Shown: in pieces, positions 1 through 64,000 of the stretch
Numbering within the stretch: position 1 is the stretch's first letter
Layout of the letters: every line of letters begins with the position of its first letter
From: Candidatus Eisenbacteria bacterium
Lineage (GTDB): Bacteria > Eisenbacteria > RBG-16-71-46
DNA: 64,000 bases
Direction: 5' to 3'
NCBI GenBank assembly: GCA_020847735.1
Contig: JADLBL010000003.1
Coordinates: forward strand, 62,001-126,000
Program-made: the position numbers and the translations under genes
Notes under the pieces: generated by a model
What the model was told of the DNA's origin: nothing
The model's database searches: none
The model's input: the letters and a program-made list of their open reading frames with translations, nothing else

Positions 1-1800
1 ATCGCCGAGGGCGCGCTGCCCGGCAACGAGGGCGCCGGCTACGTGCTGCGCCGGCTGCTGCGGCGCGCGGTGACGCGCGGCCGTTCGCGGCACGGGCTCG
101 CATTGGACGAGAACTTCCTCGCCGCCGCGGCCGAGCGCGCGATCGGGCAGTTCGGCGGCCACTACGCCGAGCTGGTCACGCAGCGCGACCGGATCCTGCG
201 CGTCCTCGACCAGGAGGAGAGCGGCTTCGGCAGGACCTACGAGGCCGGCATGTCACGGCTCGAGGAGTTGCTCGGCAAGGGCGCGAAGCGCGTCGCCGGC
301 GCCGATGCGTTCCTGCTCCACGACACCTACGGCTTCCCGATCGAGCTGACCGAGGAGCTGGCGGCGGCCCGCGGCGTCGAAGTGGACCGCGACGGCTTCG
401 AGGCCGCGATGGAGGAGCAGCGCGCGCGCGCACGCGCGGCGAGCAGGTTCGTTGCGGCCGAGCAGGCGAACCGCGCGCCGTGGACGGTCGTGCGGACGGG
501 CCCGGACTCGGAGTTCCTCGGCTACGAAACGACCACCACCGACGGCGTGCTCGTCACGCGCTGGCGCGAGCGCGAGGTCGGCCTCGAGGTCGTGCTCGAC
601 CGCACACCCTGCTACGCCGAGTCCGGCGGCCAGGTCGCCGACCGCGGCCTGCTCGCGGGCGGCGGCGCGCGTGCCTCGCTCGTGCACGTCTACAAGGAGG
701 ACGACGCCATCGTCCACCGCCTGACGCTCGAGTCCGGCGACCGCCAGGCGCTGCTGGCCGCGAGCGCCGCGGGCGCGCTGTCGGCGATCGTGGATCCGGC
801 GCACCGCCGGCCGGTGCTGCGTCACCACACGGCGACGCACCTGCTGCACGCGGCGCTGCGCACCGTCCTGGGCGGGCACGTCCACCAGGCCGGCTCGCTG
901 GTCGCGCCCGACCGGCTGCGCTTCGACTACTCGCATTTCGAGGCGCCGGCCGACGAACAGCTCGAGCGCGTCGCGAAGCGCGTCAACGACTGGGTGCTCG
1001 CGGACCGCGAGGTGGGCTGGCGTGTGATGCCGATTGACGAAGCGAAGGCGCAGGGCGCGATGGCGCTGTTCGGCGAGAAGTACGGCGCCGAGGTGCGCAT
1101 GGTGACCGTCGCGGGCGTCCCCGAAGCCGGCATCGAGCCGAGCCGCGAGCTGTGCGGCGGCACGCACGTCGCGCGCACGGGCGAGATCGGCGCGTTCGTG
1201 CTGACCGGCGAGCAGGCGATCGCCAGCGGCGTGCGGCGGATCGAGGCGATGTGCGGGAGCGAGGCGCTGGCGTGGCTGCACGCCCAGCAGGCGACGCTCG
1301 CCGAAGCGGCGCGCGCGCTGCAGGCGCCGGTCGCGACGGTTCCGGCGCAGATCGAGAAGCTCAAGGCCGAGATCGCGGCGCTGCGCAAGGCGCAGGCCGA
1401 GAGCAGCCGCCAGGGGCTCGAAGCCGAGTTCGAGAAGCTGGCCTCCTCGGCGACCGCCGCGCCCGGCGGGCGCTGGGTCGTGGCCGAGCTCGCGGCCGGC
1501 GGCGACACGAAGGCGGTGAGCGAGGCCGCGAACAAGCTGCGCGAGCGGCTCGGCCGCGGCGCGGCGGTGCTGGCGCTGCAGAACGAGGGCAAGCTCACCT
1601 TCCTCGCGGCCGTCAGCGACGATCTCGTGGCCGAGAAGAAGCTCAACGCCTCCGAACTCGTCAAGGCGGTCGCGCAGGTGACCGGCGGCTCGGGCGGCGG
1701 CAAGCCGCACCTGGCGCTCGCCGGCGGCAAGGACGCGAGCCGCCTGGCGGACGCCCTCGAGGAGGCGCGCCGGCGCCTGTCCGGGGCGCTCGCGTCGTGA
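1..1800 (+). CDS. alaS: Alanyl-tRNA synthetase, C-terminal 599 residues (5' truncated by window)
   Basis: Charges tRNA-Ala in the cytoplasm. The frame is open from base 1, so the gene starts upstream of the window. Visible parts, in order: the end of the class II catalytic/tRNA-recognition region, the editing domain with its zinc ligands (HHTATH at fragment residues 275-280, CGGTH at 385-389), a coiled-coil linker (about 430-480) and the Gly-rich C-Ala/DHHA1 end (GGSGGGKPHLALAGGKD). The fragment is about two thirds of the usual length of roughly 870 residues. Its TGA stop overlaps the GTG of the next micro-ORF by three bases (1798-1799 shared within GTGA). Family assignment is secure; only the N-terminal catalytic core is missing. 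Confidence 0.97.
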   Translation: MAEGALPGNEGAGYVLRRLLRRAVTRGRSRHGLALDENFLAAAAERAIGQFGGHYAELVTQRDRILRVLDQEESGFGRTYEAGMSRLEELLGKGAKRVAGADAFLLHDTYGFPIELTEELAAARGVEVDRDGFEAAMEEQRARARAASRFVAAEQANRAPWTVVRTGPDSEFLGYETTTTDGVLVTRWREREVGLEVVLDRTPCYAESGGQVADRGLLAGGGARASLVHVYKEDDAIVHRLTLESGDRQALLAASAAGALSAIVDPAHRRPVLRHHTATHLLHAALRTVLGGHVHQAGSLVAPDRLRFDYSHFEAPADEQLERVAKRVNDWVLADREVGWRVMPIDEAKAQGAMALFGEKYGAEVRMVTVAGVPEAGIEPSRELCGGTHVARTGEIGAFVLTGEQAIASGVRRIEAMCGSEALAWLHAQQATLAEAARALQAPVATVPAQIEKLKAEIAALRKAQAESSRQGLEAEFEKLASSATAAPGGRWVVAELAAGGDTKAVSEAANKLRERLGRGAAVLALQNEGKLTFLAAVSDDLVAEKKLNASELVKAVAQVTGGSGGGKPHLALAGGKDASRLADALEEARRRLSGALAS

Positions 1801-1895
1801 TCGGCGGTCTGTCGGCTCTCGAACTGGTCTTTCTGCTGCTCATCGCGGCGGTGCTCATCTTCGGATTCCTGATCTTCCTGCGGAGGCTCGAGTGA
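1797..1895 (+). CDS. 32-residue single-pass membrane micro-protein
   Basis: A GTG-initiated frame of 32 codons sits exactly between alaS and rmlA. It overlaps the alaS stop (GTGA at 1797-1800), and its own TGA overlaps the GTG start of rmlA (GTGA at 1892-1895). The peptide has a short N-terminus (MIGGLSALE), about 17 strongly hydrophobic residues (roughly 10-26) and a basic end (LRRLE), so one membrane helix with a charged tail is predicted. The double 4-base overlap suggests translational coupling and argues that the frame is translated. I do not recognise a family. Alternatively it is only a coupling device whose product has no function. Confidence 0.55.
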   Translation: MIGGLSALELVFLLLIAAVLIFGFLIFLRRLE

Positions 1896-3016
1896 AGGCC
1901 CTGGTCCTTGCGGGCGGTCGCGGCACGCGGCTGCGGCCGATCACGCACACGCGCGCGAAGCAACTGGTGCCGGTCGCGAACAAGCCGGTGCTGCATTTCG
2001 GACTCGAGTCCATCGCCGCTGCGGGCATCCGCGAGGTTGGCATCGTCGTCAGCGATCCGCGCGAGCTGCTGCAGCCCGACCACCGGACCGGAGAAATGGT
2101 GACCGTGCTGGTCAACTCGCAGGCCGAGATCCGGGCCGACGTGGGCGACGGCTCGCGCTTCGGCCTGCAGGTCACCTACATCGAGCAGGAGGCGCCGCTC
2201 GGGCTGGCGCACGCGGTCAAGATCGCCGAGCCGTTCATGGCCGGCGACTCGTTCGTGATGTACCTGGGCGACAACCTCATCAAGGACGGCGTGACGCCGT
2301 TCGTGCGCGAGTTCGAAGCCGAAAAGCCCGACGCGCAGATCCTGCTCGCGAAGGTGGACCGGCCGTGGGAGTTCGGGGTCGCCGAGCTCGAGGGCGAGCG
2401 CGTCGTGCGGCTCGAGGAAAAGCCGAAGCAGCCGCGCAGCGACCTTGCGCTGGTCGGCGTGTACCTCTTCACCTCGTCCATCTTCGACGCGGTGCGCGCG
2501 ATCCGGCCGTCGGCCCGCGGCGAGCTCGAGATCACCGACGCGATCCAGCACCTCATCTCGACCGGCCGGAACGTGCGCTCGCACGTCATCCAGGGCTGGT
2601 GGAAGGACACCGGCCGGGTCGAGGACCTGCTCGAGGCGAACCGCATCGTGCTCGCCGACCTGCCGACGCGCATCGAGGGATCGGTGGACGCGGCGACGCA
2701 GATCGAGGGTCCGGTGGCGATCGGCCCGGGCACGACCGTCGAACGCTCGCGCCTGCGCGGGCCGCTGGTGATCGGCGCGAACGCGCGCGTCGCCGACAGC
2801 TACGTGGGGCCGTTCACCGCGCTCGGCGACGGCGTGCAGCTCTCGCATTGCGAGATCGAGCACTCGATCGTGCTCGACCGCAGCGAGCTGCGCGGGATCG
2901 CCGGGCGCATCGAGTCGAGCCTCATCGGCCGCGACGTCGTGGTCACGACGCGCGAGGCGCGCCCGAGCGCCCACCGGCTGATGCTCGGCGATTCGAGCCG
3001 GGTGGAGCTGGCGTGA
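1892..3016 (+). CDS. rmlA: Glucose-1-phosphate thymidylyltransferase, long (RmlA_long-like) form
   Basis: Makes dTDP-glucose from glucose-1-phosphate and dTTP, the first step towards dTDP-rhamnose for cell-surface polysaccharide. The N-terminus carries the nucleotidyltransferase signature LAGGRGTRLRP (residues 6-16) and a later GDN metal/sugar site. The last ~110 residues look like a left-handed beta-helix with hexapeptide-type repeats. At 374 residues it matches the long RmlA family rather than the ~290-residue enterobacterial form. The GTG start overlaps the micro-ORF stop, and the TGA overlaps the GTG of rmlD. rmlB and rmlC are not in the window. A different NDP-sugar specificity is possible. 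Confidence 0.9.
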   Translation: MKALVLAGGRGTRLRPITHTRAKQLVPVANKPVLHFGLESIAAAGIREVGIVVSDPRELLQPDHRTGEMVTVLVNSQAEIRADVGDGSRFGLQVTYIEQEAPLGLAHAVKIAEPFMAGDSFVMYLGDNLIKDGVTPFVREFEAEKPDAQILLAKVDRPWEFGVAELEGERVVRLEEKPKQPRSDLALVGVYLFTSSIFDAVRAIRPSARGELEITDAIQHLISTGRNVRSHVIQGWWKDTGRVEDLLEANRIVLADLPTRIEGSVDAATQIEGPVAIGPGTTVERSRLRGPLVIGANARVADSYVGPFTALGDGVQLSHCEIEHSIVLDRSELRGIAGRIESSLIGRDVVVTTREARPSAHRLMLGDSSRVELA

Positions 3017-3906
3017 GGATCCTGGTGACCGGGGCGGGCGGAATGCTCGGGCACGCGCTGGTGCCGAGGCTCGAGGCCGCCGGCCACGAAGTGACGGCGG
3101 TGCGCCATCCGCAGGACACCGGCCCGCTGCCGGCGCCGCCCGCCTCGGGAGCGCAGCGCGAGACGCGGCCGATCGACATCACCGACGGCGAGGCGCTGCT
3201 GGCCGCGGCGGTCGGGGCGCGGCCCGACTGGGTCGTGCACCTGGCGGCGTGGACGGACGTGGACGGCTGCGAGTCCGACCCGGAGCGGGCGATGCGCGTC
3301 AACGGCCTCGGCTCGCGCAACGCCGCGCGCGCGGCGGCGGCCGTGAACGCGCCGGTGCTGGCCATGAGCACCGACTACGTCTTCGACGGCTCGGCCGGCG
3401 CGCCGCGGCGCGAGAGCGACCCGGTGGCGCCGCTCGGCGCCTACGGCCGCTCGAAGCTCGCCGGCGAGCAGGCGGTGCGCGAGACGGGAGAGCGGCACAT
3501 CGTCGCGCGCACGTCGTGGCTTTACGGCGGCGGCGGCAGGAACTTCGTGGACACGATCCTGGCGCGCGCGCGCGGCGGACAGCCGCTGGCGGTGGTCAAC
3601 GACCAGCACGGCTCGCCGACCTGGACGGCGGATCTTGCCGACGGCCTGCTGGCGCTGATCGAACGCGGCGAGTTCGGCACCTTCCACGTCACCGGCTCGG
3701 GCGCGTGCACCTGGCACGAACTCGCGGTGGCCGCCTGCGAGGTCGCGGGTGTGCCGGCGGAGATCCGGGCCATCAGCAGCGCGCAGCTCGGCCGGCCCGC
3801 TCCGCGCCCTGCGTATTCGGTTCTCGACAACGGGCGTTTCGAACACGTCACCGGACGCCGCATGCCGCACTGGCGCGACGCCCTCGAACGTTACCTGCGC
3901 GCGTGA
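3013..3906 (+). CDS. rmlD: dTDP-4-dehydrorhamnose reductase
   Basis: An NAD(P)-dependent extended short-chain dehydrogenase that reduces dTDP-4-keto-rhamnose to dTDP-rhamnose, the last step of that pathway. Residues 1-13 hold the Rossmann nucleotide-binding motif (TGAGGMLG), and the catalytic YxxxK pair is Y144/K148 (YGRSK). The length of 297 residues is normal. The GTG start shares the GTGA overlap with rmlA, so the two are probably translated together. Pairing with an RmlA homologue supports the rhamnose assignment, although other RmlD-like reductases share this fold. Confidence 0.92.
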   Translation: MRILVTGAGGMLGHALVPRLEAAGHEVTAVRHPQDTGPLPAPPASGAQRETRPIDITDGEALLAAAVGARPDWVVHLAAWTDVDGCESDPERAMRVNGLGSRNAARAAAAVNAPVLAMSTDYVFDGSAGAPRRESDPVAPLGAYGRSKLAGEQAVRETGERHIVARTSWLYGGGGRNFVDTILARARGGQPLAVVNDQHGSPTWTADLADGLLALIERGEFGTFHVTGSGACTWHELAVAACEVAGVPAEIRAISSAQLGRPAPRPAYSVLDNGRFEHVTGRRMPHWRDALERYLRA

Positions 3907-3923
3907 GGCGCACCGGAGGTCGC

Positions 3924-4634
3924 ATGGCCAGGGCGAAGGGAAGCGCGGACGGGCCGCTCGAGCGGCAGGCGAAGGCGGCGCTGGCCGAGGCGGCGCGCGC
4001 CTCGGCGCGCCTGGCGCGCGTCAACGGACCCGCGGTCGCGGCGGCGGCCGAAGCGCTGATGGCGTGCTTCGAGAACGGCGGCACCGTGTACTTCTGCGGC
4101 AACGGCGGCAGCGCCGCCGACGCCCAGCACCTCGCGGCCGAGTTCGCCGGCCGCTACCTGGTGGACCGGCCGGGCCTGCCGGCGGTCGCGCTCACCACCA
4201 ACAGTTCGGCGGTCACGGCGATCGGAAACGACTACGGCTACGCGGACGTCTTCGCGCGCCAGCTCGAGGGCCTCGGCTCGCCCGGCGACGTGCTGGTGGC
4301 GATCACCACGAGCGGCGGCTCCGAGAGCGTGCGGCGCGCGGTGCGCGCGGCCGGCGCGCTCGGCATGACCACGATCGGCATGACCGGCGCGAAGGGCGCG
4401 GCGTTCGCGGCGTCGTGCGACATCGCACTGGTTTCGCCGCACGCCTCGACGCCGCACATCCAGGAAGGCCACATCACCATGGGGCACGCCTTCTGCCTGC
4501 TCGTCGAGCAGGCGATGTTCGGCGCAGGCACGATGGCGGGCGGGCCGCGCCGGCGGCCGCGCGCGAAGCGCGGGGGCGCGCCGCGGGCGGCGGCCGCGAA
4601 GCCGGCGAAGCGCGCCAAGGGCGGCCGGCGGTGA
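3924..4634 (+). CDS. gmhA: SIS-domain sugar-phosphate isomerase, GmhA-like
   Basis: Probably converts sedoheptulose-7-phosphate to D-glycero-D-manno-heptose-7-phosphate, the first step of LPS/S-layer heptose synthesis. It has one SIS domain with the phosphate-binding segment FCGNGGSAADAQH, an ITTSGGS loop, and the HIQEGHI motif typical of GmhA/DiaA proteins. A GGAGG-type site sits just before ATG 3924. After residue ~200 there is an unusual basic, Ala/Arg/Lys-rich tail of about 35 residues that GmhA does not need and that may bind nucleic acid or envelope polyanions. The stop overlaps the next start (TGATG). DiaA-like function is the main alternative. Confidence 0.85.
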   Translation: MARAKGSADGPLERQAKAALAEAARASARLARVNGPAVAAAAEALMACFENGGTVYFCGNGGSAADAQHLAAEFAGRYLVDRPGLPAVALTTNSSAVTAIGNDYGYADVFARQLEGLGSPGDVLVAITTSGGSESVRRAVRAAGALGMTTIGMTGAKGAAFAASCDIALVSPHASTPHIQEGHITMGHAFCLLVEQAMFGAGTMAGGPRRRPRAKRGGAPRAAAAKPAKRAKGGRR

Positions 4635-5521
4635 TGCTCGCCGCGATCGAGGCGCTGCGTCCGAAGCAGTGGACGAAGAACCTGCTGCTGTTCGTGGGCG
4701 TCGTCTTTTCGCAGCATCTGCGCGAGCCGCAGCTGCTGATGCGCGCCGCCGGAGGTTTCCTCGCGTTCTCGCTGCTCGCCGGCTCCGTCTACGTGCTCAA
4801 CGACCTGCGTGACGTCGAGGCCGACCGCCGTCACCCGAAGAAGTCGCGCCGGCCGATCGCCTCCGGGCGGCTGCCGGTCGCCGTGGCGCGCGCGATGCTG
4901 CCGCTGCTATGGGTGGCGGTCGCCGCGCTCGCCGGGTGGCTCGGGACGTCCTTCGCGTGGGTCGCCGCGATCTACCTGGCGAGCAATCTCGCGTACAGCT
5001 ACGGGCTCAAGCACAAGGTGATCCTCGACGTGTTCGTGATCGCGCTCGGCTTCGTGCTGCGCGCGATCGCGGGCGTCGAGCTGCTGCGCCCGGTGGTGCC
5101 CGACACCGTGCTCTCGCCCTGGCTCATGGTCTGCACGTTCTTCGGGGCGCTGTTCCTGGCGACGAGCAAGCGGCGGCGCGAGATCGTCAACGCCGGGGCG
5201 CACGCGGTCGAGCAGCGCGCGGTGCTGCGGACGTACACCCCCGAACTGCTCGACGTGATGCTCACGGTGTCGGCGGCGACGACGCTCATGGCGTACGCGC
5301 TCTACACGATCTGGCCGGCGACGGTCGGGAAGTTCCACACCGAGGCGCTCCTGTTCACGGTCCCGTTCGTCGCCTTCGGGGTGTTCCGCTACCTGTTCCT
5401 CGTGCGCGTCTCCGAGACGAGCGAGGACCCGTCCGTGGTGCTGCTCACCGACCGGCCGATCCAGGTCACCGTCGCGTCGTTCCTGGTGGTCGCGGTCTGG
5501 ATTCTCTACGGCCGGCCGTGA
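4634..5521 (+). CDS. UbiA-family prenyltransferase (decaprenyl-phosphate phosphoribosyltransferase-like)
   Basis: A 295-residue integral membrane protein with about 8-9 hydrophobic helices. The N-terminus RPKQWTKNLLLFVGVVFS and the first Asp motif NDLRDVEADR (from N56) are characteristic of the UbiA subgroup containing 5-phosphoribosyl-1-pyrophosphate:polyprenyl-phosphate transferases (Rv3806c type). Substrate is inferred only from that resemblance; other polyprenyl transfers are possible. The ATG overlaps the gmhA stop by one base, and its TGA overlaps the ispE GTG. Sitting among sugar and isoprenoid genes, it fits envelope polysaccharide or lipid-linked sugar synthesis. Confidence 0.8.
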   Translation: MLAAIEALRPKQWTKNLLLFVGVVFSQHLREPQLLMRAAGGFLAFSLLAGSVYVLNDLRDVEADRRHPKKSRRPIASGRLPVAVARAMLPLLWVAVAALAGWLGTSFAWVAAIYLASNLAYSYGLKHKVILDVFVIALGFVLRAIAGVELLRPVVPDTVLSPWLMVCTFFGALFLATSKRRREIVNAGAHAVEQRAVLRTYTPELLDVMLTVSAATTLMAYALYTIWPATVGKFHTEALLFTVPFVAFGVFRYLFLVRVSETSEDPSVVLLTDRPIQVTVASFLVVAVWILYGRP

Positions 5522-6489
5522 GCCCGGTGCGCGGCATCCGCCGCGGCGCGGCGCGGCCGGCGAAGCGCGTCACCGTCACCGCGCACGCCAAGCTGAACCT
5601 CGGGCTGCGCGTCGGCCCGCCGCGTGCGGACGGCTTCCATGACCTGGTCACGGTGTTCCAGTCCGTCTCGCTCGCCGACACGCTGATCGCCGAGCGCACG
5701 GGCCGCGGCTACTCGCTCGTCGTTCGCCACGAGGAGGCGGCGCTGCGCGGGACGCAGGGTCGAGCGGCCCGAACCGGCGTCCCCGGCGGCGGGGACAACC
5801 TCGTCCTGCGGGGAGCGCGGCTGGCCGCGGGCCGGCTCGGCCTGAAGGGCGGGGCGCGCTTCACCCTGGTCAAGCGCATCCCGGCAAGGGCGGGCATGGG
5901 TGGCGGCAGCGCCGACGGCGCGGCGGCGATCGCGGCGATGCTCGCCCTGCATGGCGTGCCCCTTCGCCGTGAGGGACGTATTCGCCTGGCGGCGGAGCTG
6001 GGCTCGGATGTCCCCTTCGCGATCACCGGAGGAACGGCGCTCGGGCTCGGCCGGGGCGAGGTCCTGCGCCCGCTGCGCCGGACGCGCCCGCTCCGCGCGT
6101 TGGTGGTCGTGCCGGCGTGGCGGGTGTCCACCGCGGACGCCTTTCGCCGACTGGATGGGACCAAATATGGCTTGACAGCTTGGAAACGCCTTCTAAGATT
6201 GGCGGCAAGCCTTGGGCGCGAGCAAGTTACGGCATTTGAGCGCATGCGCCTGGGGAATGATTTCGAGAAAGTGTTGGGGCAGCGCCGGCATGACTTCGAA
6301 GGGCTTCGCACGCGCATGCGGCGGGCGGGGCTGCTCGATCCGCACCTGACCGGGAGCGGATCGGGGGTTTTCGGATTCGTGCCGGAAGGCGTTTCAGTCC
6401 GGGAGATTGCAGGCCGCTTCCCCGGGCCCGAGCCGATCTACCAGGTTCGATCCGTCGGAAGGGGTCTGCGGCTCATCGCGAAGCGATGA
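5518..6489 (+). CDS. ispE: 4-diphosphocytidyl-2-C-methyl-D-erythritol kinase
   Basis: A GHMP kinase of the non-mevalonate (MEP) isoprenoid pathway that phosphorylates the 2-hydroxyl of CDP-methylerythritol. The N-terminal motif AHAKLNLGL is the substrate site, and GMGGGSAD (residues 126-133) is the ATP-binding GHMP loop. A C-terminal GSGSGVFGF segment is also typical. GTG 5518 overlaps the preceding stop. This adds about 20 basic residues ahead of the usual N-terminus, so a slightly later start cannot be excluded. Around 6160-6270 the DNA turns noticeably A+T-rich and contains a sigma70-like promoter. Confidence 0.92.
   Translation: MSPVRGIRRGAARPAKRVTVTAHAKLNLGLRVGPPRADGFHDLVTVFQSVSLADTLIAERTGRGYSLVVRHEEAALRGTQGRAARTGVPGGGDNLVLRGARLAAGRLGLKGGARFTLVKRIPARAGMGGGSADGAAAIAAMLALHGVPLRREGRIRLAAELGSDVPFAITGGTALGLGRGEVLRPLRRTRPLRALVVVPAWRVSTADAFRRLDGTKYGLTAWKRLLRLAASLGREQVTAFERMRLGNDFEKVLGQRRHDFEGLRTRMRRAGLLDPHLTGSGSGVFGFVPEGVSVREIAGRFPGPEPIYQVRSVGRGLRLIAKR
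6172..6199 (+). promoter_or_regulatory. Sigma70-type promoter inside ispE
   Basis: TTGACA (6172-6177), 16 bases, then TAAGAT (6194-6199). This is the closest consensus match I saw in the core region, and it lies in a local A+T-rich patch within the ispE coding sequence. It could drive spoVG about 400 bases downstream, giving that gene expression independent of the upstream operon. Confidence 0.55.
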
Positions 6490-6604
6490 CCCGGACGGGA
6501 GGCAAGGGCAGAAGAAATCCCATGGCCAACTGCATCCCGCCGCGCTCAGGAAGGGCGCAACACCGAGCCAGCTACCTTCACGGATGGCTCCGAGGTAGAT
6601 CCGA

Positions 6605-6907
6605 ATGGTCGAGATCACCGAGGTCAGGGTTTCGCTTCGGAACGACGAGAAGCTCAAGGCGTTCGTCAGCATCACGTTGAACAACTCCTTCGTGGTCCGC
6701 GGACTCAAGATCATCCGCGGCAACCGGGAGTTGTTCGTGGCGATGCCGAGCCGCAAGCGTCCGGACGGCCAGCACCAGGACCTGGCGCATCCCATCAACG
6801 ACGCGACGCGCAAGTATCTGCACGAGACGGTCATGGCCGAGTACCAGCGCGAACTCGCCAACCCGACGCCGCACGTGCCCGCGGAGAACCAGCCCTACTC
6901 CGACTGA
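6605..6907 (+). CDS. spoVG: SpoVG RNA/DNA-binding regulator
   Basis: A 100-residue SpoVG-family protein: N-terminal ITEVRVSLRN, then the conserved core FVVRGLKIIRGN, VAMPSRK and HPINDATRKYL. SpoVG proteins bind nucleic acid and modulate gene expression post-transcriptionally. Outside spore-formers they are common in spirochaetes and other phyla, so no sporulation is implied. A GAGGT ribosome site lies 8 bases before the ATG. It follows ispE by 115 bases, the neighbourhood also seen in Firmicutes (ispE-purR-yabJ-spoVG). tRNA-Gln and prs follow. Confidence 0.95.
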   Translation: MVEITEVRVSLRNDEKLKAFVSITLNNSFVVRGLKIIRGNRELFVAMPSRKRPDGQHQDLAHPINDATRKYLHETVMAEYQRELANPTPHVPAENQPYSD

Positions 6908-6950
6908 AGCGCCCCCGCGCGTCACCCGCCTCCGGACCGCCTCCCCCGCG

Positions 6951-6980
6951 TTGACGCCGGTCCGGGATGGCCTGTATGCT
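6951..6980 (+). promoter_or_regulatory. Promoter for tRNA-Gln
   Basis: TTGACG (6951-6956), 18 bases, TATGCT (6975-6980). It is in the spoVG-tRNA gap, about 100 bases before the tRNA, and is the natural start for the stable RNA transcript. The same transcript could continue into prs. Confidence 0.55.
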
Positions 6981-7083
6981 CCCGCCCGCTTTTTCCCATC
7001 CGGCAGTTTTCTCTGGGCCAATAGCCAGCACCCCGGGAAGCGTTCGCGCCGATCGGACCGTGACGGAAACCCCGTTCTGTTGG

Positions 7084-7158
7084 TGGGGCGTGGCCAAGTG
7101 GTAAGGCACGAGACTTTGGCTCTCGCATTCGGAGGTTCGAATCCTCCCGCCCCAGCCA
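7084..7158 (+). tRNA. tRNA-Gln (anticodon TTG), CCA encoded
   Basis: A cloverleaf can be drawn by eye: acceptor stem TGGGGCG/CGCCCCA, anticodon stem CGAGA/TCTCG around CTTTGGC (anticodon TTG), and a T arm GGAGG-TTCGAAT-CCTCC. The discriminator is G and a genomic CCA occupies 7156-7158. Length is 75 nt with no variable-arm extension. Confidence 0.97.
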
Positions 7159-7320
7159 ACCTTTCCGGGCGGACGATTCGAAGCTCCTGAATGCGTCGGA
7201 TGCACGCGCGGGCGCGGTCCCCACGGGACCGACCCGCCGTGAGTGTTGCCTTGTTCCTGCGCGGGGGCGGGACCTCCGCGCGTTTGCTGCGAGATCGTGA
7301 CCAGCCCGGGAGGTTCGCGC

Positions 7321-8253
7321 GTGGATCCCTGCCGCGTTTTCGCGGGAAGCGCCAGTCGGCGACTGGCGAAGGCCATCTGCGAAAAGCTGAAGGTTCCGCT
7401 CGGTGACGTCGAACTGGGGCGCTTCGAGGACGGCGAGGTCTCGGTGCGCTTCAACGAGAACATCCGCGGAGCCGACGTGTTCGTCGTGCAGTCCACGAAC
7501 GCGCCGGCGGATCACCTCATGGAACTGCTGGTCATGCTCGACGCGGCCAAGCGCGCCTCCGCGCGCCGCGTCACCGCCGTGCTGCCCTACTTCGGCTACG
7601 CGCGCCAGGACCGCAAGGACCAGCCGCGCGCGCCCATCACCGCCAAGCTGGTCGCCAACCTGATCACCGTCGCCGGCGCCGACCGGGCGCTGACCATGGA
7701 CCTGCACAGCGCTCAGATCCAGGGCTTCTTCGACATCCCGCTCGACCACCTGTACGCGGCCCCCGTGCTGATCGACCACTTCGAGCGCATGGCGCTGCCC
7801 AACCTGGTCGTGGTCGCGCCCGACATCGGCAGCGTGAAGATGGCGCGCGCGTACGCCAAGCGCCTCGGCGCCGAGCTGGCGCTGGTGGACAAGCGCCGGC
7901 CGAAGGCCGACTCGGTCGAGGTCATGAACATCATCGGCGACGTGCAGGGCAAGAACATCGTCATGTTCGACGACGTCGTCACCACGGCGCGCACGCTGTG
8001 CCAGGCCGCGCACGCGATGCGCAAGCAGGGCGCGCGCGACATCTACGCGGGGGTCACGCACGGCGTGTTCTGCCCGGGCGCGTTCGAGCGCATCGCCGAC
8101 TCGCCCATCAAGGAGGTCGTGGTCAGCGACACGCTGAACCACGAACCCGGCTCGCTGCCGTCCCAGGTCCGCGAACTGTCGGTCGCGGGCCTGCTGGGCG
8201 AGGCGGTCCAGCGCATTCACGAGGAACGTTCGCTGAGCTCGCTGTTCGTCTGA
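7321..8253 (+). CDS. prs: Ribose-phosphate pyrophosphokinase
   Basis: Makes PRPP from ribose-5-phosphate and ATP for purine, pyrimidine, His, Trp and NAD synthesis. The protein shows the family's GRFEDGE segment, the DLHSAQIQGFFDIP signature, and the PRPP-binding loop DDVVTTARTL (family form usually DD-x-x-x-T-A/G-x-T). The frame is open well upstream. I chose GTG 7321 because it begins the conserved start (VDPCRVFAGSASRRLA) and has GGGAGG seven bases before it. The product is 310 residues, the usual length. PRPP could also feed the UbiA-type phosphoribosyltransferase upstream. Confidence 0.95.
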   Translation: MDPCRVFAGSASRRLAKAICEKLKVPLGDVELGRFEDGEVSVRFNENIRGADVFVVQSTNAPADHLMELLVMLDAAKRASARRVTAVLPYFGYARQDRKDQPRAPITAKLVANLITVAGADRALTMDLHSAQIQGFFDIPLDHLYAAPVLIDHFERMALPNLVVVAPDIGSVKMARAYAKRLGAELALVDKRRPKADSVEVMNIIGDVQGKNIVMFDDVVTTARTLCQAAHAMRKQGARDIYAGVTHGVFCPGAFERIADSPIKEVVVSDTLNHEPGSLPSQVRELSVAGLLGEAVQRIHEERSLSSLFV

Positions 8254-8352
8254 CGGCGCGCGACCGCCGGTGCGCCCCGCGGGCGCGCGGCGGACAGGGA
8301 AGATGACGAGGAACCCGGGCGAGCCCGGAACGGCATCACGAGGAGGAGTCAC

Positions 8353-9030
8353 ATGGCGGTCATTCAGCTGAGCGGCAAGCGCCGCGAGGTCATCGGCAAG
8401 GGCGGCGCCCGTCGGGCGCGCGCGGCCGGGCAGATCCCGGGCGTCATCTACGGACACGGCGAGCAGCCGATCGCGGTCATGGTGGACGGCCGCGAGTTCT
8501 CGACGGCGATGCGCGCCCACAAGGGCGGCAACGCGATCGTGAATCTCAAGGTGGACGGCGGCGAGTTCACGGCGCTGGTGCGCGACGCGCAGATCGATCC
8601 GCTGTCGCGCGCGCTCGTGCACCTCGACTTCCAGCACATCTCGCTCACCGAGACGATCGAGGTCGAGGTCGTGGTGCACCCGGTCGGCCTGGCGATCGGC
8701 GTCAAGGACGGCGGCGGCATCCTCGAGGTGATCACCCGCCAGGTCGAGGTGCGCTGCCTGCCGACGGCGATTCCCGCGTCCATTGACGTGGACGTCACCG
8801 CGCTCAACATCGGCGAGTCGTTGCACGTGCGCGACCTGAAGGCCGAAGGCTTCGAAATCCTGACGGACCCCTCGACGACGCTGCTGACGGTCGTCGCGCC
8901 GACCGTCGAGGAGGCGCCGGCGCCGGCGGAGGGCGAAGTCGCCGCGACCGCGACGGGTCCGGCGGAGCCCGAAGTCGTGGGCGCCAAGGGCAAGAAGGAA
9001 GAGGGCGAAGGCGAGAAGGAGAAGAAGTAA
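8353..9030 (+). CDS. rplY: 50S ribosomal protein L25, long (Ctc/TL5) form
   Basis: Binds 5S rRNA. Residues ~1-95 are the L25 domain and ~96-185 the C-terminal beta domain of the Ctc/TL5 type. The last ~40 residues are Ala/Glu then Lys/Glu-rich (ending GEKEKK), probably disordered. Length is 225 residues. An AGGAGG-like site precedes the ATG closely. It lies between prs and pth, the classic order prs-ctc-pth. Confidence 0.95.
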   Translation: MAVIQLSGKRREVIGKGGARRARAAGQIPGVIYGHGEQPIAVMVDGREFSTAMRAHKGGNAIVNLKVDGGEFTALVRDAQIDPLSRALVHLDFQHISLTETIEVEVVVHPVGLAIGVKDGGGILEVITRQVEVRCLPTAIPASIDVDVTALNIGESLHVRDLKAEGFEILTDPSTTLLTVVAPTVEEAPAPAEGEVAATATGPAEPEVVGAKGKKEEGEGEKEKK

Positions 9031-9036
9031 CCGCCG

Positions 9037-9624
9037 GTGCGGGTCGTGGTCGGGCTGGGCAATCCGGGCGAGCGCTTCGCGCGCACGCGGCACAACGTGG
9101 CGTGGCGGGTGCTCGACGAGCTGGCGGCTCGCGGCGGGGCGCTGGGCTCCGAGGAGAGCCCGGTCTACCGCGCGCGGCGGGTGCGCCTGCACGGGCACGA
9201 GGGAGTGCTGATGCAACCGCTCACGTTCATGAACCTGAGCGGGGAAGCGATACGGGAGTGGCAGGACCGGCACGGGCTGCAGGCCGGCGAACTGCTGGTC
9301 GTTTCGGACGACGTCTACCTGCCGCTCGGCAGGCTGCGCCTGCGGGCGGGCGGATCGAGCGGCGGGCACCGCGGACTCGAGAGCATCGAGTCGGCGGTCG
9401 GGCACCGCGAGTACGCGCGGCTGCGCGTGGGCGTCGGGGCCGCCGACAGCAGCGCGGAACTGAAGCAGCACGTGCTGGAGGAGTTCGCGCCGGAGGACGC
9501 GCCGGCGATGCAGGAGGCGGTGCGCCGAGCGGCGGACGCCGTGGAGTGCTGGCTGGCGGAAGGCGCGCCGGCGGCGATGAACCGGTTCAATCGCAGGGTC
9601 AGCAGGGAGGATTCCGAGTCGTGA
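9037..9624 (+). CDS. pth: Peptidyl-tRNA hydrolase
   Basis: Releases tRNA from peptidyl-tRNAs dropped by stalled ribosomes. It has GLGNPGERFARTRHNVAW with N10 and catalytic H20, then FMNLSG and GSSGGHRGLESI. Length is 195 residues. The GTG start follows the L25 stop by six bases, and its TGA overlaps the GTG of rpsF, so translation is probably coupled. Confidence 0.96.
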   Translation: MRVVVGLGNPGERFARTRHNVAWRVLDELAARGGALGSEESPVYRARRVRLHGHEGVLMQPLTFMNLSGEAIREWQDRHGLQAGELLVVSDDVYLPLGRLRLRAGGSSGGHRGLESIESAVGHREYARLRVGVGAADSSAELKQHVLEEFAPEDAPAMQEAVRRAADAVECWLAEGAPAAMNRFNRRVSREDSES

Positions 9625-9977
9625 CCAAGTACGAAACCGTCTACATCCTCGAGCCCGGGTACGACGAAGCCCGCGCCGCCGAGGAATCGGCCAGGGTGTC
9701 CGGCTGGATCAAGGATCTGGGCGGCGAAGTGGTCGAAGTCCAGAAGTGGGGCAAGCGCCGGCTCGCCTACGAAATCGAGCGCAAGCGCGATGGCGTGTAC
9801 ACGCTCGTCGTGTGGAGCGGCGCCGGCCCGATGGTGAAGGAGATCGAGCGCCGGCTGCGCCTGAACGAGAGCGTCATGCGCGTGCTCACCACCGTGTACG
9901 TCCCGCCGGAGCTGTCGCAGGGCGTGCCCGAGGGCGAGGCCGTGGCGGCGGGCGCCGAAGCGGACGACAGCGAATAG
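9621..9977 (+). CDS. rpsF: 30S ribosomal protein S6
   Basis: 118 residues with the typical MTKYETVYILEP start, the GGEVVEVQKWGKRRLAYEI strand-helix region, and R-R-L-R-L-NE/V-M-R. It binds S18 and 16S rRNA in the platform of the small subunit. The GTG overlaps the pth stop, and AGGGAGG lies upstream. First gene of the rpsF-ssb-rpsR-DUF2232-rplI cluster. Confidence 0.97.
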   Translation: MTKYETVYILEPGYDEARAAEESARVSGWIKDLGGEVVEVQKWGKRRLAYEIERKRDGVYTLVVWSGAGPMVKEIERRLRLNESVMRVLTTVYVPPELSQGVPEGEAVAAGAEADDSE

Positions 9978-10003
9978 CACCGGAGCGCCCCCGCGGAGGT
10001 CAC

Positions 10004-10405
10004 ATGGCCGAACTGAGACTCCCGGAAATCAACCGGGTGACCCTGGGCGGTCGGCTCACCCGCGATCCCGACAAGCGTTACGCACAGGACGGCACGACGG
10101 TCTGCAGTTTCACGCTGGCCTTCCACCGCCGCTACCGCTCGCGCCAGGGATCGTGGGAGGAGCACACGGGGTTCGTGACGGTGATGTGTTACCAGCGCCT
10201 CGCGGAGGTCTGCGCGCAGTACCTGCGCACGGGCAGCCCGGTGCTGGTCGAAGGAAGGCTGCAGATGCGGGAGTGGGCGACGGCGAGGGGCGAGAAGCGG
10301 CAAAGCCTCGAGGTCCGCGCCGAATCGGTCCACTTCCTCGAGAAGGCCTCCGCCGACGCGGCCGGTCCGCCGACCGGGGGCCCCACCGAGGATCCAACCT
10401 CATAA
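10004..10405 (+). CDS. ssb: Single-stranded DNA-binding protein without the acidic tip
   Basis: An OB-fold protein of 133 residues (NRVTLGGRLTRDPDKRY at the start, EGRLQMREW later). It sits between rpsF and rpsR as primary ssb genes do. Oddly, it ends AAGPPTGGPTEDPTS and lacks the conserved C-terminal D-D-x-I-P-F-like peptide that normally recruits repair and replication partners. The linker is also short. Either another SSB supplies that role or partner binding works differently here. GGAGG precedes the ATG. Confidence 0.93.
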   Translation: MAELRLPEINRVTLGGRLTRDPDKRYAQDGTTVCSFTLAFHRRYRSRQGSWEEHTGFVTVMCYQRLAEVCAQYLRTGSPVLVEGRLQMREWATARGEKRQSLEVRAESVHFLEKASADAAGPPTGGPTEDPTS

Positions 10406-10420
10406 TCGAAAGAGAGCGAC

Positions 10421-10669
10421 ATGGCCAAGGAACGTGAGAGCAAGGGCAAGAGCCTGAAGAAGAAGTACTGCAAGCTGTGCCTCGAGAAGGTCGGCTTCGT
10501 GGACTACAAGGACGAGAAGCGGCTCGGCCGTTTCGTGACCGATCGCGGCAAGATCGTGCCGCGGCGCGTGTCCGGAACGTGTTCGATGCACCAGAAGCAG
10601 CTGACGACCGCGATCAAGCGGGCGCGCGTTCTGGCGCTGCTGCCGTTCACCAGTGACTTCTATCGCTGA
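10421..10669 (+). CDS. rpsR: 30S ribosomal protein S18, cysteine-containing (zinc) form
   Basis: 82 residues. It has CKLCLEK (C17/C20 region) and a further cysteine in SGTCSMHQ, the C+ zinc-ribbon type of S18. It pairs with S6 encoded upstream. The 3' end overlaps the start of the next gene by 17 bases. Confidence 0.96.
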
Positions 10670-11651
10670 AGCCGCGCGCGGGGCGCGCCCGCTCGCCTGG
10701 GTGCGCGTCGTGACGCTGACGCTGCTGCTGCTGTTCGGCGGTCTCGGCTCGACCGGGAGCTGGGGAGCGATGTGGCTGCTCGTGCCGGCGGCGGTGGCCA
10801 CGGGGCTGCTGCTCGCGTGGCGCTTCGGCCCGGTGGCGCTGGCGCTGCCGGCGGTGCTGGCCGTGGCTTCGGCCGCGCTGGCGTTCGCGGGCAAGGCGGG
10901 GCTGCCGCTGTGGACGACGGCCTGGGTGCCGCTCGGCGCGGCGGTCGGGACGTGGATGGGGCTGCACGAGGAAGGGGGGGGAGCCGGACTCGGGGAGCGG
11001 GCGTGGATGCACGTGCCGCTGCTGGCGCTGGCGGCGCTGCTGCCGGTCGCGCCGGGCTTCGAGGCGGCGATGGGGCGGTTCGACGCGGTGCTCAAGGTCC
11101 AGCAGGAGTCGCTGCTGCGCACCTCGCAGACCGCGAAATGGCCGGCCGAACTGCGCGCGGAAATGCAGCGCAAGCTGCAGAGTCCGCCGGAGGTGCGGCG
11201 GCGGGAGTTGCTGTTCCTGGTGCCGAACACGCTGTTCCTGTGGGCCGTGCTGCTCGTCGCGGCCGGACGATCGCTCGCCGCGCGCGCGGCCACGATCCTC
11301 GGCTGGCCCGAGCTGTCCCGCTCGCCGTTGCGGGCCTGGCGGATGCCGGACGCCGCGCTCGCCCCGCTGCTCGCGGGCCTGGCGCTGGTGGTGTTCGCCG
11401 GCCGGACCTGGCATCCGGTGGCGGCGGTGCTGCTGCTGCAGTCGGCGCTCGGATATAGTGTGCAGGGATTCGCGGTCGTGGAGTCGGTGCTGCGCGCGCG
11501 CGGCATGGCCCCCGCCCTCGTGACGTTGACGCTGGTGTTCGTGATCGCCGTGAGCCTGTTCTGGGCGCTCCCGGCGCTCGCCGTGGTCGGATTGAGCGAC
11601 GTGTGGCTCGACTACCGCAGACTGGAGCCCTCCCCCGAACGGGAGGCGTAG
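10653..11651 (+). CDS. DUF2232 (YybS-like) membrane protein
   Basis: About 330 residues with roughly 8 hydrophobic segments, very Leu/Ala-rich. The slot between rpsR and rplI is where DUF2232/YybS-type proteins occur in many bacteria. The function of the family is unknown; some members resemble S components of vitamin transporters. The start lies inside rpsR (17-base overlap). The call rests on position and topology more than on motif. Confidence 0.75.
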
Positions 11652-11661
11652 GAGAGGAACG

Positions 11662-12105
11662 ATGGAAGTCATCCTGCTCGAAGACATGAAGGGCGTCGGC
11701 GCCAAGGGCGCGACCGTGAACGTGAAGCCGGGCTTCGCGCGCAACTACCTGCTGCCGCGCCGGCTCGCGATCCCGACCGGCACCAAGGCCGCGAACCTGT
11801 ACCAGGAGCTGGAGCGGCAGAAGTCGGCGCAGGCCGACAAGCTGATCGCGGCGGCCAGGATCGAAGCGGCCCGGCTCGACGGCTTCCAGGTCAACATTCC
11901 GGCGCAGGCGAACGAAGAGGACACGCTGTTCGGCTCGATCACCAACACCGACGTCGCCAGCGCGCTCGAAGCCGCGGGCCATGCCGTGGACAAGCGCCGC
12001 ATCGAGATGGACGAGCACATCAAGCAGCTCGGCAACTACGACGTCCTCGTGCGCTACTACGGCGGCGTGACGGCCACCGTGAAGGTCTGGGTGGTGCGGG
12101 CATGA
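11662..12105 (+). CDS. rplI: 50S ribosomal protein L9
   Basis: 147 residues. Begins MEVILLEDMKGVGAKGATV, then VKPGFARNYLLPR (L9 N-domain signature). A central helix and the C-domain with GSITNTDVA follow. It binds 23S rRNA domain V. Its stop overlaps the ATG of the foldase gene (ATGA). Confidence 0.97.
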   Translation: MEVILLEDMKGVGAKGATVNVKPGFARNYLLPRRLAIPTGTKAANLYQELERQKSAQADKLIAAARIEAARLDGFQVNIPAQANEEDTLFGSITNTDVASALEAAGHAVDKRRIEMDEHIKQLGNYDVLVRYYGGVTATVKVWVVRA

Positions 12106-13346
12106 AGCGGCCGCGGCTCATCGCGATCCTGTTGCTGATGCTGCTGGTGGGCGCCAGCGCGACGCTGGCGGCCCCGGCGAAGAAGAGCCGCGCGACGAAG
12201 CCGGCGGCTCCGAACGATTCCGACGCCGTGCTGGTGAGAATCGGCGGCGACGTCATCACCCGGCGCACGCTGGCCGACCGACTGGCGGAGATTCCCGACC
12301 AGTACCGGGCGACCTATTCCACCCCGGAAGGCCGCCAGCAACTGCTCGACCGCATGGTCGAGGAGCGGCTGTGGCTGCAGGACGCCGAGGCGAACGGCAT
12401 CGAGAAGCGCGAGGCGATCGTGCACCAGCTCGCGCAGCAGCGCCGCGACCTGCTGATCCGCACGCGCATCAACGAGCTGATGGCGACGAACCCCGCGCCC
12501 AGCGACTCGGATGCGAAGGCGTATTACGAGGCGAACCTCGCCGAGTTCCGCACCCCCGCCTCGGTGACGATGCGGCACATCCAGCTCAAGACCGAGGCCG
12601 AGGCGCGCAAGGTGCTCGCTCTGGCGAAGGCCAGGGGCGCGGACTGGAACAAGCTCGTCACGACCTGGACGCAGGACACGCTCACCCGCGCGAACGGCGG
12701 CAACCTGGGTTCGGTCACCCGCGAGGGCACGTTCTCGGGACTGGGCGCGCAGCCGGCGCTGGCCGAGTCCGCGATGGCGCTCGGCGAGGGCGGGATCGGC
12801 GGGCCGTGGCGGACCGACCGCGGCTGGCACGTCGTCAAGGTGGACAGCTACCGCCCCGAGGGCACGCGCCCGTTCGAGCAGGTGCGCACCTTCATCCTCC
12901 GCCAGCTCACCCAGCAGAAGCAGCAGGGCTTCTACCAGGCCGAGCTCGCGAAGGTGCGCGCCCGGGTGGGCGTCAAGACCGACTCGGCGGCCGTGCATTC
13001 GTTCCTCATCACGAAGAAGTCGGCGCGCGAGATGTTCACCGAGGCGCAGAGTGCGGGCGGTCCCGAGCAGCGCATCGCCGCCTACCAGGGCGTGGTGGAC
13101 GCCTGGCCCGAGGCCGACCTCGCGCCGCAGGCCGCGTTCATGATCGGGTTCATCTACAGCGAGGAACTCAAGAACTACGACAAGGCCGAGAAGGCGTTCC
13201 GCGAGCTGCTGGCGAAGTACCCGAAGTCCGAGCTCGCGGCCTCGGCGCAGTGGATGGTGGAGCACATGCGCACCGAGGAAGCGCCGAACTTCAACCTCAC
13301 GGGGGCGGACTCGACGGCCGCCGCGGCCGTCAAGGGTTCGAAATAG
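12102..13346 (+). CDS. Periplasmic parvulin-type peptidyl-prolyl isomerase with TPR-like C-terminus
   Basis: A secreted foldase of the SurA/PrsA kind, 414 residues. It has a signal peptide (basic start, LIAILLLMLLVGASATLAAPA) and an N-terminal SurA-like chaperone helix region. A rotamase domain spans about 146-250 (SVTMRHIQLKTEAEARKV, GGNLGSV, GPWRTDRGWHVVKV). The C-terminal ~80 residues look like TPR helices (DKAEKAFRELLAKYPKSELA). It probably chaperones envelope proteins. No lipobox is visible. Confidence 0.87.
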   Translation: MKRPRLIAILLLMLLVGASATLAAPAKKSRATKPAAPNDSDAVLVRIGGDVITRRTLADRLAEIPDQYRATYSTPEGRQQLLDRMVEERLWLQDAEANGIEKREAIVHQLAQQRRDLLIRTRINELMATNPAPSDSDAKAYYEANLAEFRTPASVTMRHIQLKTEAEARKVLALAKARGADWNKLVTTWTQDTLTRANGGNLGSVTREGTFSGLGAQPALAESAMALGEGGIGGPWRTDRGWHVVKVDSYRPEGTRPFEQVRTFILRQLTQQKQQGFYQAELAKVRARVGVKTDSAAVHSFLITKKSAREMFTEAQSAGGPEQRIAAYQGVVDAWPEADLAPQAAFMIGFIYSEELKNYDKAEKAFRELLAKYPKSELAASAQWMVEHMRTEEAPNFNLTGADSTAAAAVKGSK

Positions 13347-13350
13347 CAGC

Positions 13351-13881
13351 GTGAAGATCGTCGAGGCGCGGGTCCACGGACTCGTCTACGACCCCAGGAC
13401 TCAGCAGCACGTCGTGGTGCTGCGCGAGCTGGAAGGCCCGCGCGTGCTGCCGATCTGGATCGGACCCGGCGAGGCGATGGCGATCCAGCGGCTCCTGACG
13501 CAGGAGTCCTTTCCCCGGCCGCTGACCCACGACCTGATCGCGCTGGTCGTCGAGGGGCTCAAGGCCCGCGTCGCGCGCGTCCTGATCGCCGATCTCAAGG
13601 AAGGCACCTTCTTCGCCACGCTCATCATCGAGCGCGAGGGCGGGCTGCTCTCGATTGACGCGCGGCCCAGCGACTCGATCGCGGTCGCGCTGCGCACCGG
13701 GGCGACCATCCTCGTCAACGAGGCGCTGCTCCAGGCGCCGCCCGAGCAGCAGGAGGAGGGCGCCGAGACGCCCGGGCCGGGCGAGCCGCCGGCCGAGCCG
13801 ACCGCCGAGGAGAAGGCCGAGCAACTGCGTCGCTACCTCGAGAAGCTGAACCCGGAAGACTTCGGCAAGTTCCAGATGTGA
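13351..13881 (+). CDS. DUF151 bifunctional-nuclease family protein
   Basis: 176 residues. The N-terminal ~130 residues match the DUF151 family (VLPIWIGPGEAMAIQ, RPLTHDLI, DARPSDSIAVALR), some members of which have DNase/RNase activity. The C-terminal ~45 residues are acidic and Pro-rich. GTG 13351 begins four bases after the foldase stop. Its TGA overlaps the GTG of the next gene. Confidence 0.88.
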   Translation: MKIVEARVHGLVYDPRTQQHVVVLRELEGPRVLPIWIGPGEAMAIQRLLTQESFPRPLTHDLIALVVEGLKARVARVLIADLKEGTFFATLIIEREGGLLSIDARPSDSIAVALRTGATILVNEALLQAPPEQQEEGAETPGPGEPPAEPTAEEKAEQLRRYLEKLNPEDFGKFQM

Positions 13882-15371
13882 GCGACCTCGACCCCCACGC
13901 CATTCAGGGCGGCGACCGCCGCCGGCCGCACCCGCCCGCGAACCCCGCGCGGCTCGGGTCGTGTCGCGCGCGCCGATCACTTCCGCGTATCGCCGGCGCA
14001 GCCGTGCTGATGCTCGCGCTGGCCGGCAGCGCCCCGGTGAGCGCGGCGGCGCGCAGCGGCGCGTGGGACCCGCGCGAAGGCGAGGCGCTCCTCGCCCAGG
14101 CGCCCTCGTCCGCGCGAACGAAGGCGCTGAGCGCGTGGCTCAAGGGCGCTTCGCTCGATCCGCTGCTGCGGCTGCTGCGGCTGGACGCGACGCGCCTCGG
14201 GCCCGACGAGGGCGCGATCGCCGAGGCCGCGTTCAGGCTCGCGCCGCGCGCGAGCAGCGATCTGCGCCGCCGGCTCGCGGCGCGCATGCAGCTCGCGCTC
14301 GCCGAGTCGGGCCGGCGCACCGAGCGCGACCCGGCGGACCTGCGCATGCTGCGCCCGCGCCAGTCGGTGTGGCGCGTGGGCGTGCTGCTGCCCGATCGCG
14401 GCGACTACGCCGGCTACGCGGTTTCGGTGCGCGAAGCGCTCGCGGCCGGCATCGCCTCGGGCGCCCCGGGCGAGCCGTTCGTGCTGGAGGAGCACGGCAC
14501 GGGCGACTCCGAGCCGGCGCGCGCGGCCGCCGCGCTCGACACCGCCGCGGCGACCTGCGGCGTGATCGTCGGCGAGCTGCTCAGCGAGGCGACGTTCGCG
14601 CTCGCCGCCGGCACACGAATCGCCGCGCTGCCGCTGGTCTCGCCGACCGCGACCGACGAGGCGATCGGCACCGCCGGCCCGCAGGTCTTCCAGGTCGGAC
14701 CCGCGAGCCAGCGCCGCGGCGAAGCGCTCGCCCGGGCGGTGCTGGGGGAGAAGTTCCGCAAGGTCGCCATCTTCACCTCGAGCGCGGTCGCCCGGGGCGC
14801 GCTCGTCACCGCGTTCGCGGCCGCCGCCGAGTCGCTCGGCGCGACCATCGTGCGCCGTGACGTCTATCCGCCGGGCGGCGGGGACTTCCGCGCGTTCGCG
14901 CGCGGCATGCGGACGTTCGGCGCCGACGTGCTCTTCTGGGACGGCGACACGCGCGAGGCCGTGACGCTGCTGCGCCAGCTCGGCGCCGAAGGCGTTTCGG
15001 TGCGCGTGTGCGGCGGGACCGCGCTCGCGCCCGACCAGTTCCACGCGGGCGAGAAGGTGCTGCTCGAAGGCGTCACCTACGTGGCCGACGACTGGCGGCT
15101 CGCGCCCGCCCAGCAGGCGATCGTGGATTCGCTCGCCGCGGCGCGCGGCGAACACGCCGGTGCGCTGTGGACCCGCGGCTTCCTGAGCGGCCGGCGGATC
15201 GCCGCGGCGGTCGCGGCCGGCGCGCGCACGCCGGCCGAGATGTCCGCCCGCCTCGCCAGCCGCGATCCGGAGCTGCGCGCGCACGGTTTTCTCGACGTGA
15301 GCGCCGAAGGCGCCACGCTGCCGGTCTGGACCATCCAGCGCGGCAGGGCCGTCGAGATCGCGACGCCGTAG
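13878..15371 (+). CDS. Periplasmic type-1 ligand-binding protein (LivJ/LpoA-like)
   Basis: About 497 residues. There is an N-terminal export signal (RRSLPR then a hydrophobic AVLMLALAGSAPVSA), an Ala-rich helical region, then a periplasmic-binding fold from residue ~155 (VWRVGVLLPDRGDYAGYA, GVIVGELLSEAT, LPLVSPTATDEA). Such proteins serve as ABC solute receptors or, fused to helical repeats, as LpoA-type activators of penicillin-binding proteins. No transporter genes adjoin it. The GTG overlap start gives a long n-region before the signal, so a later start is possible. Confidence 0.72.
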   Translation: MSDLDPHAIQGGDRRRPHPPANPARLGSCRARRSLPRIAGAAVLMLALAGSAPVSAAARSGAWDPREGEALLAQAPSSARTKALSAWLKGASLDPLLRLLRLDATRLGPDEGAIAEAAFRLAPRASSDLRRRLAARMQLALAESGRRTERDPADLRMLRPRQSVWRVGVLLPDRGDYAGYAVSVREALAAGIASGAPGEPFVLEEHGTGDSEPARAAAALDTAAATCGVIVGELLSEATFALAAGTRIAALPLVSPTATDEAIGTAGPQVFQVGPASQRRGEALARAVLGEKFRKVAIFTSSAVARGALVTAFAAAAESLGATIVRRDVYPPGGGDFRAFARGMRTFGADVLFWDGDTREAVTLLRQLGAEGVSVRVCGGTALAPDQFHAGEKVLLEGVTYVADDWRLAPAQQAIVDSLAAARGEHAGALWTRGFLSGRRIAAAVAAGARTPAEMSARLASRDPELRAHGFLDVSAEGATLPVWTIQRGRAVEIATP

Positions 15372-15402
15372 CGGCTCCGCCCGTGCGAGATCTGGGGCCC
15401 GC

Positions 15403-16080
15403 TCAATACAGCCGGAAGTTGATCCGGAAGTACGCCCACACCGGTTGCAGGCTCCCCCCCGAGCGGTAGGGCCGGTAGCGGCACTGCAGCACCGCGGTCG
15501 TCGCCGCGTGCTCGAGCAGCGGATGGCGCGCGCCGCCGATGATCTCGACCTGCGCGACGCGCCCGGTCGTGTCCACCAGAGCGACCAGCTCGACCAGGCC
15601 CTCGATGTCCTTGAGGCGCGCCTCCTCGGGGTAATCCGGTCGGACGAGATTTTCGACGACCAGGTCCTCCGACTGGACGATCGGGCCTTCGAGCGCCATC
15701 GCGCGCAGGCGGGCCTCGAGCGTGAAGGCGTCCTCGCCGGCGTCCCTGCCGCGGCGCTCCGCCCGCGGCGTCGGAACCGTGCCCTGAGCCCGCGCGGGAC
15801 GCCGCCCGCCGCTCTCGCGCCGGCTCACCGGGGCGGCGCTCATCGAGTTGCGTCCGAGTTGCTCCTCGGGACCGCGCAGCTCGAGCAGGATGCGCTCGAC
15901 GTACTGGTCCGGCCCCTCGAATCCGAAGCGCCTGGAGTCGTCGAGCATCTCGCGCATCGCGGGCTGCCGGAGCACGGCGAGCAGCAGCAGCAGGGCGGCG
16001 CTGACGGCGGCGCCGAAGAGGCTCAGCCGGCGCTGGAAATGGGCGATTTCGCCGAAGTAGCCGTCAATCCCGTGCCGCAT
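15403..16080 (-). CDS. TonB-like energy-transducer family protein
   Basis: 225 residues from ATG at 16080. One N-terminal membrane helix (residues ~20-38), then a variable linker and a C-terminal TonB domain (~145-225) with RPDYPEEARLKDIEGLV and VLQCRYRPYRSGG. TonB couples the proton-motive force to outer-membrane transport; many paralogues in this group are of unknown partner. An open frame extends upstream into the amidase end, but the chosen Met gives the normal anchor topology. ExbB/ExbD are not in the window. Confidence 0.8.
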   Translation of the reverse strand: MRHGIDGYFGEIAHFQRRLSLFGAAVSAALLLLLAVLRQPAMREMLDDSRRFGFEGPDQYVERILLELRGPEEQLGRNSMSAAPVSRRESGGRRPARAQGTVPTPRAERRGRDAGEDAFTLEARLRAMALEGPIVQSEDLVVENLVRPDYPEEARLKDIEGLVELVALVDTTGRVAQVEIIGGARHPLLEHAATTAVLQCRYRPYRSGGSLQPVWAYFRINFRLY

Positions 16081-16124
16081 GCGGTCGCTCGGCCGATCGA
16101 GTGGAAGTACGCGGGCCCGGCCGG

Positions 16125-18557
16125 TCAGCGAGCTCCGGAGAGCAGGTGACTGCGCGAGGAGTCTAGCAGAAGCACTCGCGTGTTCACGCGCGGATCGTCG
16201 CACGCCAGCTCGATCGGCCCGCTCTCCGTGCGGATGAAACGTGCGAGCCCGTCGGGCCCCGCCTGCACGACCAGCGCTCCGCCCAGGGTGACGAGCGCGC
16301 CGGCCACCGGACGGCCGCCGGCGTCGCGCACCTCGATCGTGTCGGGGGCTCCGAAGTCCGCCGCCGCGAAGTCCGCCGCGAGCGCGACGAACAACGCGTA
16401 CGCCTCGGCGCGCAGCCGCCCGGGCTCGAGCAGCTTCGCCTCCTCCCGGGGCTCGTCGATCCGCGCCAGCGACACGTAGAGCGCCGTCGCCGACGCCTGC
16501 GAGAGCGCGTACTTCGCGCTCTCGCGCACCGGCAGCGAATCGGCGAGGCCGAGCGCCACCAGCGCACCGGCGACCCGCGCGCCCCAGCGCCTGCCGGCCG
16601 CGCTCGAAAAGTAGTGGCCGGCGAAGGGCGCCGCCGCGGCGTGGCCGATCCGCAGGTAGCGATCGGCGCGGAAGCGCTCGGACACCTGCACGCGTTCGAG
16701 CTCGGAAACCGAAGCGTCGCCCTCACGCGTGAGCACGGCCTGCGCACCGGCCGCCTCGAGCAGTCCGGCGAGCGCCCGCGCGACCTCCAGGTTCATCGCC
16801 GAGGCGCGCGTGCCCGAGGGGCCCGAGCCCGCGTCGTCGTCGCCGCCGCCTTCGGGGTCGAGCGTCACGCGGCGGCCCTGCAGCGCGCCGGCGGCGATCG
16901 CCACGTAGGCCGGTGGCCAGGTCGTGTCGGGACCCCAGGCGCGAAAGCCCGCCACGCGTGGGGCGCGGAACGCGCCGCCCGAATCGGCGCGCACGGCCAC
17001 GAAGCCGTCGCGGTTGACGGCGTCGCCCGCGGGCCAGGCGCCGGTGGTCCCGGGCGCATCGCGCAGCGGGGCGGCCTCCGGCATCCGACGGGCGAAGCCC
17101 GTGCGCAGGCCGCCGGGGGCGCGCGCGAACGTCACGCCCAGCGTGTCGGCGCGCGGGCGGCGCGGGACGCGCGCGGCGGGCGCGAGCGCCGGCGCGATGC
17201 GCGCGCGGCCGGGGGCGAACCGGCCGCGATGCCGGAAGTAACCCCAGGCGACCCCGTCCGTGGCCACCACGGTCGTCTCGCGCGGCGCGAGCGGACCGAG
17301 GGCGCGCAGCCGCAGCGGCAGCGGGCCCGGCAGCGGCAGGCCGTCGGCGTCGGTGACGCGCACGCGCGCGGCGAGCGTGCCGCGGCCGTTCCAGCGCCGC
17401 TGCCAGGGCGCGTCCGCGGCGAGCAGGGCCGGGTCCTTGCGCACGCTGAACGCCAGCCGCCGCTCGCGCGCCGAGCCTTCGCCCGCGAGCCGCACGGAGA
17501 CGACGACCTCGTGCCGGCCGGCGGCGAGCGGCGCCGCGGGTCGCGCGGTCACCTGCCCGGACTGCAGGTTCGTCGCCGCCTCGGCTCCGTCCACCCGCAC
17601 GCGCGCCGCGTCGAACGTTCCCGCGACCCGTGCCACGATCAGCGGCCGGCCGGTGCCGAGCAGCGTGTCGGCGGGCAGGGACTCGTCGCCCCGCACCTCG
17701 AGCGTCTCGATCGCCGGCGCGCGGCGCATGAAGAAGCGTGCGATGCCCAGGTAGAGCGCCTCGGCCTCGAGTTCCTGCGCGGCGGGCGTGCGCAGCCGCT
17801 GCTCGACGTCCGGGTTGGTCAGGTAGCTGGCCTCGGTGAGCAGCGCCGCCCCCTCGCTCGTGCGCACCACGAAGAAGTTGCCGGGCAGGAGCCGCTGCGT
17901 CTCGATGCCGAGGTTGCGCACCAGCGCGCGGTGGACGTCGCTGGCGACGTCGTACGAGGGCCCTTCGTCGCCGAGCTTGTAGTAGGTCTGCGTCTCGTTG
18001 ACGTCGTGGCGGCCGCCGGCGTCGGCGTTGTGGTGGATCGAGACGAACAGGTCGGGAGCGAAGGCGTTGGCGATCCGCGTCCGCTCGGTAAGATCGGCGC
18101 GCAGCGAGCTGTCGGCGGGGGTGAGGAAGTCGCGGTCGCTCTCGCGCGTCATCAGCACCACCGCCCCGTGCGCCACCAGCAGGTCGCGCAGGCGCAGCGC
18201 GACGCCGAGGTTCACGTCGGCCTCGGCGGTGCCGTTCACGCCGAGTGAGCCGCGGAAGAACCCGCCGTGGCCCGGATCAATCGCGACGCGCCGGCCCGAG
18301 AGGACCGTGGGGTCCACCGAGCCGAGCGAGTCGGCGAGGGCGACGTACCCGGGCCGCGGTCGTTCGGCCGGGCGAGTCGCCGGCGCCGGCGGCGCCGGCG
18401 GCACGGGCGGGCCCGACCAGGGCGCGGGCGGGCGGACGCCGCACCCCGCGAGCGCGCTCAGGGTGACGAGCGCCAGCCCCGCGGCGACGGCCGCGGCCGC
18501 ACCGTGGCGCGCGTGCGGGCGTGGCGCGCGGCTCTGGCCTGCGGCGGTCGGGTGCAT
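16125..18557 (-). CDS. N-acetylmuramoyl-L-alanine amidase lipoprotein with a second, degenerate amidase-like half
   Basis: 810 residues. A lipobox LAGC (C39) suggests lipid anchoring. Residues ~88-290 form an Amidase_3 domain with a full zinc set: H97 in DPGHGG, E112, H175 in SIHHN, and E242 in LLTEASYL, so it should cleave peptidoglycan stem peptides. Ig-like beta regions follow (~290-540). From ~560 a second amidase-like half appears (VTLDPEGGG, VARALAGLLEAAGAQAVLTREG, YLRIGHAA) in which the zinc His of the first motif is replaced, so it is probably inactive. A carboxypeptidase-regulatory-like beta domain ends the protein. It is divergent from the liv operon. Confidence 0.87.
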   Translation of the reverse strand: MHPTAAGQSRAPRPHARHGAAAAVAAGLALVTLSALAGCGVRPPAPWSGPPVPPAPPAPATRPAERPRPGYVALADSLGSVDPTVLSGRRVAIDPGHGGFFRGSLGVNGTAEADVNLGVALRLRDLLVAHGAVVLMTRESDRDFLTPADSSLRADLTERTRIANAFAPDLFVSIHHNADAGGRHDVNETQTYYKLGDEGPSYDVASDVHRALVRNLGIETQRLLPGNFFVVRTSEGAALLTEASYLTNPDVEQRLRTPAAQELEAEALYLGIARFFMRRAPAIETLEVRGDESLPADTLLGTGRPLIVARVAGTFDAARVRVDGAEAATNLQSGQVTARPAAPLAAGRHEVVVSVRLAGEGSARERRLAFSVRKDPALLAADAPWQRRWNGRGTLAARVRVTDADGLPLPGPLPLRLRALGPLAPRETTVVATDGVAWGYFRHRGRFAPGRARIAPALAPAARVPRRPRADTLGVTFARAPGGLRTGFARRMPEAAPLRDAPGTTGAWPAGDAVNRDGFVAVRADSGGAFRAPRVAGFRAWGPDTTWPPAYVAIAAGALQGRRVTLDPEGGGDDDAGSGPSGTRASAMNLEVARALAGLLEAAGAQAVLTREGDASVSELERVQVSERFRADRYLRIGHAAAAPFAGHYFSSAAGRRWGARVAGALVALGLADSLPVRESAKYALSQASATALYVSLARIDEPREEAKLLEPGRLRAEAYALFVALAADFAAADFGAPDTIEVRDAGGRPVAGALVTLGGALVVQAGPDGLARFIRTESGPIELACDDPRVNTRVLLLDSSRSHLLSGAR

Positions 18558-18583
18558 GCCGCAAGCTAGCTCCCGCGGCGGCG

Positions 18584-18645
18584 GCGCGGCAAGAAGGCTC
18601 CGCGCGATCGAACGCCGCGCCAGGGGGCCTTTGGTCTTGCCGCGC
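18584..18645. repeat. Imperfect long inverted repeat in the amidase/liv divergent region
   Basis: GCGCGGCAAG (18584-18593) and its exact complement CTTGCCGCGC (18636-18645) flank AAGGC...GCCTT arms (18594-18598, 18627-18631). It could be an operator between the divergent genes or a structured leader. No T-run follows on either strand. The rest of the 234-base gap (18558-18791) shows no coding frame. Confidence 0.45.
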
Positions 18646-18791
18646 GCGTCGGCAGCGTGCTACCTCTTGCCGCTCGGTTCCTGCAGGGTGGTGAACCAGC
18701 CCAATTGTCCCTCGTCGCACGTGGCCGCGCGACGCCCGCCCGCGGGCAGCCCGCCGGTTCGTGAGTCGATCCCCAGCACAGGGAGGTCGTC

Positions 18792-20003
18792 ATGAAGTTC
18801 CGCATCGGGTCCGGGGCGCTCGCCGCGCTCGCGCTCGGCGCCGCCATCGTTGCCGCCGGCTGCGCGGGCGGTTCGAAGCAGGACGAGATCGTCATCGGCG
18901 TCTACGGATCGCTGACCGGCAGCGACGCGACCTTCGGCCAGTCCACCAAGTCCGGCGTCGAGGTGGCGATGAAGCAGCTGGCCGACCACCAGGGCGGCAG
19001 GATCGGCGGACTCAAGGTCCGGACCGTGAACGAGGACGACCAGGGCAAGGCCGAGGAAGCGGCCACGGTCGTGCAGAAGCTGATCAACCAGGACCAGGTC
19101 GTCTCGGTGATCGGCGAGGTCGCCTCCTCGCGCAGCCTCGCGGCGGCGCCGATCTGCCAGGCGGCCGGCGTGCCGATGATCACGCCGTCCTCGACCAACC
19201 CGAAGGTCACGCAGGTCGGCGACTACATCTTCCGCATGTGCTTCCTCGACGACTTCCAGGGCCAGACCATGGCGCGCTTCGCGCTCGAGAACCTGGGGCT
19301 CAAGAAGGTCGCCATCCTCAAGGACGTCAAGAGCGACTACTCGGTCGGGCTCGCGCAGTACTTCACCGACGCGTTCACCAAGGGCGGCGGCAAGATCGTC
19401 GGCGAGCAGGCCTATCAGGCCGGCGATCAGGACTTCAGCGCCGCGCTCACCGCGATCAAGGCGCGCAATCCCGACGCCATCTTCATCCCCGGCTACTACA
19501 CCGAGGTCGGCCTCATCGCCCGCAAGGCGCGCGAGCTGGGCATCACCGTGCCGCTGCTCGGCGGCGACGGCTGGGAGAGCGAGAAGCTGCTGGAGATCGG
19601 CGGCGATGCGCTCAACGGCTCCTACTATTCGAACCACTGGGCGCTGGACAAGCCCGACTCGGTCCTGCAGGGCTTCCTCGACGCCTACCGCGCCCAGTTC
19701 AAGTCCGATCCCGACGCGATCGGCGGCCTCGCCTACGACGCCGCCCAGGTGCTGTTCCAGGCGATGGAGAAGCTGGCCGCCGACGATCCGAAGACGTTCG
19801 CCGCGCTCGGCTCGGCGAAGGCCGGAACGCCGGAGCGCAAGGCGGCGCTCGCGAAGCTGCGCGACCTGATCGCGGCGACGAAGGACTTCCCCGGCGTCAC
19901 GGGCACCATCACCCTCGACGCCAACCGCGACGCCTCGAAGCCGGCGGTGGTGATCGAGATCAAGGGCGGCAGGAAGGTCTACAACACCACCATTCAGCCG
20001 TAG
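18792..20003 (+). CDS. livJ: Branched-chain amino acid ABC transporter, substrate-binding lipoprotein
   Basis: 403 residues with a signal ending in lipobox AAGC (near residue 24). A type-1 periplasmic-binding fold follows (IVIGVYGSLTGSDATFGQ, ITPSSTNPKVT). It presents Leu/Ile/Val or a related small ligand to the LivHMGF transporter encoded directly downstream. GGAGG lies five bases before the ATG. Substrate is inferred from the family. Confidence 0.92.
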   Translation: MKFRIGSGALAALALGAAIVAAGCAGGSKQDEIVIGVYGSLTGSDATFGQSTKSGVEVAMKQLADHQGGRIGGLKVRTVNEDDQGKAEEAATVVQKLINQDQVVSVIGEVASSRSLAAAPICQAAGVPMITPSSTNPKVTQVGDYIFRMCFLDDFQGQTMARFALENLGLKKVAILKDVKSDYSVGLAQYFTDAFTKGGGKIVGEQAYQAGDQDFSAALTAIKARNPDAIFIPGYYTEVGLIARKARELGITVPLLGGDGWESEKLLEIGGDALNGSYYSNHWALDKPDSVLQGFLDAYRAQFKSDPDAIGGLAYDAAQVLFQAMEKLAADDPKTFAALGSAKAGTPERKAALAKLRDLIAATKDFPGVTGTITLDANRDASKPAVVIEIKGGRKVYNTTIQP

Positions 20004-20060
20004 CGCGGAGGAACCGGGCGACGCCGGCCGGAGTCCCGGCCGGCGTTCGCGCGAACGGGC

Positions 20061-20963
20061 ATGTCGGAGTTCCTGCAGCAGCTGGTCAACGGTGTGACGT
20101 GGGGAAGCGTGTACGCCCTGATCGCGCTGGGCTACACGATGGTCTACGGCATCCTGCGGCTCATCAACTTCGCGCACGGCGACATCTACATGCTGGGCGC
20201 GTTCGTCGGGCTGTACGCGTCGCGCTTTCTCAACGCCGGCGCCGAACCGTCCCCCGGCAAGGCGCTGGTGGTGCTGCTCGCGAGCATGGTGGTGTGCGCG
20301 TTCATCGGCGTGCTGATCGAGCGGTTCGCCTACAAGCCGGTGCGCAAGTCCTCGCGCCTGGCGGCGCTCATCACCGCCATCGGCGTCTCGCTGCTGCTCG
20401 AGAACGGCGGCGTGCTGGTGTTCGGGGCCGACCCGAAGTTCTTTCCGCAGCTCGTCGTCTCGCACCCCGTCGAGCTCGGGGCGGGAGTGACGGTCAGCAA
20501 CCAGCAGCTCATCGTGCTGGTCGTCTCGCTGGTGCTCATGCTGCTGCTGCGGCTGCTGGTCCGTCACACGCGCGTCGGCAAGGCGATGCAGGCCGTCTCG
20601 CACAACCACATGGCCGCCTCGCTCATGGGCATCTCGGTGGACCGCATCATCTCGTTCACCTTCATGATCGGCTCGGCCCTCGCCGCCGCGGCCGGCGTGC
20701 TGGTCGCGCTGCAGAGCCCGAAGATCGAGCCCTACATGGGCATCATGCCGGGGCTCAAGGCGTTCGTCGCCGCGGTGCTGGGCGGCATCGGCAACGTCCC
20801 CGGCGCCGTGGTCGGCGGCCTGGTGATGGGCGTGGCCGAGGTGCTGGTGACGGGCTACGTGTCGCCCACCTACCGCGACGCGATCGCGTTCGTGCTGCTC
20901 ATCTTCATCCTGCTCGTGCGGCCGGCCGGAATCTTCGGCAAGGCCGTGACGGAAAAGGTCTGA
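20061..20963 (+). CDS. livH: Branched-chain amino acid ABC transporter permease LivH
   Basis: 300 residues, about 8 membrane helices. Characteristic N-terminus (LVNGVTWGSVYALIALGYTM, LRLINFAHGDIYMLGAF) and a C-terminal VLGGIGNVPGAVVGGL loop that contacts the ATPase. The TGA overlaps the livM ATG (TGATG). Confidence 0.95.
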   Translation: MSEFLQQLVNGVTWGSVYALIALGYTMVYGILRLINFAHGDIYMLGAFVGLYASRFLNAGAEPSPGKALVVLLASMVVCAFIGVLIERFAYKPVRKSSRLAALITAIGVSLLLENGGVLVFGADPKFFPQLVVSHPVELGAGVTVSNQQLIVLVVSLVLMLLLRLLVRHTRVGKAMQAVSHNHMAASLMGISVDRIISFTFMIGSALAAAAGVLVALQSPKIEPYMGIMPGLKAFVAAVLGGIGNVPGAVVGGLVMGVAEVLVTGYVSPTYRDAIAFVLLIFILLVRPAGIFGKAVTEKV

Positions 20964-21948
20964 TGCTCCGCCGCGCGCTCGGCCCGGTCGCGCTGCTGAT
21001 CGCGCTCACGGCGCTCAACGTCTGGCTGCCGCGGGCGGTGAACCCCTACTTCTACCAGGTGCTCATCCTGGTCGGCATCAACATCATCCTGTCGGTGTCG
21101 CTGAACCTGGTGAACGGATTCACCGGGCAGTTCTCGATCGGACACGCCGGCTTCATGGCGGTCGGCGCCTACACCTCGGCCATGTTCTCGCTCTCGGTCG
21201 GGATGAAGACCGTCGCCGCGCTGACCCGCGCCGGCGTGCCGGCGTGGGGCGCCGAGGGTGCGATGCTGCTGGTCGCGCTCGTGCTGGGCGGACTCGTGGC
21301 GGCCGTGTTCGGCTGGCTGGTCGGGCTGCCGAGCCTGCGGCTGCGCGGCGACTACCTCGCCATCGTCACGCTCGGCTTCGGCGAGATCATCCGCGTCGTG
21401 ATCCTCAACATCGACGCCGTGGGCGGCGCGCGCGGCCTGCCCGGCATTCCTCACTGGGCCGACTTCTTCTGGGTGTTCCTGGGCGTCGCGGTCGTGCTGG
21501 TGGTCGCGCGCAACCTCGCGCACAGCACGCACGGCCGCGCGATGTTCGCGATCCGCGACGACGAAATCGCCGCCGAGGCCCTGGGCGTGGACACGACGCG
21601 CTACAAGGTCATCGCCTTCGTGCTCGGCGCGTTCTTCGCCGGCATCGCGGGCGGGCTGTTCGCGCACTACCTGTCGTACCTGAACCCGGGCACCTTCACG
21701 TTCCTCAAGAGCATCGAGGTGATCGCGATGGTCGTGCTCGGCGGCATGGGCAGCCTGTCGGGTTCGGTGCTCGCGGCGATCGTGCTGACGCTGCTGCCCG
21801 AGGTGCTGCGGCCGGTCAAGGATTTCCGCATGGTCATCTACTCGCTGCTGCTGATCGTGCTGATGATCACCCGGCCGCAGGGCCTGCTCGGGACGAGCGA
21901 GCTGTCGTGGCGGCGGCTGCTGCGCCGCCGTCCGGCGGGAGCGCGGAC

Positions 21949-21952
<4 letters not shown>
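20963..21952 (+). CDS. livM: Branched-chain amino acid ABC transporter permease LivM
   Basis: 329 residues with 8-10 membrane helices. LivM hallmarks: SLNLVNGFTGQFSIGHAGFM, RLRGDYLAIVTLGFGEI, and VVLGGMGSLSGSVLAAI. Partner of LivH. Start and stop both overlap neighbours by 1-4 bases. Confidence 0.95.
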
Positions 21953-22724
<772 letters not shown>

Positions 22725-22728
<4 letters not shown>

Positions 22729-23435
22729 GCCAGCTCGAAGTCGAGGGCCTCGACGTCTATTACGGCGCCGTGCACGCGCTGAAGGGCGTGTCGTTGCGCG
22801 CCGAGGCCGGCGAGATCGTGACGCTGATCGGCGCCAACGGCGCGGGCAAGACGACGCTCCTGCGCACCCTCTCAGGGCTCGTGCCGGCGAAGGCCGGCCG
22901 CGTGACCTTCGAGGGGCGGGACATCACCCGGCTGCCGGCGCACCGGATCGTCGCGCTCGGCCTGTCGCAGTCGCCCGAGGGCCGCATGGTGTTCGCGAAC
23001 CTCACCGTCGAGGACAACCTCGAGCTGGGCGCCTACCACCGCAAGGACCGCGCGGGCATCCGCCAGGACCGCGAGGCCATGTACCAGCTCTTTCCGCGGC
23101 TGCTCGAGCGCAGACGGCAGCTCTCGGGCACGCTCTCGGGGGGCGAGCAGCAGATGCTGGCGATCGCGCGCGCGCTGATGGCCCGGCCGCGCGTGCTGCT
23201 GCTCGACGAGCCCTCGCTCGGGATCGCGCCGATCCTGGTGCGCGACATCTTCCGCAACATCGTCGAGATCAACCGCCGCGGCGTCACCGTGCTGCTCGTC
23301 GAGCAGAACGCGCACATGGCGCTCGGCGTGGCGAAGCGCGGCTACGTGCTCGAGACCGGACGCGTGGTGCTTGAGGACGCGGCCGACCGGCTGGCCGCCA
23401 ATCCCGAGGTCAAGGCCGCCTATCTCGGCGGCTGA
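22725..23435 (+). CDS. livF: Branched-chain amino acid ABC transporter ATPase LivF
   Basis: 236 residues. Walker A GANGAGKTT, LivF-type SQSPEGRMVFANLTVEDNLELG, signature LSGGEQQMLAIARAL, and Walker B LLLLDEPSLGIAP. Last gene of the five-gene liv operon. Confidence 0.95.
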
Positions 23436-23461
23436 CGCGCGCGGGCCGGCGCGCCGGGCGT

Positions 23462-23494
23462 CCCCCGTGCCCAGGCGAACGTGGTCCACGGGGG
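23462..23494 (+). terminator. Hairpin after the liv operon
   Basis: CCCCCGTG (23462-23469) can pair with CACGGGGG (23487-23494) across a 17-base loop just after livF. There is no U-tract, so it may stabilise the 3' end or need Rho rather than act as a classic intrinsic terminator. Confidence 0.35.
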
Positions 23495-23595
23495 CACGAT
23501 CAGCGACGCGTGGGGGAGGACGAGTTCGCCGACGCTCCACACGCGCGCGGCGCCCGCCTTGCGGCCGGAGAACGTGCCGGGCTAGCGTGCGGGCC

Positions 23596-24993
23596 ATGCC
23601 GACCCCGAAGCTCCGCACCCTGCCCGCCGTCGAGAAACTGCTCGGTTCGGCGCCGCTCGCGGCCGCGCTCGCGAGCCTGCCGCGCGCCGTCGTGGTCGCC
23701 GCCGTGCGCGAGGAGCTGGCCGCCGCGCGCAAGACCCTGAGGCGCGCCGGCGCGGTGGCGCCGGATCCGGAGGCGCTCGCCGCGGCCGCCGCCGCGCGCG
23801 CCCGCGCCGCCGCCCGGCCGCAGCTCGTGCGCGTCCTGAACGCGACGGGCATCGTCCTGCACACGAACCTGGGCCGCGCGCCGCTCGCCGAGGCCGCGCG
23901 CCGCGCGGTCAACGACGTGGCCGCCGGCTACTGCTCGCTCGAGTTCGATCTCGAAGCCGGGCGCCGCGGCGACCGCGGGCTCGGGGTCGAGCGGCGGCTG
24001 CTGCGCCTGACCGGAGCCGAGGCCGCGGCCGTCGTCAACAACGGCGCGGCCGCCGTGCTGCTGGCGCTGACCGCCACCGCCTCGGGACACGGCGTCGTGG
24101 TCTCGCGGGGCGAGCTGGTCGAGATCGGCGGCTCGTTCCGGGTGCCCGAGGTCATGGAGCGCAGCGGCGCCCGGCTGATCGAGGTCGGCTCGACCAACCG
24201 CACCCACCTGCGCGACTACGAGCGCGCGTTCGCCCGCGGCGGCCGCGACATCGCGGCCATCCTGCGCGTCCACCCCAGCAACTTCCGCATCGAGGGGTTC
24301 ACGGCGCGGCCGACGACCGCCGAGCTGGCCGCGCTCGCCCGCCGCCACAAGGTGCCGCTCATCGAGGACCTGGGCAGCGGCGCGCTGGTGGATTTCGCGG
24401 CGTACGGGCTGGGGCGCGAGCCGACGGTGGGCGAGTGCCTCGCCGACGGCGCCGACCTGGTCACGTTCAGCGGCGACAAGCTGCTCGGCGGCGCGCAGGC
24501 CGGGCTCGTGCTGGGGCGCGCGAAGCTCGTCGCGGGCCTCAAGAAGGACCCGCTCGCGCGCGCCCTGCGCGTGGACAAGCTGGCGCTGGCCGCGCTCGAG
24601 GCGACGCTGGCGCTGCTCGAGGATCCCGGGCGGGCGAGCCGCTCCCTGCCGGTGCTGGCGATGCTGACCGAGACTTCCGACAACCTCGGGGAGCGCGCCG
24701 ACCGGCTGGCCGCCGAGCTGACCGCCCGCGTGCCCGGACTCTCGACCCGCGTCGTTACGGGGCACGGCGAGGTGGGCGGCGGCTCGCTGCCGGGCACGCG
24801 GCTCGCGGGCCCGGTCGTCGAGCTGACGCACCCCACGATGCCCGCGCACGAGCTGGAGCGTCGCGCCCGCGCCGCGGAGCCCCCGGTGATCGGTACCGTG
24901 CGGGCGAAGGCCTTCCGCCTCGATGTGCGCACGCTGAGCGATGCCGAAGTCGGAATCGCCGCGACCGCCCTTGGCAGGGCGTTCGCGACCTGA
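23596..24993 (+). CDS. selA: L-seryl-tRNA(Sec) selenium transferase
   Basis: A PLP enzyme converting Ser-tRNA(Sec) to Sec-tRNA(Sec) with selenophosphate. 465 residues. N-terminal domain RTLPAVEKLLGSA, then the conserved VLNATGIVLHTNLGRAPL, SLEFDLEAGRRGDR, and a PLP-lysine K295 in TFSGDKLLGG. Length is normal. selB, selD and a selC tRNA were not found in the window, so the rest of the selenocysteine machinery must lie elsewhere. Confidence 0.95.
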   Translation: MPTPKLRTLPAVEKLLGSAPLAAALASLPRAVVVAAVREELAAARKTLRRAGAVAPDPEALAAAAAARARAAARPQLVRVLNATGIVLHTNLGRAPLAEAARRAVNDVAAGYCSLEFDLEAGRRGDRGLGVERRLLRLTGAEAAAVVNNGAAAVLLALTATASGHGVVVSRGELVEIGGSFRVPEVMERSGARLIEVGSTNRTHLRDYERAFARGGRDIAAILRVHPSNFRIEGFTARPTTAELAALARRHKVPLIEDLGSGALVDFAAYGLGREPTVGECLADGADLVTFSGDKLLGGAQAGLVLGRAKLVAGLKKDPLARALRVDKLALAALEATLALLEDPGRASRSLPVLAMLTETSDNLGERADRLAAELTARVPGLSTRVVTGHGEVGGGSLPGTRLAGPVVELTHPTMPAHELERRARAAEPPVIGTVRAKAFRLDVRTLSDAEVGIAATALGRAFAT

Positions 24994-25465
24994 GGACCGG
25001 AGGCTCGGAGCCTTGCGGGCGCGGCCCGCGACCGCACGCCATTCGGTCCGGCACATCGGCCAGCCGGACGCGCACCGGCGAACCGGAGCGCGGCAGGCTT
25101 TTCCGCCCGCCGAAATCGTTGACCTGCCGGCATCCGCGCCCGTAGAGTGCCGCCCGGCAGGAGTACCCGCAGACGCTTCGACCGCCACAGGCCGCCACAC
25201 GCAGGGAGCCCCCGCTCCCGGTGGTCCGGCGGTGCGTCACGCCTCGGAAAGACCTGCCCGGAGACAGCGCGCACGCAGCCAGCCAAAACACCGAGGTCTC
25301 GGAACTCGGACATCAGTCGCGGGACGACTCCCCGCGGGCGGTGAACGAGGAAGGTCCAGCGTCGGGAAGGACCCGTCCCTCGCGCTGCAGCGGGCATGCC
25401 CGCGGCGCGGGGCGCCCCGTATCCTGCCCGTCCGGCCTCCCTCGTCGCACCAGTGGAGTGCACGG
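24994..25465. other. Non-coding gap between selA and smc
   Basis: 472 bases without a convincing gene. It contains a promoter-like pair (25119-25148) and several short GC-rich self-complementary stretches. I looked for selC (tRNA-Sec), SRP RNA and other tRNAs here and saw none of their diagnostic loops. Most likely it is the smc promoter and 5' leader. Confidence 0.6.
25119..25148 (+). promoter_or_regulatory. Candidate promoter for smc
   Basis: TTGACC (25119-25124), 18 bases, TAGAGT (25143-25148), placed about 320 bases before the smc ATG. A long leader would result. Confidence 0.45.
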
Positions 25466-28400
25466 ATGTTCCTCTACAAGCTCGAAATCCAGGGATTCAA
25501 GTCGTTCTGCGACCGGACCGACCTGTCGTTCGGGAACGGCATCACCGGCGTCATCGGCCCCAACGGCTGCGGCAAGACCAACGTCTCCGACGCCATCCGC
25601 TGGGTGCTGGGCGAGCAGAGCGCGAAGCAGCTGCGCGGCGACTCGATGGAGGACGTCATCTTCAACGGGTGCCCGACGCGCAAGCCGCTCGGCATGGCGG
25701 AAGTGCACCTGACCTTCAAGAACGACCGCGGCATCCTGCCGACGGAGTTCTCCGAGGTCACGATCTCGCGCCGCGTCTTCCGCTCGGGCATGTCCGAGTA
25801 CTTCCTCAACAAGACGCCCTGCCGGCTCAAGGACATCAAGGACCTGTTCTTCGACACCGGCATGGGCAGCCACGCCTACTCGGTGATCGAGCGCTCGATG
25901 GTGGACAACATCCTCTCGGACAACACGAACCATCGCCGGTTCCTGTTCGAGGAGGCGTCCGGCATCACGAAGTACAAGCAGCGCAAGAAGGAGGCGCTCT
26001 CGAAGCTCGACGCGACCGAGGGCGACCTGACCCGCCTGAACGACATCGTCTTCGAGATCGAGCGCGAGCTGCGCTCGCTCGCCCGCCAGGTGGGCAAGGC
26101 CCGCCGCTACCAGCGCCTGCGCGACGAAGTGCGCGACCTGGACCTGGCGCTGACCGCCGGAGCGATCGAATCGCTCCGCCAGCGCGAGGCGCAGGCGAAG
26201 GACGAGTGGCAGGAGGAGGCCGTGCGCCGCGAGGGCGTGACGGCCGAGCTGGGCTCGCTCGAGGCCCGCCTCAACGACCGCAAGCTGGCGCTGCTCGAGC
26301 TCGAGCGCGAGCTGATGACCGCGCAGGGCGGGCTGCACGACCGCGAGGAGGCGCGCATCGCCGCCGAGCACCACGTCGTGCTGCTGCGCGAGCGTGCGGC
26401 CGGGCTGCTGCGCCGTGCCGACGAGGCCGCCGAGGAGGCCGCACGCATGCGCGAGCGCCTCGTCGAGACGCAGGCGCGCGAGCAGGAGGTGCAGGCGCAT
26501 CTCGCCGACATCCGCGCCCGCCGCGAGACGGCGCAGGTCGAGGCCGAGGCGAACGAGGCTTCGCTCAACCAGCTCGAGCAGGAACTGCGCGCGCGCCGCA
26601 CCGCGGCCGCCACGCACAAGCAGCTGTCGCTGGACCTGTTCTCGGCCGAGGCGGAAAAGAAGGGCAACTGCGCGTCGCTGCGCGAGCGGCAGTCCGCGCT
26701 GGCCGCGCGCCGCGAGGCGGCCGAGGCGCGCCGGGGCGAGCTGCTCGAGCGCGTGGCCGACCTGCAGCGTGCGCTGTCCGAAGGCGCCGAGCGGCGCACC
26801 GAGCTCGAGGAGTCGGTGGCGACGGCGCGCGGCGAGCTCGCCGCCTGCGAGGACGCGATCCGTTCCGTGGACGCGCGCCTGCAGGAGGCCGACGCCTCGC
26901 TGTCGGCGCTGCGCCAGCAGGCGGCGGCGGCCGATTCCCGGCTGGCGACGCTGCTCGAGCTGAAGCGCAACTTCGACGGCGTCTCCGACGGCGTGAAGGC
27001 GCTGCTGCAGCCGGGCGAGACGCCGGTCGGGCTCGCCGGCGTGGTCGCCAACGTGCTCGACGTGCCGCAGCGCTACCTGGACGCGCTCGAAGCCTCGCTC
27101 GGCGAGGCGTCGGCGTTCGTGCTCGCCGAGGATCGCGCCGCGGTCGAAGCCGCGCTCGAGCGGTTGCGCGGCCTCGAGGGCGGGCGGGCGACGCTCGTGG
27201 ACCTGTCGGCGATGAGCGCGCCGCCGCGCATTGACGGCCCCGCGCACGCGGGGGTGCTGGGACGCGCCTCCGAGCTGGTGCGCTGCGAGGAGCGCTTCCG
27301 GCCGCTCGTCGAGCGGCTGCTCGGCTCGGTGTTCGTGGTCGAGTCGCGCGAAGTGGCGGCCGAGCTGGCGCACGCCTCGATCGGCGGCATGCGGTTCGTC
27401 AGCCTCGACGGCGAGGTCTGGGAGCGCGGCCGCGTGCGCGCCGGCAGCGGCAGCACGAGCGGCGGGCTGCTCCACCGCGAGATGGAGATCCGCGAGCTGT
27501 CGGGCCGGCTCGCCGAGCTGTCGCTCGTCATCGAGGGCGCCCAGATCGAGCGCACGGCGCTCGAAGCCTCGCGCGGGACGGCGGTCGAGCAGCGCGATCA
27601 GGCGCGCTGGCTGCTCGACGAGACGAAGACCGCGCTGGAGTCGCAGGTGCGCGAGCTGTCGGGCACCGAGCGCGAGATCGGCTTCGCCGGCAAGGAGGCC
27701 GGTGAGCGCGGCCGCGAGGCCGAAGGCTACGTGCTCGAACTGGGCACGCTCGCCCGCGCGCTCGCGCAGGCCGAGTCGGACCTGAGCGAGTTCCAGGCCG
27801 AGCTGGACGCCGCCCGCGCCCAGCTCGCCGCGGCCGACCTCGAGGTCCGCTCGCTCGAGCTGCAGCGGGACGACGCCGCGGCCCGCGCCCAGGGCTCGCG
27901 CGAGACGCTGCTGCGGCTGTCGCGCGAGTCGGGCGAATACGAGGCCGCGTGGGCGCGCGCCGAGCAGACGGTGCGCGAACTCGAAGCCGGCATCCGCGCC
28001 CGCCAGGACGAAGCCGACCAGCACCGCGCGCGCATCGCCGAGCTCGAAGCCGAGGTCGCAGGCCTGTCGGCCGGGCTCACCGGGCTGCTCGAGTCGGAAA
28101 CCTCCCAGCGGGAACGGGTCGTGGAACTGCAGCGGCGGCACCTGTCGCTCAAGGACGAGGTCGCGGCCGACGACGAGGGTGCCCGGCGCCTGCGCTTCGA
28201 GCATACCGAGCTCGGCGAGCGGCTGCACGTGCTCGAGCTCGACCGCGTGCAGGCCCGCGCGGACCTCGACCGGACGTTCGAGCGCCTGCGCACCGAGTAC
28301 GAAGTGGACCCGGAGAACTGGCAGCCGCAGCCCCTGCCCGAAGGGGTGGACGCCGAGGCCGCACCGGCACGGCTCGAGGACGCGCGCGCCCGGCTGCGCG

Positions 28401-29044
28401 GCATCGGGCCGGTGAACCTGCTGGCGCTCGAGGAGTACGGAAAGAAGAAGGAGCGCTTCACGTTCCTCACCCAGCAGCGCGAGGACCTGCACAAGGCCAA
28501 GGCGCAGCTGCTGGAGGCGATCGAGAAGATCAACGTCACCGCGAGCGAGATGTTCACGGCGACGTTCGGCAAGGTGCAGCAGAACTTCAAGGACATCTTC
28601 AAGACGCTGTTCGAAGGCGGCGACTGCGAGCTGCGCATGGTCGGCGAGGACCCCATGGAGTGCGAGGTCGAGATCGTCGCCAAGCCGCGCGGCAAGCACC
28701 TGCAGAGCATCTCGCTCATGTCCAGCGGCGAACGGGCGCTGACCGCGATCGCGCTGCTGTTCGCCATCTACCTCGTCAAGCCCTCGCCGTTCTGCCTGCT
28801 GGACGAAGTGGACGCGCCGCTCGACGACGCGAACGTGGACCGCTTCCTCAACATGCTGCGCCGCTTCGGCGACCGCACGCAGTTCGTGGTGATCACCCAC
28901 AACAAGAAGACGATGGAGGCGGCCGGCTGCATCTACGGCGTCACCATGCAGGAGCTCGGCGTCTCGAAGCTCGTGTCGGTGAACCTCGACGGCGTGGACG
29001 TGAGCCACGAGTCGCGCCGCGAGGCCGTTCCCGCGTCGCTCTGA
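25466..29044 (+). CDS. smc: Chromosome segregation ATPase SMC
   Basis: 1192 residues, full length. Head: MFLYKLEIQGFKSFCDRT and Walker A GPNGCGKT (31-38). Two long coiled-coil arms are rich in Glu/Arg/Ala heptads. A hinge lies around 500-660 (GVKALLQPGETPVGLAGVV, GGMRFVSLDGEVWERGR). The C-terminal head has signature LMSSGERALTAIALLFAIY and Walker B FCLLDEVDAPLDDANVDRF. It works with ScpAB (not in window) to compact and segregate DNA. ftsY follows, a common pairing (rnc-smc-ftsY). Confidence 0.97.
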   Translation: MFLYKLEIQGFKSFCDRTDLSFGNGITGVIGPNGCGKTNVSDAIRWVLGEQSAKQLRGDSMEDVIFNGCPTRKPLGMAEVHLTFKNDRGILPTEFSEVTISRRVFRSGMSEYFLNKTPCRLKDIKDLFFDTGMGSHAYSVIERSMVDNILSDNTNHRRFLFEEASGITKYKQRKKEALSKLDATEGDLTRLNDIVFEIERELRSLARQVGKARRYQRLRDEVRDLDLALTAGAIESLRQREAQAKDEWQEEAVRREGVTAELGSLEARLNDRKLALLELERELMTAQGGLHDREEARIAAEHHVVLLRERAAGLLRRADEAAEEAARMRERLVETQAREQEVQAHLADIRARRETAQVEAEANEASLNQLEQELRARRTAAATHKQLSLDLFSAEAEKKGNCASLRERQSALAARREAAEARRGELLERVADLQRALSEGAERRTELEESVATARGELAACEDAIRSVDARLQEADASLSALRQQAAAADSRLATLLELKRNFDGVSDGVKALLQPGETPVGLAGVVANVLDVPQRYLDALEASLGEASAFVLAEDRAAVEAALERLRGLEGGRATLVDLSAMSAPPRIDGPAHAGVLGRASELVRCEERFRPLVERLLGSVFVVESREVAAELAHASIGGMRFVSLDGEVWERGRVRAGSGSTSGGLLHREMEIRELSGRLAELSLVIEGAQIERTALEASRGTAVEQRDQARWLLDETKTALESQVRELSGTEREIGFAGKEAGERGREAEGYVLELGTLARALAQAESDLSEFQAELDAARAQLAAADLEVRSLELQRDDAAARAQGSRETLLRLSRESGEYEAAWARAEQTVRELEAGIRARQDEADQHRARIAELEAEVAGLSAGLTGLLESETSQRERVVELQRRHLSLKDEVAADDEGARRLRFEHTELGERLHVLELDRVQARADLDRTFERLRTEYEVDPENWQPQPLPEGVDAEAAPARLEDARARLRGIGPVNLLALEEYGKKKERFTFLTQQREDLHKAKAQLLEAIEKINVTASEMFTATFGKVQQNFKDIFKTLFEGGDCELRMVGEDPMECEVEIVAKPRGKHLQSISLMSSGERALTAIALLFAIYLVKPSPFCLLDEVDAPLDDANVDRFLNMLRRFGDRTQFVVITHNKKTMEAAGCIYGVTMQELGVSKLVSVNLDGVDVSHESRREAVPASL

Positions 29045-29105
29045 GCGCAGCAGGGAGCTTCGCCGTCGGGCCGCGGTCGTCGGGCGGCCCCTCCGGGCCC
29101 ACCGC

Positions 29106-30014
29106 ATGAACCTCTGGAACCGGTTTCGAAACGGCCTGCAGCGCACCCGGGACGCCATCGTCGGCGGGCTGGGCGCGGCGCTCGGGCGCGGCGGGCCGGT
29201 GGACGCCGCGACGCTCGAACGGCTCGAGGAGGCGCTGCTCGCCGCCGACGTCGGACCGGACACGGCCGACCGCCTCATCGAGCGGGCGCGCCGGCTCGTG
29301 GGCGCCGAGCGCGACCTCGACCTGCGCGGGGCGCTCGAGCGCGCCGCCGCCGACCTGCTTCGCGGCACGGGCGAGCCGGCCCGCTTCGAGCCCGGCCCCG
29401 AGAGCCCGTGGGTGGTGCTGATCGTCGGCGTCAACGGCGCGGGCAAGACGACGTTCGCCGGCAAGCTCGCGGCGCGCTTCGCGCGCGAGGGGCACTCGAC
29501 GCTGCTGGTGGCGGCCGACACGTTCAGGGCCGCGGCCTCCGAGCAGCTGGTCGTCTGGGCGGAACGCGCCGGGGTCGAGATCGTGCGGGCGCGGGACGGC
29601 GCCGATCCGTCGTCGGTCGTCCACGACGGGCTGAGCGCGGCGAAGGCGCGTGGCACGCGGGTGGTGCTCGTGGACACCGCCGGCCGGCTGCACACCAGGC
29701 ACAACCTGATGGCCGAGCTCGAGAAGATCGTGCGGGTGTGCGGGCGCGTCGTGCCCGGAGCGCCGCATCACACGCTGCTGGTGCTCGACGGTTCGCAGGG
29801 ACTGAACGGCATCGCGCAGGCGCGCGAGTTCGGAAGGGCGGCCCCGCTGACCAGTCTGGCGGTCACCAAGCTCGACGGCACCTCGCGAGGCGGCGCGGTG
29901 CTGGCGATCGCCGACCAGCTCAGCGTGCCGGTCAGCCTCGTCGGGCTCGGCGAAGGCGTGGACGACTGGGCCCCGTTCGACCCCGAGGCCTACGCACGCG
30001 GTCTGTTCGAGTAG
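29106..30014 (+). CDS. ftsY: Signal recognition particle receptor FtsY
   Basis: 302 residues. N-terminal four-helix N domain, then the GTPase G domain: G1 GVNGAGKT (108-115), DTFRAAASEQL, DTAGR, TKLDGTSRGGA and GLGEGVDD. It receives ribosome-SRP complexes at the membrane. No long acidic A domain is present, only a short amphipathic start (MNLWNRFRNGLQR) that can bind membrane. Confidence 0.96.
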   Translation: MNLWNRFRNGLQRTRDAIVGGLGAALGRGGPVDAATLERLEEALLAADVGPDTADRLIERARRLVGAERDLDLRGALERAAADLLRGTGEPARFEPGPESPWVVLIVGVNGAGKTTFAGKLAARFAREGHSTLLVAADTFRAAASEQLVVWAERAGVEIVRARDGADPSSVVHDGLSAAKARGTRVVLVDTAGRLHTRHNLMAELEKIVRVCGRVVPGAPHHTLLVLDGSQGLNGIAQAREFGRAAPLTSLAVTKLDGTSRGGAVLAIADQLSVPVSLVGLGEGVDDWAPFDPEAYARGLFE

Positions 30015-30035
30015 CCCGCGCGGTCCCGCCGCGCT

Positions 30036-30929
30036 TCAGCGCTTCGGTCGCGCGGGGGCCGGACTTCGCTTCGGCGCGGCCGCGGCCTGCACGGTGCCCG
30101 ACATGCGCCGGCCCGGCGGCAGGATGCGCGGCTGGCCGTCGTGTCCCATCGCCACCAGACGCGCGCTGCCCAGGCCGCGTTCGCGCAGCAGCAGCGGCGT
30201 GCCTTCGCTGGAGCGGCCGATCATCCAGGTGCGGCGGGCGACGATGTTCTCGAGCGATTCGCGGGCGGTATGGGTGATCGGCACGCGCGGATCCATCCAC
30301 GTCACGCGGTTCTCCCGCACCTCGTCGTAGCGCGAACTGTCGCCGAAGGAGCGCGTTGTGGCGGTGCCCTGCCGCACCGAGATCTTGAGGCCGCGGAACT
30401 CGCCCGCCGGCGTGGCCACGGAGTCCACCCCGAGCGTGTCCACGTCCCACATGAGCGGGCGCTTGAACAGATCGCGCACGCGCAACAGGCTGGGCGCGGG
30501 CTCCATCACCACCTCGAGGGGGTGGCCGTCACGGTCCACCTCGTTGATCTGCTTGCGCTGGTACATCTGCATGCGCAGGACCGGCAGGGAGTCGCGGAAG
30601 ATCGAGTAGGACATGAGCGTCGCGATCGCCGTCGGGGCGCCGCCCTTGGGGTCCATCCACGTCTCGATCCAGAAGCAGCTGTCGCCCCAGAACAGCTCCT
30701 CGCCCGCGATGAGGAGGGTCATTTCGTAGTCGTCGTGCATGCCCAGCTCGCTCTCGCCCGTGACGTGGTAGCGCACCCAGTCGCCGACCTTGAAGGTCGG
30801 GCGCGAGGAGTAATCAATGAAGCCGATGGCGTTGACGCGGGTTGCGGTGCGGCCCTGGGCCAGGACGCCGGCGACCAGGAACAGCACACCGGCGAGAAGC
30901 ACGAGGGAAACCACGATGGCACGACGCAT
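30036..30929 (-). CDS. Secreted protein of unknown function
   Basis: 297 residues. A clear signal peptide (MRRAIVVSLVLLAGVLFLVAGVLA) precedes a beta-rich domain starting KVGDWVRYHVTGESELG that alternates acidic and hydrophobic strands. Two Trp-rich segments (FWGDSCFWIETWMDPKG) stand out. The end is basic and Pro/Ala-rich. I do not recognise the family; periplasmic or surface location is likely. It is convergent with ftsY, with 21 bases between stops, and divergent from radC. Confidence 0.75.
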   Translation of the reverse strand: MRRAIVVSLVLLAGVLFLVAGVLAQGRTATRVNAIGFIDYSSRPTFKVGDWVRYHVTGESELGMHDDYEMTLLIAGEELFWGDSCFWIETWMDPKGGAPTAIATLMSYSIFRDSLPVLRMQMYQRKQINEVDRDGHPLEVVMEPAPSLLRVRDLFKRPLMWDVDTLGVDSVATPAGEFRGLKISVRQGTATTRSFGDSSRYDEVRENRVTWMDPRVPITHTARESLENIVARRTWMIGRSSEGTPLLLRERGLGSARLVAMGHDGQPRILPPGRRMSGTVQAAAAPKRSPAPARPKR

Positions 30930-31069
30930 GCCTTGACGCCCCTGGAGGTGGATGGAATCCGGTGGGCGCGGGGCCGCAGGTCGGTCCGGCGCGCGAGAGC
31001 GGCGGGTATTATCGCCGAACGGGCCGGCCTTCGGGAAGCCCGCGAGACCCGCCCCCGCAGGAGTTGGCG

Positions 31070-31792
31070 ATGTCCGAACTCGACCTGACGATTCCCGGGC
31101 CGCGCGAGGCCGGTGACGGACCGGTCGGCGGCGAGCGCGGGCTGCAGGGCCGCGGCACCCGGCCGCGCGAGCGCCTCAGGGACCTGGGCGCCGGCGCGCT
31201 GGCCGACGCCGAACTCTACGCGCTGGTGCTCGGCTCGGGTACGGCCGGGCGCAGCGCGGTGCGCACCGGGCGGATGCTGGCGCGCCGCCCGCCCGCCGAA
31301 CTCGCCGACTGGCCGCTCGCGCGCTGGCTGCACATCGCCGGCATCGGGCCGGCGCGGGCGGCGGCGCTGTGCGCGGCGTTCGAGCTCGGCCGCCGCGCCG
31401 CCGAGCGGCCGGTCGCGGCGGCCGCCATCCGCGGGCCCGACGACGTGCTGGTGCACGTGCGCGACCTGTCGCGGGCGCGGCGCGAGCACTTCGTGGTGTT
31501 GCTGCTCAACGCCCGGCACGAGATGCAGCGCCGCGAGGTGGTCTCGATCGGCAGCCTCAACGCCTCGATCGTGCACCCGCGCGAGGTCTTCCTGCCGGCG
31601 ATCCTGCACTCGGCCGCGAGCGTCGTGCTGGTGCACAACCACCCGAGCGGCGATCCGGAGCCGAGCGAGGAGGATCTTTCCATCACGCGCCGGCTGGTCG
31701 AGGTCGGCGACCTGATCGGGATCGGGGTCCTCGATCACGTGGTCATCGCCTCGCGCGGGCTCGTCAGCTTCCGCGCCCGGCAACTGCTCTAG
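31070..31792 (+). CDS. radC: RadC-family JAB-domain protein (chromosomal copy)
   Basis: 240 residues. An N-terminal helix-hairpin-helix region (LHIAGIGPARAAALCAAFELG) and a C-terminal JAB/MPN metalloprotease-like domain with HNHPSGDPEPSEED (metal ligands H-x-H and D). The biochemical role of the family is unsettled. A TATTAT element (31007-31012) 57 bases upstream may be its -10. The element at 55982 carries a shortened copy whose JAB domain is about 84% identical by hand alignment. Confidence 0.9.
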   Translation: MSELDLTIPGPREAGDGPVGGERGLQGRGTRPRERLRDLGAGALADAELYALVLGSGTAGRSAVRTGRMLARRPPAELADWPLARWLHIAGIGPARAAALCAAFELGRRAAERPVAAAAIRGPDDVLVHVRDLSRARREHFVVLLLNARHEMQRREVVSIGSLNASIVHPREVFLPAILHSAASVVLVHNHPSGDPEPSEEDLSITRRLVEVGDLIGIGVLDHVVIASRGLVSFRARQLL

Positions 31793-31822
31793 GCGACGGC
31801 GCCGCCCGTTGTGGCGGCGGGG

Positions 31823-31855
31823 AAAAACGACGAGGGCGGCGCGTGAGCGCCGCCC
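31823..31855 (-). terminator. Intrinsic terminator of the cold-shock gene
   Basis: On the minus strand, a perfect 9-bp stem GGGCGGCGC/GCGCCGCCC with a 4-base loop (stem 31834-31842 and 31847-31855) is followed within a few bases by five T's (31823-31827). It lies 31 bases after the csp stop and also faces the radC end. Confidence 0.8.
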
Positions 31856-31885
31856 TTGCGTCGTGAAGCGGTACCGCGGGCGAAT

Positions 31886-32086
31886 CTAGGCCCGGCGGAC
31901 GTTCGAAGCCTGCAGGCCCTTCGGCCCACGGACGACGTCGAACTCCACGGCTTCACCCTCGGCGAGCGTCTTGAAGCCCTCGCCCGAGATGGCCGAGTAG
32001 TGCACGAACACGTCCTCGCCACCCTGCTGGGAGATGAAACCGAAACCCTTCGCCTCGTTGAACCACTTCACATTGCCAGTAGCCAC
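31886..32086 (-). CDS. cspA: Cold-shock protein (CspA family)
   Basis: 66 residues. RNA-binding motifs RNP1 KGFGFI and RNP2 VFVHYSAI in a single OB-fold cold-shock domain. GTG start at 32086 with AGGAG seven bases upstream. It acts as an RNA chaperone. The long leader upstream holds a promoter and an internal terminator hairpin (see separate entries), so post-initiation control is likely. The frame is open far upstream but only this portion is conserved. Confidence 0.95.
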
Positions 32087-32189
32087 TGAACTGCTCCTGA
32101 TGCTGGGGCAAGCCCCGGATGTCCATCGTCCCTCGCGGGACGTTCGGCCGATTTGGCCGGTGCCTCGGGCTGCGGGGGTGGCACACATG

Positions 32190-32218
32190 AAAAATGCCGC
32201 CGGTCTTTGTCCGGCGGC
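32190..32218 (-). terminator. Intrinsic-terminator hairpin in the csp leader
   Basis: On the minus strand, GCCGCCGG (32218-32211), a 7-base loop, CCGGCGGC (32203-32196), A, then five T's (32194-32190). It lies between the candidate promoter and the csp start, 104 bases before the GTG. Either it ends a short leader RNA (about 60 nt) or it works as an attenuator for cspA. Confidence 0.7.
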
Positions 32219-32258
32219 AATGAACGCATGCGCGACCTGCAACAACCGAAGCGAGCGC

Positions 32259-32287
32259 AGTATCGGCGCAACCGTCGCCGAACGCAA
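32259..32287 (-). promoter_or_regulatory. Candidate promoter of the csp leader
   Basis: Read on the minus strand: TTGCGT (32287-32282), 17 bases, GATACT (32264-32259). Transcription would begin near 32252, just ahead of the terminator hairpin at 32218-32190, giving a csp leader of about 165 nt. Confidence 0.5.
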
Positions 32288-32514
32288 GTCTTTTCTTCGG
32301 GCCCTCCAGAACCGGTCCGACGCGGATTCCGGCGCCGTGCCGGCGTCTCGGCGCCCCGCGTGACGCAAGCGGCCGGAGCGTGCGAGCATGGCGCGCCGAG
32401 GATAGGGCAGTGCACCGCATGGCGAGCTGAAGGGAGCGAACCCTGAACGAAAGCAAGACAGGCGGCGCCGGGGATGCCGGGCTCGCCCGTCGCCGTGAAC
32501 GGCTCTGGGACCGG

Positions 32515-33255
32515 GTGGTGGCCGGACAGCGGTCCGTCCTGCCGCCCGGCGCCCCCGACCGGCTGTGGGAACCCGGCAACGACGCGGAACGCATCGCCGC
32601 GCTCGAGCAGCTCGTGCCCGGCGCGCTCGAGCGGATTCGCACCTGCCTGCGGGTGCTCGGCGCGGCCTCGCCGGAGTGGCACGTGAACCTGCCGCTCGAC
32701 CGGCTGATCGAGCCGTGGCTGATCGACGCCTATTCCGGCGAAGTCGTGGCCGCGGCCGTGGACGACGTGATCGGGGATCCGCTCGGACTCGCCGGAGCCG
32801 CGCGCTGGCTGCTGCACGCGCGCGGAGCGGCTCACGTTCCCTCGCACGACGCCGTGCGGCTCGTGCCCGGGGTCGCGCGCTGGTCGCTGGCCGATCCCGT
32901 GCCGCGCAACCGCACCGAGACGCTCGAGGTGCTCGCCGACATCCAGTCGGCGTTCGTGCTGCCGCTGCTGCACGAGGTGCTCGCGGCGGGCTTCGAGCCC
33001 AGGCCGCTCGCGCCCGAGTGGCGCGACCTGGTGGCGCTCTTCGGGCCCGCCGAGACGTTCTTCGCCTTCGACACGAACCTGCGGCGCGGAACGGGCGATC
33101 GCGCGTTCGCGGCGCTGCTGCTCGCCCGCCGGGGCGAGACCGGCATCCGCCCACGCGTGCGCGAGATGATGGACACGGCCGAACCCGCCGACTTCCACGC
33201 GCTCGCGCTCGCGCTCGAGACGCTGCAGGCGCAGGAGGGGCGGGGGCGTGAGTAG
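32515..33255 (+). CDS. Conserved-looking protein of unknown function, upstream of a methyltransferase
   Basis: 246 residues from GTG 32515. The frame is open further up to about 32443, where a CTG codon follows AGGGAG by six bases, so a non-standard earlier start adding 24 residues is possible. The sequence is mostly alpha-helical and Leu/Ala/Arg-rich, without signal or membrane segments. I recognise no motif. Its 3' end runs into the leader of the methyltransferase gene 95 bases before that ATG, which suggests a two-gene unit. Confidence 0.6.
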
Positions 33256-33349
33256 CTCGCGTCGCTCCGGGGTGGCGCGTACCGGAACGCGACGCGCCGG
33301 CGTCCGCCGTTTGCACGAAGCCGCGGCATCGCCACCGGAGGCGCTCACG

Positions 33350-34840
33350 ATGAAGCCGCAGTCCATCGAACGCCTGCACCTGTTCGACGAACACGCCTGC
33401 GCCGGGCTGCGCGAGCGCCTCGGCGCGGCCGGCTACGACGGCCCATTCGTCGGCGAAATCGAGAGCGTCGCGCCGCTCAACCTGGAACTGCCGAGACGTC
33501 CGCTGATCCGCCGCGCGCTCGCGCGCCACGGCGGCGCGGTGGCGGATCTGGCGGCGCTCCTGTGCTACGGACAGCCGGTCGAGCGCGCGCGGATCGAGGC
33601 CGCGCTCGGGGCGGAACTGACGGGCGCGCTCGTTTCGGCGGGGCTGGCCTCGGAGTCCGGGGACGGACTCCTGTGCTCGGGCTTCATGCTCGTGCCGCTC
33701 GGAGCGCAATGGTTCCTCTCCGATCCGCTCGATCGGGGAAGCGAAGCGGTGATGGGACCGGGCATGACGACGCTGCTGCTGCACCGGCTGCTGGACGAGC
33801 TGCCGGCGGATTCGGTCCTGGACCTGGGCTGCGGCGCCGGCTCGCTCGCGATCGCGGCCGCGGGCCGCGGCGCGCGCGCCACGGCGGTGGACCTCTCGCC
33901 CCGCGCGCTCGCGATGGCGCGGTTCAACGCCCGCCTGAACGCGGTCGCGCTCGAGACCCTGCGCGGCGACGTCGGCGAGCCGGTCTTCGGGCGCGAGTTC
34001 GGCCTCGTGCTCGCGCAGCCGCCCTACCTGCCGCGGCCCGAGGGCGAAGCCGCGACGACCTACCTGCACGGCGGCCGCCGCGGCGACGAACTGGCGATGC
34101 GCTTCGTCGCCGACAGCGCGCGACTGCTCGCGCCCGGCGGCGTCGCCGCGCTCCACTTCGATTCGGTCGTGACGGCCGACGGGACGCTGCCCGAGCGGCT
34201 GCGGCTCGCGATCGGCGATGCGCCCGCCGAGCTGCTGGCGCTCGTCAGCAGGGGTCCGACGCCCGATCAGCAGGCGATGTTCTACGCGGCCATGGACCAT
34301 CCCGAGCTGGGGGAGGAGTTCGAACGTCTCGCGATCGCAAACCGGGATCATCTCGCGGCGCTCGGAGTCAGCGAGATCTCGCGCGTGCTGGCGGTGCTGC
34401 GCCGCCCGCGGGAGGGCGCAACGCCCGGCGGACGCTACCGGATCGTCCTTCAGGCGCCGCCGGTCAACCGGCTGCGCGCGGGCGCCGTGCGTGAGGCCCT
34501 GGCCGGGCTCGATCTCGCCTCGGGTGATGAAGCCGCGCTGCTCGCGGCGCGCCTTGCGCCGCCCGCCGACGCGACGTTCGCGGGCGAGTGGCATTCGCCG
34601 GCGGACGACTCTCCGCGCGTGCTGAAGATCACCTTCGCCGCCGGTTCGCTCGCGCAGGACCGCGAGCTCGGCGACCGCGGCTGGCTGCTCTGCGGCCTGC
34701 TCGACGGCGCACGCACGGTCGAGCAGGCGGTCGCGCCGTACGCCGAAGCCTGCGGGAGCCCGGCCGATGAGGCGCGGCGCGAGGTCGTGGGTTTCGCGCG
34801 CGACGCCCTCGCCCGCGGGCTGCTGCGCGTCGTCGAATGA
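33350..34840 (+). CDS. SAM-dependent methyltransferase with N-terminal substrate domain and C-terminal PqqD-like winged helix
   Basis: 496 residues from ATG 33350 (GGAGG eight bases before). The frame is open to a GTG at 33248, but the ATG has the better ribosome site. Residues ~40-150 form a helical N-domain. Motif [11 protein letters not shown] lies at 157-166, acidic loop VDLS at ~180-183, and motif [11 protein letters not shown] at ~221-229 (the NPPY-like site of base/amide-N methyltransferases such as HemK/RsmC; here QPPY). The last ~85 residues resemble a PqqD-type domain ([34 protein letters not shown]) that binds peptides in RiPP systems. The combination suggests a protein or peptide target, but this is inference. 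Confidence 0.72.
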
Positions 34841-34961
34841 GCGGGGCGGAGTGGCCGGGTTGGCCGGCGCGCGGCCGGTGGGCACGCGCGCGGCCCTCGC
34901 GCGGGACGTGCTACGCTGCGCGCGATTCCGTCACCGCCACCCCGCAGAAGGAGCGCCCGAA

Positions 34962-36491
34962 ATGACCACCGCGACGACCGTGAACGGCCTGCTCGCAAGC
35001 CTTGGGATCCAGGACGTGAACCCCGGCGCCGCGACCGGCCGCTGGATCGAGACGAAGGGCACGGAGCTGGCCTCGATCAACCCCACGACCGGCGAGAGGA
35101 TCGCCTCGGTCCGCCAGGCGAGCCGCGAGGACTACGAGCTCGTGGTGCAGGCGGCGCAGAAGGCGTTCGAGACGTGGCGGCTCGTGCCCGCGCCGCGGCG
35201 CGGCGAGGTCGTTCGCGTGCTCGGCAACCGGCTGCGCGAGCGCAAGGACGAGCTCGGCCGGCTCGTCTCGCTGGAGAACGGCAAGATCCTCTCCGAAGGC
35301 CTCGGCGAAGTGCAGGAGATGATTGATATCTGCGACTTCGCGGTCGGACTCTCGCGCCAGCTCTACGGGCTCTCGATGCACAGCGAACGGCCCGGCCACC
35401 GCATGTACGAGCAGTGGCAGCCGCTCGGCGTCGTGGGCGTGGTGAGCGCGTTCAACTTTCCCGTCGCCGTGTGGGCGTGGAACGCCGCCATCGCCGCCGT
35501 GTGCGGCGACACGACCGTGTGGAAGCCGTCCAGCAAGGTGCCGCTCTGCGCGATCGCGGTGCAGCGGATCTGCGACGAGGTCATGCGCGAGTTCGACTGC
35601 CCCGGCGTGTTCAACCTGGTGGTCGGCCGCGGCAGCGACGTGGGCGACGTCATGCTCGCGGACCGCCGCGTGCCGCTCATTTCGGCGACCGGCAGCTGCC
35701 GCATGGGCCGTCGCATCGCCGAGGTCGTCGGTCCACGCTTCGGGCGCACTATCCTCGAGCTGGGCGGCAACAACGCCATCGTCGTGCTCGACGACGCGGA
35801 CCTCGACCTCGCGACGCGCGCGGCGACCTTCGCCGCGGTCGGCACCGCGGGCCAGCGCTGCACCTCGCTGCGCCGGCTGGTCATGCAGAAGGGCATCGCC
35901 CCGAAACTGACCGAGCGGCTGAAGCAGGCCTACGCCTCGGTCCGGATCGGCGACCCGCTCGAGCCCGGCACGCTGATGGGCCCGCTGGTGGACGAGGCGG
36001 CCGTCGCCGACATGATGAAGGCGCTCGATCACGCGCGCGCGGAAGGCGGCGAGGTCATCCACGGCGGCAGGCGGCTCGACCGGCCCGGCTTCTTCGTCGA
36101 ACCCACGCTCGTTCGCGCCCGCGCCGACATGAAGATCGTCCAGGAGGAGACGTTCGCTCCCGTGCTCTACCTGATCGAGGTCGCGGACCTGGACGAGGCC
36201 ATCGCCGTCAACAACGGCGTCCCACAGGGCCTCTCGAGCGCCATCTTCACGAAGAATCTGCTCGCCGCCGAAAAGTTCCTGTCCGCGGCCGGCAGCGACT
36301 GCGGCATCGCCAACGTCAACATCGGCACCTCGGGCGCCGAGATCGGCGGAGCCTTCGGCGGCGAGAAGGACACCGGCGGCGGCCGCGAGTCGGGCTCTGA
36401 CTCGTGGAAGGCCTACATGCGCCGGCAGACCGTCACGATCAACCACAGCGATCAGTTGCCGCTGGCGCAGGGCGTCCACTTCGACGTGTAG
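34962..36491 (+). CDS. ALDH7-type aldehyde dehydrogenase (AmaB/Pcd-like)
   Basis: 509 residues. NAD-binding and catalytic features: Rossmann region VVSAFNFPVAVWAWN, catalytic Glu in LELGGNNAIVV, and catalytic C300 in GQRCT. The ESGSDSWKAYMRR C-terminus is typical of alpha-aminoadipic semialdehyde dehydrogenases (ALDH7A1/AmaB), which act in lysine breakdown via saccharopine or piperideine-6-carboxylate. Preceded by a GGAG-containing site. No lysine catabolism neighbours are visible, so substrate remains inferred. Last intact core gene before the comM junction. Confidence 0.9.
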   Translation: MTTATTVNGLLASLGIQDVNPGAATGRWIETKGTELASINPTTGERIASVRQASREDYELVVQAAQKAFETWRLVPAPRRGEVVRVLGNRLRERKDELGRLVSLENGKILSEGLGEVQEMIDICDFAVGLSRQLYGLSMHSERPGHRMYEQWQPLGVVGVVSAFNFPVAVWAWNAAIAAVCGDTTVWKPSSKVPLCAIAVQRICDEVMREFDCPGVFNLVVGRGSDVGDVMLADRRVPLISATGSCRMGRRIAEVVGPRFGRTILELGGNNAIVVLDDADLDLATRAATFAAVGTAGQRCTSLRRLVMQKGIAPKLTERLKQAYASVRIGDPLEPGTLMGPLVDEAAVADMMKALDHARAEGGEVIHGGRRLDRPGFFVEPTLVRARADMKIVQEETFAPVLYLIEVADLDEAIAVNNGVPQGLSSAIFTKNLLAAEKFLSAAGSDCGIANVNIGTSGAEIGGAFGGEKDTGGGRESGSDSWKAYMRRQTVTINHSDQLPLAQGVHFDV

Positions 36492-36680
36492 CAAGCCGGC
36501 CCCGATGCCGACGGGAGTGGCAGCCACATCTCGGGCGCAGCGCGTCATCGTGACCCGGGGTTGCGGGACCCGTCGCGGTACGCTCCGTCGAATCGCCGGT
36601 CGCCCGGACGCCGGCGACAGAGTTCAGGCGCCCGCTGCGCGAGACCCTCGATCTCGACGCGGCCGAGTGACGAATGCGGC

Positions 36681-36836
36681 TCAGCGCCCCGGACGCACGA
36701 CGACCAGCTTGCGTGTTGACGCGATTCCCGGGGCCTCGAGCCGTGCGAGGTAGCAGCCGGCCGGCCAGCGGCCCGTCGCGAGCGGAATCGCGTGCTCGCC
36801 GGCGGCGAGCGGCGAGTTCCTGAGCAGCGTCGCCAT
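36681..36836 (-). pseudogene. Fragment of a secreted protein's FlgD-like C-terminal module
   Basis: About 50 residues match the tail of the FlgD-Ig/T9SS-like module found at the end of the secreted proteins in this window (LRNSPLAAGEHAIPL, WPAGCYLARLEA, TRKLVVVRPGR). No upstream part of a secreted protein is attached, so this is the 3' remnant of a deleted gene. It sits between the ALDH gene and the comM remnant. Confidence 0.7.
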
Positions 36837-36936
36837 GCGGCACGACGCGCCGGGAAAGCGAACACCCGAGGGGGCCATCAAGGACCGATTGGGCGGGTTC
36901 GCTGTTGTGGGCTCCTCCGAGGTCGGGCCACAGGCC

Positions 36937-37419
36937 TCAAGCGGTCGCGCGGCGTGCCTCGTAGGCCCGGTGCTGCAGGGCTTCGGCCACCCTGACCGCG
37001 GCGACGCGCTCCTCGCAGGCGAGGTCCGCGATCGTGCGGGCGACGCGCAGCGCACGATGCACCGCGCGCGCCGACATGCCGCCGCGGTCCACGGCATCGG
37101 CCACGAGGCGGCGGCCCGCCGCGTCGAGCGCGACGTGCACGCGCAGGGTCGCGCTCGACAAGGCCGCATTGAGAGCGCCGCGGGACCTCTGCCGTTCGCG
37201 CGCGGCCAGCACGCGCTCGCGCACCACGGCGCTCGCCTCGCCCGAACTCTCGCGCAGGAGTTCCTCCGAGGTGAGCGCCGGCACCTCGACCTGCAGATCG
37301 AGTCGATCGAGGATCGGCCCGCTCACGCGTTTCGCGTAGACCGCGAGATCGGAGGGACCGCACCGGCAACCCCGCTTGGGATGTCCCAGCCAGCCGCAGA
37401 AACACCGTTGCGTTGCCTT
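36937..37419 (-). pseudogene. comM: 3' end of comM (Mg-chelatase-like ATPase), copy A
   Basis: About 160 residues of the C-terminal part of the ComM/YifB family: a Cys-rich CGWLGHPKRGCRC loop, SGPILDRLDL, and the Mg_chelatase_C helices (SSATLRVHVALD, MSARAVHRALRVARTIADL, EALQHRAYE). Upstream of the ATQ codons (37410-37419) the frame meets a TAA and homology stops, so the first two thirds of the gene, including the Walker motifs, are missing. It adjoins the core chromosome, so it is probably the resident gene's own 3' end. Confidence 0.85.
37371..37419. repeat. att-like repeat, copy A (in comM)
   Basis: The plus strand carries CCCGCTTGGGATGTCCCAGCCA... then GTTGCGTTGCC (37407-37417). The same two blocks with the same 33-base offset recur at 43558-43606. 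Homology to comM ends right after GTTGCGTTGCC in both copies, so the recombination core is probably at or beside this 11-mer. Confidence 0.6.
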
Positions 37420-37439
37420 TTACCAGCCTTCGGCTATCG

Positions 37440-38132
37440 GTGCCCCGACCGCCCGCCCTGCCAAGGGGTTACTCGCCCGAGGTCAACACGCTCGGCGACC
37501 ACCCTCGGCGTCGGCGGCTGAATCTGGGGCAAACACAACGAACCACCGCCCGGGGTCTTGGAGTCCGGGAAGCGACTGTCGGGATCTGGGAGCGAGGGCT
37601 CGCCAGGCCACTTCCGCGGCACTACAGCGGGATTGTCCAGTTCATCGGGTTCAACCCAGAGGCGGTCGGCGATGGCCTGCTCGCTCGCCTTCTCGCCGCC
37701 CGGCGGCGGCTCGGACTGACTGCGGCCCAGTTCGCCGCCCGAACCGGGTTCGGCGAAGGTTCGATCTGTCGGTGGACGAGCGGGAAGCGGACACCCAGCC
37801 CTTGGATGGTCGGGAGGATTCGCGCCGTGCTCGCCGGGGTGGAAGGGCGAGACGCTGAGGGCGCCGCACCTCCCTCCTTCCTCGATCTGTTTCGCTGGCG
37901 CAGGAAGCTGCCGATCGGGGCCGAGCCGAGGACCTTCGGCGAGCGGTTCCGTGCCCACCAACTCGAACGCGGGCTCAGCCAGGAAGCGGCTGGAAGGTGT
38001 CTTGGAGTCGGGTGGGCGACGGTTGCCCGCTGGGAGCGAGGCGAGTGTCGACCGGGACAGCGGTGCGAACCTGCGCTCGTGCGCTTCCTCCAGCGTGAGG
38101 AACGCGAGGGCGGCCAGGACGCCTCGAAGTGA
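37440..38132 (+). CDS. Protein with three tandem XRE-type helix-turn-helix domains
   Basis: 230 residues from GTG 37440, only ~20 bases inside the att-like repeat. Three HTH units: ~22-75 (LGDHPRRRRLNLGQTQ, VREATVGIWERG, FIGFNPE), ~83-130 (LGLTAAQFAARTGFGEGSICRW) and ~165-220 (LSQEAAGRCLGVGWATVARWERG). One or two such units are usual; three in one chain is uncommon. Probably a DNA-binding regulator carried by the inserted DNA. No SD is obvious; starts further upstream would run into the att site. Confidence 0.72.
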   Translation: MPRPPALPRGYSPEVNTLGDHPRRRRLNLGQTQRTTARGLGVREATVGIWERGLARPLPRHYSGIVQFIGFNPEAVGDGLLARLLAARRRLGLTAAQFAARTGFGEGSICRWTSGKRTPSPWMVGRIRAVLAGVEGRDAEGAAPPSFLDLFRWRRKLPIGAEPRTFGERFRAHQLERGLSQEAAGRCLGVGWATVARWERGECRPGQRCEPALVRFLQREEREGGQDASK

Positions 38133-38325
38133 GAAGACTCGGAGGGATGGCTTCCGAAAGTGGCGCGCCGAGCGTTCTCTCGGCTGAGCGGCGGGCTTGC
38201 ACCCGGGGGGGGCAGGCGTACGGTCCTGCGCGTCCTCCCATGGGGGCTCGAGACGGCCGAGTTGGTCGGTCTTCTCGCGATGTCCGCTTCAAGCTGGCTG
38301 TCGAGTTGGTCAGGAGGACCGTGTC

Positions 38326-40482
38326 ATGACCACCAGCCCCGCGCACACCGTGCGCGCACCTTTCGTTCTCGCAATGGTTGTTTCGATCCTCGGCAGCTCG
38401 CCTGCGCCATCGCGAGCCATCTCTCTCCATTGGGCTTCAGGCGCCTCGACGCTCAAATTCGACGCTGCGACGCGGTGTACCTTGGTCGTCGAGGCGGATG
38501 CTTCCGAAGGGACCTTGCCGCCGGAGTGGAGGCTCCTCTGGGTCGCGGAGGGTCTCCCGAGCCTGTGCATCGTTCCGGACTCCACGTTTCTCGAACCGAC
38601 GATGGCGCAGGCCGTCAACGTGCTTCCACCCACCACCGCCGAGGCCGAAGGACACTTGGTTACCGCGGATTTTCGCTACCCCAACTCGCCTCCGATAGCT
38701 GCCGCGCGCTGGATTCTCGACCTGACGGCCGGGTCAGCAGGCAAGTTCATCGTCTACGCGTGCCTTGGTGACCCCGCGGCCGCATCGGGGCGTCTGGCTC
38801 GATCGGAGCCCGCCACCTTCAACGGAGGCGTGTCCGGGGAATTCCCGGCGGTGGTGATGGGCGCCACCGGCGATCACAGGACAACAAAGCTCTCTGTCAG
38901 GGCGTTTGGCGCAGGCCTCAGTGAGGCTGCTTCGGTGTGCCTGGTCGCCCCCGACACCTCCTGGCGCGTCCCGTTGACGATTGCCGAAGCGACGGATTCG
39001 ACGATCGCCGCCGAAGCCGAGGTGGTGACCCAACTGCCCGACGCAATTCTCCAGGTGACGCCCGCCAGCAGCATGAGCACGGCGACGCTGCTCTCCGCCT
39101 CGCAGGTCATGGCGCCGATGACCGAGCCGGTCACGATTCTCGGCAACTCGTTTCTCGTACCGCCGGATTCGGCGGGAGTCAGCCCCAAGGACTTCGCGTT
39201 CGTCTACAACACCGTCCCCACGGCGACTCCCGGGGTCTGGCGTGGGCTGTACCATCTGATCTACATTCGACGACTGCCGAATGGTGATGAGTGGACCCTC
39301 GGGCACGCGTGGTCCCCGGACTTGCAGAACTGGACTTCCAATAGATATGCATTTACAACTGGGCCACTGGGGTCATTTGACGCGGGTCACGTGTGGGCAC
39401 CGAGCATCGTGCAGAATGGCAACTTGTTCCAGATGTTCTACACTGGGGTGGATGCCGCTGGCAACCAGCGCATCGGCCGAGTGACAACGTCCGCGCTCGA
39501 CACCTCGAACACGACCTGGTCGGACCGCCAACTCGTCTACGCGGCGGACAGCACCAGTTGGGTCGTGAGGCATCCGTCCGCATTCGGCTTTCGAGACCAG
39601 TTCCGCGACCCGTTCGTGTTTCCTGATCCGGATTCTGACGGCCAATTCCTTATGGTCTACACGGCAATGGACACGAACTACAAGCCACAAAATGGCCTCT
39701 CGGTGGGGCTGGCGCGCAATCGGCCCGGTACGCTGGAAAGATGGGTCGATCTCGGCCGCTACGGATACACGGACTGGGGCCGCAATGGGCACAAGGCTCA
39801 GGTGGAATCTCCTCACGTCATCCCCGATTCGGGCTACGTGCCGCCCTACGGGCAACCGGAGAATCGACCGACTGGTTGGCGACTGATGTATACATGGGGC
39901 GGCGACCACCCAACCGACCAGACGTTGCGGATCGCTCGGGATACCCTCATGACGAATGTGGCCGATACGGCCAGCGCAGGTTGGGGTTACACCCGGACGT
40001 TGTACAACTACCTTTCGTCGGACCCGACCGTTCTGGGGGTGAACGGCACAGAACATCTGAAAGCCGGAAACATCGACTTCCTGGCAGGCTACAACGCCTA
40101 TCTCGTGGATGGGATTCAGATCGCAAGGATGTACTGGAACGGCATCGACTTCTCCCTTCGCGTGCCGGCAGTCACGGGCGTCGACGTCGTTGGGTCGACC
40201 ACGGCGAGCGTCAGGCTGAGCGTACGGCGATTCGACCCGCGCAATGAGAAGGTGGAGTTCCACATCAGTCTGCCGACCGCCCTCGCGGTGCGGCTCGACC
40301 TCTACGACGTGATGGGCAGGCGCCTCCGAACTCTCGTGAACAGAAAGTTGCCCATTGGCGACACGGTCGTGCCGTGGGATCATTCGGGCGCAACCGGCGC
40401 GACCGTGTCGAGCGGCATGTACTTCGCTCGGTTGACGTACGAGTCAGGGAGTCGTGTTGCCCGTATCCCGTTCATAAGGTGA
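38326..40482 (+). CDS. Secreted five-bladed-propeller glycosidase-like protein with FlgD-type C-terminal module
   Basis: 718 residues. Signal peptide at residues ~10-31 (APFVLAMVVSILGSS). An Ig-like N-terminal part precedes a GH43/GH32-style propeller between ~310 and 590 (LYHLIYIRRLPNG, LGHAWSPDLQNWT, FRDPFVFPDPDSDGQFLMVYTAMD). The C-terminal ~80 residues are a FlgD-like Ig module (VRLDLYDVMGRRLRTLVN, GATVSSGMYFARLTY). Glycan hydrolysis or binding is inferred from the fold; I cannot place all catalytic acids. Codon use is visibly less GC-extreme than the core genes. Confidence 0.68.
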   Translation: MTTSPAHTVRAPFVLAMVVSILGSSPAPSRAISLHWASGASTLKFDAATRCTLVVEADASEGTLPPEWRLLWVAEGLPSLCIVPDSTFLEPTMAQAVNVLPPTTAEAEGHLVTADFRYPNSPPIAAARWILDLTAGSAGKFIVYACLGDPAAASGRLARSEPATFNGGVSGEFPAVVMGATGDHRTTKLSVRAFGAGLSEAASVCLVAPDTSWRVPLTIAEATDSTIAAEAEVVTQLPDAILQVTPASSMSTATLLSASQVMAPMTEPVTILGNSFLVPPDSAGVSPKDFAFVYNTVPTATPGVWRGLYHLIYIRRLPNGDEWTLGHAWSPDLQNWTSNRYAFTTGPLGSFDAGHVWAPSIVQNGNLFQMFYTGVDAAGNQRIGRVTTSALDTSNTTWSDRQLVYAADSTSWVVRHPSAFGFRDQFRDPFVFPDPDSDGQFLMVYTAMDTNYKPQNGLSVGLARNRPGTLERWVDLGRYGYTDWGRNGHKAQVESPHVIPDSGYVPPYGQPENRPTGWRLMYTWGGDHPTDQTLRIARDTLMTNVADTASAGWGYTRTLYNYLSSDPTVLGVNGTEHLKAGNIDFLAGYNAYLVDGIQIARMYWNGIDFSLRVPAVTGVDVVGSTTASVRLSVRRFDPRNEKVEFHISLPTALAVRLDLYDVMGRRLRTLVNRKLPIGDTVVPWDHSGATGATVSSGMYFARLTYESGSRVARIPFIR

Positions 40483-40512
40483 GCCCACGAGCACTGAACA
40501 TGCGACAGGGAG

Positions 40513-43068
40513 ATGGTGCGCAGGATCGGTGACCCCAGCAACGAGCGTAACAGTCGATCGCTTGTGGTAGTTGGGCCTTCCGCTGGAACCGCCAGACGCT
40601 CGCCCATGGGCCGCTGGGGGGGTGCGGTGGGGATGCTGCGTGCGTTCGGGCACGGGCTGCTTGCGCTGGTTGTGCTCAGTTCGCCCACCGCAACAGGCGC
40701 CCAGACCGCGGACGCAAACCTCTGGGGTGCCGACCCGGACGGAACCGTGCTGGCGGTCGCCCGCTCCGGCAATACGATGTACATGGGCGGAACGTTCACG
40801 CATGTTGCGCCGGTGACCGGTGCCGGCGTCCCATTTGATGCTGGCACCGGCCAGCCGCTCCCCAGTTACCCCAGGGTTGCAGGCCGGGTCTACTGCGTGA
40901 TCTCGGACGGGGCCGGCGGTTGGTTCATCGGCGGAAACTTCGGAGGAGTGGGCGGCCTGGCTCGCAAGAACCTCGCGCACATCCTCCGAGACGGTAGCGT
41001 GGCCAAATGGGCCCCCGATCCCGACGGCGACGTTCATGCCCTCGCCCTGTGCGGCACCAAGCTCTATGTCGGTGGTGCATTCACGCAAATTGCAGGCCGG
41101 TTGCGATCCAACCTTGCCGCCCTGAGCACGACCACAGGGGCCGCTACGTCCTGGAACCCCGGCACAGACTACGTCGTCAAGGCAATTCTCGTTCGCGACC
41201 GCAGCGTGTACGTCGGTGGCCAGTTCTATCACGCAGGAGGCCAGCAACGGTACCGGCTCGCCGAACTGAGCACGGCCACGGCGCAAGCCACGGACTGGCG
41301 ACCTGATCCCGACAACGAGGTGTTGTCGCTGGCGATCATCGGGGACACGCTGTTCGCGGGAGGCTACTTTCGAAACATGGCGGGCAAACCACGCGACTAC
41401 CTCGCCGCCGTCAGCCGGACGACCGGGGCACTCCTGCCCTGGAACGCGGCAGTGAGTCGGGTTCCCCAGTTCCTGTACGACGGTGGCCCACAGGTCACGG
41501 CGCTGATCGTCGATCGCGGCACGCTCTATGTGGCCGGGTATTTCAACCGCATTGGCGGAGCGACGAGACAGGGTCTCGCTGCGCTGTCGACAGCAACCGG
41601 CGAGGCATCCCCCTGGGATCCCCGCGCGGTGAGGGAGTCTCCTATTACAGCGATCTTCTTCACCATGGCGCTGGAGGGCACATCCCTCTACGTTGCAGGG
41701 TCATTTGACAGTCTCGGCGGCCTGCCAGGACAACTCGCGGGATCGGTGGACACTCGCACCGGCCTCGCCCTCCCCTGGCGTCCCGATCCAAATCAGGGAA
41801 TCACCGCGCTCGCGATACAAGACGGCACGCTCTACGCGGGGGGCTGGTTTACGAGTCTAGGGCCCCGAGTGCATCGACACGGGCTCGCCGCCTTCGACAT
41901 GCGCACGGGCTCTGTGACGGACTGGGACCCGAGTCCCGACGGAACCGTCAACGCGCTGGGCGTGCGTGACGGTACCGTGTACGTGGGGGGAGGATTCTCA
42001 ACGATCGGCGGTCAGGCTCGAGCGAACGTGGCGGCACTGGATTCCGCATCGGGGTTGGCGACACCTTGGAATCCTTCGTGCAGTGGACCCGTATGGACGC
42101 TCTCGATCGCCGAGAGCACAGTGTACGTGGGGGGCTGGTTCGATGGCGTGGGAGGGCAATCGCGTCGGAACATCGCCGCGCTCGACCTTGCCAGTGGGCT
42201 GGCCACCGCTTGGCACCCGGATCCCAACGATGCCGTCACAACGATTGCGCCCCACGGCGGCGAAGTATTCGTTGGAGGCTGGTTCAGCCACATCGGAGGC
42301 GTGCCGCGCCTCTACGTTGCCGCCGTGAGTGCCGATTCCGGACAGGCCACCTCGTGGGTCTCGGATGCAAGTGACTACGTGGACTGCATTGCCGTCAACG
42401 ACACCGTGGTTTACGTCTCCGGGTACTTCAACTACATCGGCGGACGCGCTCGAGACGGGATTGCCGCCCTGAGCACACTCAATGGCACGCCCACCGAGTG
42501 GCTCGCGAATGCCAGCCGCGAGGTTAAGCAGGTGCTCGTCAGCGACGGAGTGGTCTACGCCGCCGGCGCCTTCAGCACTATCGGAGGCGAGGCTCGGGAC
42601 TTCATTGCGGCGCTCGATCCCCTCACCGGGGAGGTCCTTGACTGGAATCCCGGCGCCGATGGCGTGGTCTGGGCGCTCGGCGTGGGAGGCGGCCGCGTCT
42701 ACGCGGGCGGAGCGTTCCAGCGCATGGGGACCGCTCCCTGCGGCCTTATCGCTTCGATCTCCCCGGCGAGCGGGTCCAGTGCGCCTGGGGGCCCAGGCCT
42801 CGGTGGAGTAGTCGTGTCGCTAAGCGCCACGAACCCTGTGACGAGCGATGCGATCTTCCGCTTCACGCTCCGTGAAGCGGCCACGACGGATCTGGAGGTG
42901 TTCGACCTCGCTGGCCGAAGGCTGGCCCGCCCACTGATCCGCCAAAGACAGGTCGCTGGGCCTCACGAAGTAGCGGCAAGCACGAGGGACTGGCCGTCGG
43001 GCTGCTACTTCTACCGGCTTGCCGTGGGTGCTGAAGCGCACACACGCAAGCTTATGGTCGTCCACTGA
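40513..43068 (+). CDS. Secreted repeat beta-propeller protein with FlgD-type C-terminal module
   Basis: Up to 851 residues. The start is uncertain: ATG 40513, or ATG 40606/40633, which put the signal peptide (FGHGLLALVVLSSPTATGA) at the N-terminus. The body is a long array of ~50-residue repeats of the pattern 'tlYvGG-F-x-x-iGG-x-x-R-x-x-lAALd-x-x-tG-x-a-x-x-W-x-P', at least ten copies, resembling delta-60/PQQ-like surface propellers. The last ~75 residues (TTDLEVFDLAGRRLARPL, DWPSGCYFYRLAVG, RKLMVVH) form the export/anchoring-type FlgD module. Probably surface-exposed adhesion or binding; no catalytic motif seen. Confidence 0.75.
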   Translation: MVRRIGDPSNERNSRSLVVVGPSAGTARRSPMGRWGGAVGMLRAFGHGLLALVVLSSPTATGAQTADANLWGADPDGTVLAVARSGNTMYMGGTFTHVAPVTGAGVPFDAGTGQPLPSYPRVAGRVYCVISDGAGGWFIGGNFGGVGGLARKNLAHILRDGSVAKWAPDPDGDVHALALCGTKLYVGGAFTQIAGRLRSNLAALSTTTGAATSWNPGTDYVVKAILVRDRSVYVGGQFYHAGGQQRYRLAELSTATAQATDWRPDPDNEVLSLAIIGDTLFAGGYFRNMAGKPRDYLAAVSRTTGALLPWNAAVSRVPQFLYDGGPQVTALIVDRGTLYVAGYFNRIGGATRQGLAALSTATGEASPWDPRAVRESPITAIFFTMALEGTSLYVAGSFDSLGGLPGQLAGSVDTRTGLALPWRPDPNQGITALAIQDGTLYAGGWFTSLGPRVHRHGLAAFDMRTGSVTDWDPSPDGTVNALGVRDGTVYVGGGFSTIGGQARANVAALDSASGLATPWNPSCSGPVWTLSIAESTVYVGGWFDGVGGQSRRNIAALDLASGLATAWHPDPNDAVTTIAPHGGEVFVGGWFSHIGGVPRLYVAAVSADSGQATSWVSDASDYVDCIAVNDTVVYVSGYFNYIGGRARDGIAALSTLNGTPTEWLANASREVKQVLVSDGVVYAAGAFSTIGGEARDFIAALDPLTGEVLDWNPGADGVVWALGVGGGRVYAGGAFQRMGTAPCGLIASISPASGSSAPGGPGLGGVVVSLSATNPVTSDAIFRFTLREAATTDLEVFDLAGRRLARPLIRQRQVAGPHEVAASTRDWPSGCYFYRLAVGAEAHTRKLMVVH

Positions 43069-43117
43069 GGGGGCAGCGGCGACTCGGATCTCGGCATGAC
43101 CGTTTCAGCCGAAGCGT

Positions 43118-43606
43118 TCACCCCGCTCCTGTCTCATGTCGAGCCTCGTACGCGCGGTACTGCAGCGCCTCCGCCAATCGCAACGGGCGCACACTCACCT
43201 CGGCGGCGAGATCCGCGATTGTCCGGGCCACTCGCATGGCGCGATGCACGGCTCGTGCGCTCATGCCGCCACGATCCACCGCATCCGCGACGAGTTGGCG
43301 CCCAGTCGTGTCGAGCGCGCAGTATTCGCGCAGCGTCGCATTCGGCAGCATCGCGTTGAGGTATCCACGCGCGAACTGGCACGCACGCGCCGCGAGCACG
43401 CGCTCGCGTACGACGGCACTCGTCTCTCCGAGAGATGCCCGCAGCAGCTCGTCGGATGTCAGCGCGGGTACCTCAATCTGAATATCAATACGGTCTAATA
43501 TAGGACCACTGACGCGCGTCGAGTGACGCGCCATCTCATGGGGAGTGCACCTGCACCCCCGCTTGGGATGTCCCAGCCACCCGCACGCGCAAGGTTGCGT
43601 TGCCAA
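43118..43606 (-). pseudogene. comM: 3' end of comM, copy B (diverged)
   Basis: About 160 residues, same extent as copy A and breaking at the same codons (ATQPCACGWLGHPKRGC...). Over the last ~128 residues it is about 75% identical to copy A by hand alignment, so it is not a recent duplicate but comes from another lineage. Upstream of the ATQ codons the DNA becomes the serine recombinase gene. The frame is intact to its stop, so it could complete a comM gene if joined to a 5' part. Confidence 0.82.
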
Positions 43607-45096
43607 TTGCCGGCTACTTCGGCGGGACCGGGAAAGTAGGCGAGGTCGATCTCGACCTCGCTCCTTCCGACCCGGACGGCATCGACCACGGCCTCGATGA
43701 TAGCCCTTTTCTCACTGGCACTTAGAGCCGGCCAGCGCTCGTAGAGATCCTTCGCTCCTGAGAGGATCTCGTCCCTTGCCAAGAACTGGACCTTGGCGAA
43801 ATCCACCTCGCCCTGGAGCCGGGGGAGTTCCTCGTCGAGCTGCTTGAGGCGCTCCTCGAGTGGCTTGTAGGTCCGGCCGAAGCCGTCGGGGGAGATCTGG
43901 TCGTCGATGTAGAGCCGGTAGACCTTGGCCATCTCGGTCCGGACCTTCTCGGCCTCGGCCTCCAAAACGCCGAGGTGCTCCTCCTTGGCCCGGATCTCCT
44001 CGTCGGCTGCCCCGACGTAGGCGGCCACGTCCTCAGGCGAGAGGAAGAAGCTGCGGAGCTGCTCGTGGAAGACCGCCTCGAGGTCCTCGGGGGTGATCTT
44101 GTTCCGGCAGGCCCGGCAGATGTACTTGACCGTCCGGTAGCTGGCGTCGGCGTACATCCGCTGGCCGCAGTGGCAGGCGACTACCCCGGCGAAGAGGTGG
44201 GCGGGCTTCTTGGCTGGCGGCTTGGCTGTGACCCGGCGGTCGTCGAGGATGGCGTTGCACTGACTCCAGAGGCCCTCTGGGACGATCGGCTCCACGGGAG
44301 AGAGGACCCAGTCGCTCTCCGGCTTGAGGACCCAGTGCTTCTTCTCGCCAAGGGACTTGGTGTAGTTGGCACGGCGCAGGCCCTTGGCCGTCGAATCCCG
44401 GATCAGGCGCTCGACGGTCGTATCCGACCACATGCCACCCGTGCGCGTACGGTACCCGCGTTCGTTGAGCAACCGGGCCACGGCCTTCTTGCGCTTGTGC
44501 TCGAGGAAGAGCTCGTAGAGGAGCTTCCGGACCGGCGCCTCGGCCGGATCGGGAATGAGCTGCTTGTCCTTCCACTGGTAGCCGTAGGGGGCGGCCCCGC
44601 CGGTGGACTTGCCAAGCTTGGCCCGGATAGGCACCGAGGCCGCGACGCGCTCAGCGATCTCCTCCCGCTCCCACTGCGCCATGGCCGCGATCATGGTGTA
44701 GAAGAGCCGGCCGGCCGGGGTGGTGGTGTCGATGGACTCCTGCAGGGAGATCAAGTCCGCGTCATGGTCGCGGAAGTAGTCGGCGAAGTCGAGCAGCTCG
44801 CGGGTGTTCCGAGCCAGCCGGGCAAGCTTGGAGAAGATGAGCCCCGTGATGTGGCCGGTGGCCACGTGGCCCATCATCTTCTTCGCCTCGGAGTGCTCGC
44901 GGACGCTCTTCCCGCTTACGCCCTCGAGGTGGTAGACCTCACGAACCTTCCAGCCCTTGCTCTCCGCGTAGCCGCGGGCGCGTTTCTCGTGGTGCTCGGG
45001 GCTCTCGCCTCGCGCCTGGTCCTCGGTCGAGACACGGATCCAGATGCCGACGGGCTTGGACCGTTCCACTCCTTCAACGACTCGCAGCTTCCTCAT
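43495..45096 (-). CDS. Large serine recombinase (integrase), reading through the att site
   Basis: 533 residues. Resolvase catalytic domain with nucleophile S23 in RVSTEDQ, then LARLARNTRELLDFADYF and a long helix. A 'recombinase' domain follows (APYGYQW, LLNERGYRTRTGGMWS), a zinc ribbon (CHCGQRM...CRAC), and a coiled coil (~365-445). This is the normal layout of site-specific phage/ICE integrases. The frame does not stop at the element edge: after about residue 497 (PGPAEVAGNWQRNLA) it passes through the shared att block and reads ~35 residues out of frame through comM copy B. Its C-terminus is therefore host-supplied and its native end unclear. Confidence 0.88.
   Translation of the reverse strand: MRKLRVVEGVERSKPVGIWIRVSTEDQARGESPEHHEKRARGYAESKGWKVREVYHLEGVSGKSVREHSEAKKMMGHVATGHITGLIFSKLARLARNTRELLDFADYFRDHDADLISLQESIDTTTPAGRLFYTMIAAMAQWEREEIAERVAASVPIRAKLGKSTGGAAPYGYQWKDKQLIPDPAEAPVRKLLYELFLEHKRKKAVARLLNERGYRTRTGGMWSDTTVERLIRDSTAKGLRRANYTKSLGEKKHWVLKPESDWVLSPVEPIVPEGLWSQCNAILDDRRVTAKPPAKKPAHLFAGVVACHCGQRMYADASYRTVKYICRACRNKITPEDLEAVFHEQLRSFFLSPEDVAAYVGAADEEIRAKEEHLGVLEAEAEKVRTEMAKVYRLYIDDQISPDGFGRTYKPLEERLKQLDEELPRLQGEVDFAKVQFLARDEILSGAKDLYERWPALSASEKRAIIEAVVDAVRVGRSEVEIDLAYFPGPAEVAGNWQRNLARAGGWDIPSGGAGALPMRWRVTRRASVVLY
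43558..43606. repeat. att-like repeat, copy B (element/comM junction)
   Basis: CCCGCTTGGGATGTCCCAGCCA from 43558 and GTTGCGTTGCC at 43594-43604 repeat copy A at 37371-37417 with identical spacing. It lies inside the 3' end of the serine recombinase, the usual position of an attachment site beside its integrase gene. Confidence 0.6.
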
Positions 45097-45145
45097 GACG
45101 GCGTATCCGCGGGGGCGGGTCGAGCGTTGCTCGGGAAGCTACATC

Positions 45146-45580
45146 TCACAGGAGGAACCGCTGCGCCAAGAAGATCATGCCGAGCAGCGTCACGTACACC
45201 GGCCAGACCGAGAACGAGAACAACGCGCCGACCAGGCCGATGCCGCCGGCCGGCTGGACGGCGTAGAGGTCGGCGGCCCTGAGCTGCCCGTGGTGCAGTT
45301 GGTCGATGAAGGTGTTGTACGACCGCCGGAACCCGCGTTCGAGCCCGAGGTAATACGCGTCGAGCACGAAGAAGAGGGCCGTCGGGATTGCCGCGAGCCA
45401 GACGTAGTTCGGCCTGCCCTTGTCGGCAACGACGACGAGCACCGCCGATACGAGTCCGATGCACCACGCCTTGCACGAGGTGCTGTTGGACGCCATTCGT
45501 TGAATGACCGACTGCAGGATGCTGAGGTGAGCCTGAACCGCAGGCGATGCGTCCGAGTAGGTCGCCGATTCGGGAGTCAT
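45146..45580 (-). CDS. Small three-helix membrane protein paired with a TIR protein
   Basis: 144 residues from ATG 45580, which begins one base after the TIR gene's stop; an upstream frame would overlap the TIR gene. A soluble helix (VQAHLSILQSVIQRMASNS) is followed by membrane segments at ~37-53, ~58-78 (FFVLDAYYLGLERGFRRSY, a striking Asp/Tyr/Arg-rich exit) and ~112-140. No enzyme motif. The tight pairing with a TIR NADase-type protein suggests a membrane effector or sensor in a defence module. I do not know a named family for it. Confidence 0.75.
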   Translation of the reverse strand: MTPESATYSDASPAVQAHLSILQSVIQRMASNSTSCKAWCIGLVSAVLVVVADKGRPNYVWLAAIPTALFFVLDAYYLGLERGFRRSYNTFIDQLHHGQLRAADLYAVQPAGGIGLVGALFSFSVWPVYVTLLGMIFLAQRFLL

Positions 45581-45581
45581 G

Positions 45582-46166
45582 TCAGTCCACCCACGAAGCG
45601 AAGTTGATGTATCCGTCATGTGCGATCCAGTCATACACGGGGAAGAAGTTGCTCAAGTTGAACCCCTTGCCCCAGTACTTCTGTGCGACACCGCCGGTCT
45701 GGAACGAGGGACCATTGCCGATCTCCCCGTATTCGATCCACTTGTCGGCCTTCTTCTCCCACAGGGTAGCGGTCAGTCCGGTGTCTGAGTAGGTCACGCC
45801 GACATACTCAAGTGGATTTGGACCGAGCGGCTTCACTTCGCGGTTCTTGTCTCGTATAGAATTGACGTGAACCGCGAGCAAGCCCTTTCCCAAGTAGAAG
45901 CTCAGCAGGAGTTCGTAGCGGACCCATGGACGCAGGTAGGTGTCGGAGCCAACGAGCACACACGTGACGCTTGTACCGTCGATCGCTCCGTTGATGAGAC
46001 GCTTGAGCGCTGTCGTTCCTTGCTTCCTTGCCGACTCCCAGATTGACGCATCGAAGAACCCTGCAGCTTCGCGGTCCGGTTTCGCGCGCCAGGATTGGCG
46101 CACGACGTTCGCGCGGAAGTCCGCCACATCTTGGTAGTCGAAGCTGAAGAAGACCCTTTTGGCCAT
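45582..46166 (-). CDS. TIR-like protein, ThsB (PF08937/DUF1863) type
   Basis: 194 residues starting MAKRVFFSFDYQDV, the standard opening of the MTH538/ThsB TIR-like family. ThsB proteins sense phage and use NAD+ to make a cyclic ADP-ribose-type signal. A conserved Glu, E85 in RPWVRYELLLSF, occupies the expected catalytic position. The frame is open to ATG 46187, directly after the translocase stop, but Met 46166 gives the family N-terminus. The classical partner ThsA (SIR2-SLOG or TM-macro) is absent; the next gene is a 3-TM protein. Operon with the translocase upstream. Confidence 0.85.
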   Translation of the reverse strand: MAKRVFFSFDYQDVADFRANVVRQSWRAKPDREAAGFFDASIWESARKQGTTALKRLINGAIDGTSVTCVLVGSDTYLRPWVRYELLLSFYLGKGLLAVHVNSIRDKNREVKPLGPNPLEYVGVTYSDTGLTATLWEKKADKWIEYGEIGNGPSFQTGGVAQKYWGKGFNLSNFFPVYDWIAHDGYINFASWVD

Positions 46167-46187
46167 CTGCCCTCGCCTCACGAGCAT

Positions 46188-49100
46188 TCAGGACTTGCTC
46201 TTCCGCATTCGCTTCACTGCTTGCGCAACCACTGCCGAGACCACGCCGTGTCGCTCGGTCTTCGTCGCGCTCGTTGTCGGCTTGATACGGACCTTCACCT
46301 TGTAACCGCGCACCGTCTGCTCGCTCACGTGGGTCTCGGCGTCGGCGGCATCGAGCACGTCGAACAGGTTCTCGGGCGTGCAGTAGGCCACCTTGCCCAG
46401 CTGCTCCTCGGTCAGGATCGCGGCCGATTCGCGCTTCATGGTTTTCAGCGTCTTCTGATCCGCCGCGACATGCAGCACTCGGCCGAAGCCGGCGGCGAGG
46501 CATTTCTGAAGATTCTCCACTTCGTGGTCGGAGCTGGTGGTGACGCCGATCTCGACCGCTACCCCCTTCTCACCCTTCCGCAGCGCCACGTCGACGTTGC
46601 CGAGGCCGTCGAGGACGCTCTCCTCGACCGTCGAGCGCCAGTCGTGAGTGTCGGCCCACCGACAGATGAGGGACTGCAGGTACTTGTGCTGCTTGCCGCC
46701 GCGTCCAGGGCTCGACGCCGGCGTCGGGATCTCGACGGCAGAAGGTGGCAGAAGTGGTGCCGGGACCGCGGGGGATTCGGCCCCGGCACGTTCCCGTCGC
46801 GGGGGCGACGGTGGCGTCGGTGGTTCGACGCGCTTCGATTCTAGCTCCTGGGCAGCGCCCGAGCGAGCCAGCAGCGCCTCGATCTCCGCCCGCGGCCGGC
46901 CGTAGCGCTCACGTGTCCGGCCCACGATGTGGGCCCGGGTTTCCGTGCTGGCCGCCTCATCAACGAGCGGCAGCATGGTGGTGGCGAGGTTGAAGTCGAA
47001 CTCGGAGCGCTCGATCCGGGCGATGGCCTGCCCAGTGGAGAGGGACTGTAAGTCGCGCGCATCGAAGTGCTGAAACCCGTCGGCCAACGTCCGGGCGTCC
47101 TGATCCCCGACCCGGAAGCAGATCCGAGCGTAGGGATTGGACAGCACTGAGTTCAGGACGTCCACGCTGCGGCTTTGAATCTGCCGCAGGTCCTGGTGCG
47201 CCAGCACCAACCCGAGCCGGTACTTCCGCGCGCCAGAGAGGATCGACTCCATCGACGGAGTGACGAAGTTGTGGAACTCATCGACGTAGAGGTAGAACGG
47301 CCGGCGCTCGGCTGCGGCCTGTTCCTGCCGGCTCATGGCGAGCTGTTGCAGCTTGGAGACGATGAGTGTGCCAAGGAGGTAGGCGTTTTCTTCGCCGATC
47401 GCGCCTTGAGAGAGCCGCGCCAGCAGTACCTGCCCGCCGTCCATGATCCGCCGCAAGTCCAGCCGGCTGTCCTGCTGGGCCACCATGTAGCGGATGGTCT
47501 TGGGCCGCAGGAAGATGTCGAGGCGCGTGAGGAGCGGTGCCTGCGGCTTGCCCGAGAGGAGCGGGAACTCCTTCTGCCAGTAGTAGACGACCTCCGAATC
47601 GTTGACCGTCTTGAGGAACTCTCGGCGGAAGTCAGCCTCGACGAGAAACCGGCGCAGGTCCACCAGCGTCCCGCCGCGGCCACTCTCGAGGAAGGCGAGG
47701 ATCGCGTTCCCGAGGACCGACGTCATTTGGTCGCCCCAGCTCGTCGAGAGCCGGCGGAAGACTGACACGAGATCCGATGCCAGGAGCGTTCGCTCGAGCT
47801 CGGAGTGCGCCTGCAGGATGTTGAAACCGACCGGGTACTCACCATCGGAAGGATCGAGCAGCACGACGTCGTCTCGCCTACTCGCAGGCAGCCGGCGCAC
47901 AACCTCGTCTATGAGGTCACCGTGCGGATCGAGGACCGCCAGGCCTTCCCCGCGATCGAGGCTCTGGAGGATCAAGGAGAGCAAGAGCGTGGACTTGCCC
48001 GTGCCCGAGGCCCCGACGACGTACAGGTGCCGCGAGCGTTGATCGTCGCTCAAGGCCACCGGCGTGCTCTTGCCCGCGTGCATGTTCGTGCCGAGCACGT
48101 AGTCGTGATTGGTCGCGACGGCCGGGGCCATGCGCGTCTTGCCGGACTCGCGGACGAGCTTCTCCAGCCGCACCGTGGCCGAAGGCGGGTGAACGAGCGA
48201 GACAAGCTCGGCGCAGCTAAGCAGCATTCCGCTGCGGCGGGTCAGGCGGCGGAGCAGATCCTGTTCGTGGAACTCGTCGGGGTAGTCGTCGTTGGCGAGC
48301 GGGACCAGCCGATTTGCCGGCGGGTTAGTGAGCGCGTTCAAGGCCCAGCCCACCGAGCGGGCAAGAAGCATCGCGCGCTGAGGGTCGGGAGATCGCACAC
48401 CAACGCGAACGACGCAGGCGTAGAGCGGTCGAGAGATCTTCTCGCGGGCGAGCGCCGTCACCTCGGGTGCATCGAGGAAGAACGGGCTGCCGCCTTCGTC
48501 GAGGACGGCCCGCAGGATGCTCTCCGCCCACGGCTCGCGCGTCGGCTGGAAGAGCACCTGCAGTACCGCGGTCTCGCCCGGTTCGAGTTCGGACATCGCT
48601 GCTCCGATGCCCGTCAGAGGATCGACGGTGAAGCGCCGCAGCGTCCGGAGCGGCAGCATGAACTCCTCGGAGAGCCCGAACTCCACGACGACGGAGTGGC
48701 CGCCTTGCTGCTGCCAGGCTGTTTCGAGGGAGCCGTCGGCGGTGGTCAAGACGCTCGCGGGAAAGAACCCCCTCACCTGCTGCTGGACGAGTGAGCGGTC
48801 CGCTTCAGCGCAGACGAGCTGAACCGCGATCGCCTCGGCCGTGCCAATGACTTCGAATGTGACCGAGCGCCGCAGGTGCGGCAATGCGAGCAGGAACTGT
48901 TCGACTTCCTCGGGCGAGACGTCGTGGTCCGGCGGCAGCGACCAGCGCAGTTCCGTCAGCGGCTCGCTGTCATCGATCGCCCCGGGCTCGGAGTCCTCCT
49001 CGTCAAGGACGGCATGCTCCGACTCATCCGCGGGCGATGGCCCCGCGCCAAGGATTCGGTCGGTCAGCCGGCTCCAGAGCGTCGAGACGCGGCCATCGTC

Positions 49101-49289
49101 AAGGTCCGAAGGCGACCGCGACACGTGGTGGAAGCGGAACGGCGCGAAGGGCGGTTCCAGTTCCACAGGCGAGTCCCATACCCGCCAACCACGGCCGCGC
49201 CGCTCCCAGGTGTAGAACTGCTCGGTCAGTCGCTCAATCGACGAGGCCAGCACGCAGACCTCACGAGGGATTGACGGCGGAAGCGCCAC
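46188..49289 (-). CDS. VirD4/HerA-type DNA translocase ATPase with C-terminal restriction-nuclease-like domain
   Basis: 1033 residues. N-terminal ~400 residues are a variable domain with beta strands and no obvious membrane helix. The ATPase has Walker A GASGTGKS (426-433), VLDPHGDLIDEVVRRLP, a TraG-like middle (SWGDQMTSVLGNAILAF), Walker B FYLYVDEF (665-672) and ARKYRLGLVLAHQ. This is the conjugative coupling-protein-like branch of HerA/FtsK ATPases. After a Pro-rich linker (820-865), residues ~868-960 look like a PD-(D/E)xK fold (E890, GNVDVAL with D900, VAVEIGVTT with E913). It probably pumps and cuts element DNA. No relaxase or T4SS pilus genes are in the window. Overlaps the membrane partner upstream by 29 bases. 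Confidence 0.82.
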   Translation of the reverse strand: MALPPSIPREVCVLASSIERLTEQFYTWERRGRGWRVWDSPVELEPPFAPFRFHHVSRSPSDLDDGRVSTLWSRLTDRILGAGPSPADESEHAVLDEEDSEPGAIDDSEPLTELRWSLPPDHDVSPEEVEQFLLALPHLRRSVTFEVIGTAEAIAVQLVCAEADRSLVQQQVRGFFPASVLTTADGSLETAWQQQGGHSVVVEFGLSEEFMLPLRTLRRFTVDPLTGIGAAMSELEPGETAVLQVLFQPTREPWAESILRAVLDEGGSPFFLDAPEVTALAREKISRPLYACVVRVGVRSPDPQRAMLLARSVGWALNALTNPPANRLVPLANDDYPDEFHEQDLLRRLTRRSGMLLSCAELVSLVHPPSATVRLEKLVRESGKTRMAPAVATNHDYVLGTNMHAGKSTPVALSDDQRSRHLYVVGASGTGKSTLLLSLILQSLDRGEGLAVLDPHGDLIDEVVRRLPASRRDDVVLLDPSDGEYPVGFNILQAHSELERTLLASDLVSVFRRLSTSWGDQMTSVLGNAILAFLESGRGGTLVDLRRFLVEADFRREFLKTVNDSEVVYYWQKEFPLLSGKPQAPLLTRLDIFLRPKTIRYMVAQQDSRLDLRRIMDGGQVLLARLSQGAIGEENAYLLGTLIVSKLQQLAMSRQEQAAAERRPFYLYVDEFHNFVTPSMESILSGARKYRLGLVLAHQDLRQIQSRSVDVLNSVLSNPYARICFRVGDQDARTLADGFQHFDARDLQSLSTGQAIARIERSEFDFNLATTMLPLVDEAASTETRAHIVGRTRERYGRPRAEIEALLARSGAAQELESKRVEPPTPPSPPRRERAGAESPAVPAPLLPPSAVEIPTPASSPGRGGKQHKYLQSLICRWADTHDWRSTVEESVLDGLGNVDVALRKGEKGVAVEIGVTTSSDHEVENLQKCLAAGFGRVLHVAADQKTLKTMKRESAAILTEEQLGKVAYCTPENLFDVLDAADAETHVSEQTVRGYKVKVRIKPTTSATKTERHGVVSAVVAQAVKRMRKSKS

Positions 49290-50139
49290 CCTGCGTCATC
49301 GCCAGCAGCGTCTGGCCATCCGGCGTGAGCGTCGGATCGACTGCCGCCGCTTCAGGCGGCGACGGCAGTTCGGATCGCGCGGGATGAGACGCACCCGCCG
49401 CTCGGCGCGCTTCACCGCCGTTGAGCAGGTCGCGGAAGAGCGGCTTGCGCTCCTCGGCGCTCAACGCTCGCAGCCCTTTGGTTGTCAGCAGCCCGTCGAT
49501 CGCCTCGAGCGTGGCCGAGTGCACCGCAGACTGGAACATGAGCATGGTGTCGATGCGGTAGTACGTTGCAGGCGCGAACATGCGCTCGTAGAACCAGCCG
49601 ATGAGCGGCACGGTCAGGATGGCCGCCTCGGGCCCAAGGTTGCCCGCTCGGGCCGCCAGCGCGACAAGCCAGAGGACAATCAGGAACGAGAGCGGGATCA
49701 GGACGAAGGGATTGATGACGAGCCGGAGCAATCCGAGAATGAAGCTCATCCCCAGCCCGTACGAGCCACGCCAGACGAAGTCCGTCGCCTGCTGGAGGAG
49801 CCAGCCGAGGAAGAGCGTCAGCAAGGCGAAGGAGACGAGGTATAGGAAGACGAAGCGGGCCTTCTTCTCGGTTACCCACGAGGAGAAGAAGAAGCCGGTG
49901 CCGAACGGCGCCGCGCACATGTCGAAGGAGTGGCGGTCGCCCTCGACCCGCAGATACTCGCGGTCCGGCGAGAGCAGGCCGCCCTCGCTCCATTTCACCC
50001 GGCTGGTCTTCAGGCCCGGGACGTGCCGACGATCCAAAGCCAGTTCGACCGAGGTATAGAAGTCCTTGGGTGAGGTCTGGAAGTTCTCGATCAGCTTGTG
50101 CCAGTGGGTGACGACGTTCTCCAACGGAGTCTGCGGCAT
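49261..50139 (-). CDS. Multi-pass membrane protein, partner of the translocase
   Basis: 292 residues. An N-terminal soluble part (~1-90) precedes hydrophobic helices at ~93-116, ~128-170 (two) and ~180-195. The C-terminus is cytoplasmic and Ala/Pro-rich. No family recognised. Its 3' end overlaps the translocase start by 29 bases, so they are co-translated. It likely anchors the ATPase, which has no membrane helix of its own, in the way VirB10/TrwE-like proteins contact coupling ATPases. Confidence 0.75.
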   Translation of the reverse strand: MPQTPLENVVTHWHKLIENFQTSPKDFYTSVELALDRRHVPGLKTSRVKWSEGGLLSPDREYLRVEGDRHSFDMCAAPFGTGFFFSSWVTEKKARFVFLYLVSFALLTLFLGWLLQQATDFVWRGSYGLGMSFILGLLRLVINPFVLIPLSFLIVLWLVALAARAGNLGPEAAILTVPLIGWFYERMFAPATYYRIDTMLMFQSAVHSATLEAIDGLLTTKGLRALSAEERKPLFRDLLNGGEARRAAGASHPARSELPSPPEAAAVDPTLTPDGQTLLAMTQGGASAVNPS

Positions 50140-50186
50140 GCGGACCTCATCATTGAGTCCAAGCTACTGTCGGCTGGATCTGTTCG

Positions 50187-51917
50187 CTATGGTCCACTTG
50201 AAGCGAGTGAATCCGTCTCCCTTGCCCGCTTGAAGTCAACTTCGATCCGCGCGAGCACGGCGACCATCCGGTCAGGGGGTGCTCCCGACAGCAACTGCGC
50301 CGCCCGTACCAAGGAATCCGCCGCCGGGTCCTGACCTAGGAACCGACGGCAGACTGACGCGCACAACGCGGCATCCGGCCGCCCCGGGAGCATCGAGAGC
50401 TTCTCGAACTCCCCGGCAGCACGTGCATAGTCGCCCTTCGCGACAAACAGCGCCGCCAGTCCGTCGTGGTCCATCTCCCAACGACGGCGCATGGTCTCGG
50501 TCCTCGGAATGGATTCCTGTCCGACGCGAACCTCCACCATGCCCGCCGCTGAATCGAATCGGAAGAAGTAGTCCGGCGCTTCCCTCGACGATGCAGCGCG
50601 CGGCCGGTAGTAGGAGTAGTAGCCAGCTTGTAGTGTGCTGTCTCCGTACCACACTCGAAGGGCAGGGCTTTCGCCAGCGACCAGGCCGATGTGGTACGGG
50701 ATGTTCGCGAAGTAGACACGCGAATGTGCGCCCAGCGTCGGATGCTGCCGCAGAAGCTCGCTGCGTATCGCCGTCAGTGTGCTTCCGGCCCGTCGGAAAT
50801 ACGATTCATCGCCCCAGTCTGACGAGGGGGTCTGGGCCTGGGCGCCCCGCAGTAGCACGGACGCAAAGACAACAACGGCGGCGAATCCGGGGCGAGAACA
50901 CAACGCCAGGGCGATACCAAACCAGACGCCGAGTGCACCCATACATCCATAGTAGGCGTGATAGCCGATCGAGGGTAGGACGAGTGGAAACCAGCCGATC
51001 GCCGCCCACGCTGCGGCAAGGAGTGCCTGACGGCGGGGATCGATGACAGTGCGAGGCCCTGCATTGCGACGCAAGAGCAAGTACGCGCTTCCGGCGAGCA
51101 GTACCGCCGCGGCCAAGTACCGTCCAACAACGTCGAGGCTCAGCTCCTGCGGGCGCAGTTGTCTGTCCAAGTTCAAGCACGAGGCTGCCGCCATGATCAG
51201 CGTCATCATCCAGCCAGGACGGCTCTCAAGCTCGGCCGCGCTTGCGGGCTGTCCGAACAGTCTCGGGAGAAGAGTCGGGTGGACAAACAACCAGGTCAGC
51301 ACGATGGCCGTGAAGGGCAACATCGCTCGGGCGACTCGCGAGAGACGGGCACGACGAATGAAGACCAGGTACGAAACGAGGAGCAACGGCACCACGCCAG
51401 CCGTCTCCTTGCTCAGCAGCGCCAAGGCGAATGGTGCGGCGGCCCAACGCTCGCGGCCGCTGACGAAGAGCAAGACTGAGAGCATCGCGAAGACGAGCAT
51501 CCACAGATCCTGACTTCCCGAGATCCAAAGCAGTGGCGTACCCCAGAATGCCGCGGATGCAACCCCAAGAGAGGCGAGCACGGCACTTCGTCGACCGGAA
51601 ACGTGCTCGATTATCCGGGCATAGAGGCAGAGCGCGATCACCCAAAGCGCGATGTTGACGAGCCTGAAGACGGTGGCATCGGGTCCAAGTGGTCTCTGGA
51701 TGGACCAGAAGTAGAACTCCCGCGCCCACGGACGATACCAGCCGAAGTCAGTATTGGACCGGGACCAGAGACTTAGGAACGTGGCGTCTCGAGTCTTGTC
51801 GAGGAAGACGTAGTCGTCGCCAACGAAGGCAAGGTTGAGGCTTGGGCCAACGACGAGGGCGACGAAGAGCACCAAGAAGCCGGCAAGGACCAGGAGGCCT
51901 CGCCCCTGAACCGGCAC
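50187..51917 (-). CDS. Polytopic membrane protein, GT-C glycosyltransferase-like, cargo gene
   Basis: 576 residues with about 10-11 membrane helices in the first ~390. The first periplasmic loop carries FVGDDYVFLDK, an Asp pair of the kind used by GT-C enzymes (ArnT/PMT-like). A later WYRPWAREFYFW segment supports this. The C-terminal ~150 residues are soluble and end in TPR-like helices (LAALFVAKGDYARAAGEFEKLS). It may transfer a sugar from a lipid carrier to surface proteins, possibly those with FlgD modules nearby. Inference only. Confidence 0.65.
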   Translation of the reverse strand: MPVQGRGLLVLAGFLVLFVALVVGPSLNLAFVGDDYVFLDKTRDATFLSLWSRSNTDFGWYRPWAREFYFWSIQRPLGPDATVFRLVNIALWVIALCLYARIIEHVSGRRSAVLASLGVASAAFWGTPLLWISGSQDLWMLVFAMLSVLLFVSGRERWAAAPFALALLSKETAGVVPLLLVSYLVFIRRARLSRVARAMLPFTAIVLTWLFVHPTLLPRLFGQPASAAELESRPGWMMTLIMAAASCLNLDRQLRPQELSLDVVGRYLAAAVLLAGSAYLLLRRNAGPRTVIDPRRQALLAAAWAAIGWFPLVLPSIGYHAYYGCMGALGVWFGIALALCSRPGFAAVVVFASVLLRGAQAQTPSSDWGDESYFRRAGSTLTAIRSELLRQHPTLGAHSRVYFANIPYHIGLVAGESPALRVWYGDSTLQAGYYSYYRPRAASSREAPDYFFRFDSAAGMVEVRVGQESIPRTETMRRRWEMDHDGLAALFVAKGDYARAAGEFEKLSMLPGRPDAALCASVCRRFLGQDPAADSLVRAAQLLSGAPPDRMVAVLARIEVDFKRARETDSLASSGP

Positions 51918-52275
51918 CCTCCTGACTTGAGTTTGAGCGCGTACGCTCTGAAGATCACTTGAAGCGTGGATGTGATGACCCTCAACTATTGGCGAAGCAC
52001 GTTATCTAGCTGGTTGCGAGCCTTCGTCGTCGGACTCGCATGTCGCACCGATCCCACTCCAGGGCATGCTAGCGCACGCCAGACGGGGTGGCGACCGCAG
52101 GCTCCAGCATGCACCATGGTCGGGGTGCAAGTCGGCGAGAAGTGATGCCACCCCCCAGTGATGGACAGCGCGGGTCGAACTAAGAGGGATGGTCGAGGGC
52201 GCCCACGAGCTGACTCGCGCGCGAGCGCCCAGATCGCCGACGGACTTCAGCGCTGTTCTTTCTGCCCGGTGAGCG
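51918..52275. other. Intergenic gap in the cargo region
   Basis: 358 bases between the GT-C-like gene and the VCBS gene. No coding frame with plausible composition and no clear hairpin-plus-T terminator was seen. It must hold the promoter of the GT-C-like gene, but I see no good -35/-10 pair. Confidence 0.5.
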
Positions 52276-54168
52276 CTAGAGCACAACGGCGCGAGCCACG
52301 CGCACCTGCCCAGCTTGACGAAGTCTGGCAAAGTAGATGCCACTCTGAGGCGTCGTCCCTGAATCGGTTCGATCCCAGACGACCTCGTGCACTCCGGCCG
52401 CGACCGTCCCGCTAATCGGCGTGGAGACTCTTCTGCCGCTGACGTCGAAGATCTCCAGGGTTGCCGGCTCGCTCGAGGCAAGGCTCACCGCGAACACGAC
52501 CCTCCCGACATTGGCACCGCCTCGGTGAACCGAGAGACTCAGGCTGCCCGCTGCGGGCGGATCCACGGAAGTAATCGCGGTGAAGGTCGCCTCTTGCGCC
52601 CATTGCCCGCCAGCATACATCCCGTCAATCGCCTGCACGCTCCAGTAGTAGGTGCCAGGTGGGACGTCCACGATCCAACTCTCCGTCTTCTGCGCATTGC
52701 CCAAGGCGACGATTCTCCGGTAGCCAGTGCTGGCGTCCGACATCGGTGACACGACATCGCATCCGCCCGGGGTTGTCCCGACTCGGACGTTGTAGGTCAG
52801 CCCGGCAGATGGTGTCTCAGCGTCGCTGGCCGGGGCCCAGCTCAGCCTGTAGCCGTAGCCCATCCACTGCGCCGCCAGACTCGTCGGGGCCGTCGGCACT
52901 GTGTTCGGGGTGGCGAGGGAGAGGTCGCCGAGCTGCGAGTGAATGACCCCATAGCGGTCTCTTCCCGTCACGAGGAAGTCAAGCGACCCGTTGTTGTCGA
53001 TGTCCGCCCAGTCCGCATCGCCGTAGTACAGTCCCGGCAGCCACGAGAGGCCCCAACTGAAAGTGCTGTCATTGTCGTTGTGATAAATGACGTTGATCTG
53101 AATGTGCCTGATCCCGTACTCATCCTCAACCCAGTTGCCGAAGGCGTTCAACAGGTCCGGCCGTCCGTCGTTGTCGTAGTCCGCCCACTTGCCTCCACCC
53201 GCAGCGAGAGTCGTGTCGTCAACCACTCTCGTGAACGCGAAGTTGCCATCGTTGCGGTACAGACGTGGTGGTGCCGGACCTACCTGGAAGAAGTCCAGGA
53301 GCCCATCGTTGTTGTAGTCCGCGATCGTCATTGCGCCGTCTGCGTAGAAGGCCTGTCCGTACTCATACAGGTCTAGCTTCCGCACAAAGCCCGAAGTGGG
53401 CCAGCTATTGGCGTAGATCCCTGGATCGCTGCCCGTCGGAGGCTGATACGGCCAGCCGGGCAGGGCGAGATCGAAGTCCCCGTCATTGTCGAAGTCTGCC
53501 CAGGCTACGGATCCGTTGCGGACTTGTGACACTCCTGCGTTCACGTCGGTGAACGTCCCGTCCCCGTTGTTGTGGTAGATCCTCGATGCAGCTTGGCCGG
53601 CTAGCCCGCCAGTGATTGCGATGTCCAGCCGCCCATCCTTATCGAAATCCGCCCATGCCCCAACGGATCCCCTCGTGAAATGCGGCACGCCGCTTGCGGC
53701 CAGAGAGAAGGCACCGTTGCCATCGTTGTGGTAGATGGATGTAATCGAAGAGTCGGCGCGGAAGTTGGGGGATGGTTGGCCGGTAAGGAGAAGGTCCAGC
53801 ATCCCGTCGTTGTCGTAGTCCCCCCACTCCACGTAGCCGCGCCATACCTTGGGCAGCGTCGTCGCGATCGGAACGAAGTTCCCGGTTCCGTCGTTTTGGT
53901 AGAGAAGCGTCTGGGGGACCCCGAGCGTGTCATTGATGGAAGTACTTCCTGTTTGCAGCAGGTCGAGATCGCCGTCGTTGTCGTAGTCTCCCCATGCCTG
54001 ATTCGCGTAGCACAGGGGCGCAGGGAGGGAGTTGGTCGCGCCGGGAGCGAGCGGCGTCGCCGCGCGACTCCGCAGGATCAGCCGAACCGAACCTGTCTCA
54101 GCATGAACCGACTGAGCGACAGCGGCGATGAACCCAAGAACGAGCAGCGTGGTTGTGAGTAGTCGCAT
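52276..54168 (-). CDS. Secreted VCBS/FG-GAP-repeat protein with FlgD-type C-terminal module
   Basis: 630 residues. ATG 54168 is chosen because GAGGAGG lies six bases upstream; an ATG five codons earlier overlaps that site. Signal peptide RLLTTTLLVLGFIAAVAQSVHA. About nine repeats carry the Ca-binding loop WGDYDNDGDLDLL / WADFDKDGRLDIA, building a seven- or more-bladed integrin-like propeller. A fibronectin-III-like domain follows (TYYWSVQAIDGMYAG). The FlgD module ends it (ATLEIFDVSGRRVSTPI, SGIYFARLRQAG). Probably displayed on the surface by the same route as the two secreted proteins at 38-43 kb. Confidence 0.8.
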   Translation of the reverse strand: MRLLTTTLLVLGFIAAVAQSVHAETGSVRLILRSRAATPLAPGATNSLPAPLCYANQAWGDYDNDGDLDLLQTGSTSINDTLGVPQTLLYQNDGTGNFVPIATTLPKVWRGYVEWGDYDNDGMLDLLLTGQPSPNFRADSSITSIYHNDGNGAFSLAASGVPHFTRGSVGAWADFDKDGRLDIAITGGLAGQAASRIYHNNGDGTFTDVNAGVSQVRNGSVAWADFDNDGDFDLALPGWPYQPPTGSDPGIYANSWPTSGFVRKLDLYEYGQAFYADGAMTIADYNNDGLLDFFQVGPAPPRLYRNDGNFAFTRVVDDTTLAAGGGKWADYDNDGRPDLLNAFGNWVEDEYGIRHIQINVIYHNDNDSTFSWGLSWLPGLYYGDADWADIDNNGSLDFLVTGRDRYGVIHSQLGDLSLATPNTVPTAPTSLAAQWMGYGYRLSWAPASDAETPSAGLTYNVRVGTTPGGCDVVSPMSDASTGYRRIVALGNAQKTESWIVDVPPGTYYWSVQAIDGMYAGGQWAQEATFTAITSVDPPAAGSLSLSVHRGGANVGRVVFAVSLASSEPATLEIFDVSGRRVSTPISGTVAAGVHEVVWDRTDSGTTPQSGIYFARLRQAGQVRVARAVVL

Positions 54169-54682
54169 GACCTGCCTCCTCATGTAGTCCGATCGATGGG
54201 CTTCGATCCGTTGTTCTCACGACAAGTGGTGAGCCCGGTGATCGCTCCAAATGTCGCCATGGCCGACTACAGGCTCGCCACGCTCCGGAGCCGCGTGGCA
54301 TGGCAGAGATGGGACTCAAGCTCGCCATCGTTGTGAATCGCCCCTCCGTCTGGCTCGCATGTTCAGCCTGACTTGGAGTATCGGTTCGCGGAACGCACAC
54401 CGGAGCACATGGCTATGGGCTTCCTTCCCATCCATGCCGGCTCTCGGGGGTGTCGACGCTAGGCCGAGCTGGTCCCGACGGCGCAATCGGAACGACGTTG
54501 ATGGCGCGTCCGAAATCGTGGCTCGACTTGATCGCAGCGTGGCAGGGCACAACTGCCCCGTCAAGGCTGAACTTCCGAGCGTCCTCTTGTGGGTGAACTA
54601 AGCCCGGACTGCGCAGGGTGCCCTCCGATGGAGCGTGGATGGCCACCTCTTGCTAGAAGGTGCATTCCTCAACTACTGAAGA
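54169..54682. other. Gap upstream of the VCBS gene
   Basis: About 510 bases without a supportable gene. Base composition is lower in GC than the flanks and short frames on both strands look random. It probably holds the promoter of the VCBS gene next to decayed insertion DNA. Confidence 0.45.
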
Positions 54683-54913
54683 CTATGCCACTCGGGCCCA
54701 CTGCCGACGAGGATCGACGCCATTCTTGCCGCTCTCCCGAGGGCGACGACCACGACGACCGCGCAATCCAGCCTTGCGACGCCAAGCGTAGTACGTGTGC
54801 GGGTTGACGCCGAAGCGGGCATGGACTGCCTTCGCCGTCAGCGCCTCGGCGACCGCGACAGCCAGGATGGTCGATCGCTCCTGCAACGTGTACAGCGTGT
54901 ACGGACGTGGCAT
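54683..54913 (-). pseudogene. Transposase OrfA-like helix-turn-helix fragment
   Basis: 76 residues: TLQERSTILAVAVAEALTAKAVHARFGVNPHTYYAWRRKAGL is the pattern of IS3-type OrfA or related HTH_Tnp proteins, followed by a basic tail and an early stop. No catalytic DDE partner lies next to it and no terminal inverted repeats were found, so it is probably a remnant marking an old insertion within the cargo region. A small free-standing HTH regulator is the alternative. Confidence 0.5.
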
Positions 54914-55184
54914 CGGACTCCAGAATCAATGCTCCTGACCATCGACTTCTCTACTTGCGGCGCTCCGCGAGGTTATCACTCCGGACTCTGGTTCGTCACC
55001 TCATTCGCGACTTGGGACACATGGGCGCAGTGCTGGCTGTGACGCTTTTCTCGTGCTAGGCGATGAGCAGCAACAAGTGGCTGCAGGAAGTGCTGTAGCT
55101 CCGTCTAATCCGCTCGTGCTGACATTCAGTTGTCTTGATGGCGCCCTGAACGCATCGCCCCGGTGAGCCAGCGCGGGATAGAAG
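54914..55184. other. Gap left of the DUF932 gene
   Basis: No coding frame with family resemblance. It marks the change from cargo genes to the compact minus-strand element block. Confidence 0.4.
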
Positions 55185-55212
55185 ACGGGCCGTCCATCTC
55201 TGAACGGCCCGT
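55185..55212 (-). terminator. Probable terminator after the DUF932 gene
   Basis: ACGGGCCGT (55185-55193) and ACGGCCCGT (55204-55212) form a perfect 9-bp stem with a 10-base loop, eleven bases past the DUF932 stop. On the minus strand TCTTCTAT follows, a weak T-rich tract. It would end the long leftward transcript of the element. Confidence 0.55.
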
Positions 55213-55222
55213 GGTGAAGGTA

Positions 55223-55951
55223 CTAGTTGAGGGAGAGTCCCTCTCGAAACGCCTTGGTGAGCCGCAGAGTTCCGTCCATCTGCTGCCGGGGCTGCCGCTG
55301 GCCGATGACGGCCGTGAAGGCATTGAAGAGCGCCCAGGCGGAGTGCGGCACGAACTCCGGGTTGTCGAGGTCGTCGAAGTGCTCGATGACCTTGGGCAGC
55401 TGCGAGGCCGGCAGGGCGCCGCTCCGGATCGCCAGGATCATCAGGTGGTGCGCGAGCGCCATCTTGAGCGTCAGCCGCTTCATCTGCTCGATCTCTGCCG
55501 CCAGGCGCCCCTTCATCGCGGACACGCTCATCAGCATGTCGTAGACGAGGCTGGGCAGGTCCCGGAAGACGTGGGCGGTGTGCTTGCGAGAGACCTTCGT
55601 CTCGCCGTGGAAGGCCAGGTTGTCGCAGACGAACACCCGGCTGCCGGCCACGAGCTGAACGCTCAGGGAGCGGTCGTACGAACTGCGCAGGCCGATGGCC
55701 AGGCCCCAGTCGGCGGTGTGGCCATTGCGACAGGTGAGGACGCCGAACATCTGGTTGCCATCGCGAGCGAGCGCGTAGCGCTCGTCCTGAACGGCGAGGC
55801 CGAAGCGCGGCAGGTGCAGGTGGATCTCCTCGACGAGCCGCCCGTAGGAGACCGGGACGTAGGAGTCGGTGGACTCGGGGACTTCGACGGAGGCGAGGTC
55901 GGCGAGGCTGGCGGACCAGCCACCGCGATGCAACATGAGGGTGGAGCGCAT
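55223..55951 (-). CDS. DUF932 family protein
   Basis: 242 residues. Matches the DUF932 (phage/plasmid LGT-type) family: YVPVSYGRLVEEIHLHLPRFG, DGNQMFGVLTCRNG, GLRSSYDRSLSVQLVAGSRVFVCDNLAF. Members are found on plasmids, ICEs and phages beside RadC-like and recombination genes; function is unknown. AAGGAAG lies upstream of the ATG. Last gene of the leftward element block, followed by a terminator hairpin. Confidence 0.85.
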   Translation of the reverse strand: MRSTLMLHRGGWSASLADLASVEVPESTDSYVPVSYGRLVEEIHLHLPRFGLAVQDERYALARDGNQMFGVLTCRNGHTADWGLAIGLRSSYDRSLSVQLVAGSRVFVCDNLAFHGETKVSRKHTAHVFRDLPSLVYDMLMSVSAMKGRLAAEIEQMKRLTLKMALAHHLMILAIRSGALPASQLPKVIEHFDDLDNPEFVPHSAWALFNAFTAVIGQRQPRQQMDGTLRLTKAFREGLSLN

Positions 55952-55981
55952 CGTGTGACTTCCTTCTCGGGGGCTGGCGAT

Positions 55982-56404
55982 TTAGAGCAGCTGCCGGGCA
56001 CGGAAGGAGACCACGCCCCGGCTAGCAACGATGACATGATCGAGCACGCCGATGCCGAGGAGTTCTCCAACCTCGACGAGCCGCTTGGTGATCGCCAGAT
56101 CTTCTTCCGAGGGCTCGGGATCGCCGGAAGGGTGATTATGGACCAACACGACAGAGGCGGCTGAGGCAAGGATCGCCGGCTTGAACACCTCACGCGGATG
56201 GACGATCGAGGCATTCAAGGACCCGATGCTGACCGTCTCCACCGCATCGACTTCATGGCGGGCATTGAGCAGGACCACCAGGAAATGCTCGCGGGCGTGC
56301 TTCGTCAGTCGGCGCCCGAAGAGCTTGGTGACGTCCTCGGGACCACGGATCACGTGCGGCTGCTTGCCGCGGTACTTCCGTTTGGTGAGTTCACGGACGT
56401 ACAC
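55982..56404 (-). CDS. Truncated RadC-family protein (JAB domain only), element copy
   Basis: 140 residues: a short basic start (MYVRELTKRKYRGK) and a complete JAB domain with HNHPSGDPEPSEEDLAI. It lacks the N-terminal helix-hairpin-helix domain of chromosomal RadC at 31070. The shared 103 residues are about 84% identical by hand count, unusually close for a mobile-element gene. Stand-alone RadC-like proteins are typical of ICEs and plasmids. GTG start with GGAG eight bases before; the leader shares ACCCGCCCCT-(n)-CAGGAGT with the gene at 58061. Confidence 0.88.
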   Translation of the reverse strand: MYVRELTKRKYRGKQPHVIRGPEDVTKLFGRRLTKHAREHFLVVLLNARHEVDAVETVSIGSLNASIVHPREVFKPAILASAASVVLVHNHPSGDPEPSEEDLAITKRLVEVGELLGIGVLDHVIVASRGVVSFRARQLL

Positions 56405-56572
56405 GGGGACAACTCCTGCAGGGGCGGGTAGAAAGAAGGGCCCCGAGCGAACACGCGCGGAGCCCCGATGAGACTGGAAGGAACGAAACTAGGAAGGTGC
56501 GACGAGCCGCGGACGTTTCAGCATCAGCTGCCGTCCGTGGCCCCCGATAGCACGCGACGACCTCCGAGAGGC

Positions 56573-57415
56573 CTACGCGCCCGCGATCTCGCCGACACCT
56601 TCCCTTTCAGCCAGTTGGATCAACTGCTCGTCGGCCTGCATCGGCCAGGTACCGCGCCACTGCTGGCAGTGAGCGAAGTACTCGCACTCGGTGCAGCGCC
56701 ACGACGGGTTCGGGAAGAAGTGCTCGGTCTCGATCGCGAGGGACACCTCGCGGATCAGCCGGGCGCTCCAAGACAGATCCTCGAGCGACCGGGTGGTCTC
56801 ATGCCGCTCGAGCCGGGGTTTCGTGGTCTTGAGGAGCATGTCCAGCCGGAGGCGCGGGATCTTCCCCTTGAACAGCAGGAAAGCCAGCGCGTAGGCGGAA
56901 AGCTGCAGGTGCCGTTCCAATCCGCCGGATTCGAGCGTCCGGCCGGCGGTCTTGAGGTCCACGAGCACATCACCTTCCTCGATGAGGTCGATGATGCCTC
57001 GCAGACGCACCTCGAGGATTTCGCCGGTTTCGGGATCGGCCAGCTCGAGCTCGAACGGCTGCTCGACCGCGACCGGCTTCGTCCCGTTGGCGGACTCCAC
57101 GTAGAGCTGGAGCATGGCCCGCCCCTTCTCCGCGAGCCCATCGCGGGACTCTCGTTCGGAGAAGACAAGGGGCTCCACGTTCTGCGCGTACCAGTCCGCG
57201 TCGAAGACCTGCAGCACGTCGGGAAGCTCCGGCGATCGTCCGGCGAGCCGTTCCTTGTGGAACCACTCGACGGCCGCGTGGATCGACGTGCCGAAAGCCA
57301 TGCCGGCGACGCGCCAGGGGCGCGGCACCTTGTCCACGTACTGGAAGCGGTACTTGAGCGGACAGCCGAGGTAGGCGTTGACCTGGCTAATGCTGATGAC
57401 GCGTGGCTGAACCAT
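56573..57415 (-). CDS. RecB/Cas4-like PD-(D/E)xK exonuclease
   Basis: 280 residues. N-terminal ISISQVNAYLGCPLKYRFQY (C18 as first Fe-S ligand candidate), GTSIHAAVEWFH (H46), catalytic core GIIDLIEEGDVLVDLKT (D...D-x-K), QLSAYALAF, and a C-terminal CTECEYFAHC Cys cluster. This is the layout of 4Fe-4S RecB-family 5'-end-resecting nucleases. It overlaps the candidate annealing protein upstream by 29 bases, giving an exonuclease-annealase pair as in phage recombination modules. Confidence 0.88.
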   Translation of the reverse strand: MVQPRVISISQVNAYLGCPLKYRFQYVDKVPRPWRVAGMAFGTSIHAAVEWFHKERLAGRSPELPDVLQVFDADWYAQNVEPLVFSERESRDGLAEKGRAMLQLYVESANGTKPVAVEQPFELELADPETGEILEVRLRGIIDLIEEGDVLVDLKTAGRTLESGGLERHLQLSAYALAFLLFKGKIPRLRLDMLLKTTKPRLERHETTRSLEDLSWSARLIREVSLAIETEHFFPNPSWRCTECEYFAHCQQWRGTWPMQADEQLIQLAEREGVGEIAGA

Positions 57416-58061
57416 TGCCGCCGCCGTTTCCGGGGGCGGAGGTCTGGAGCAGCTGGTCGATCATCTGCATAGCGGCGGTCTTCGTGATCTCGGACAGCGC
57501 CGAGACCTCGAAGATCTCCTTGATCCGGTTCTCCGCGGCGTCCTTGTGGAAGCCCTGCCCCGCCATGATGCGGAACAGGTAGCGACGCTGGCCTTCGGTC
57601 ATCGGCTCGGAAGAGCCGTTGCCGCTGGATCGCGGAGCGGAGCCGTTGCCACGCGGGCGCGTGTACGTGCGGCTCGTGCCGTTCGGACGGGTAGCACCCG
57701 GTCCGGGGCTCGGACGAGGGACGCGGCTGGCGCCGTCCAACTCCTCGAGGGAGACAACGCCGACATTGACGGCGTCACGGAGGGCACGGGCCTTGGCCCG
57801 GGTCTCGGCCACACGGATCAGGTGCGGGGCGAGGAAGTCGTCGACGTTGCCGGGGTCGGCATCGCCTAAGGCTTCGAAGTGTCCGCGCTCGGTCTCGACC
57901 GAGGCCTTCACGATCGCGAGGCGTCCGTTGTCCTCACTCGGCTGGAGCACCAGCTCGGTGGCGATGGACTTCAGGCCCTCGTCGTGCGCGAGCTTGAGCA
58001 GCTCGGCGTAGGCAACGGTCTCCCGAGCATCGGGATGGGTGGTGGGCTGACGGGCCTCCAT
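57387..58061 (-). CDS. Candidate single-strand annealing/ssDNA-binding recombination protein
   Basis: 224 residues. The N-terminal half carries a beta hairpin (GRLAIVKASVETERGHFEALGDA) and the helix HLIRVAETRAKARALRDAVNVG, a pattern seen in Rad52/ERF-type annealing proteins. A Gly/Pro/Arg-rich linker (~115-150) follows, and a C-terminal helical domain (MTEGQRRYLFRIMAGQGF, EITKTAAMQMIDQLL) of the kind appended to many phage annealases. Assignment is by pattern and by its overlap with the nuclease gene; a different ssDNA-binding role is possible. Leader AGGAGTGCC lies before the ATG. Confidence 0.6.
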   Translation of the reverse strand: MEARQPTTHPDARETVAYAELLKLAHDEGLKSIATELVLQPSEDNGRLAIVKASVETERGHFEALGDADPGNVDDFLAPHLIRVAETRAKARALRDAVNVGVVSLEELDGASRVPRPSPGPGATRPNGTSRTYTRPRGNGSAPRSSGNGSSEPMTEGQRRYLFRIMAGQGFHKDAAENRIKEIFEVSALSEITKTAAMQMIDQLLQTSAPGNGGGNGSATRHQH

Positions 58062-58220
58062 GAGGCACTCCTGACAAGGGGCGGGTGGAACAACAACGGC
58101 ACCAAGAGTACTGCGTCAGGAAGCGTAGCTCCGCCCGGTTACCATTCGTAGAGAGGCGGACGTGACGGCGTCGCCTCGTCACAGTGGACAACTGCTCCGA
58201 CCGCCTCGCTCAGCGCGGGA

Positions 58221-59486
58221 TCAGTAGCGCGCCAAGATCTCCTGCCGCTTGCGCTCGTACTCGGCGTCCGTGATCAGCCCCTGATCGTGAGCCCGCTTGA
58301 GATCCAGCAGTTGCTGCTCCAGCGACTTCCCACTCGGCGGTGCGGCGGCAGAATCGGCACGCGCCACAGTCGGCGCCGCAACAACAGCGCTTTCCTTCAA
58401 GAGCTCCGGACGTACTTGTCCGAGCGCCTTCATGACGCGGTAAGACTGCTGGTGATCGGTCAGCGTCTCGACATCGCGCCGGCCCGCGAGATAGTCCACC
58501 AGCGCGGTGACCGTGGCGACTCTGGTCTGGTCCAGCGGGTGGTCGGCCAGAAGCACGTTGCGCTGCTCGGATGCGACGTCCGCGTTGTACCACTCGACAA
58601 CTTGGTTGTAGTGCAGGCGCCTCTTCTCGGCGTCCGCGCACATGGCGTTGACCTTGTTCGCGTTCTCCTGCGTCTGGTAGGAGCGCGAGCTGTTGAAAAG
58701 GTTCTTGTTCTGCATGCAGTTGGCAAGGGCCTGATCGTAGGCAGCCTTGGCCTCGTCAAGCGTCCGCTGACGTTCCTGACGATGTTGGTCACGTTGGCGG
58801 ATCATGCCGGTGAAGAAGTTGAGCCCGCGCATGGGATCGAAGCCCGCCTGCCGGGCGATGCACACGCCGATGGCGTCGGCTTCCTCTTCGTCGCCCCGGC
58901 TGTACGTGCTGCTGATGCTCGTCGAGATCGTGGAGAGCGCGTCCTTGTTCTTCGGGGACAACAAAGCGGCGAGATTGGCCAGGCCCGCCCAAGTGGTCGA
59001 GGCATCGTCCTGGCGGCGCTCGAGGTGCTTGAGCATGGAGTGCCCGGTCTCGTGTGCGAGGATGAGGCCGAGTTCGTCATCGCTTGGGTGCAAGTCCAGC
59101 AGGCCGGTCCAGACATAGATGTACTTCCCACCGACGACGAACGCGTTCACCACCTTCGGGTCACTGTCCAAGACCCGGACGACCCACTGATTTGGATCCT
59201 GCCCGGCCGCCTGAAGCACGGTGTCGGTGATGCGCTTGACGCGCGCATAGCGCTCATCCGTCACGAGGTAGATCTGGTGGCTCCAGGACTGCCCACTGGA
59301 GAGGATGTCATCGTCGTACTTGCGCGCCGCGGCAAGCGCCTGCGGCGAGATCGGCGATTGCAGCGCCGCGATAATCGCTTCAAGGCTATGCTGGTCGGCT
59401 GCGGCAGACTTCTCGGCCGAGGTGACGGCCACGATCGCCACGGCGAACAACCCGCAGCGCATCCACGCTGAACGTGCAATCGACAT
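58221..59486 (-). CDS. Secreted M48-type zinc metalloprotease with C-terminal SHOCT domain
   Basis: 421 residues from ATG 59486 (AAGGAG eight bases before). Signal peptide (WMRCGLFAVAIVAVTSAEKSAAA). M48 peptidase core: NAFVVGGKYIYVWTGLLDL, zinc motif HETGH (145-149), third ligand region RGDEEEADAIGV. A Gln/Arg-rich helical linker follows. The final ~35 residues are a SHOCT domain (LEQQLLDLKRAHDQGLITDAEYERKRQEIL). M48 proteases act in envelope quality control (BepA/LoiP type). It is unusual inside a recombination block of a mobile element; perhaps it remodels the envelope for DNA transfer. Confidence 0.85.
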   Translation of the reverse strand: MSIARSAWMRCGLFAVAIVAVTSAEKSAAADQHSLEAIIAALQSPISPQALAAARKYDDDILSSGQSWSHQIYLVTDERYARVKRITDTVLQAAGQDPNQWVVRVLDSDPKVVNAFVVGGKYIYVWTGLLDLHPSDDELGLILAHETGHSMLKHLERRQDDASTTWAGLANLAALLSPKNKDALSTISTSISSTYSRGDEEEADAIGVCIARQAGFDPMRGLNFFTGMIRQRDQHRQERQRTLDEAKAAYDQALANCMQNKNLFNSSRSYQTQENANKVNAMCADAEKRRLHYNQVVEWYNADVASEQRNVLLADHPLDQTRVATVTALVDYLAGRRDVETLTDHQQSYRVMKALGQVRPELLKESAVVAAPTVARADSAAAPPSGKSLEQQLLDLKRAHDQGLITDAEYERKRQEILARY

Positions 59487-59610
59487 GCTTGGCACTCCTT
59501 GGGGAACCACAATCGGGTGGGCGGTGCGGACGCAAATCCGCCGTACCTCTTGTGTTCGACCAGAATACAAGCGTCCTTGAGACCCCCAGCCCACTGACGC
59601 CGCTCCCAGC

Positions 59611-60123
59611 TTACATCTCTGTGGCGGCAACCGCGATCGCCAGCGCGTCGAACATGTGCAGCCAGTACTTGTGCTTGGGCCGCAGGCCGAGTGCTGGCCG
59701 CGCTGGGCGTTTCGGGACGAGTTGGCGCAAGTGGCCGAAGCCGTGAGCAACGAGATGCTCGGCCACGTCGATCTTCGTGGCCCGGGGATTCCCGGTGACA
59801 CGCTGACGAATAGCCACCGGCGAGAGTTCGACGACGTCGATGCCCAGTTCCTCCGATCGGTCACGCAGCTCATCGGCCAAGACGTTCAGCAGGTGGGCCC
59901 GATGGCCGGGCAAGTCAAAGGGTTTCTCGATCGCCACGACGTCGGGATCGTGCTCCTCGATCAAGTTCAGCACGTGCTGCTTGGCCAGCCCGATCGCTTC
60001 GTGATGGCGCTTGCCATTCGGCAGCGTGCGCACGCCGAACCAGACGAGCACGTGAGCCCGCAGGACAACGAGCCCCATCTCGCGGGTTCCGGGATCGATG
60101 CCGATGACGGTCTTGGACTGCAT
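59611..60123 (-). CDS. RuvC-like Holliday-junction resolvase, copy 1
   Basis: 170 residues from ATG 60123. RNase-H-fold acid residues: IGIDPGTREMGL (D), VVAIEKPF (E), and HMFDALAIAVAA (D). The open frame upstream has no homology, so this Met is chosen; no SD precedes it. Resolvases of this type process branched DNA in phages and ICEs. Followed upstream by a second, diverged resolvase. Confidence 0.82.
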   Translation of the reverse strand: MQSKTVIGIDPGTREMGLVVLRAHVLVWFGVRTLPNGKRHHEAIGLAKQHVLNLIEEHDPDVVAIEKPFDLPGHRAHLLNVLADELRDRSEELGIDVVELSPVAIRQRVTGNPRATKIDVAEHLVAHGFGHLRQLVPKRPARPALGLRPKHKYWLHMFDALAIAVAATEM

Positions 60124-60244
60124 GAAGGTGTTGGGTTGATGGGTAAATCGAATGGGTGCCCTCCCGAGGACCGCCCGCCGTCTCCCCCTTGCGAGGAAGC
60201 GGCCGGGAGCGGTGGCGCCGGGGCAAGCCTGACGCGCCAGTTCT

Positions 60245-60772
60245 TCAGCCGGAGTGCCGGCTGCGGGAGGGCGGGTGCGCGACCACCTGGTGGTGCCACG
60301 CGAGGCCAACGGCATCGAGGTCGTTGAGCCAGTAGCGTTCCTTCCAGCGCCGGTCCTGCGTCAGCAGGAGCCGAAGTTGCGGGAAGCGATGCGCGACGAT
60401 GACGGCCGCTTCGGCCTTCGTGGCCTTGCCATTCCCGGCGACCGTCTGCCGTACGGCTTGCGGCGAATACGTGTGCAGCGGGATGCGCCAGGCTTTGGCG
60501 ATGCGCCGCGCGGCGAGCGTGATGCGGTGGAGGTTGTTGAGCCAGGGCACGGGATGCCGGTACGTCTTCTCCACGACGAGTGCCCCGGGACGGTGCCGAT
60601 TGACGAGTCGGCCCATCCCCAAGGTTGCTTCGCGAAGTCGCTGGTCCTTGGGCAGTGAACGAAGCGGGATGACGCCGTGCTCGAGGAGACGTCGGCCGGC
60701 GAGGATGGCGTATCCGAGTTCCCGGGTGCCGGGATCGATGGCGAGGATGGGGCGGCTAGGATTTCTGGGCAT
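60245..60772 (-). CDS. RuvC-like Holliday-junction resolvase, copy 2
   Basis: 175 residues. Motifs ILAIDPGTRELGYAIL (D), ALVVEKTY (E), and LNDLDAVGLAWHH (D). It is only distantly similar to copy 1 but has the same layout, including a T-x-x-G-N/K-A-T-K-x-x-A segment in both (VTGNPRATK, VAGNGKATK). The start overlaps the stop of the winged-helix gene by 17 bases. Two resolvase-type genes in a row suggest either different substrates or a heteromeric enzyme. Confidence 0.82.
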   Translation of the reverse strand: MPRNPSRPILAIDPGTRELGYAILAGRRLLEHGVIPLRSLPKDQRLREATLGMGRLVNRHRPGALVVEKTYRHPVPWLNNLHRITLAARRIAKAWRIPLHTYSPQAVRQTVAGNGKATKAEAAVIVAHRFPQLRLLLTQDRRWKERYWLNDLDAVGLAWHHQVVAHPPSRSRHSG

Positions 60773-61283
60773 GGGGTTTGGACTTGAGGAGGTAAAGGAA
60801 GAGCGCGGTACGCGAGCGGCGAATCTGCTCGTCGGGCGGGGCCAGTGCCCCGGCCAACGCCCGCCGGATGACTGGATCGGGGTGACGTCGCAGTGCCTCC
60901 TCGAATGCGTCGGTGCTCAACTTGTCCTTGAGCATCCGCTGCAAGCGAGCGACCGTGAAATACCGCTCGGCGGACGATTCGATCGGCTCCGGGACGAAGC
61001 CTTTCTTGATCGTGATCCGGACGAAGCCGTTCAGGCGCGCGGCCTCCACGTAGCCGGCCTTGCGGAGGTGGCCGAGCCAGGAACGGACGGTGCCTTCGGG
61101 CAGCCCCATCTCCCGCCCGATCACCGCGGGCTCGACCTCGATGGTGTCAGCGCCGGCCGGGAGCCGGGCCAACAGCTCGAGGTAGAGCCAGAGTCCAGCG
61201 CGCATGTGTCGCAGGTGGTAGGCCCGCGGATGCTCGAGGATGCGGCGATCGAGCTGTAGGGTGATGGTTGAAGTGGAGGACAT
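60756..61283 (-). CDS. Winged-helix DNA-binding protein, paralogue 1
   Basis: 175 residues from ATG 61283. A winged-helix domain at ~28-95 (GLWLYLELLARLPAG, REMGLPEGTVRSWLGHLRKAGYV) and a C-terminal helical module ending RRSRTALFLYLLKSKP. The fold and position at the head of a leftward operon suit a replication initiator or primosome-type loader, but no specific family is recognised. Shares its C-terminal R-T-A-L-F-x-x-L-L pattern with the next gene. Confidence 0.65.
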   Translation of the reverse strand: MSSTSTITLQLDRRILEHPRAYHLRHMRAGLWLYLELLARLPAGADTIEVEPAVIGREMGLPEGTVRSWLGHLRKAGYVEAARLNGFVRITIKKGFVPEPIESSAERYFTVARLQRMLKDKLSTDAFEEALRRHPDPVIRRALAGALAPPDEQIRRSRTALFLYLLKSKPHAQKS

Positions 61284-61296
61284 GCAGCGCGAGGGG

Positions 61297-61839
61297 TTAG
61301 TTGGCTGAAGGTGGCTCCTTGGCGATCCGCGGCAGGAGAAACCGGAACAGGGCCGTGCGGTTCTTGCGCACTGAGTGCATCCGGCGGACACGATCCAGCG
61401 CCTTGCGAATCACGGCCGGCGCGTAGTACTCGACGGCACCACGGAACGTCGTCGGGTCGGTCTCGCCGAGCGTGGTGAGGATCTCCCGCAGGAGCGCTTC
61501 CTGGTCCGCCGGCGGCCTATAGCTCTCTTTCATCAACGGCTTTGATTGTGAAAGAGAGCTTTGAGAGCTATAGGCAGGATTCGCCGGAGCCCCGGATTTC
61601 GCGGGCTCCTTCGGTGCTTCGTGCTTCCTGCCAGACCATGATCCGGGGAGCTTGGCAACCAGGAATGGAAGGGGCGAGAGGATGTCGATCGCGCCGTGCC
61701 TCGTCGCTTCCTCGAGCAGCTCCCGCAAGAGGGCGAGGTCGATCCCGAGCTCGTCGAGCATGGTTGCTTCGTTGGCCAGGACGAGCCCGCGGGCGTTGGC
61801 CCGAGCCGTGAGCAAAGCGATCAACTGCGGCTCCGTCAT
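61297..61839 (-). CDS. Helical protein related at its C-terminus to the neighbouring winged-helix protein, paralogue 2
   Basis: 180 residues from ATG 61839, which overlaps the XRE gene stop (ATGA). An N-terminal helical part contains LDELGIDLALLRELLEEATRHGAIDIL (HTH-like); a Lys/Pro/Ser linker follows. The C-terminal module (LLREILTTLGET, VIRKALDRVRR, NRTALFRFLLPRI) repeats the architecture of paralogue 1 (ALRRHPDPVIRRALAG, SRTALFLYLL). Probably DNA-binding; role unknown. Confidence 0.6.
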   Translation of the reverse strand: MTEPQLIALLTARANARGLVLANEATMLDELGIDLALLRELLEEATRHGAIDILSPLPFLVAKLPGSWSGRKHEAPKEPAKSGAPANPAYSSQSSLSQSKPLMKESYRPPADQEALLREILTTLGETDPTTFRGAVEYYAPAVIRKALDRVRRMHSVRKNRTALFRFLLPRIAKEPPSAN

Positions 61840-62120
61840 GCGGCATGTGGCGTTGCCGCGTGCCGGGGGAGCCCGGCTGCCAGGCTGACGTCCGGATAGA
61901 GGGTGTCCGGCAGGACGCCGAGCTCTCGCGCCATGACCAGCAAGCGCGGGACGTTCGGCAGCCGCAGCCCACGTTCCCACAGCGAGACCAGGCTACGGTG
62001 GAGTTCGAGCTTGGCGGCCAGCGCCTGCTGGCTCAAGCCACGCTGAATCCGGCAGCGCCGAATGGCGTTCGGGAACCTCGGAGTGTGACGCGAAGGCCGC
62101 GGGGTGAACTGGATGGGCAT
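61836..62120 (-). CDS. XRE-family transcriptional regulator
   Basis: 94 residues from ATG 62120. Helix-turn-helix IQRGLSQQALAAKLELHRSLVSLWERGLRLP followed by a dimer-type helix. First gene of the leftward operon, so it probably autoregulates the block from the divergent intergenic region to its right. An open frame extends 21 codons further but shows no homology. Confidence 0.85.
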   Translation of the reverse strand: MPIQFTPRPSRHTPRFPNAIRRCRIQRGLSQQALAAKLELHRSLVSLWERGLRLPNVPRLLVMARELGVLPDTLYPDVSLAAGLPRHAATPHAA

Positions 62121-62589
62121 AGGGTGAAGCGTAGCCGGCGACGTGTCGCCAGCGTAGGGAGGGCGAGGCGCGTCCCACCGCACCTGGCTGTGGATGACGC
62201 GCGACCTCTGGAACTCATTCTACCGAGCCGAAGAAAAACCGAACAGAGGGGGTGACGCGACACCCTGTGCGCAAGCTTGGGGATAACTGCGCCCGCATCC
62301 CATGTCACGACCCGCGTCGCAGTACGCTGCCATTCGCAATGATCTGCAGAGATACCTCATCGACGTAGCCTACCGTCCACTCACTACCCAGTGCAGGACG
62401 GCGGATTCCCGGCGATCCGCCACTCCTGTGGACAGCCTCGTTCGGCCCGTGGACGAAGGGCGACGACCGTCCGTATGCTCCGACCGAGTAGCTCGCGGCT
62501 CACCCCGCCGGCCTGCGAGAGAAAGTGAGGCCGCGCGGCGCTTCGCAGCCGCGAGCGTCCGGCCACTTACCTCGCCACAGGAGCCCGTC
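62121..62589. promoter_or_regulatory. Divergent control region with DnaA-box-like sites
   Basis: 469 bases between the leftward operon and the rightward genes, without a real gene. Three 9-mers resemble DnaA boxes (consensus TGTGGATAA on this strand): TGTGGATGA (62189-62197), TGGGGATAA (62278-62286) and TGTGGACAG (62427-62435). GGCGGAT/ATCCGCC arms (62400-62406, 62415-62421) make a small palindrome, possibly the XRE operator. It may hold both promoters and an element replication origin. Confidence 0.45.
62400..62421. repeat. Small palindrome in the divergent control region
   Basis: GGCGGAT (62400-62406) and ATCCGCC (62415-62421) are exact inverted arms with an 8-base centre. The size suits an operator for the dimeric XRE regulator encoded next to it. 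Confidence 0.35.
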
Positions 62590-63171
62590 ATGCCCTTCCG
62601 TGAGCTCATGACCGACCGCGTCACGCTGGTCAAGAAGGATGGACGCCGAATCGAGAACATCCAGGCACTGATCTCATCGTCCACCATCTACATGGACGAC
62701 GCCAGCTTGCCAATCGAAGAAGACGACACCTTCGAGCGACCACTTCCGAACGGCTTGGTCGAGGTGTACGTGGTCACGGATCGAGGTTTCCATCGGGGAC
62801 TTCCAGGCGCGATCGCGGATCACTACCAGACGAAGGTCCGGAAGGAGCCGTCGCTTCGTCCACCGTCTGCGCCGGCGGTCTTCCACATCAGCGGCGACAA
62901 TGCGCGCGTCAACATCAACTCTGTCGATCAGTCCGCCAACGTCGTCAACACGACGCCTGAGGCGCTCTTTCGTGATCTCATTCGCGCGATTGAGCGTGGC
63001 GTCGCTGACGCGTCACAGAGGACGGACCTTGTCGAGCGAGTGAAGGCGCTTGAGGCTGCGCGAGGGACGCCGTCGTTTGTAGACCAGTACCAGGCCTTCA
63101 TCGCGAGCGCCGCCGCGCACATGACGCTCCTGTCTCCCTTCATCCCGGCACTCACCCAGCTTCTGAAGTAG
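62590..63171 (+). CDS. Cytoplasmic protein of unknown function
   Basis: 193 residues; GGAG six bases before ATG 62590. An N-terminal ~85-residue beta-rich domain (FRELMTDRVTLVKKDGRRIEN, EEDDTFERPLPNGLVEVYVV) is followed by FHISGDNARVNINSVDQSANVV, an 'I-x-G-x-N-x-R-V-N-I-N-S' segment that occurs in several defence-associated and regulator proteins. A helical C-terminus ends it. No enzyme motif. First rightward gene opposite the XRE operon. Confidence 0.7.
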   Translation: MPFRELMTDRVTLVKKDGRRIENIQALISSSTIYMDDASLPIEEDDTFERPLPNGLVEVYVVTDRGFHRGLPGAIADHYQTKVRKEPSLRPPSAPAVFHISGDNARVNINSVDQSANVVNTTPEALFRDLIRAIERGVADASQRTDLVERVKALEAARGTPSFVDQYQAFIASAAAHMTLLSPFIPALTQLLK

Positions 63172-63290
63172 CTTGCCGCTGTTTGTCCACGGAACACTGG
63201 GCGAGTCGTGCCTCCCACTCGCAGTGTTGCGGCCCAGTCGTCACGTCCACCCGGCTACGCAGGCGACCAGAAGTCGGGCATGCTGGGAGC

Positions 63291-63542
63291 ATGGCGCCTA
63301 ACTTCACCCCACCTCAACGCCACGGCAACTTCGCCTTTGGCCTGACGCCTGAAGCGGTTGGACGCTTCCGCGACATCATGCGCCGCGAGTGTGGCTTGGA
63401 GCTGACGCCCGAAGAGGCGTGGGCCCGCGCGATCGAGCTCCTCGCCCTGTTCCGCATGATGCTCGGGCCGTTGCCCGAGGATGCGCGCCCGGCGAGTTCG
63501 AGCATCCGCGCTCTTGACGGATCCCGCCGCCCGAGCAATTGA
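63291..63542 (+). CDS. Small helical protein upstream of the second recombinase
   Basis: 83 residues. Motif AVGRFRDIMRRECGLELTPEEAWARAIELLALFRMML has the look of a small helix-rich protein of the kind often placed next to serine recombinases. A weak GGAG lies close to the ATG. It ends 20 bases before the recombinase start. Confidence 0.6.
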   Translation: MAPNFTPPQRHGNFAFGLTPEAVGRFRDIMRRECGLELTPEEAWARAIELLALFRMMLGPLPEDARPASSSIRALDGSRRPSN

Positions 63543-63562
63543 TGAAGCTCTACGCTGTCCTA

Positions 63563-64000
63563 TGCCCGCCCACGTCATCTATGCCCGCAAGTCCACGGAT
63601 TCCGAGGACAAGCAGGTCCTCTCCATCGACTCCCAGATCGCCGAACTGAAGGCGCACGCGGTGCGCCACGGCCTTGAGGTCTCCGAGGTCCTGACAGAGG
63701 CCCGCTCGGCGAAAGCACCGGGCCGCCCGATCTTCGGCGACCTGATGCGCCGTGTCCGTCGCGGCCAGATCGAAGGCGTGCTGTGCTGGAAGATGGACCG
63801 CCTTGCGCGCAATCACCTGGACCACGGTGCCGTCCTGCAGGCGCTCGCCGACGGGAAGCTCAAGGAGGTCATCACCCCCGAGCGCGTCTACACGAGCAAC
63901 GGGAATGATCGCTTCCTTGGGAACTTCGAACTGGGGATCGCCACCAAGTTCATCGACGATCTCCGGGACAACGTCAAGCGAGGCAACCGCGCTCGCTTCC
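63563..64000 (+). CDS. Serine recombinase, N-terminal part (truncated by window end)
   Basis: 146 residues visible; frame open at the window end. Resolvase domain with likely nucleophile S11 (VIYARKSTDSEDKQ), SIDSQIAELKAHA, and the CWKMDRLARNHLDHGAVLQAL helix. It differs from the integrase at 43495 and points the other way. It may move the element from its right side or belong to another nested element. No SD is visible before the ATG. Confidence 0.85.

Follow-up and report, generated by a model that had tools for sequence, protein, structure and literature searches.

How the genome of one uncultured bacterium comes to hold two diverged 3' ends of the competence gene comM, broken at the same codon and lying on one contig, is the question raised by a stretch of DNA of 64,000 nucleotides (the window; G000:C3:62001-126000). 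The genome, G000, is 3.66 Mb in 27 contigs and 99.56% complete, and the relatives compared with it by name are labelled Candidatus Eisenbacteria. Taken together, the evidence concerns both where the two ends came from and what brought them there, and it points to an element family by which the tail of comM seems to be swapped and stacked through the action of serine integrases.

Two comM tails and a 5' part on another contig

Both tails lie on the minus strand and read uninterrupted as far as their stop codons: copy A at 37404-36937, with the TG core at 37404-37403, and copy B from its TG core to its stop codon at 43591-43118, which retains a match to Mg_chelatase_C (Pfam PF13335, E=1.2e-27). 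The initial annotation had described two diverged comM 3' ends cut at a single codon, and this is borne out, the break falling in both at the identical codon, the Cys of MNP/C. It had placed the start of both copies at their ATQ codons; these are GGCAACGCAAC, the end of the element's attachment half-site, and lie outside comM, which properly begins with the TG that opens the MNP/C Cys codon. Likewise, comM 3' fragments in relatives begin at TG after GGCAACGCA and three nucleotides (half-site form GGCAACGCA..-TG). The copies are indeed diverged, at 72.0% DNA identity over 450 columns rather than the approximately 75% first estimated, and at 73% protein identity. Given a dN of 0.21 and a dS of 1.39 (dN/dS ~0.15), both tails derive from genes under selection for function.

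Searches of the genome with ChlI and Mg_chelatase_C returned only A and B as C-terminal comM halves, and a single strong N-terminal half on another contig (C20:9872-10234). This 5' part terminates as ATGAACCCG-TG-GGCCAGCGTTGCC, at the same TG as A and B, the gene on C20 reading ATGAACCCG-TG-GGCCAGCGTTGCCATTTAC and then passing to an HTH gene. Joined at TG, it is in frame with A (MNPCFCGW) and with B (MNPCACGW) alike. It had been predicted that a comM 5' part with its end at this codon would lie to the right of the window; the part and its ending are as predicted, on a separate contig, and the rightward position depends on an assembly gap. Since C3 ends 963 bp past the window end, we infer that the element beside B continues to C20 across that gap, and that C3 and C20 are two sides of one island.

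On composition and synteny, the 5' part and the outer tail A prove native, and B proves foreign in composition, matching the island as a whole. GC3 is 88.6 in the C20 5' part, 86.5 in A (p=0.55 against the 5' part), and 71.3 in B (p=4.6e-6 against the 5' part, p=0.0013 against A). To the left of A, window 25-33 kb shares synteny with the region that follows the comM tails of G014, G009, G004, and G005 (C69); to the right of the 5' part, C20 matches what neighbors comM upstream in other relatives. GC per kb is 71-75% to the left, changes at 37.4 kb, and stays at ~60-68% from 38 kb to the window end; the inserted island occupies 37405-64000 within the window and, at its other end, positions 1-9250 of C20 (L008), where GC is 62.6% as opposed to 73.2% at 9251-20000.

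The island, its recombinase, and their site in comM

Beside A, the island begins with an HTH-side attachment half-site (AAGGCTGGTAAAAGGCAACGCAACGG; 37405-37430, minus strand), which at 27.3 bits outscores every other place in the window under the HTH-half profile, and with an XRE-type HTH gene that starts at the attachment site (37407-38132, plus; HTH_31, HTH_3). This gene, ORF1 (38197-40482, plus; a weak glycosyl hydrolase 32-like domain, PF00251, E=6e-9), and ORF2 (40513-43068, plus; a DUF5122 beta-propeller protein, PF17164, E=1e-18) sit between A and B, and the same three stand in the same order between two tails on G005 C38. An ORF2 homolog also lies downstream of the intact comM of G003. 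ORF1/ORF2 pairs form a family with many copies, common at other places in these genomes (G005 has 15 ORF1 matches), and are therefore not comM-specific. Beside B lies an integrase-side half-site (GTAGCCGGCAATTGGCAACGCAACCT; 43592-43617, minus), which scores 20.8 bits with the integrase-half profile versus 11.5 with the HTH-half profile. The integrase abuts copy B as originally annotated: the reading frame of the large serine recombinase P0002 (43495-45096, minus) crosses the attachment site, and its last ~32 codons are read from B in another frame.

The cargo beside the integrase and on C20 resembles defense genes by PADLOC and Pfam. Two candidate defense genes, PDC-M50A-like and ThsB/TIR-like (45146-46187, minus), have homologs adjoining the integrase in G002, and a TraD/HerA-like ATPase of 1033 aa (46188-49289, minus; Pfam, NCBIfam, PADLOC) adjoins the integrase also in G040, G024, and G020. 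The C20 end (L008 719-7170) encodes a DNA methylase, a PbeA-like helicase, and a HATPase-domain protein, likely a defense cluster. No phage domain was found in the island ORFs scanned with Pfam, the island being incomplete. RuvC-like genes occur as a tandem pair in the window (59749-60108 and 60389-60748, minus), with an ordinary ruvC separately on C24; further pairs occupy C3:182-1182, C8:120041-121015, and C21:166148-167132 of G000, the two on C3 lying near opposite ends of the contig in opposite orientation, and a similar-looking pair (L193 3693-4740) stands just upstream of an intact comM in G083.

P0002 comprises a Resolvase domain (PF00239, E=3.6e-30) and a Recombinase domain (PF07508, E=2.1e-19). 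Five aligned recombinases share invariant S23, the catalytic serine of the N-terminal motif, and C308, C310, C327, and C330, the cysteines of the zinc ribbon. P0002 is 65-70% identical to recombinases that abut comM 5' parts in relatives, and a profile built from five members retrieved 80 relatives, from named genomes that belong to many phyla. In ~55 of the 80, a comM 5' part cut at MNP/C directly adjoins the integrase gene's 3' end and lies on the strand opposite to it, and because so many share that break its occurrence in both A and B is not chance. At the opposite end of these elements, an HTH gene precedes nearly all comM 3' fragments examined. Read toward the core, the half-site consensus is aTgacGgCAaaaaGGCAACgCAaCcT on the integrase side (n=50) and.A..t.gcAaAA.GGCAACGCA.c.a on the HTH side (n=23); both carry GGCAACGCA, which forms an inverted repeat around a 2-bp TG core common to both junctions. 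The half-site places were picked from comM alignments and the profile is descriptive, not an independent prediction; each of the three sites of G000 scores as the single best place in a search of the window. P0002 thus belongs to a comM-specific family of large serine recombinases, predicted to be active and to insert DNA at the TG in the MNP/C codons.

No close phage or plasmid relative of the integrase emerged: among the matches listed, those from phages were at most 27.5% identical and those from plasmids all below 60%. A scan of viral contigs for an HTH half-site joined to a comM tail yielded four contigs, in which a search for comM, HTH, and integrase reported nothing. G014 has a different serine recombinase (L078 7022-9090; 24% identity to P0002) next to the same codon of comM, as well as a further recombinase gene (L079 3980-4546) that follows an HTH-TG junction; one comM site may be common to several integrase families. 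Some relatives of the integrase (L173, L179, and L185, and also L176) have junctions with AC where the core is otherwise TG, so that the codons read MNPT; the core or the target may be a variant there. The decayed comM of G040 (L075 5434-5742) carries TGAGG between its joined 5' and 3' parts; these are the first bases of the integrase-side junction and perhaps the scar of an imprecise excision.

Orientation adds a further feature. The usual order in relatives is comM 5' part, integrase, HTH gene, comM 3' part; in G000 the order is inverted, with the HTH gene beside the 5' part on C20 and the integrase beside B, and this inverted order is complete on one G087 contig, over ~21 kb. In both orientations the comM strand reads TG at the core, and consequently the circular form would have its core reversed with respect to the half-sites. 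A near-palindromic attachment site with a 2-bp core, found in both orientations in nature, makes the setting of orientation testable.

Stacked and apparently rebuilt tails in other genomes

In both surveys, several genomes yielded multiple matches to the comM C-terminal part, some of them frameshifted single genes or distant copies. Two genomes were picked because their stack is complete on a single contig. On G086 C17, the comM 5' part lies at 12.0-13.0 kb and the tails at 51.3 and 74.9 kb; on C2 of G095 (Euryhalocaulis caribicus JL2009, whose record title names a strain and not a MAG), the 5' part lies at 187.7-188.7 kb and the tails at 130.5 and 100.1 kb. GC3 for the 5' part, outer tail, and inner tail is 67.4, 66.7, and 54.9 in G086 (p=0.009, uncorrected) and 87.6, 87.0, and 78.2 in G095 (p=0.012, uncorrected; a frameshift in the inner tail blurs its GC3). 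The arrangement of a native outer and a foreign inner tail thus recurs, at modest p values, in two other genomes of unrelated bacteria. G071 C2 holds three HTH-comM 3' junctions and a partial tail at the contig start. An integrase of the P0002 type is absent from all 11 segments beside or between tails, and the homology between the DNA downstream of inner and outer tails that might be expected, had a donor comM neighborhood been captured, was detected in neither G086 nor G095.

In G003 (L085), which belongs to the same genus, comM is open through the core, and GC3 is 88.3 before TG and 76.5 after it (p=0.004, uncorrected), a 3' part of foreign composition. A sliding profile shows a dip of 75-100 codons, located around the core and beyond it, with recovery toward the gene's end; the composition break is therefore not sharp. 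None of six other intact family comM genes put to this GC3 test shows a drop after the core, and in one, G013, GC3 rises (p=0.045). The far side of the putative insertion lies beyond the end of the G003 contig. To judge from its sequence, this gene is apparently in the rebuilt state that the two-step history would predict. Trees of comM tails neither favored nor rejected any placement of B or of G003.

The native comM of G005 is intact over two contigs that overlap by 38 bp, and its tails lie at another locus. C148 and C38 of this genome were considered as one array and rejected as such, the contigs having no overlap. An empty site for the C38 array was sought through its neighbor gene in three relatives; two have other DNA there, without comM, the third contig ends too soon, and no clean empty site emerged. 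The G005 C38a tail and the G014 C171 tail, from different genera, are 86.6% identical, a value above the 77-78% obtained when the two tails of each genome are compared. Such sharing, together with the non-comM locus of G005 and the integrase-free segments, lends weak support to the tail as a mobile end.

Competing histories and known systems

The history that we regard as probable, though well short of certain, is a nested double insertion at the comM TG, in which foreign tail B came first and the integrase element second. DNA with an HTH-type attachment end and the foreign 3' end B would have entered native comM, leaving a chimeric 5'-B gene, presumably functional, and displacing native tail A to the far end. 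An integrase-carrying element would then have used the rebuilt site and separated the 5' part from B, with its HTH end beside the 5' part and its integrase beside the tail, opposite to most relatives. The tail DNA may have travelled either as a non-autonomous cassette mobilized in trans or within composite inserts whose integrase part was later excised, leaving the foreign tail on the native 5' part; the latter needs only standard serine-integrase reactions. This is in essence the two-step model of the initial annotation, in which a foreign 3' end rebuilds comM before a second element arrives. Its order of events accords with a native A and foreign B, with G003, and with repeats in other phyla; the break is moved from ATQ to the TG of MNP/C, and the second element is inverted with respect to most relatives. 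Nested insertion is favored because of the same-codon breaks, the native 5' part and A, the foreign B, the in-frame joins, the repeats elsewhere, and the apparent rebuilt intermediate. Against it, a serine integrase that inserted an HTH half together with a comM tail would be carrying out an unusual reaction, the G005 tails stand at a non-comM locus that the simple model does not predict, the C3-C20 link spans a gap, and the composition p values for G003, G086, and G095 are modest (0.004, 0.009, and 0.012, uncorrected).

In a bolder and more tentative form of the nested history, the comM tail might itself be a mobile boundary: non-autonomous cassettes of HTH end, cargo, and comM 3' end would be inserted in trans by a comM integrase at the junction of 5' part and TG, each giving comM a new C-terminal part and pushing older tails outward, in an integron-like array that a serine recombinase builds on a gene. 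The arrangement, no integrase being present in the 11 segments, is compatible with such cassettes. Other histories deserve to be weighed against the nested one. It is unlikely, if conceivable, that the whole stack (HTH to integrase, then B, ORF2, ORF1, and HTH) was built in a donor, excised by its outermost ends, and inserted once, B then being a donor passenger and the chimeric gene never having existed in this lineage. GC is uniform over the island, B included, the outermost half-sites (at A and on C20) share GTAAAwGGCAACGC in keeping with a near-palindromic attP around TG, and a single insertion would suffice here; however, the stacking is merely moved to the donor and left without explanation, and G003 of the same genus apparently carries a rebuilt comM. 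That the assembly joins two genomes between 37 and 43 kb would accord with its 27 contigs and with the GC shift at 37.4 kb, and is very improbable: the shift falls exactly at an attachment core, HTH-ORF1-ORF2 recurs between two tails in the independent assembly G005, and single-contig stacks exist elsewhere, one of them in the strain-titled G095 record. Hardly credible at all is a duplication of the host tail with later divergence, since 72% DNA identity, a dS of 1.39, differing GC3 (p=0.0013), and a start exactly at the attachment core in each copy speak against it, even though A and B are both comM tails on the same strand.

If incoming DNA is able to supply comM with a new tail, the site becomes reusable and the gene survives. 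This would explain why islands stack at comM and would allow its C-terminal part to evolve by replacement.

comM acts in natural transformation and is a common target of serine integrases. Of predicted site-specific integrases, 12.4% insert into the magnesium chelatase-like gene (comM/yifB) according to Durrant et al. 2022 (PMC10083194), in whose relevant passages diverse serine integrases insert into it, as here, and carried or stacked replacement tails, present here, are not described. The Wolbachia prophage sr1WO has a serine recombinase, a magnesium chelatase gene as target, and portions of that gene on both sides, and one report suggests that its orientation is apparently not fixed (PMC9203015; PMC5447182). 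sr1WO is a prophage, whereas the island has no phage domain among its scanned proteins, and the likeness drawn here is that of the target gene. The Acinetobacter AbaR islands are moved by a transposon-type system, and we know of no replacement comM tail in them; they split comM as the present island does. Their removal raised natural transformability, according to one study (PMC7508600), and another develops the idea that comM insertions serve to block transformation, as a form of intragenomic conflict (PMC11472951). A transformation-blocking role would be compatible with the island.

SCC and Ccr systems were considered and set aside. Among NCBIfam models, the integrase comes nearest to CcrB and CcrC, at 116 and 97 bits, far under the cut-off of 900 for each. 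SCC elements form tandem cassettes at one gene, and their target is the 3' tip of rlmH, whereas the insertion here lies in mid-comM with a coding tail of ~470 bp carried along. Accretion of ICEs and IMEs at shared attachment sites reportedly stacks elements at one site in a similar way. Tyrosine-integrase elements usually restore the very end of a gene within the attachment site; here, in contrast, a whole C-terminal coding segment lies beyond it. Integrases that target comM were thus already known, and no description of carried or stacked comM tails was found in searches of open-access literature, where absence is weak evidence. An element may also carry a whole spare comM, as at L124 8382-11476, where an element that has split another comM (5' part 89% identical) contains an intact comM immediately upstream of its integrase. 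G083 has a split comM 5' part with an integrase (L152), and an intact comM and an HTH-comM 3' end together on one contig (L193 4798-15257).

Follow-up and report, generated by a model that had tools for sequence, protein, structure and literature searches.

We suggest that the gene pair at positions 46188–50139 of the window (the whole stretch of 64,000 nucleotides that was analysed) serves an integrative element of an uncultured Eisenbacteria-type bacterium as its module for processing and pumping DNA, a module in which a coupling protein is fused to a nuclease. The element belongs to a type which carries a serine recombinase and inserts into comM, and we give this reading a probability of slightly below one half (about 0.47). 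The pair itself, an ATPase and its partner protein, recurs as part of the backbone of integrative elements, in keeping with a role in transfer. A search of a literature collection with few subscription journals returned no report of this ATPase–nuclease fusion. The features of the region are as follows:

43118–43606, minus strand: C-terminal fragment of comM/yifB, edge of the element
43495–45096, minus strand: large serine recombinase (PF00239, PF07508), probable integrase of the element, with relatives at comM junctions
45146–45634, minus strand: 2TM effector-like gene (PDC-M50A, 1e-28), defence cargo outside the module
45582–46187, minus strand: TIR-like gene of the ThsB family (PF08937, 1e-15; PDC-M50B, 3e-52), defence cargo outside the module
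46188–49289, minus strand: ATPase of 1033 aa with VirB4-like N-terminus, VirD4/TrwB-type motor and PD-(D/E)XK C-terminus
46335–46697, minus strand: PD-(D/E)XK-type domain of the ATPase, residues 865–985, assigned by predicted fold and invariant residues
46800–48092, minus strand: motor core of the ATPase, residues 400–830
48093–49289, minus strand: N-terminal domain of the ATPase, residues 1–399
49261–50139, minus strand: partner protein of 292 aa, two hydrophobic segments, soluble ends conserved
55223–55951, minus strand: DUF932 gene, common to several of the elements

The open reading frames and coordinates of both genes are as an earlier note on this DNA gave them. If translation starts at the GTG at 49289, the genes overlap by 29 bases, as the note had said; from the alternative in-frame GTG at 49253 the overlap would be gone. 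Across the relatives the distance between partner and ATPase ranges from −14 to +15, and the partner gene lies upstream of the ATPase in all 13 relatives that have upstream DNA. The ATPase is free of membrane helices, as had been noted before, and of any hydrophobic segment. The partner in the relative L035 has no hydrophobic segment and that in L022 has an N-terminal one only, which speaks against the transfer model.

The VirD4-type motifs of the ATPase are real. PF10412 (3.4e-11), PF12696 (2e-5) and PF02534 are all matched over their cut-offs, a TrwB/VirD4-type nucleotide-binding domain with Walker A (residues 426–434) and Walker B (DE at 670–671) is present, and its nucleotide-binding residues are invariant in the relatives. 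The VirD4-type models score 43–44 bits and thus higher than the NCBIfam HerA models, which reach at most 15.6 bits; FtsK_SpoIIIE, the translocase type of actinobacterial TraB/FtsK conjugation, stays at 17.3 bits, under its cut-off of 24. The model of the N-terminal domain (AF2 pLDDT 80) is nearest in fold to TrwK/VirB4 of the R388 T4SS (Foldseek probability 0.99, TMq 0.34–0.38). Flavin oxidases are among the same fold matches with lower TM-scores, and HerA, whose motor comes with a HAS-barrel, is not among the 50 best. As comparisons of the N-terminal sequence with the PDB and with the VirB4-like ATPase of a TcpE-type system gave no match, the likeness to VirB4 is one of fold only.

Sequence profiles point to the origin of the protein. 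MobB of a CloDF13-type plasmid aligns with the ATPase core at an hhalign probability of 94%, and the N-terminal domain aligns with the N-termini of T4SS coupling proteins from Embleya (WP_331738717) and B. subtilis (DUF87, WP_121549396) at 92% and 29%, respectively. These two proteins come from T4SS plasmids of the MOBC type and are related to the ATPase in motor and N-terminal domain; their genes, however, have genes of VirB4/PrgI or TcpE type and a replication-relaxation gene of its own as neighbours, and they have no match to the C-terminal domain of the ATPase. The nearest described relatives of the ATPase are coupling proteins working beside MOBC (PF13814) relaxases, and by descent motor and N-terminus belong to this lineage and not to that of TdtA, a HerA family protein.

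The earlier note had seen a resemblance to TdtA of the Thermus element ICETh1, which can be kept as an analogy at best. Like the pump that we propose here, TdtA, which is of the HerA/FtsK type, moves the DNA of an integrative element having neither T4SS nor relaxase, and it needs a nuclease (PMC5365140). In contrast, the ATPase here is of the VirD4/TrwB type with an N-terminus of the T4CP lineage, a distinction that we base on the HerA models and on the published description of TdtA. Moreover, the TdtA operon encodes NurA and a restriction enzyme as separate proteins, whereas the neighbours here are the partner gene and the TIR/2TM cargo.

The C-terminal region, for which a nuclease-like domain had been proposed, is predicted to fold as alpha-beta-beta-beta-alpha-beta (core pLDDT over 90), and the model matches PD-(D/E)XK nucleases in the PDB. 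By sequence the domain has no match of note in Pfam and no relevant one in the PDB. Among 14 relatives, whose median pairwise identity in the core is 42%, 14 of 117 columns are invariant, including E889, D900, E913, T918, E923, N926 and K929. Two of the acids named before, D900 and E913, are thus invariant within a PD-(D/E)XK-like fold, but the first conserved acid is E889 and not E890. The usual ExK catalytic lysine is absent, which counts against the transfer model. In three relatives (L018, L019, L034) an HTH_17 domain follows the nuclease domain and suggests DNA recognition. With a nuclease-type domain behind its motor the ATPase may, as the earlier note had it, both cut and pump DNA.

The plasmid CloDF13 offers a comparison for this arrangement. 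As the mob genes in its record NC_002119 are broken by frame errors, Klebsiella homologs were used. MobB of CloDF13 has, like the ATPase here, a motor of the TrwB/TraG-D type, and in both cases a nuclease of PD-(D/E)XK type, which is also the fold of MOBC relaxases (PMC12857230), would work with the motor. However, coupling protein MobB and relaxase MobC (MOBC, PF13814) are two proteins in CloDF13, whereas here motor and nuclease are one polypeptide. Homology of the C-terminal domain to MOBC relaxases was considered and rejected, as none of three profile comparisons was significant (hhalign below 5%) and neither the ATPase nor the domain matches PF13814, which CloDF13-type MobC matches at 1e-21. 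This lack of significant similarity between the profiles weighs against the transfer model as well. In one of these comparisons, though it was non-significant, the catalytic acids were aligned with each other.

Both coupling protein and MOBC relaxase are supplied by CloDF13 itself, but it depends on a foreign T4SS (PMC7431656). The element described here has in addition the gene for the putative membrane partner. By analogy with CloDF13, the element might be mobilizable, supplying coupling protein and nuclease and borrowing a T4SS from whatever other element provides one. In three genomes (G059, G060, G062) VirB4 is indeed encoded on other contigs than the element. Nevertheless, we regard this explanation as quite improbable, since five element-bearing genomes (G000, G020, G024, G040, G398), including the 99.6% complete host genome, have no VirB4 at all.

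TraJ and TraI of pIP501 are a soluble ATPase, in this case a coupling protein that lacks a membrane domain, and the membrane protein which partners it (PMC7431656), and the pair described here may be of the same make. TraJ and TraI, however, belong to a full T4SS, and they are not known to have a nuclease domain.

Joined to a second contig by a contig overlap of 44 bp, the element comes to about 31 kb, and no relaxase, pilus or VirB gene is found in the whole of it. The absence of these genes, noted before for the part within the window, thus extends to the rest of the element on the second contig. The host genome has neither VirB4 nor a PF03432 relaxase, and all of its MOBC relaxases are encoded elsewhere than in the element. 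T4SS genes beyond the window are ruled out by the reconstructed element together with the genome free of VirB4, and in the element the ATPase has none of the relaxase and T4SS genes that accompany a coupling protein. The element encodes no route across a second membrane, an observation against the transfer model.

The absence of channel genes also fits a pair that works only inside the donor, where it would process, replicate or segregate the excised circle, in an element that spreads by transformation or phage. RuvC, RadC, a PDDEXK_1 nuclease and a Toprim protein are carried by the elements and are in line with such a function. For purely cytosolic work, however, it would be unusual to have a membrane partner and an N-terminus of VirB4-like fold, and we consider this explanation improbable.

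Relatives of the ATPase (44–60% identity) are found in Eisenbacteria, Acidobacteria, Bacteroidetes and one Verrucomicrobia-type record. Their elements usually carry a related serine recombinase as well, and most of the elements are inserted at one comM/yifB site; eight genomes or records have comM split at an identical position. When the search was started from the recombinase, seven contigs were of sufficient length for a verdict. Six of them have the ATPase, and on the remaining one a smaller VirD4-like ATPase adjoins a membrane bPH protein. No relatives of the recombinase were found in viral contigs. The constant gene pairing and the linkage to integrases can be taken as shown, as can the architecture, the fold, the invariant active-site-like residues and the lack of a T4SS and of any other relaxase in the element. 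A PF03432 relaxase is missing in seven of eight genomes and PF13814 in G020, G024, G040, G062 and G064. In G060, G061 and G067 a MOBC relaxase lies within a few kb of the ATPase, and therefore the fused domain may not replace a relaxase.

The main rival explanation is a device for defence or competition, in which the ATPase would load onto foreign DNA near the membrane and translocate, and the nuclease domain would destroy that DNA. HerA–nuclease defence systems are known. The TIR and 2TM genes downstream of the ATPase (45146–46187), on which the earlier note was silent, match the PADLOC defence candidate PDC-M50, a PbeA-like helicase is also carried by the element, and the cargo of other elements comprises type I RM, HEPN and, by eye, CD-NTase-like genes. 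In addition, the VirD4-like motor core is shared with the MADS protein mad8 of PADLOC (E 2e-20). The many defence genes and the mad8 match thus count against the transfer model. Nevertheless, the cargo varies in every element whereas the pair stays with the recombinase, and by lineage the ATPase belongs with conjugative coupling proteins. Moreover, among defence systems only mad8 and HerA are matched, both at the level of the core, and no defence model is matched over the length of the ATPase; the mad8 model has 314 positions without N- or C-terminal domains and belongs to a multigene defence system, and a scan of genes of the element found no partner gene of that system. We do not count the TIR and 2TM genes as part of the module, as they are absent in most relatives and occur in G002 beside another recombinase with no ATPase between. 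We hold a role in defence to be unlikely.

For the module of processing and pumping we suggest the following course. The serine recombinase would insert the element into comM. The coupling protein and MOBC-type relaxase, a pair of proteins in CloDF13, would be represented by a single polypeptide, which may assemble as a ring and be docked at the inner membrane by the partner. Once the element is excised, cutting or nicking it would fall to the putative nuclease domain, and the ATPase would push the DNA of the element through or to the membrane, by which the DNA may leave the cell. The observation from which this analysis started, comprising the gene pair, the motifs, the nuclease-type C-terminus and the missing transfer genes, is confirmed, and its interpretation as a compact transfer module is partly supported. 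Of the two findings that the earlier note had named as refuting it, a full T4SS and relaxase beyond the window and a C-terminal region with no nuclease fold, neither was made.

Besides a relaxase and a coupling ATPase, conjugation normally depends on a large secretion channel. It is possible, though rather doubtful, that a T4SS-free system, made up of one membrane partner and a single polypeptide with VirB4-like docking domain, VirD4-like motor and relaxase-like nuclease, exports the DNA of serine-recombinase elements in several phyla. If true, a widespread family with only a nuclease-fused coupling-type ATPase and one partner would reveal the extent to which this machine can be pared down; alternatively, it would show how parts of the conjugation machine were turned to defence. 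The pair would also be a marker for mobile elements that current relaxase- and T4SS-based screens would label as non-mobile.

The two open reading frames described in the earlier note, an ATPase and its membrane partner, stood up to a sequence check. So did the lack of a membrane helix in the ATPase, in which no hydrophobic segment is found; the partner has two. The 29-base overlap of the two genes holds with the GTG start codon at 49289 and not with the alternative in-frame GTG at 49253. The features concerned are:

36966-37416, comM C-terminal piece
37413-38132, protein with repeated HTH domains
43118-43606, different comM C-terminal piece
43495-45096, minus strand, large serine recombinase
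45146-46187, TIR/2TM gene pair (PADLOC candidate PDC-M50)
46188-49289, minus strand, ATPase (1033 residues)
49261-50139, minus strand, partner (292 residues)

Relatives were found at 10 loci in the genome scan, at 2 loci by whole-genome searches and on 3 viral contigs, the full-length ones being about 44–60% identical to the ATPase. A homologous partner gene lies upstream in all relatives having upstream DNA. It is directly adjacent at 12 loci, and in genome G040 (L021) a HEPN gene is inserted between the two. The soluble ends of the partner are conserved; the hydrophobic middle is missing at L035, and the sole hydrophobic segment at L022 is N-terminal.

The architecture of the ATPase is well supported. 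Judged by sequence, its motor is of the VirD4/TrwB type, as it matches TrwB_AAD_bind (3e-11), DUF87, T4SS-DNA_transf and TraG-D_C above cut-off, and the CloDF13-type coupling protein MobB aligns to the motor with 94% probability. TdtA, the Thermus ICETh1 translocase named earlier for its resemblance, is an analogy and not of the same family. Residues 1–399 (predicted structure, pLDDT 80) match TrwK/VirB4 of the R388 T4SS in fold comparison with a probability of 0.99 but a TM-score of only 0.34–0.38. At the sequence level they match the N-terminus of an Embleya T4SS coupling protein (92%) and, more weakly, a B. subtilis plasmid DUF87 protein, and they do not match the VirB4-like ATPase of the same plasmid.

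The C-terminal domain had been called nuclease-like, and the predicted fold agrees. AlphaFold2 models residues 860–1033 as alpha-beta-beta-beta-alpha-beta with a core pLDDT above 90, and the best matches among solved structures are mostly PD-(D/E)XK nucleases: Bax1 (E 5e-4), EcoT38I, R2 endonuclease, Can2/Card1, BspD6I and Cas4. In 14 relatives, whose domains have a median pairwise identity of 42% (minimum 32%), E889, D900, E913, T918, E923, N926 and K929 are invariant; the ExK lysine position is substituted, usually by a small residue. Three relatives carry an HTH_17 domain C-terminal to the nuclease domain (9e-14).

In Embleya and B. subtilis a 'replication-relaxation' gene comes after that of a related coupling protein, which lies amid T4SS genes. 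The relaxase MobC of CloDF13-type plasmids matches PF13814, the family of these genes, at 1e-21. As MOBC relaxases have the PD-(D/E)XK fold (PMC12857230), the relatives of the motor work beside a PD-(D/E)XK relaxase, and in the ATPase a PD-(D/E)XK domain is fused to the motor. Descent of this domain from MOBC was not supported by profile comparisons. In the CloDF13 record NC_002119 (L093) mobB and mobC are unannotated as such because of apparent frame errors in both.

The window's contig ends 963 bases past the window. The final 44 bases of this contig match the opening 44 of contig C20 exactly, and a recombinase reading frame continues across the join, so that the other element end can be read on C20; the join rests on this exact overlap of contig ends. 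The far end comprises:

C20 9251-10267 (L010), N-terminal piece of comM
L010 about 8806-9243, protein with repeated HTH domains
L010 719-7170, possible Pbe-like defence system, with a PbeA-like helicase and a GHKL ATPase among its genes

The element thus reconstructed is about 31 kb long and encodes the recombinase, the TIR/2TM cargo, the ATPase–partner pair, a glycosyltransferase-like gene, an FG-GAP protein and DUF932, as well as RadC, PDDEXK_1, an M48 peptidase, RuvC, a second recombinase, the PbeA-like helicase and the GHKL ATPase. No relaxase or T4SS genes were found across it. The TIR (ThsB-type) and 2TM pair also lies beside a related recombinase in the same-genus genome G002 (L087).

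In eight genomes or records comM is broken near family-model residue 343–365. The junctions have GTTG(C/T)GTTGC, or most of it, in common on the N-terminal side, and the reverse complement of this sequence on the C-terminal side. The HTH protein adjoins comM at one element terminus. Since the window's contig holds two different C-terminal pieces (DNA 78% identical) and G040 five or six comM fragments, comM appears to be a site of repeated insertion. The element described here is oriented opposite to those of G059, G062, G024 and G040.

VirB4 was not found in the source genome, G020, G024, G040 or G398, where a few weak matches fell far under the cut-off, one in G024 being the ATPase itself; it is present outside the element in G059, G060 and G062. 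The PF03432 relaxase is absent from seven of the eight genomes searched. PF13814 genes were not found in G020, G024, G040, G062, G063 or G064; in G060, G061 and G067 they lie close to the ATPase gene. The source genome has PF13814 genes on C8, C21 and C3 (35 kb), all off the element and each adjoining a VirD4-like ATPase gene without VirB4:

C8 93721-95588 (L009), a second ATPase core (41%)
C21 207137-209350, VirD4-like ATPase
C3 33724-35932, VirD4-like ATPase

In G059 the whole element (about 43 kb) lies on a single contig in the order comM C-terminal piece, HTH gene, type I RM, RuvC, Toprim protein, small VirD4, partner, ATPase, DUF932, recombinase and comM N-terminal piece, as read from the best 25 Pfam families, outside which a weaker T4SS match could fall. 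Genome-wide searches place the VirB4 and PF13814 genes of G059 only on its contig C4. A second VirD4-like ATPase, roughly 400 residues long and lacking additional domains, recurs in mobile elements, among them those listed here, and both of the two tested match the MADS defence protein mad8:

L017 6062-7252
L020 762-2033
L025 8415-9770
L085 9383-10705
L054 7938-9125

The main rival explanation is that the ATPase–partner pair has a defence role. Starting from the recombinase, which is present in ten genomes, and leaving out three where the contig end is too close, we found the ATPase on six of the seven remaining contigs; the seventh (G364) carries a 440-residue VirD4-like ATPase adjoining a membrane bPH protein. 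At L034 the pair occurs with a tyrosine integrase. As the defence cargo varies between elements, this small sample argues for a pair that serves the element's own life rather than being exchangeable defence cargo. Given the lineage, the gene pairing and the integrase linkage, we infer that the best fit is a nuclease-fused coupling protein, which would process and move the DNA of the element.

What the first reader, a model, noticed from the sequence alone, without database searches (positions are those of the whole stretch)
59611..60772. Two diverged RuvC-like resolvases in tandem
Both keep the D-E-D acid set and a shared G-N/x-x-A-T-K segment but are otherwise very different. Neighbouring paralogues may form an asymmetric dimer that cuts one branched DNA form, perhaps at the element's replication origin or transfer intermediates.
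Basis: partly seen in the sequence, partly recalled or inferred. Interest (0 to 1): 0.5.

Follow-up and report, generated by a model that had tools for sequence, protein, structure and literature searches.

The report
Paired mobile-element resolvases flanking nucleic-acid junction
A mobile element in a bacterial genome carries two sister genes for enzymes of the kind that cut four-way DNA junctions, and the short gap between them is itself predicted to fold into a four-armed junction that recurs in related elements.

Summary
In detail: two adjacent RuvC-family ORFs (A 60772-60245, B 60123-59611, minus strand). They are not "very different": 34% identity over 166 aa. Both fall in an element-type RuvC clade apart from host ruvC (100/100). 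The pairing is conserved: four A-B pairs in this genome and one in G040, none in the other 45 genomes of the class. Ten further adjacent pairs (C-S) occur outside the class, one of them in an IMG/VR contig. Zixibacteria carry S alone. Paired S keeps the active site (8 of 8); C lost carboxylates in 5 of 10. The window pair keeps both sites. New: the A-B gap (60158-60272) folds into a four-way junction with an invariant 9-bp closing stem, found in 5 of 5 A-B gaps (one with an extra small hairpin) and nowhere else in this genome. A structure model trained on three copies finds the two divergent ones. Ten of 18 Zixibacteria loci hold a 419-512-nt covarying structure after S. Heterodimer formation, and whether the junction acts as RNA or DNA, are untested.

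The parts
60245..60772 (-). RuvC-family resolvase A (first of the pair), 175 aa; D13, E68, N150, D153; its start overlaps the end of the upstream gene by 17 nt
   Evidence: Pfam PF02075 4.9e-12; AlphaFold2 mean pLDDT 90.8; Foldseek to D. radiodurans RuvC 7xhj_A 1.5e-11; residues
60158..60272 (-). Conserved four-way-junction structure: 9-bp closing stem GCCCTCCCG/CGGGAGGGC and three arms; overlaps the last 28 nt of gene A and ends 34 nt before the start of B
   Evidence: Folds; covariation; in this genome only at the four A-B gaps; hold-out model; no Rfam match up to E 1
59611..60123 (-). RuvC-family resolvase B (second of the pair), 170 aa; D10, E66, H156, D159
   Evidence: Pfam PF02075 5.8e-9; AlphaFold2 mean pLDDT 88.8; Foldseek to T. 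thermophilus RuvC 4ep5 6.3e-10; residues
60756..61391 (-). Winged-helix replication-like protein (weak match to DnaD-like helicase loader, phrog_186, 1.7e-4); a relative precedes the RuvC genes in several related elements
61297..61980 (-). Second conserved protein before the RuvC pair; no family match
61836..62183 (-). HTH_3 repressor-like protein heading the module
   Evidence: PF01381 1.2e-12; recurs in this place
58221..59486 (-). M48 peptidase with SHOCT domain, likely cargo: no match in the 18 other loci searched
57387..58061 (-). Conserved module protein of unknown function next to the exonuclease
   Evidence: phrog_22961 3.7e-6, unknown function; recurs
56573..57415 (-). PD-(D/E)XK exonuclease-like protein of the module
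   Evidence: PF12705 2.2e-31; phrog_69 exonuclease 5.2e-23
55982..56404 (-). RadC-like JAB-domain protein of the module
   Evidence: PF04002 3.6e-43
55223..55951 (-). DUF932 protein of the module
   Evidence: PF06067 3e-8; recurs
46188..49289 (-). HerA/TraG-type DNA-translocase-like ATPase of the element
   Evidence: PF10412 3.4e-11; phrog_5156 2.2e-61; relative in the Scalindua locus L035 at 6e-294
43495..45096 (-). Large serine integrase of the element
   Evidence: PF00239 3.6e-30, PF07508 2.1e-19; phrog_95 integrase 1.8e-108

Best explanation
A and B are paralogous RuvC-family branch resolvases belonging to the replication and recombination module of a serine-integrase mobile element. Shown here: RuvC fold (predicted) and active-site residues in both, an element-type clade distinct from host ruvC, side-by-side conservation of A with B, and a conserved four-way-junction structure in the gap. 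Inferred: they work as a matched pair, most likely a heterodimer, that nicks the two sides of branched DNA made when the element recombines or replicates with its own exonuclease. Inferred with less certainty: the gap acts as an RNA leader of gene B in which a four-armed fold imitates the enzyme's DNA substrate, so that free resolvase binds it and limits further synthesis of B.
For: Fold and family. Clade separate from host ruvC, 100/100. G000, G040 and the eight cellular genomes also show one lone host-type ruvC each; G080 and G603 were not checked for it. Adjacency: 5 of 5 A-B pairs and ten C-S pairs. Relatives of the same neighbours recur around them. Asymmetry in C-S pairs: S keeps D, E and D in 8 of 8 intact cases; C lost all three in 3 of 10 and the first D in 2 more; F or Y three residues after the catalytic E is present in 7 of 8 S and in 0 of 10 C (3 have H). 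Junction: closing stem plus the three arms predicted in all five gaps; 7 of 36 pairs with changes on both sides against a shuffled mean of 2.6, reached by 2 of 500 shuffles; hold-out 49.1 and 37.9 bits against 15.8 for the best unrelated place, where a sequence-only model gives 17.2 and 11.1 bits. Sense-strand z-scores exceed antisense in the three sequences compared (window -2.84 and -2.49, G040 -4.75 and -3.52; C8 sense -2.71, antisense -2.48, over different lengths).
Against: No dimer model, no binding or cleavage data. A and B each keep D, E and the last D, so each could work as a homodimer. Lone S genes are common in Zixibacteria (17 places), and one lone C-type gene sits among the other module genes (L165), so pairing is not obligatory in the wider clade. 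The wedge argument is weakened by the lone S genes: 0 of 17 have F or Y at that position, though 17 of 17 have F one residue later. Where measured, C-S genes are too close for a comparable structure between them (at most 46 nt apart or overlapping in L032, L033, L035, L036, L037 and L052; coordinates). Single junction folds are only moderately better than shuffles (z -2.0 to -4.8; interior alone with the stem removed -1.6 to -2.6). Given the closing stem, 19-27 of 400 interior shuffles also give exactly three arms. G040 shows an extra two-pair hairpin at the junction and so fails the exact three-arm rule. The closing stem never varies, so it gives no covariation. Deep branching order of A, B, C and S is unresolved (five constrained AU tests, p 0.32-0.42). 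The GGAGG-like stretch near B lies far from its ATG for simple ribosome-site masking (read).
Confidence: 0.45

Rival explanations
1. Two independent homodimeric resolvases with different substrates (for example A for Holliday junctions, B for forks or flaps), kept together only because they share an operon.
For: Both keep D, E and the last D; A has N and B has H at the variable active-site position in 5 of 5 elements, which fits specialisation. S occurs alone in Zixibacteria.
Against: First-position genes in C-S pairs lost active-site residues while the second did not, which two independent enzymes would not explain; but that holds for C, not for A.
Confidence: 0.3
2. The gap is a DNA site: when single-stranded or extruded it folds into a four-way junction that A and B cut, for example to resolve or start replication or transfer of the element.
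For: Four-armed shape next to junction-cutting enzymes; invariant closing stem in 5 of 5; one copy per A-B pair and none elsewhere in this genome; fold nearly as stable on the other strand.
Against: Imperfect arms with more G-U than A-C cells (8 against 3) lean to RNA, weakly and with a bias from the folding method; the C-S pairs measured have no room for such a site between their genes.
Confidence: 0.22
3. The structure is a plain attenuator, processing site or mRNA-stability element with no link to the enzymes.
For: It lies between genes on one strand, probably in an operon, and regulatory hairpins are common.
Against: No T-run follows it, so it is not an intrinsic terminator; no Rfam match up to E 1; a four-armed layout shared by elements whose A proteins are 48% identical is more than a simple attenuator needs.
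Confidence: 0.2
4. A structured RNA partner guides the RuvC proteins to targets, in the manner of bridge RNA or omega RNA.
For: RuvC-fold enzymes with neighbouring RNAs exist (IS110: passages of PMC11208160); a second, larger structure lies beside lone S in Zixibacteria.
Against: Pfam finds no IS110 domain or other domain in A or B; no guide-like variable loop is evident by eye; the C-S pairs measured have no such structure between their genes.
Confidence: 0.06

Closest known systems
Bacterial RuvC (PF02075), e.g. T. thermophilus RuvC 4ep4/4ld0
   Same: RNase H fold (predicted), D and E and final D, about 160-175 aa, detectable sequence similarity
   Different: Two diverged copies side by side; N (A) or H (B) where 13 of the 14 host-type rows have D and one has H (passages of PMC3834835, report D in most species and H in Deinococcus-Thermus); below NCBIfam equivalog cut-offs; the stretch between the K of the GNxxATK segment and the last D is longer than in the genome's own host RuvC
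Phage RuvC, lactococcal phage bIL67 (4ktw)
   Same: RuvC-fold resolvase carried by a mobile element (passages of PMC3864405)
   Different: Described there as a dimer of one protein; structure match weaker (5e-5 to 2e-4)
IS110 recombinase with bridge RNA
   Same: RuvC-like catalytic domain encoded next to a structured non-coding RNA (passages of PMC11208160)
   Different: A and B match neither PF01548 nor PF02371 at E up to 1, and sit in a larger element that has its own serine integrase
PHROG phrog_159 and phrog_1770 resolvases
   Same: A matches them at 1.3e-9 and 6.7e-9, B at 2.3e-12 and 5.6e-6
   Different: These are profile families; no call here examined whether their members come in pairs or carry a junction structure

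Membership tests
RuvC Holliday-junction resolvase family (PF02075) | Sequence profile above Pfam gathering score | tested here: met
   A 46.4 and B 36.4 bits against 22.2
RuvC Holliday-junction resolvase family (PF02075) | RNase H fold like solved RuvC | tested here: met
   Predicted models; TM-score by query length 0.62-0.73 to the twelve best-ranked chains, all bacterial RuvC
RuvC Holliday-junction resolvase family (PF02075) | D, E, (D or H), D active site | tested here: inconclusive
   B has D, E, H, D; A has D, E, N, D
RuvC Holliday-junction resolvase family (PF02075) | Dimer that symmetrically cuts Holliday junctions | not testable with these tools
   Only single chains could be modelled; no biochemistry
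Chromosomal RuvC equivalog (TIGR00228 / NF000711) | Equivalog score cut-off | tested here: not met
   A 39.6/39.8 and B 21.8/37.5 bits against 100.65/163
Chromosomal RuvC equivalog (TIGR00228 / NF000711) | Groups with host ruvC in a tree | tested here: not met
   53 element-type rows against 14 host-type rows, 100/100
IS110 recombinase with bridge RNA | DEDD_Tnp_IS110 plus Transposase_20 domains | tested here: not met
   Only RuvC (and for B a sub-threshold RuvX) in Pfam at E up to 1
Known Rfam RNA family (for the gap) | Covariance-model match | tested here: not met
   No match up to E 1 in window 55000-63500

The most novel reading that the evidence does not exclude
The RuvC pair recognises a four-way junction made of its own messenger RNA: a natural RNA imitation of a Holliday junction that lets a mobile element sense or limit its resolvase. 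The large covarying structure beside the lone RuvC of Zixibacteria would then be a second, independent case of RuvC enzymes partnered with a structured RNA.
Probability: 0.25. Interest if true: 0.85.

Novelty: new variant of a known kind. Interest (0 to 1): 0.6.

Why it matters
RuvC-type resolvases are usually treated as homodimers encoded by one gene (recalled; the two structure papers whose passages I saw, describe dimers of one protein). An element-type clade in which the gene is doubled, with one copy losing its active site in several genomes, would give a natural set of asymmetric resolvases for asking how the two nicks are coordinated. A junction-shaped structure lodged between two genes for junction-cutting enzymes is directly testable, as binding target, cut site or unrelated. 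The Zixibacteria structure is a strong new candidate RNA (or single-stranded DNA) family in its own right.

Tried and rejected
Guide-RNA or IS110 membership: rejected on domain content. Dispersed repeat (REP or MITE) for the gap structure: rejected, because the exact closing-stem pattern with spacing 85-115 occurs only at the four A-B gaps in the 3.66-Mb genome. tRNA or tmRNA: none in window 42000-64000 or in the nine loci scanned. Intrinsic terminator: no T-run. Ten IMG/VR contigs match the stem pattern; none of the ten stretches has a RuvC pair (L144 has a lone weak RuvC-like ORF) and their model scores are at most 25.7 bits, so I treat them as chance. A tighter pattern found none in viral contigs. 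Single ancient duplication against separate duplications: not resolved. Structure after S in C-S loci: no strongly folding window in L032, L035, L052 and L110. Strongly folding windows exist upstream in L032 and L035; by eye the two folds look like simple hairpins or coding sequence, and I did not pursue them. Loop-loop pairing between two arms of the junction (CTTGC with GCAAG) was noticed by eye; four of five have both, C8 only partly; not tested. Direction test by G-U against A-C cells (31 to 20 and 8 to 3): weak, and biased by the folding method. Mirror-tree correlation (A-B r 0.80, p 0.049; C-S r 0.49, p 0.008) is confounded by common descent. Phage collection: the same two unannotated contigs match S and B weakly. 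Plasmids: no match to A, three weak matches to S, two of them annotated ruvC. Rows dropped from the pair counts: the weak or partial hits L028 and L029, L102 and L144.

Full report
What is there. On the minus strand, window 60772-60245 (A, 175 aa) and 60123-59611 (B, 170 aa) are adjacent RuvC-family ORFs. Pfam RuvC matches both above its gathering score (46.4 and 36.4 bits against 22.2). PHROG resolvase families also match, while the NCBIfam RuvC equivalog cut-offs are far from met. AlphaFold2 models built from alignments of window and related proteins have mean pLDDT 90.8 (A) and 88.8 (B), and Foldseek ranks bacterial RuvC structures first (best E 1.5e-11 and 6.3e-10). The two are 34% identical over 166 aa, so 'otherwise very different' is too strong.

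The setting. Upstream of A lie an HTH_3 protein, a protein without family match and a winged-helix protein with a weak DnaD-like match. Downstream of B come an M48 peptidase, an unknown conserved protein, a PD-(D/E)XK exonuclease, RadC-JAB, DUF932 and, further on, a HerA/TraG-type ATPase, a TIR-like protein and a large serine integrase. Relatives of these genes recur around the RuvC genes of other loci, though not all in every locus; L036 and L038, for example, show only the RuvC genes. IMG/VR contig L052 has relatives of the HTH, winged-helix, exonuclease, translocase and integrase genes as well as C and S; the Scalindua locus L035 has the translocase at 6e-294.

Is the pairing more than chance? 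The window's own genome holds four A-B pairs (C3 twice, C8, C21) and one lone host-type ruvC. Across 47 genomes of the class, A-B occurs only there and in G040: five A genes, five with B adjacent; no other genome has more than one match at E 1e-12. Outside the class the same clade occurs as two adjacent genes that I call C (first) and S (second): ten pairs in nine genomes or records (G060, G061, G062, G063 twice, G064, G065, G067, G080, G603), two of them (G064, G065) with a broken S. Record titles name Nitrospira, Acidobacteriota, Scalindua and BRC1; two are only 'bacterium'. Against universality: 18 places in 13 of 132 genomes of the Zixibacteria group are single (17 S and one degenerate copy), and six further single element-type genes (L090, L104, L105, L111, L112, L115) plus three fragmentary cases (L080, L119, L121) exist. 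Eleven hits (L106-L109, L113, L114, L116-L118, L120, L122) have profile scores like host ruvC; I classed them so by score and did not put them in the tree. The phylum searches, at E 1e-20, covered 246, 14, 297, 295 and 132 genomes, three of them samples of larger groups. The weak or partial hits L028, L029, L102 and L144 were left out of these counts.

Tree and residues. In a tree of 67 rows, 53 element-type rows stand apart from 14 host-type rows with 100/100 support; A (100/99) and B (100/100) are each one clade; B next to paired S is favoured but not secured (82/74). Holding A+B, A+C, A+S, C+S or B+C together is not rejected (p-AU 0.32-0.42), so the age of the duplication is open. At the active site all five A have D, E, N, D and all five B have D, E, H, D. 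All eight intact paired S have D, E, N, D. Of ten C, three have N, K, R, E, one has R and one A for the first D, and five keep D, E and the last D. Among 17 lone S, one (L127) has A for the E. In most species the variable residue is D, and it is H in Deinococcus-Thermus (passages of PMC3834835). The residue three after the catalytic E, which I align with E. coli F69 (F69 is named in a figure-legend passage of PMC3864405; its wedge role is recalled), is F in 7 of 8 paired S, neither F nor Y in 10 of 10 C, Y (3) or H (2) in A and F (2), Y (2) or L (1) in B. It is neither F nor Y in all 17 lone S, but these have F one residue later, which none of the ten C has. C also diverges faster than S (mean difference 0.66 against 0.47 over eight pairs). 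This one-sided decay is the best evidence in the clade for an asymmetric partnership; the window's pair does not show it.

The gap between A and B. From stop to start the gap is 117-121 nt in the four own-genome elements and 173 nt in G040 (coordinates). Each holds the stem GCCCTCCCG ... CGGGAGGGC, 108-123 nt from end to end, enclosing three arms; its left end lies inside the end of gene A in the four own-genome copies. Minimum-energy folds made separately give the same four-way junction in the window, C3-left, C21 and C8 (z -2.0 to -2.9), and in G040 with one extra two-pair hairpin (z -4.75). With the closing stem held, interior shuffles give stem plus exactly three arms in 19-27 of 400, and the interior alone has z -1.6 to -2.6, so one such fold is not remarkable. 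What counts is the recurrence at matching positions in what I take as three diverged lineages: the window, C3 and C21 copies together, C8, and G040. On a sequence-only alignment of five, 88.3% of cells pair (shuffled mean 82.7, 0 of 500), and 7 of 36 pairs show changes on both sides (mean 2.6, 2 of 500); further pair types do not exceed the shuffles (14 against 12.9, 175 of 500). The structure counted was derived from the same alignment. The stem itself never varies, so it is no evidence of covariation. A covariance model trained on only the three similar copies scores C8 at 49.1 and G040 at 37.9 bits, next best unrelated place 15.8; a sequence-only model gives 17.2 and 11.1. The exact stem pattern occurs in the whole genome only at the four gaps. 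A model of all five finds those five places in 47 genomes plus one weak hit at E 0.6 in G020, with filters that can lose weak matches. Rfam has no match up to E 1 in window 55000-63500.

A larger structure beside the single RuvC. In ten of 18 Zixibacteria loci the stretch after S holds a non-coding region of 419-512 nt as extracted (four flanking bases on each side included), closed by an 11-18-bp stem. In L031 the next gene is Replic_Relax (PF13814, 4.1e-11). An alignment of the ten gives 45 of 87 pairs with changes on both sides (shuffles 26.6; slid controls 13-17) and a covariation score of 0.404 against 0.179, for a structure derived from that alignment; z is -14 to -17.5 in the three tested, and -13 to -17 on the other strand, stronger there in L128. 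A model of its 3' part finds ten places in 8 of 132 genomes, all the ones it was built from and all beside S. Seven loci (L124, L127, L130, L133, L134, L135, L138) show no perfect closing stem within 1,100 nt; in the six examined (all but L134) the next gene overlaps the end of S or starts within 1 nt of it. L136 is cut by the contig end. Rfam was searched for eight of the ten: nothing at gathering score in the region, one chance-level match inside it (mir-4436, E 0.89, in L125). RNA is likely but not shown.

How it most likely works. The proteins are branch resolvases of a mobile-element recombination and replication module; this rests on family, predicted fold, active site and neighbours. 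That A and B act together is inferred from adjacency and from the decay of C. That the gap is a substrate mimic in RNA is a hypothesis; a single-stranded DNA site, or an element unrelated to the enzymes, is not excluded. The confidences given to the best and rival readings concern different parts (proteins, gap) and are not exclusive, so they do not sum to one.

Literature. Nine searches of the open-access library listed, among the rows shown, no paper whose title or abstract start describes tandem RuvC paralogues or a junction-shaped RNA between resolvase genes; four of the nine showed only part of the matching papers. I saw passages only of PMC3834835, PMC3864405 and PMC11208160. This is no proof of absence, since most subscription papers are not held.

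Verdict. The pair is real and conserved, a new variant of a known enzyme family. The junction-shaped gap is the part worth following.

Noticed in passing
L031:5418-5929, L034:1468-1974, L123:2257-2710, L125:2236-2729, L126:2107-2526, L128:2319-2770, L129:806-1256, L131:801-1250, L132:845-1263, L137:775-1255: A 419-512-nt covarying structured non-coding region downstream of a lone RuvC-like gene in Zixibacteria loci; no Rfam match at gathering score in the eight of ten searched.
   Followed up: partly
window 45582-46187: TIR-like protein (ThsB_TIR, PF08937, 1.3e-15) next to the translocase and serine integrase of the element.
   Followed up: no
window 30842-31792: The 3' part of this radC gene is 73-78% identical in DNA to stretches of the three other elements of the genome (C3 left, C8, C21) that also align with the element's own RadC-like region.
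   Followed up: no
G000:C3 (126,963 bases): Two related elements lie near the two ends of one contig in opposite orientation, with A proteins 92% identical.
   Followed up: no
L162:8234-8755 (L112) and L163:8280-8828 (L134): Single element-type RuvC genes that themselves lost catalytic residues (A, A, D and D, T, S), with no partner found nearby.
   Followed up: no
L165: A locus with exonuclease, RadC, DUF932 and translocase relatives but only the C-type RuvC.
   Followed up: no
L031:5185-5325: A small Cys-rich ORF between S and the structured region, apparently conserved in the Zixibacteria loci (read by eye from the alignment; only a sub-threshold Pfam match).
   Followed up: no
L035:6640-6769 and L032:5720-5849: Windows with unusually strong predicted folding (z -6.7 and -6.2) upstream of C-S pairs.
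   Followed up: partly
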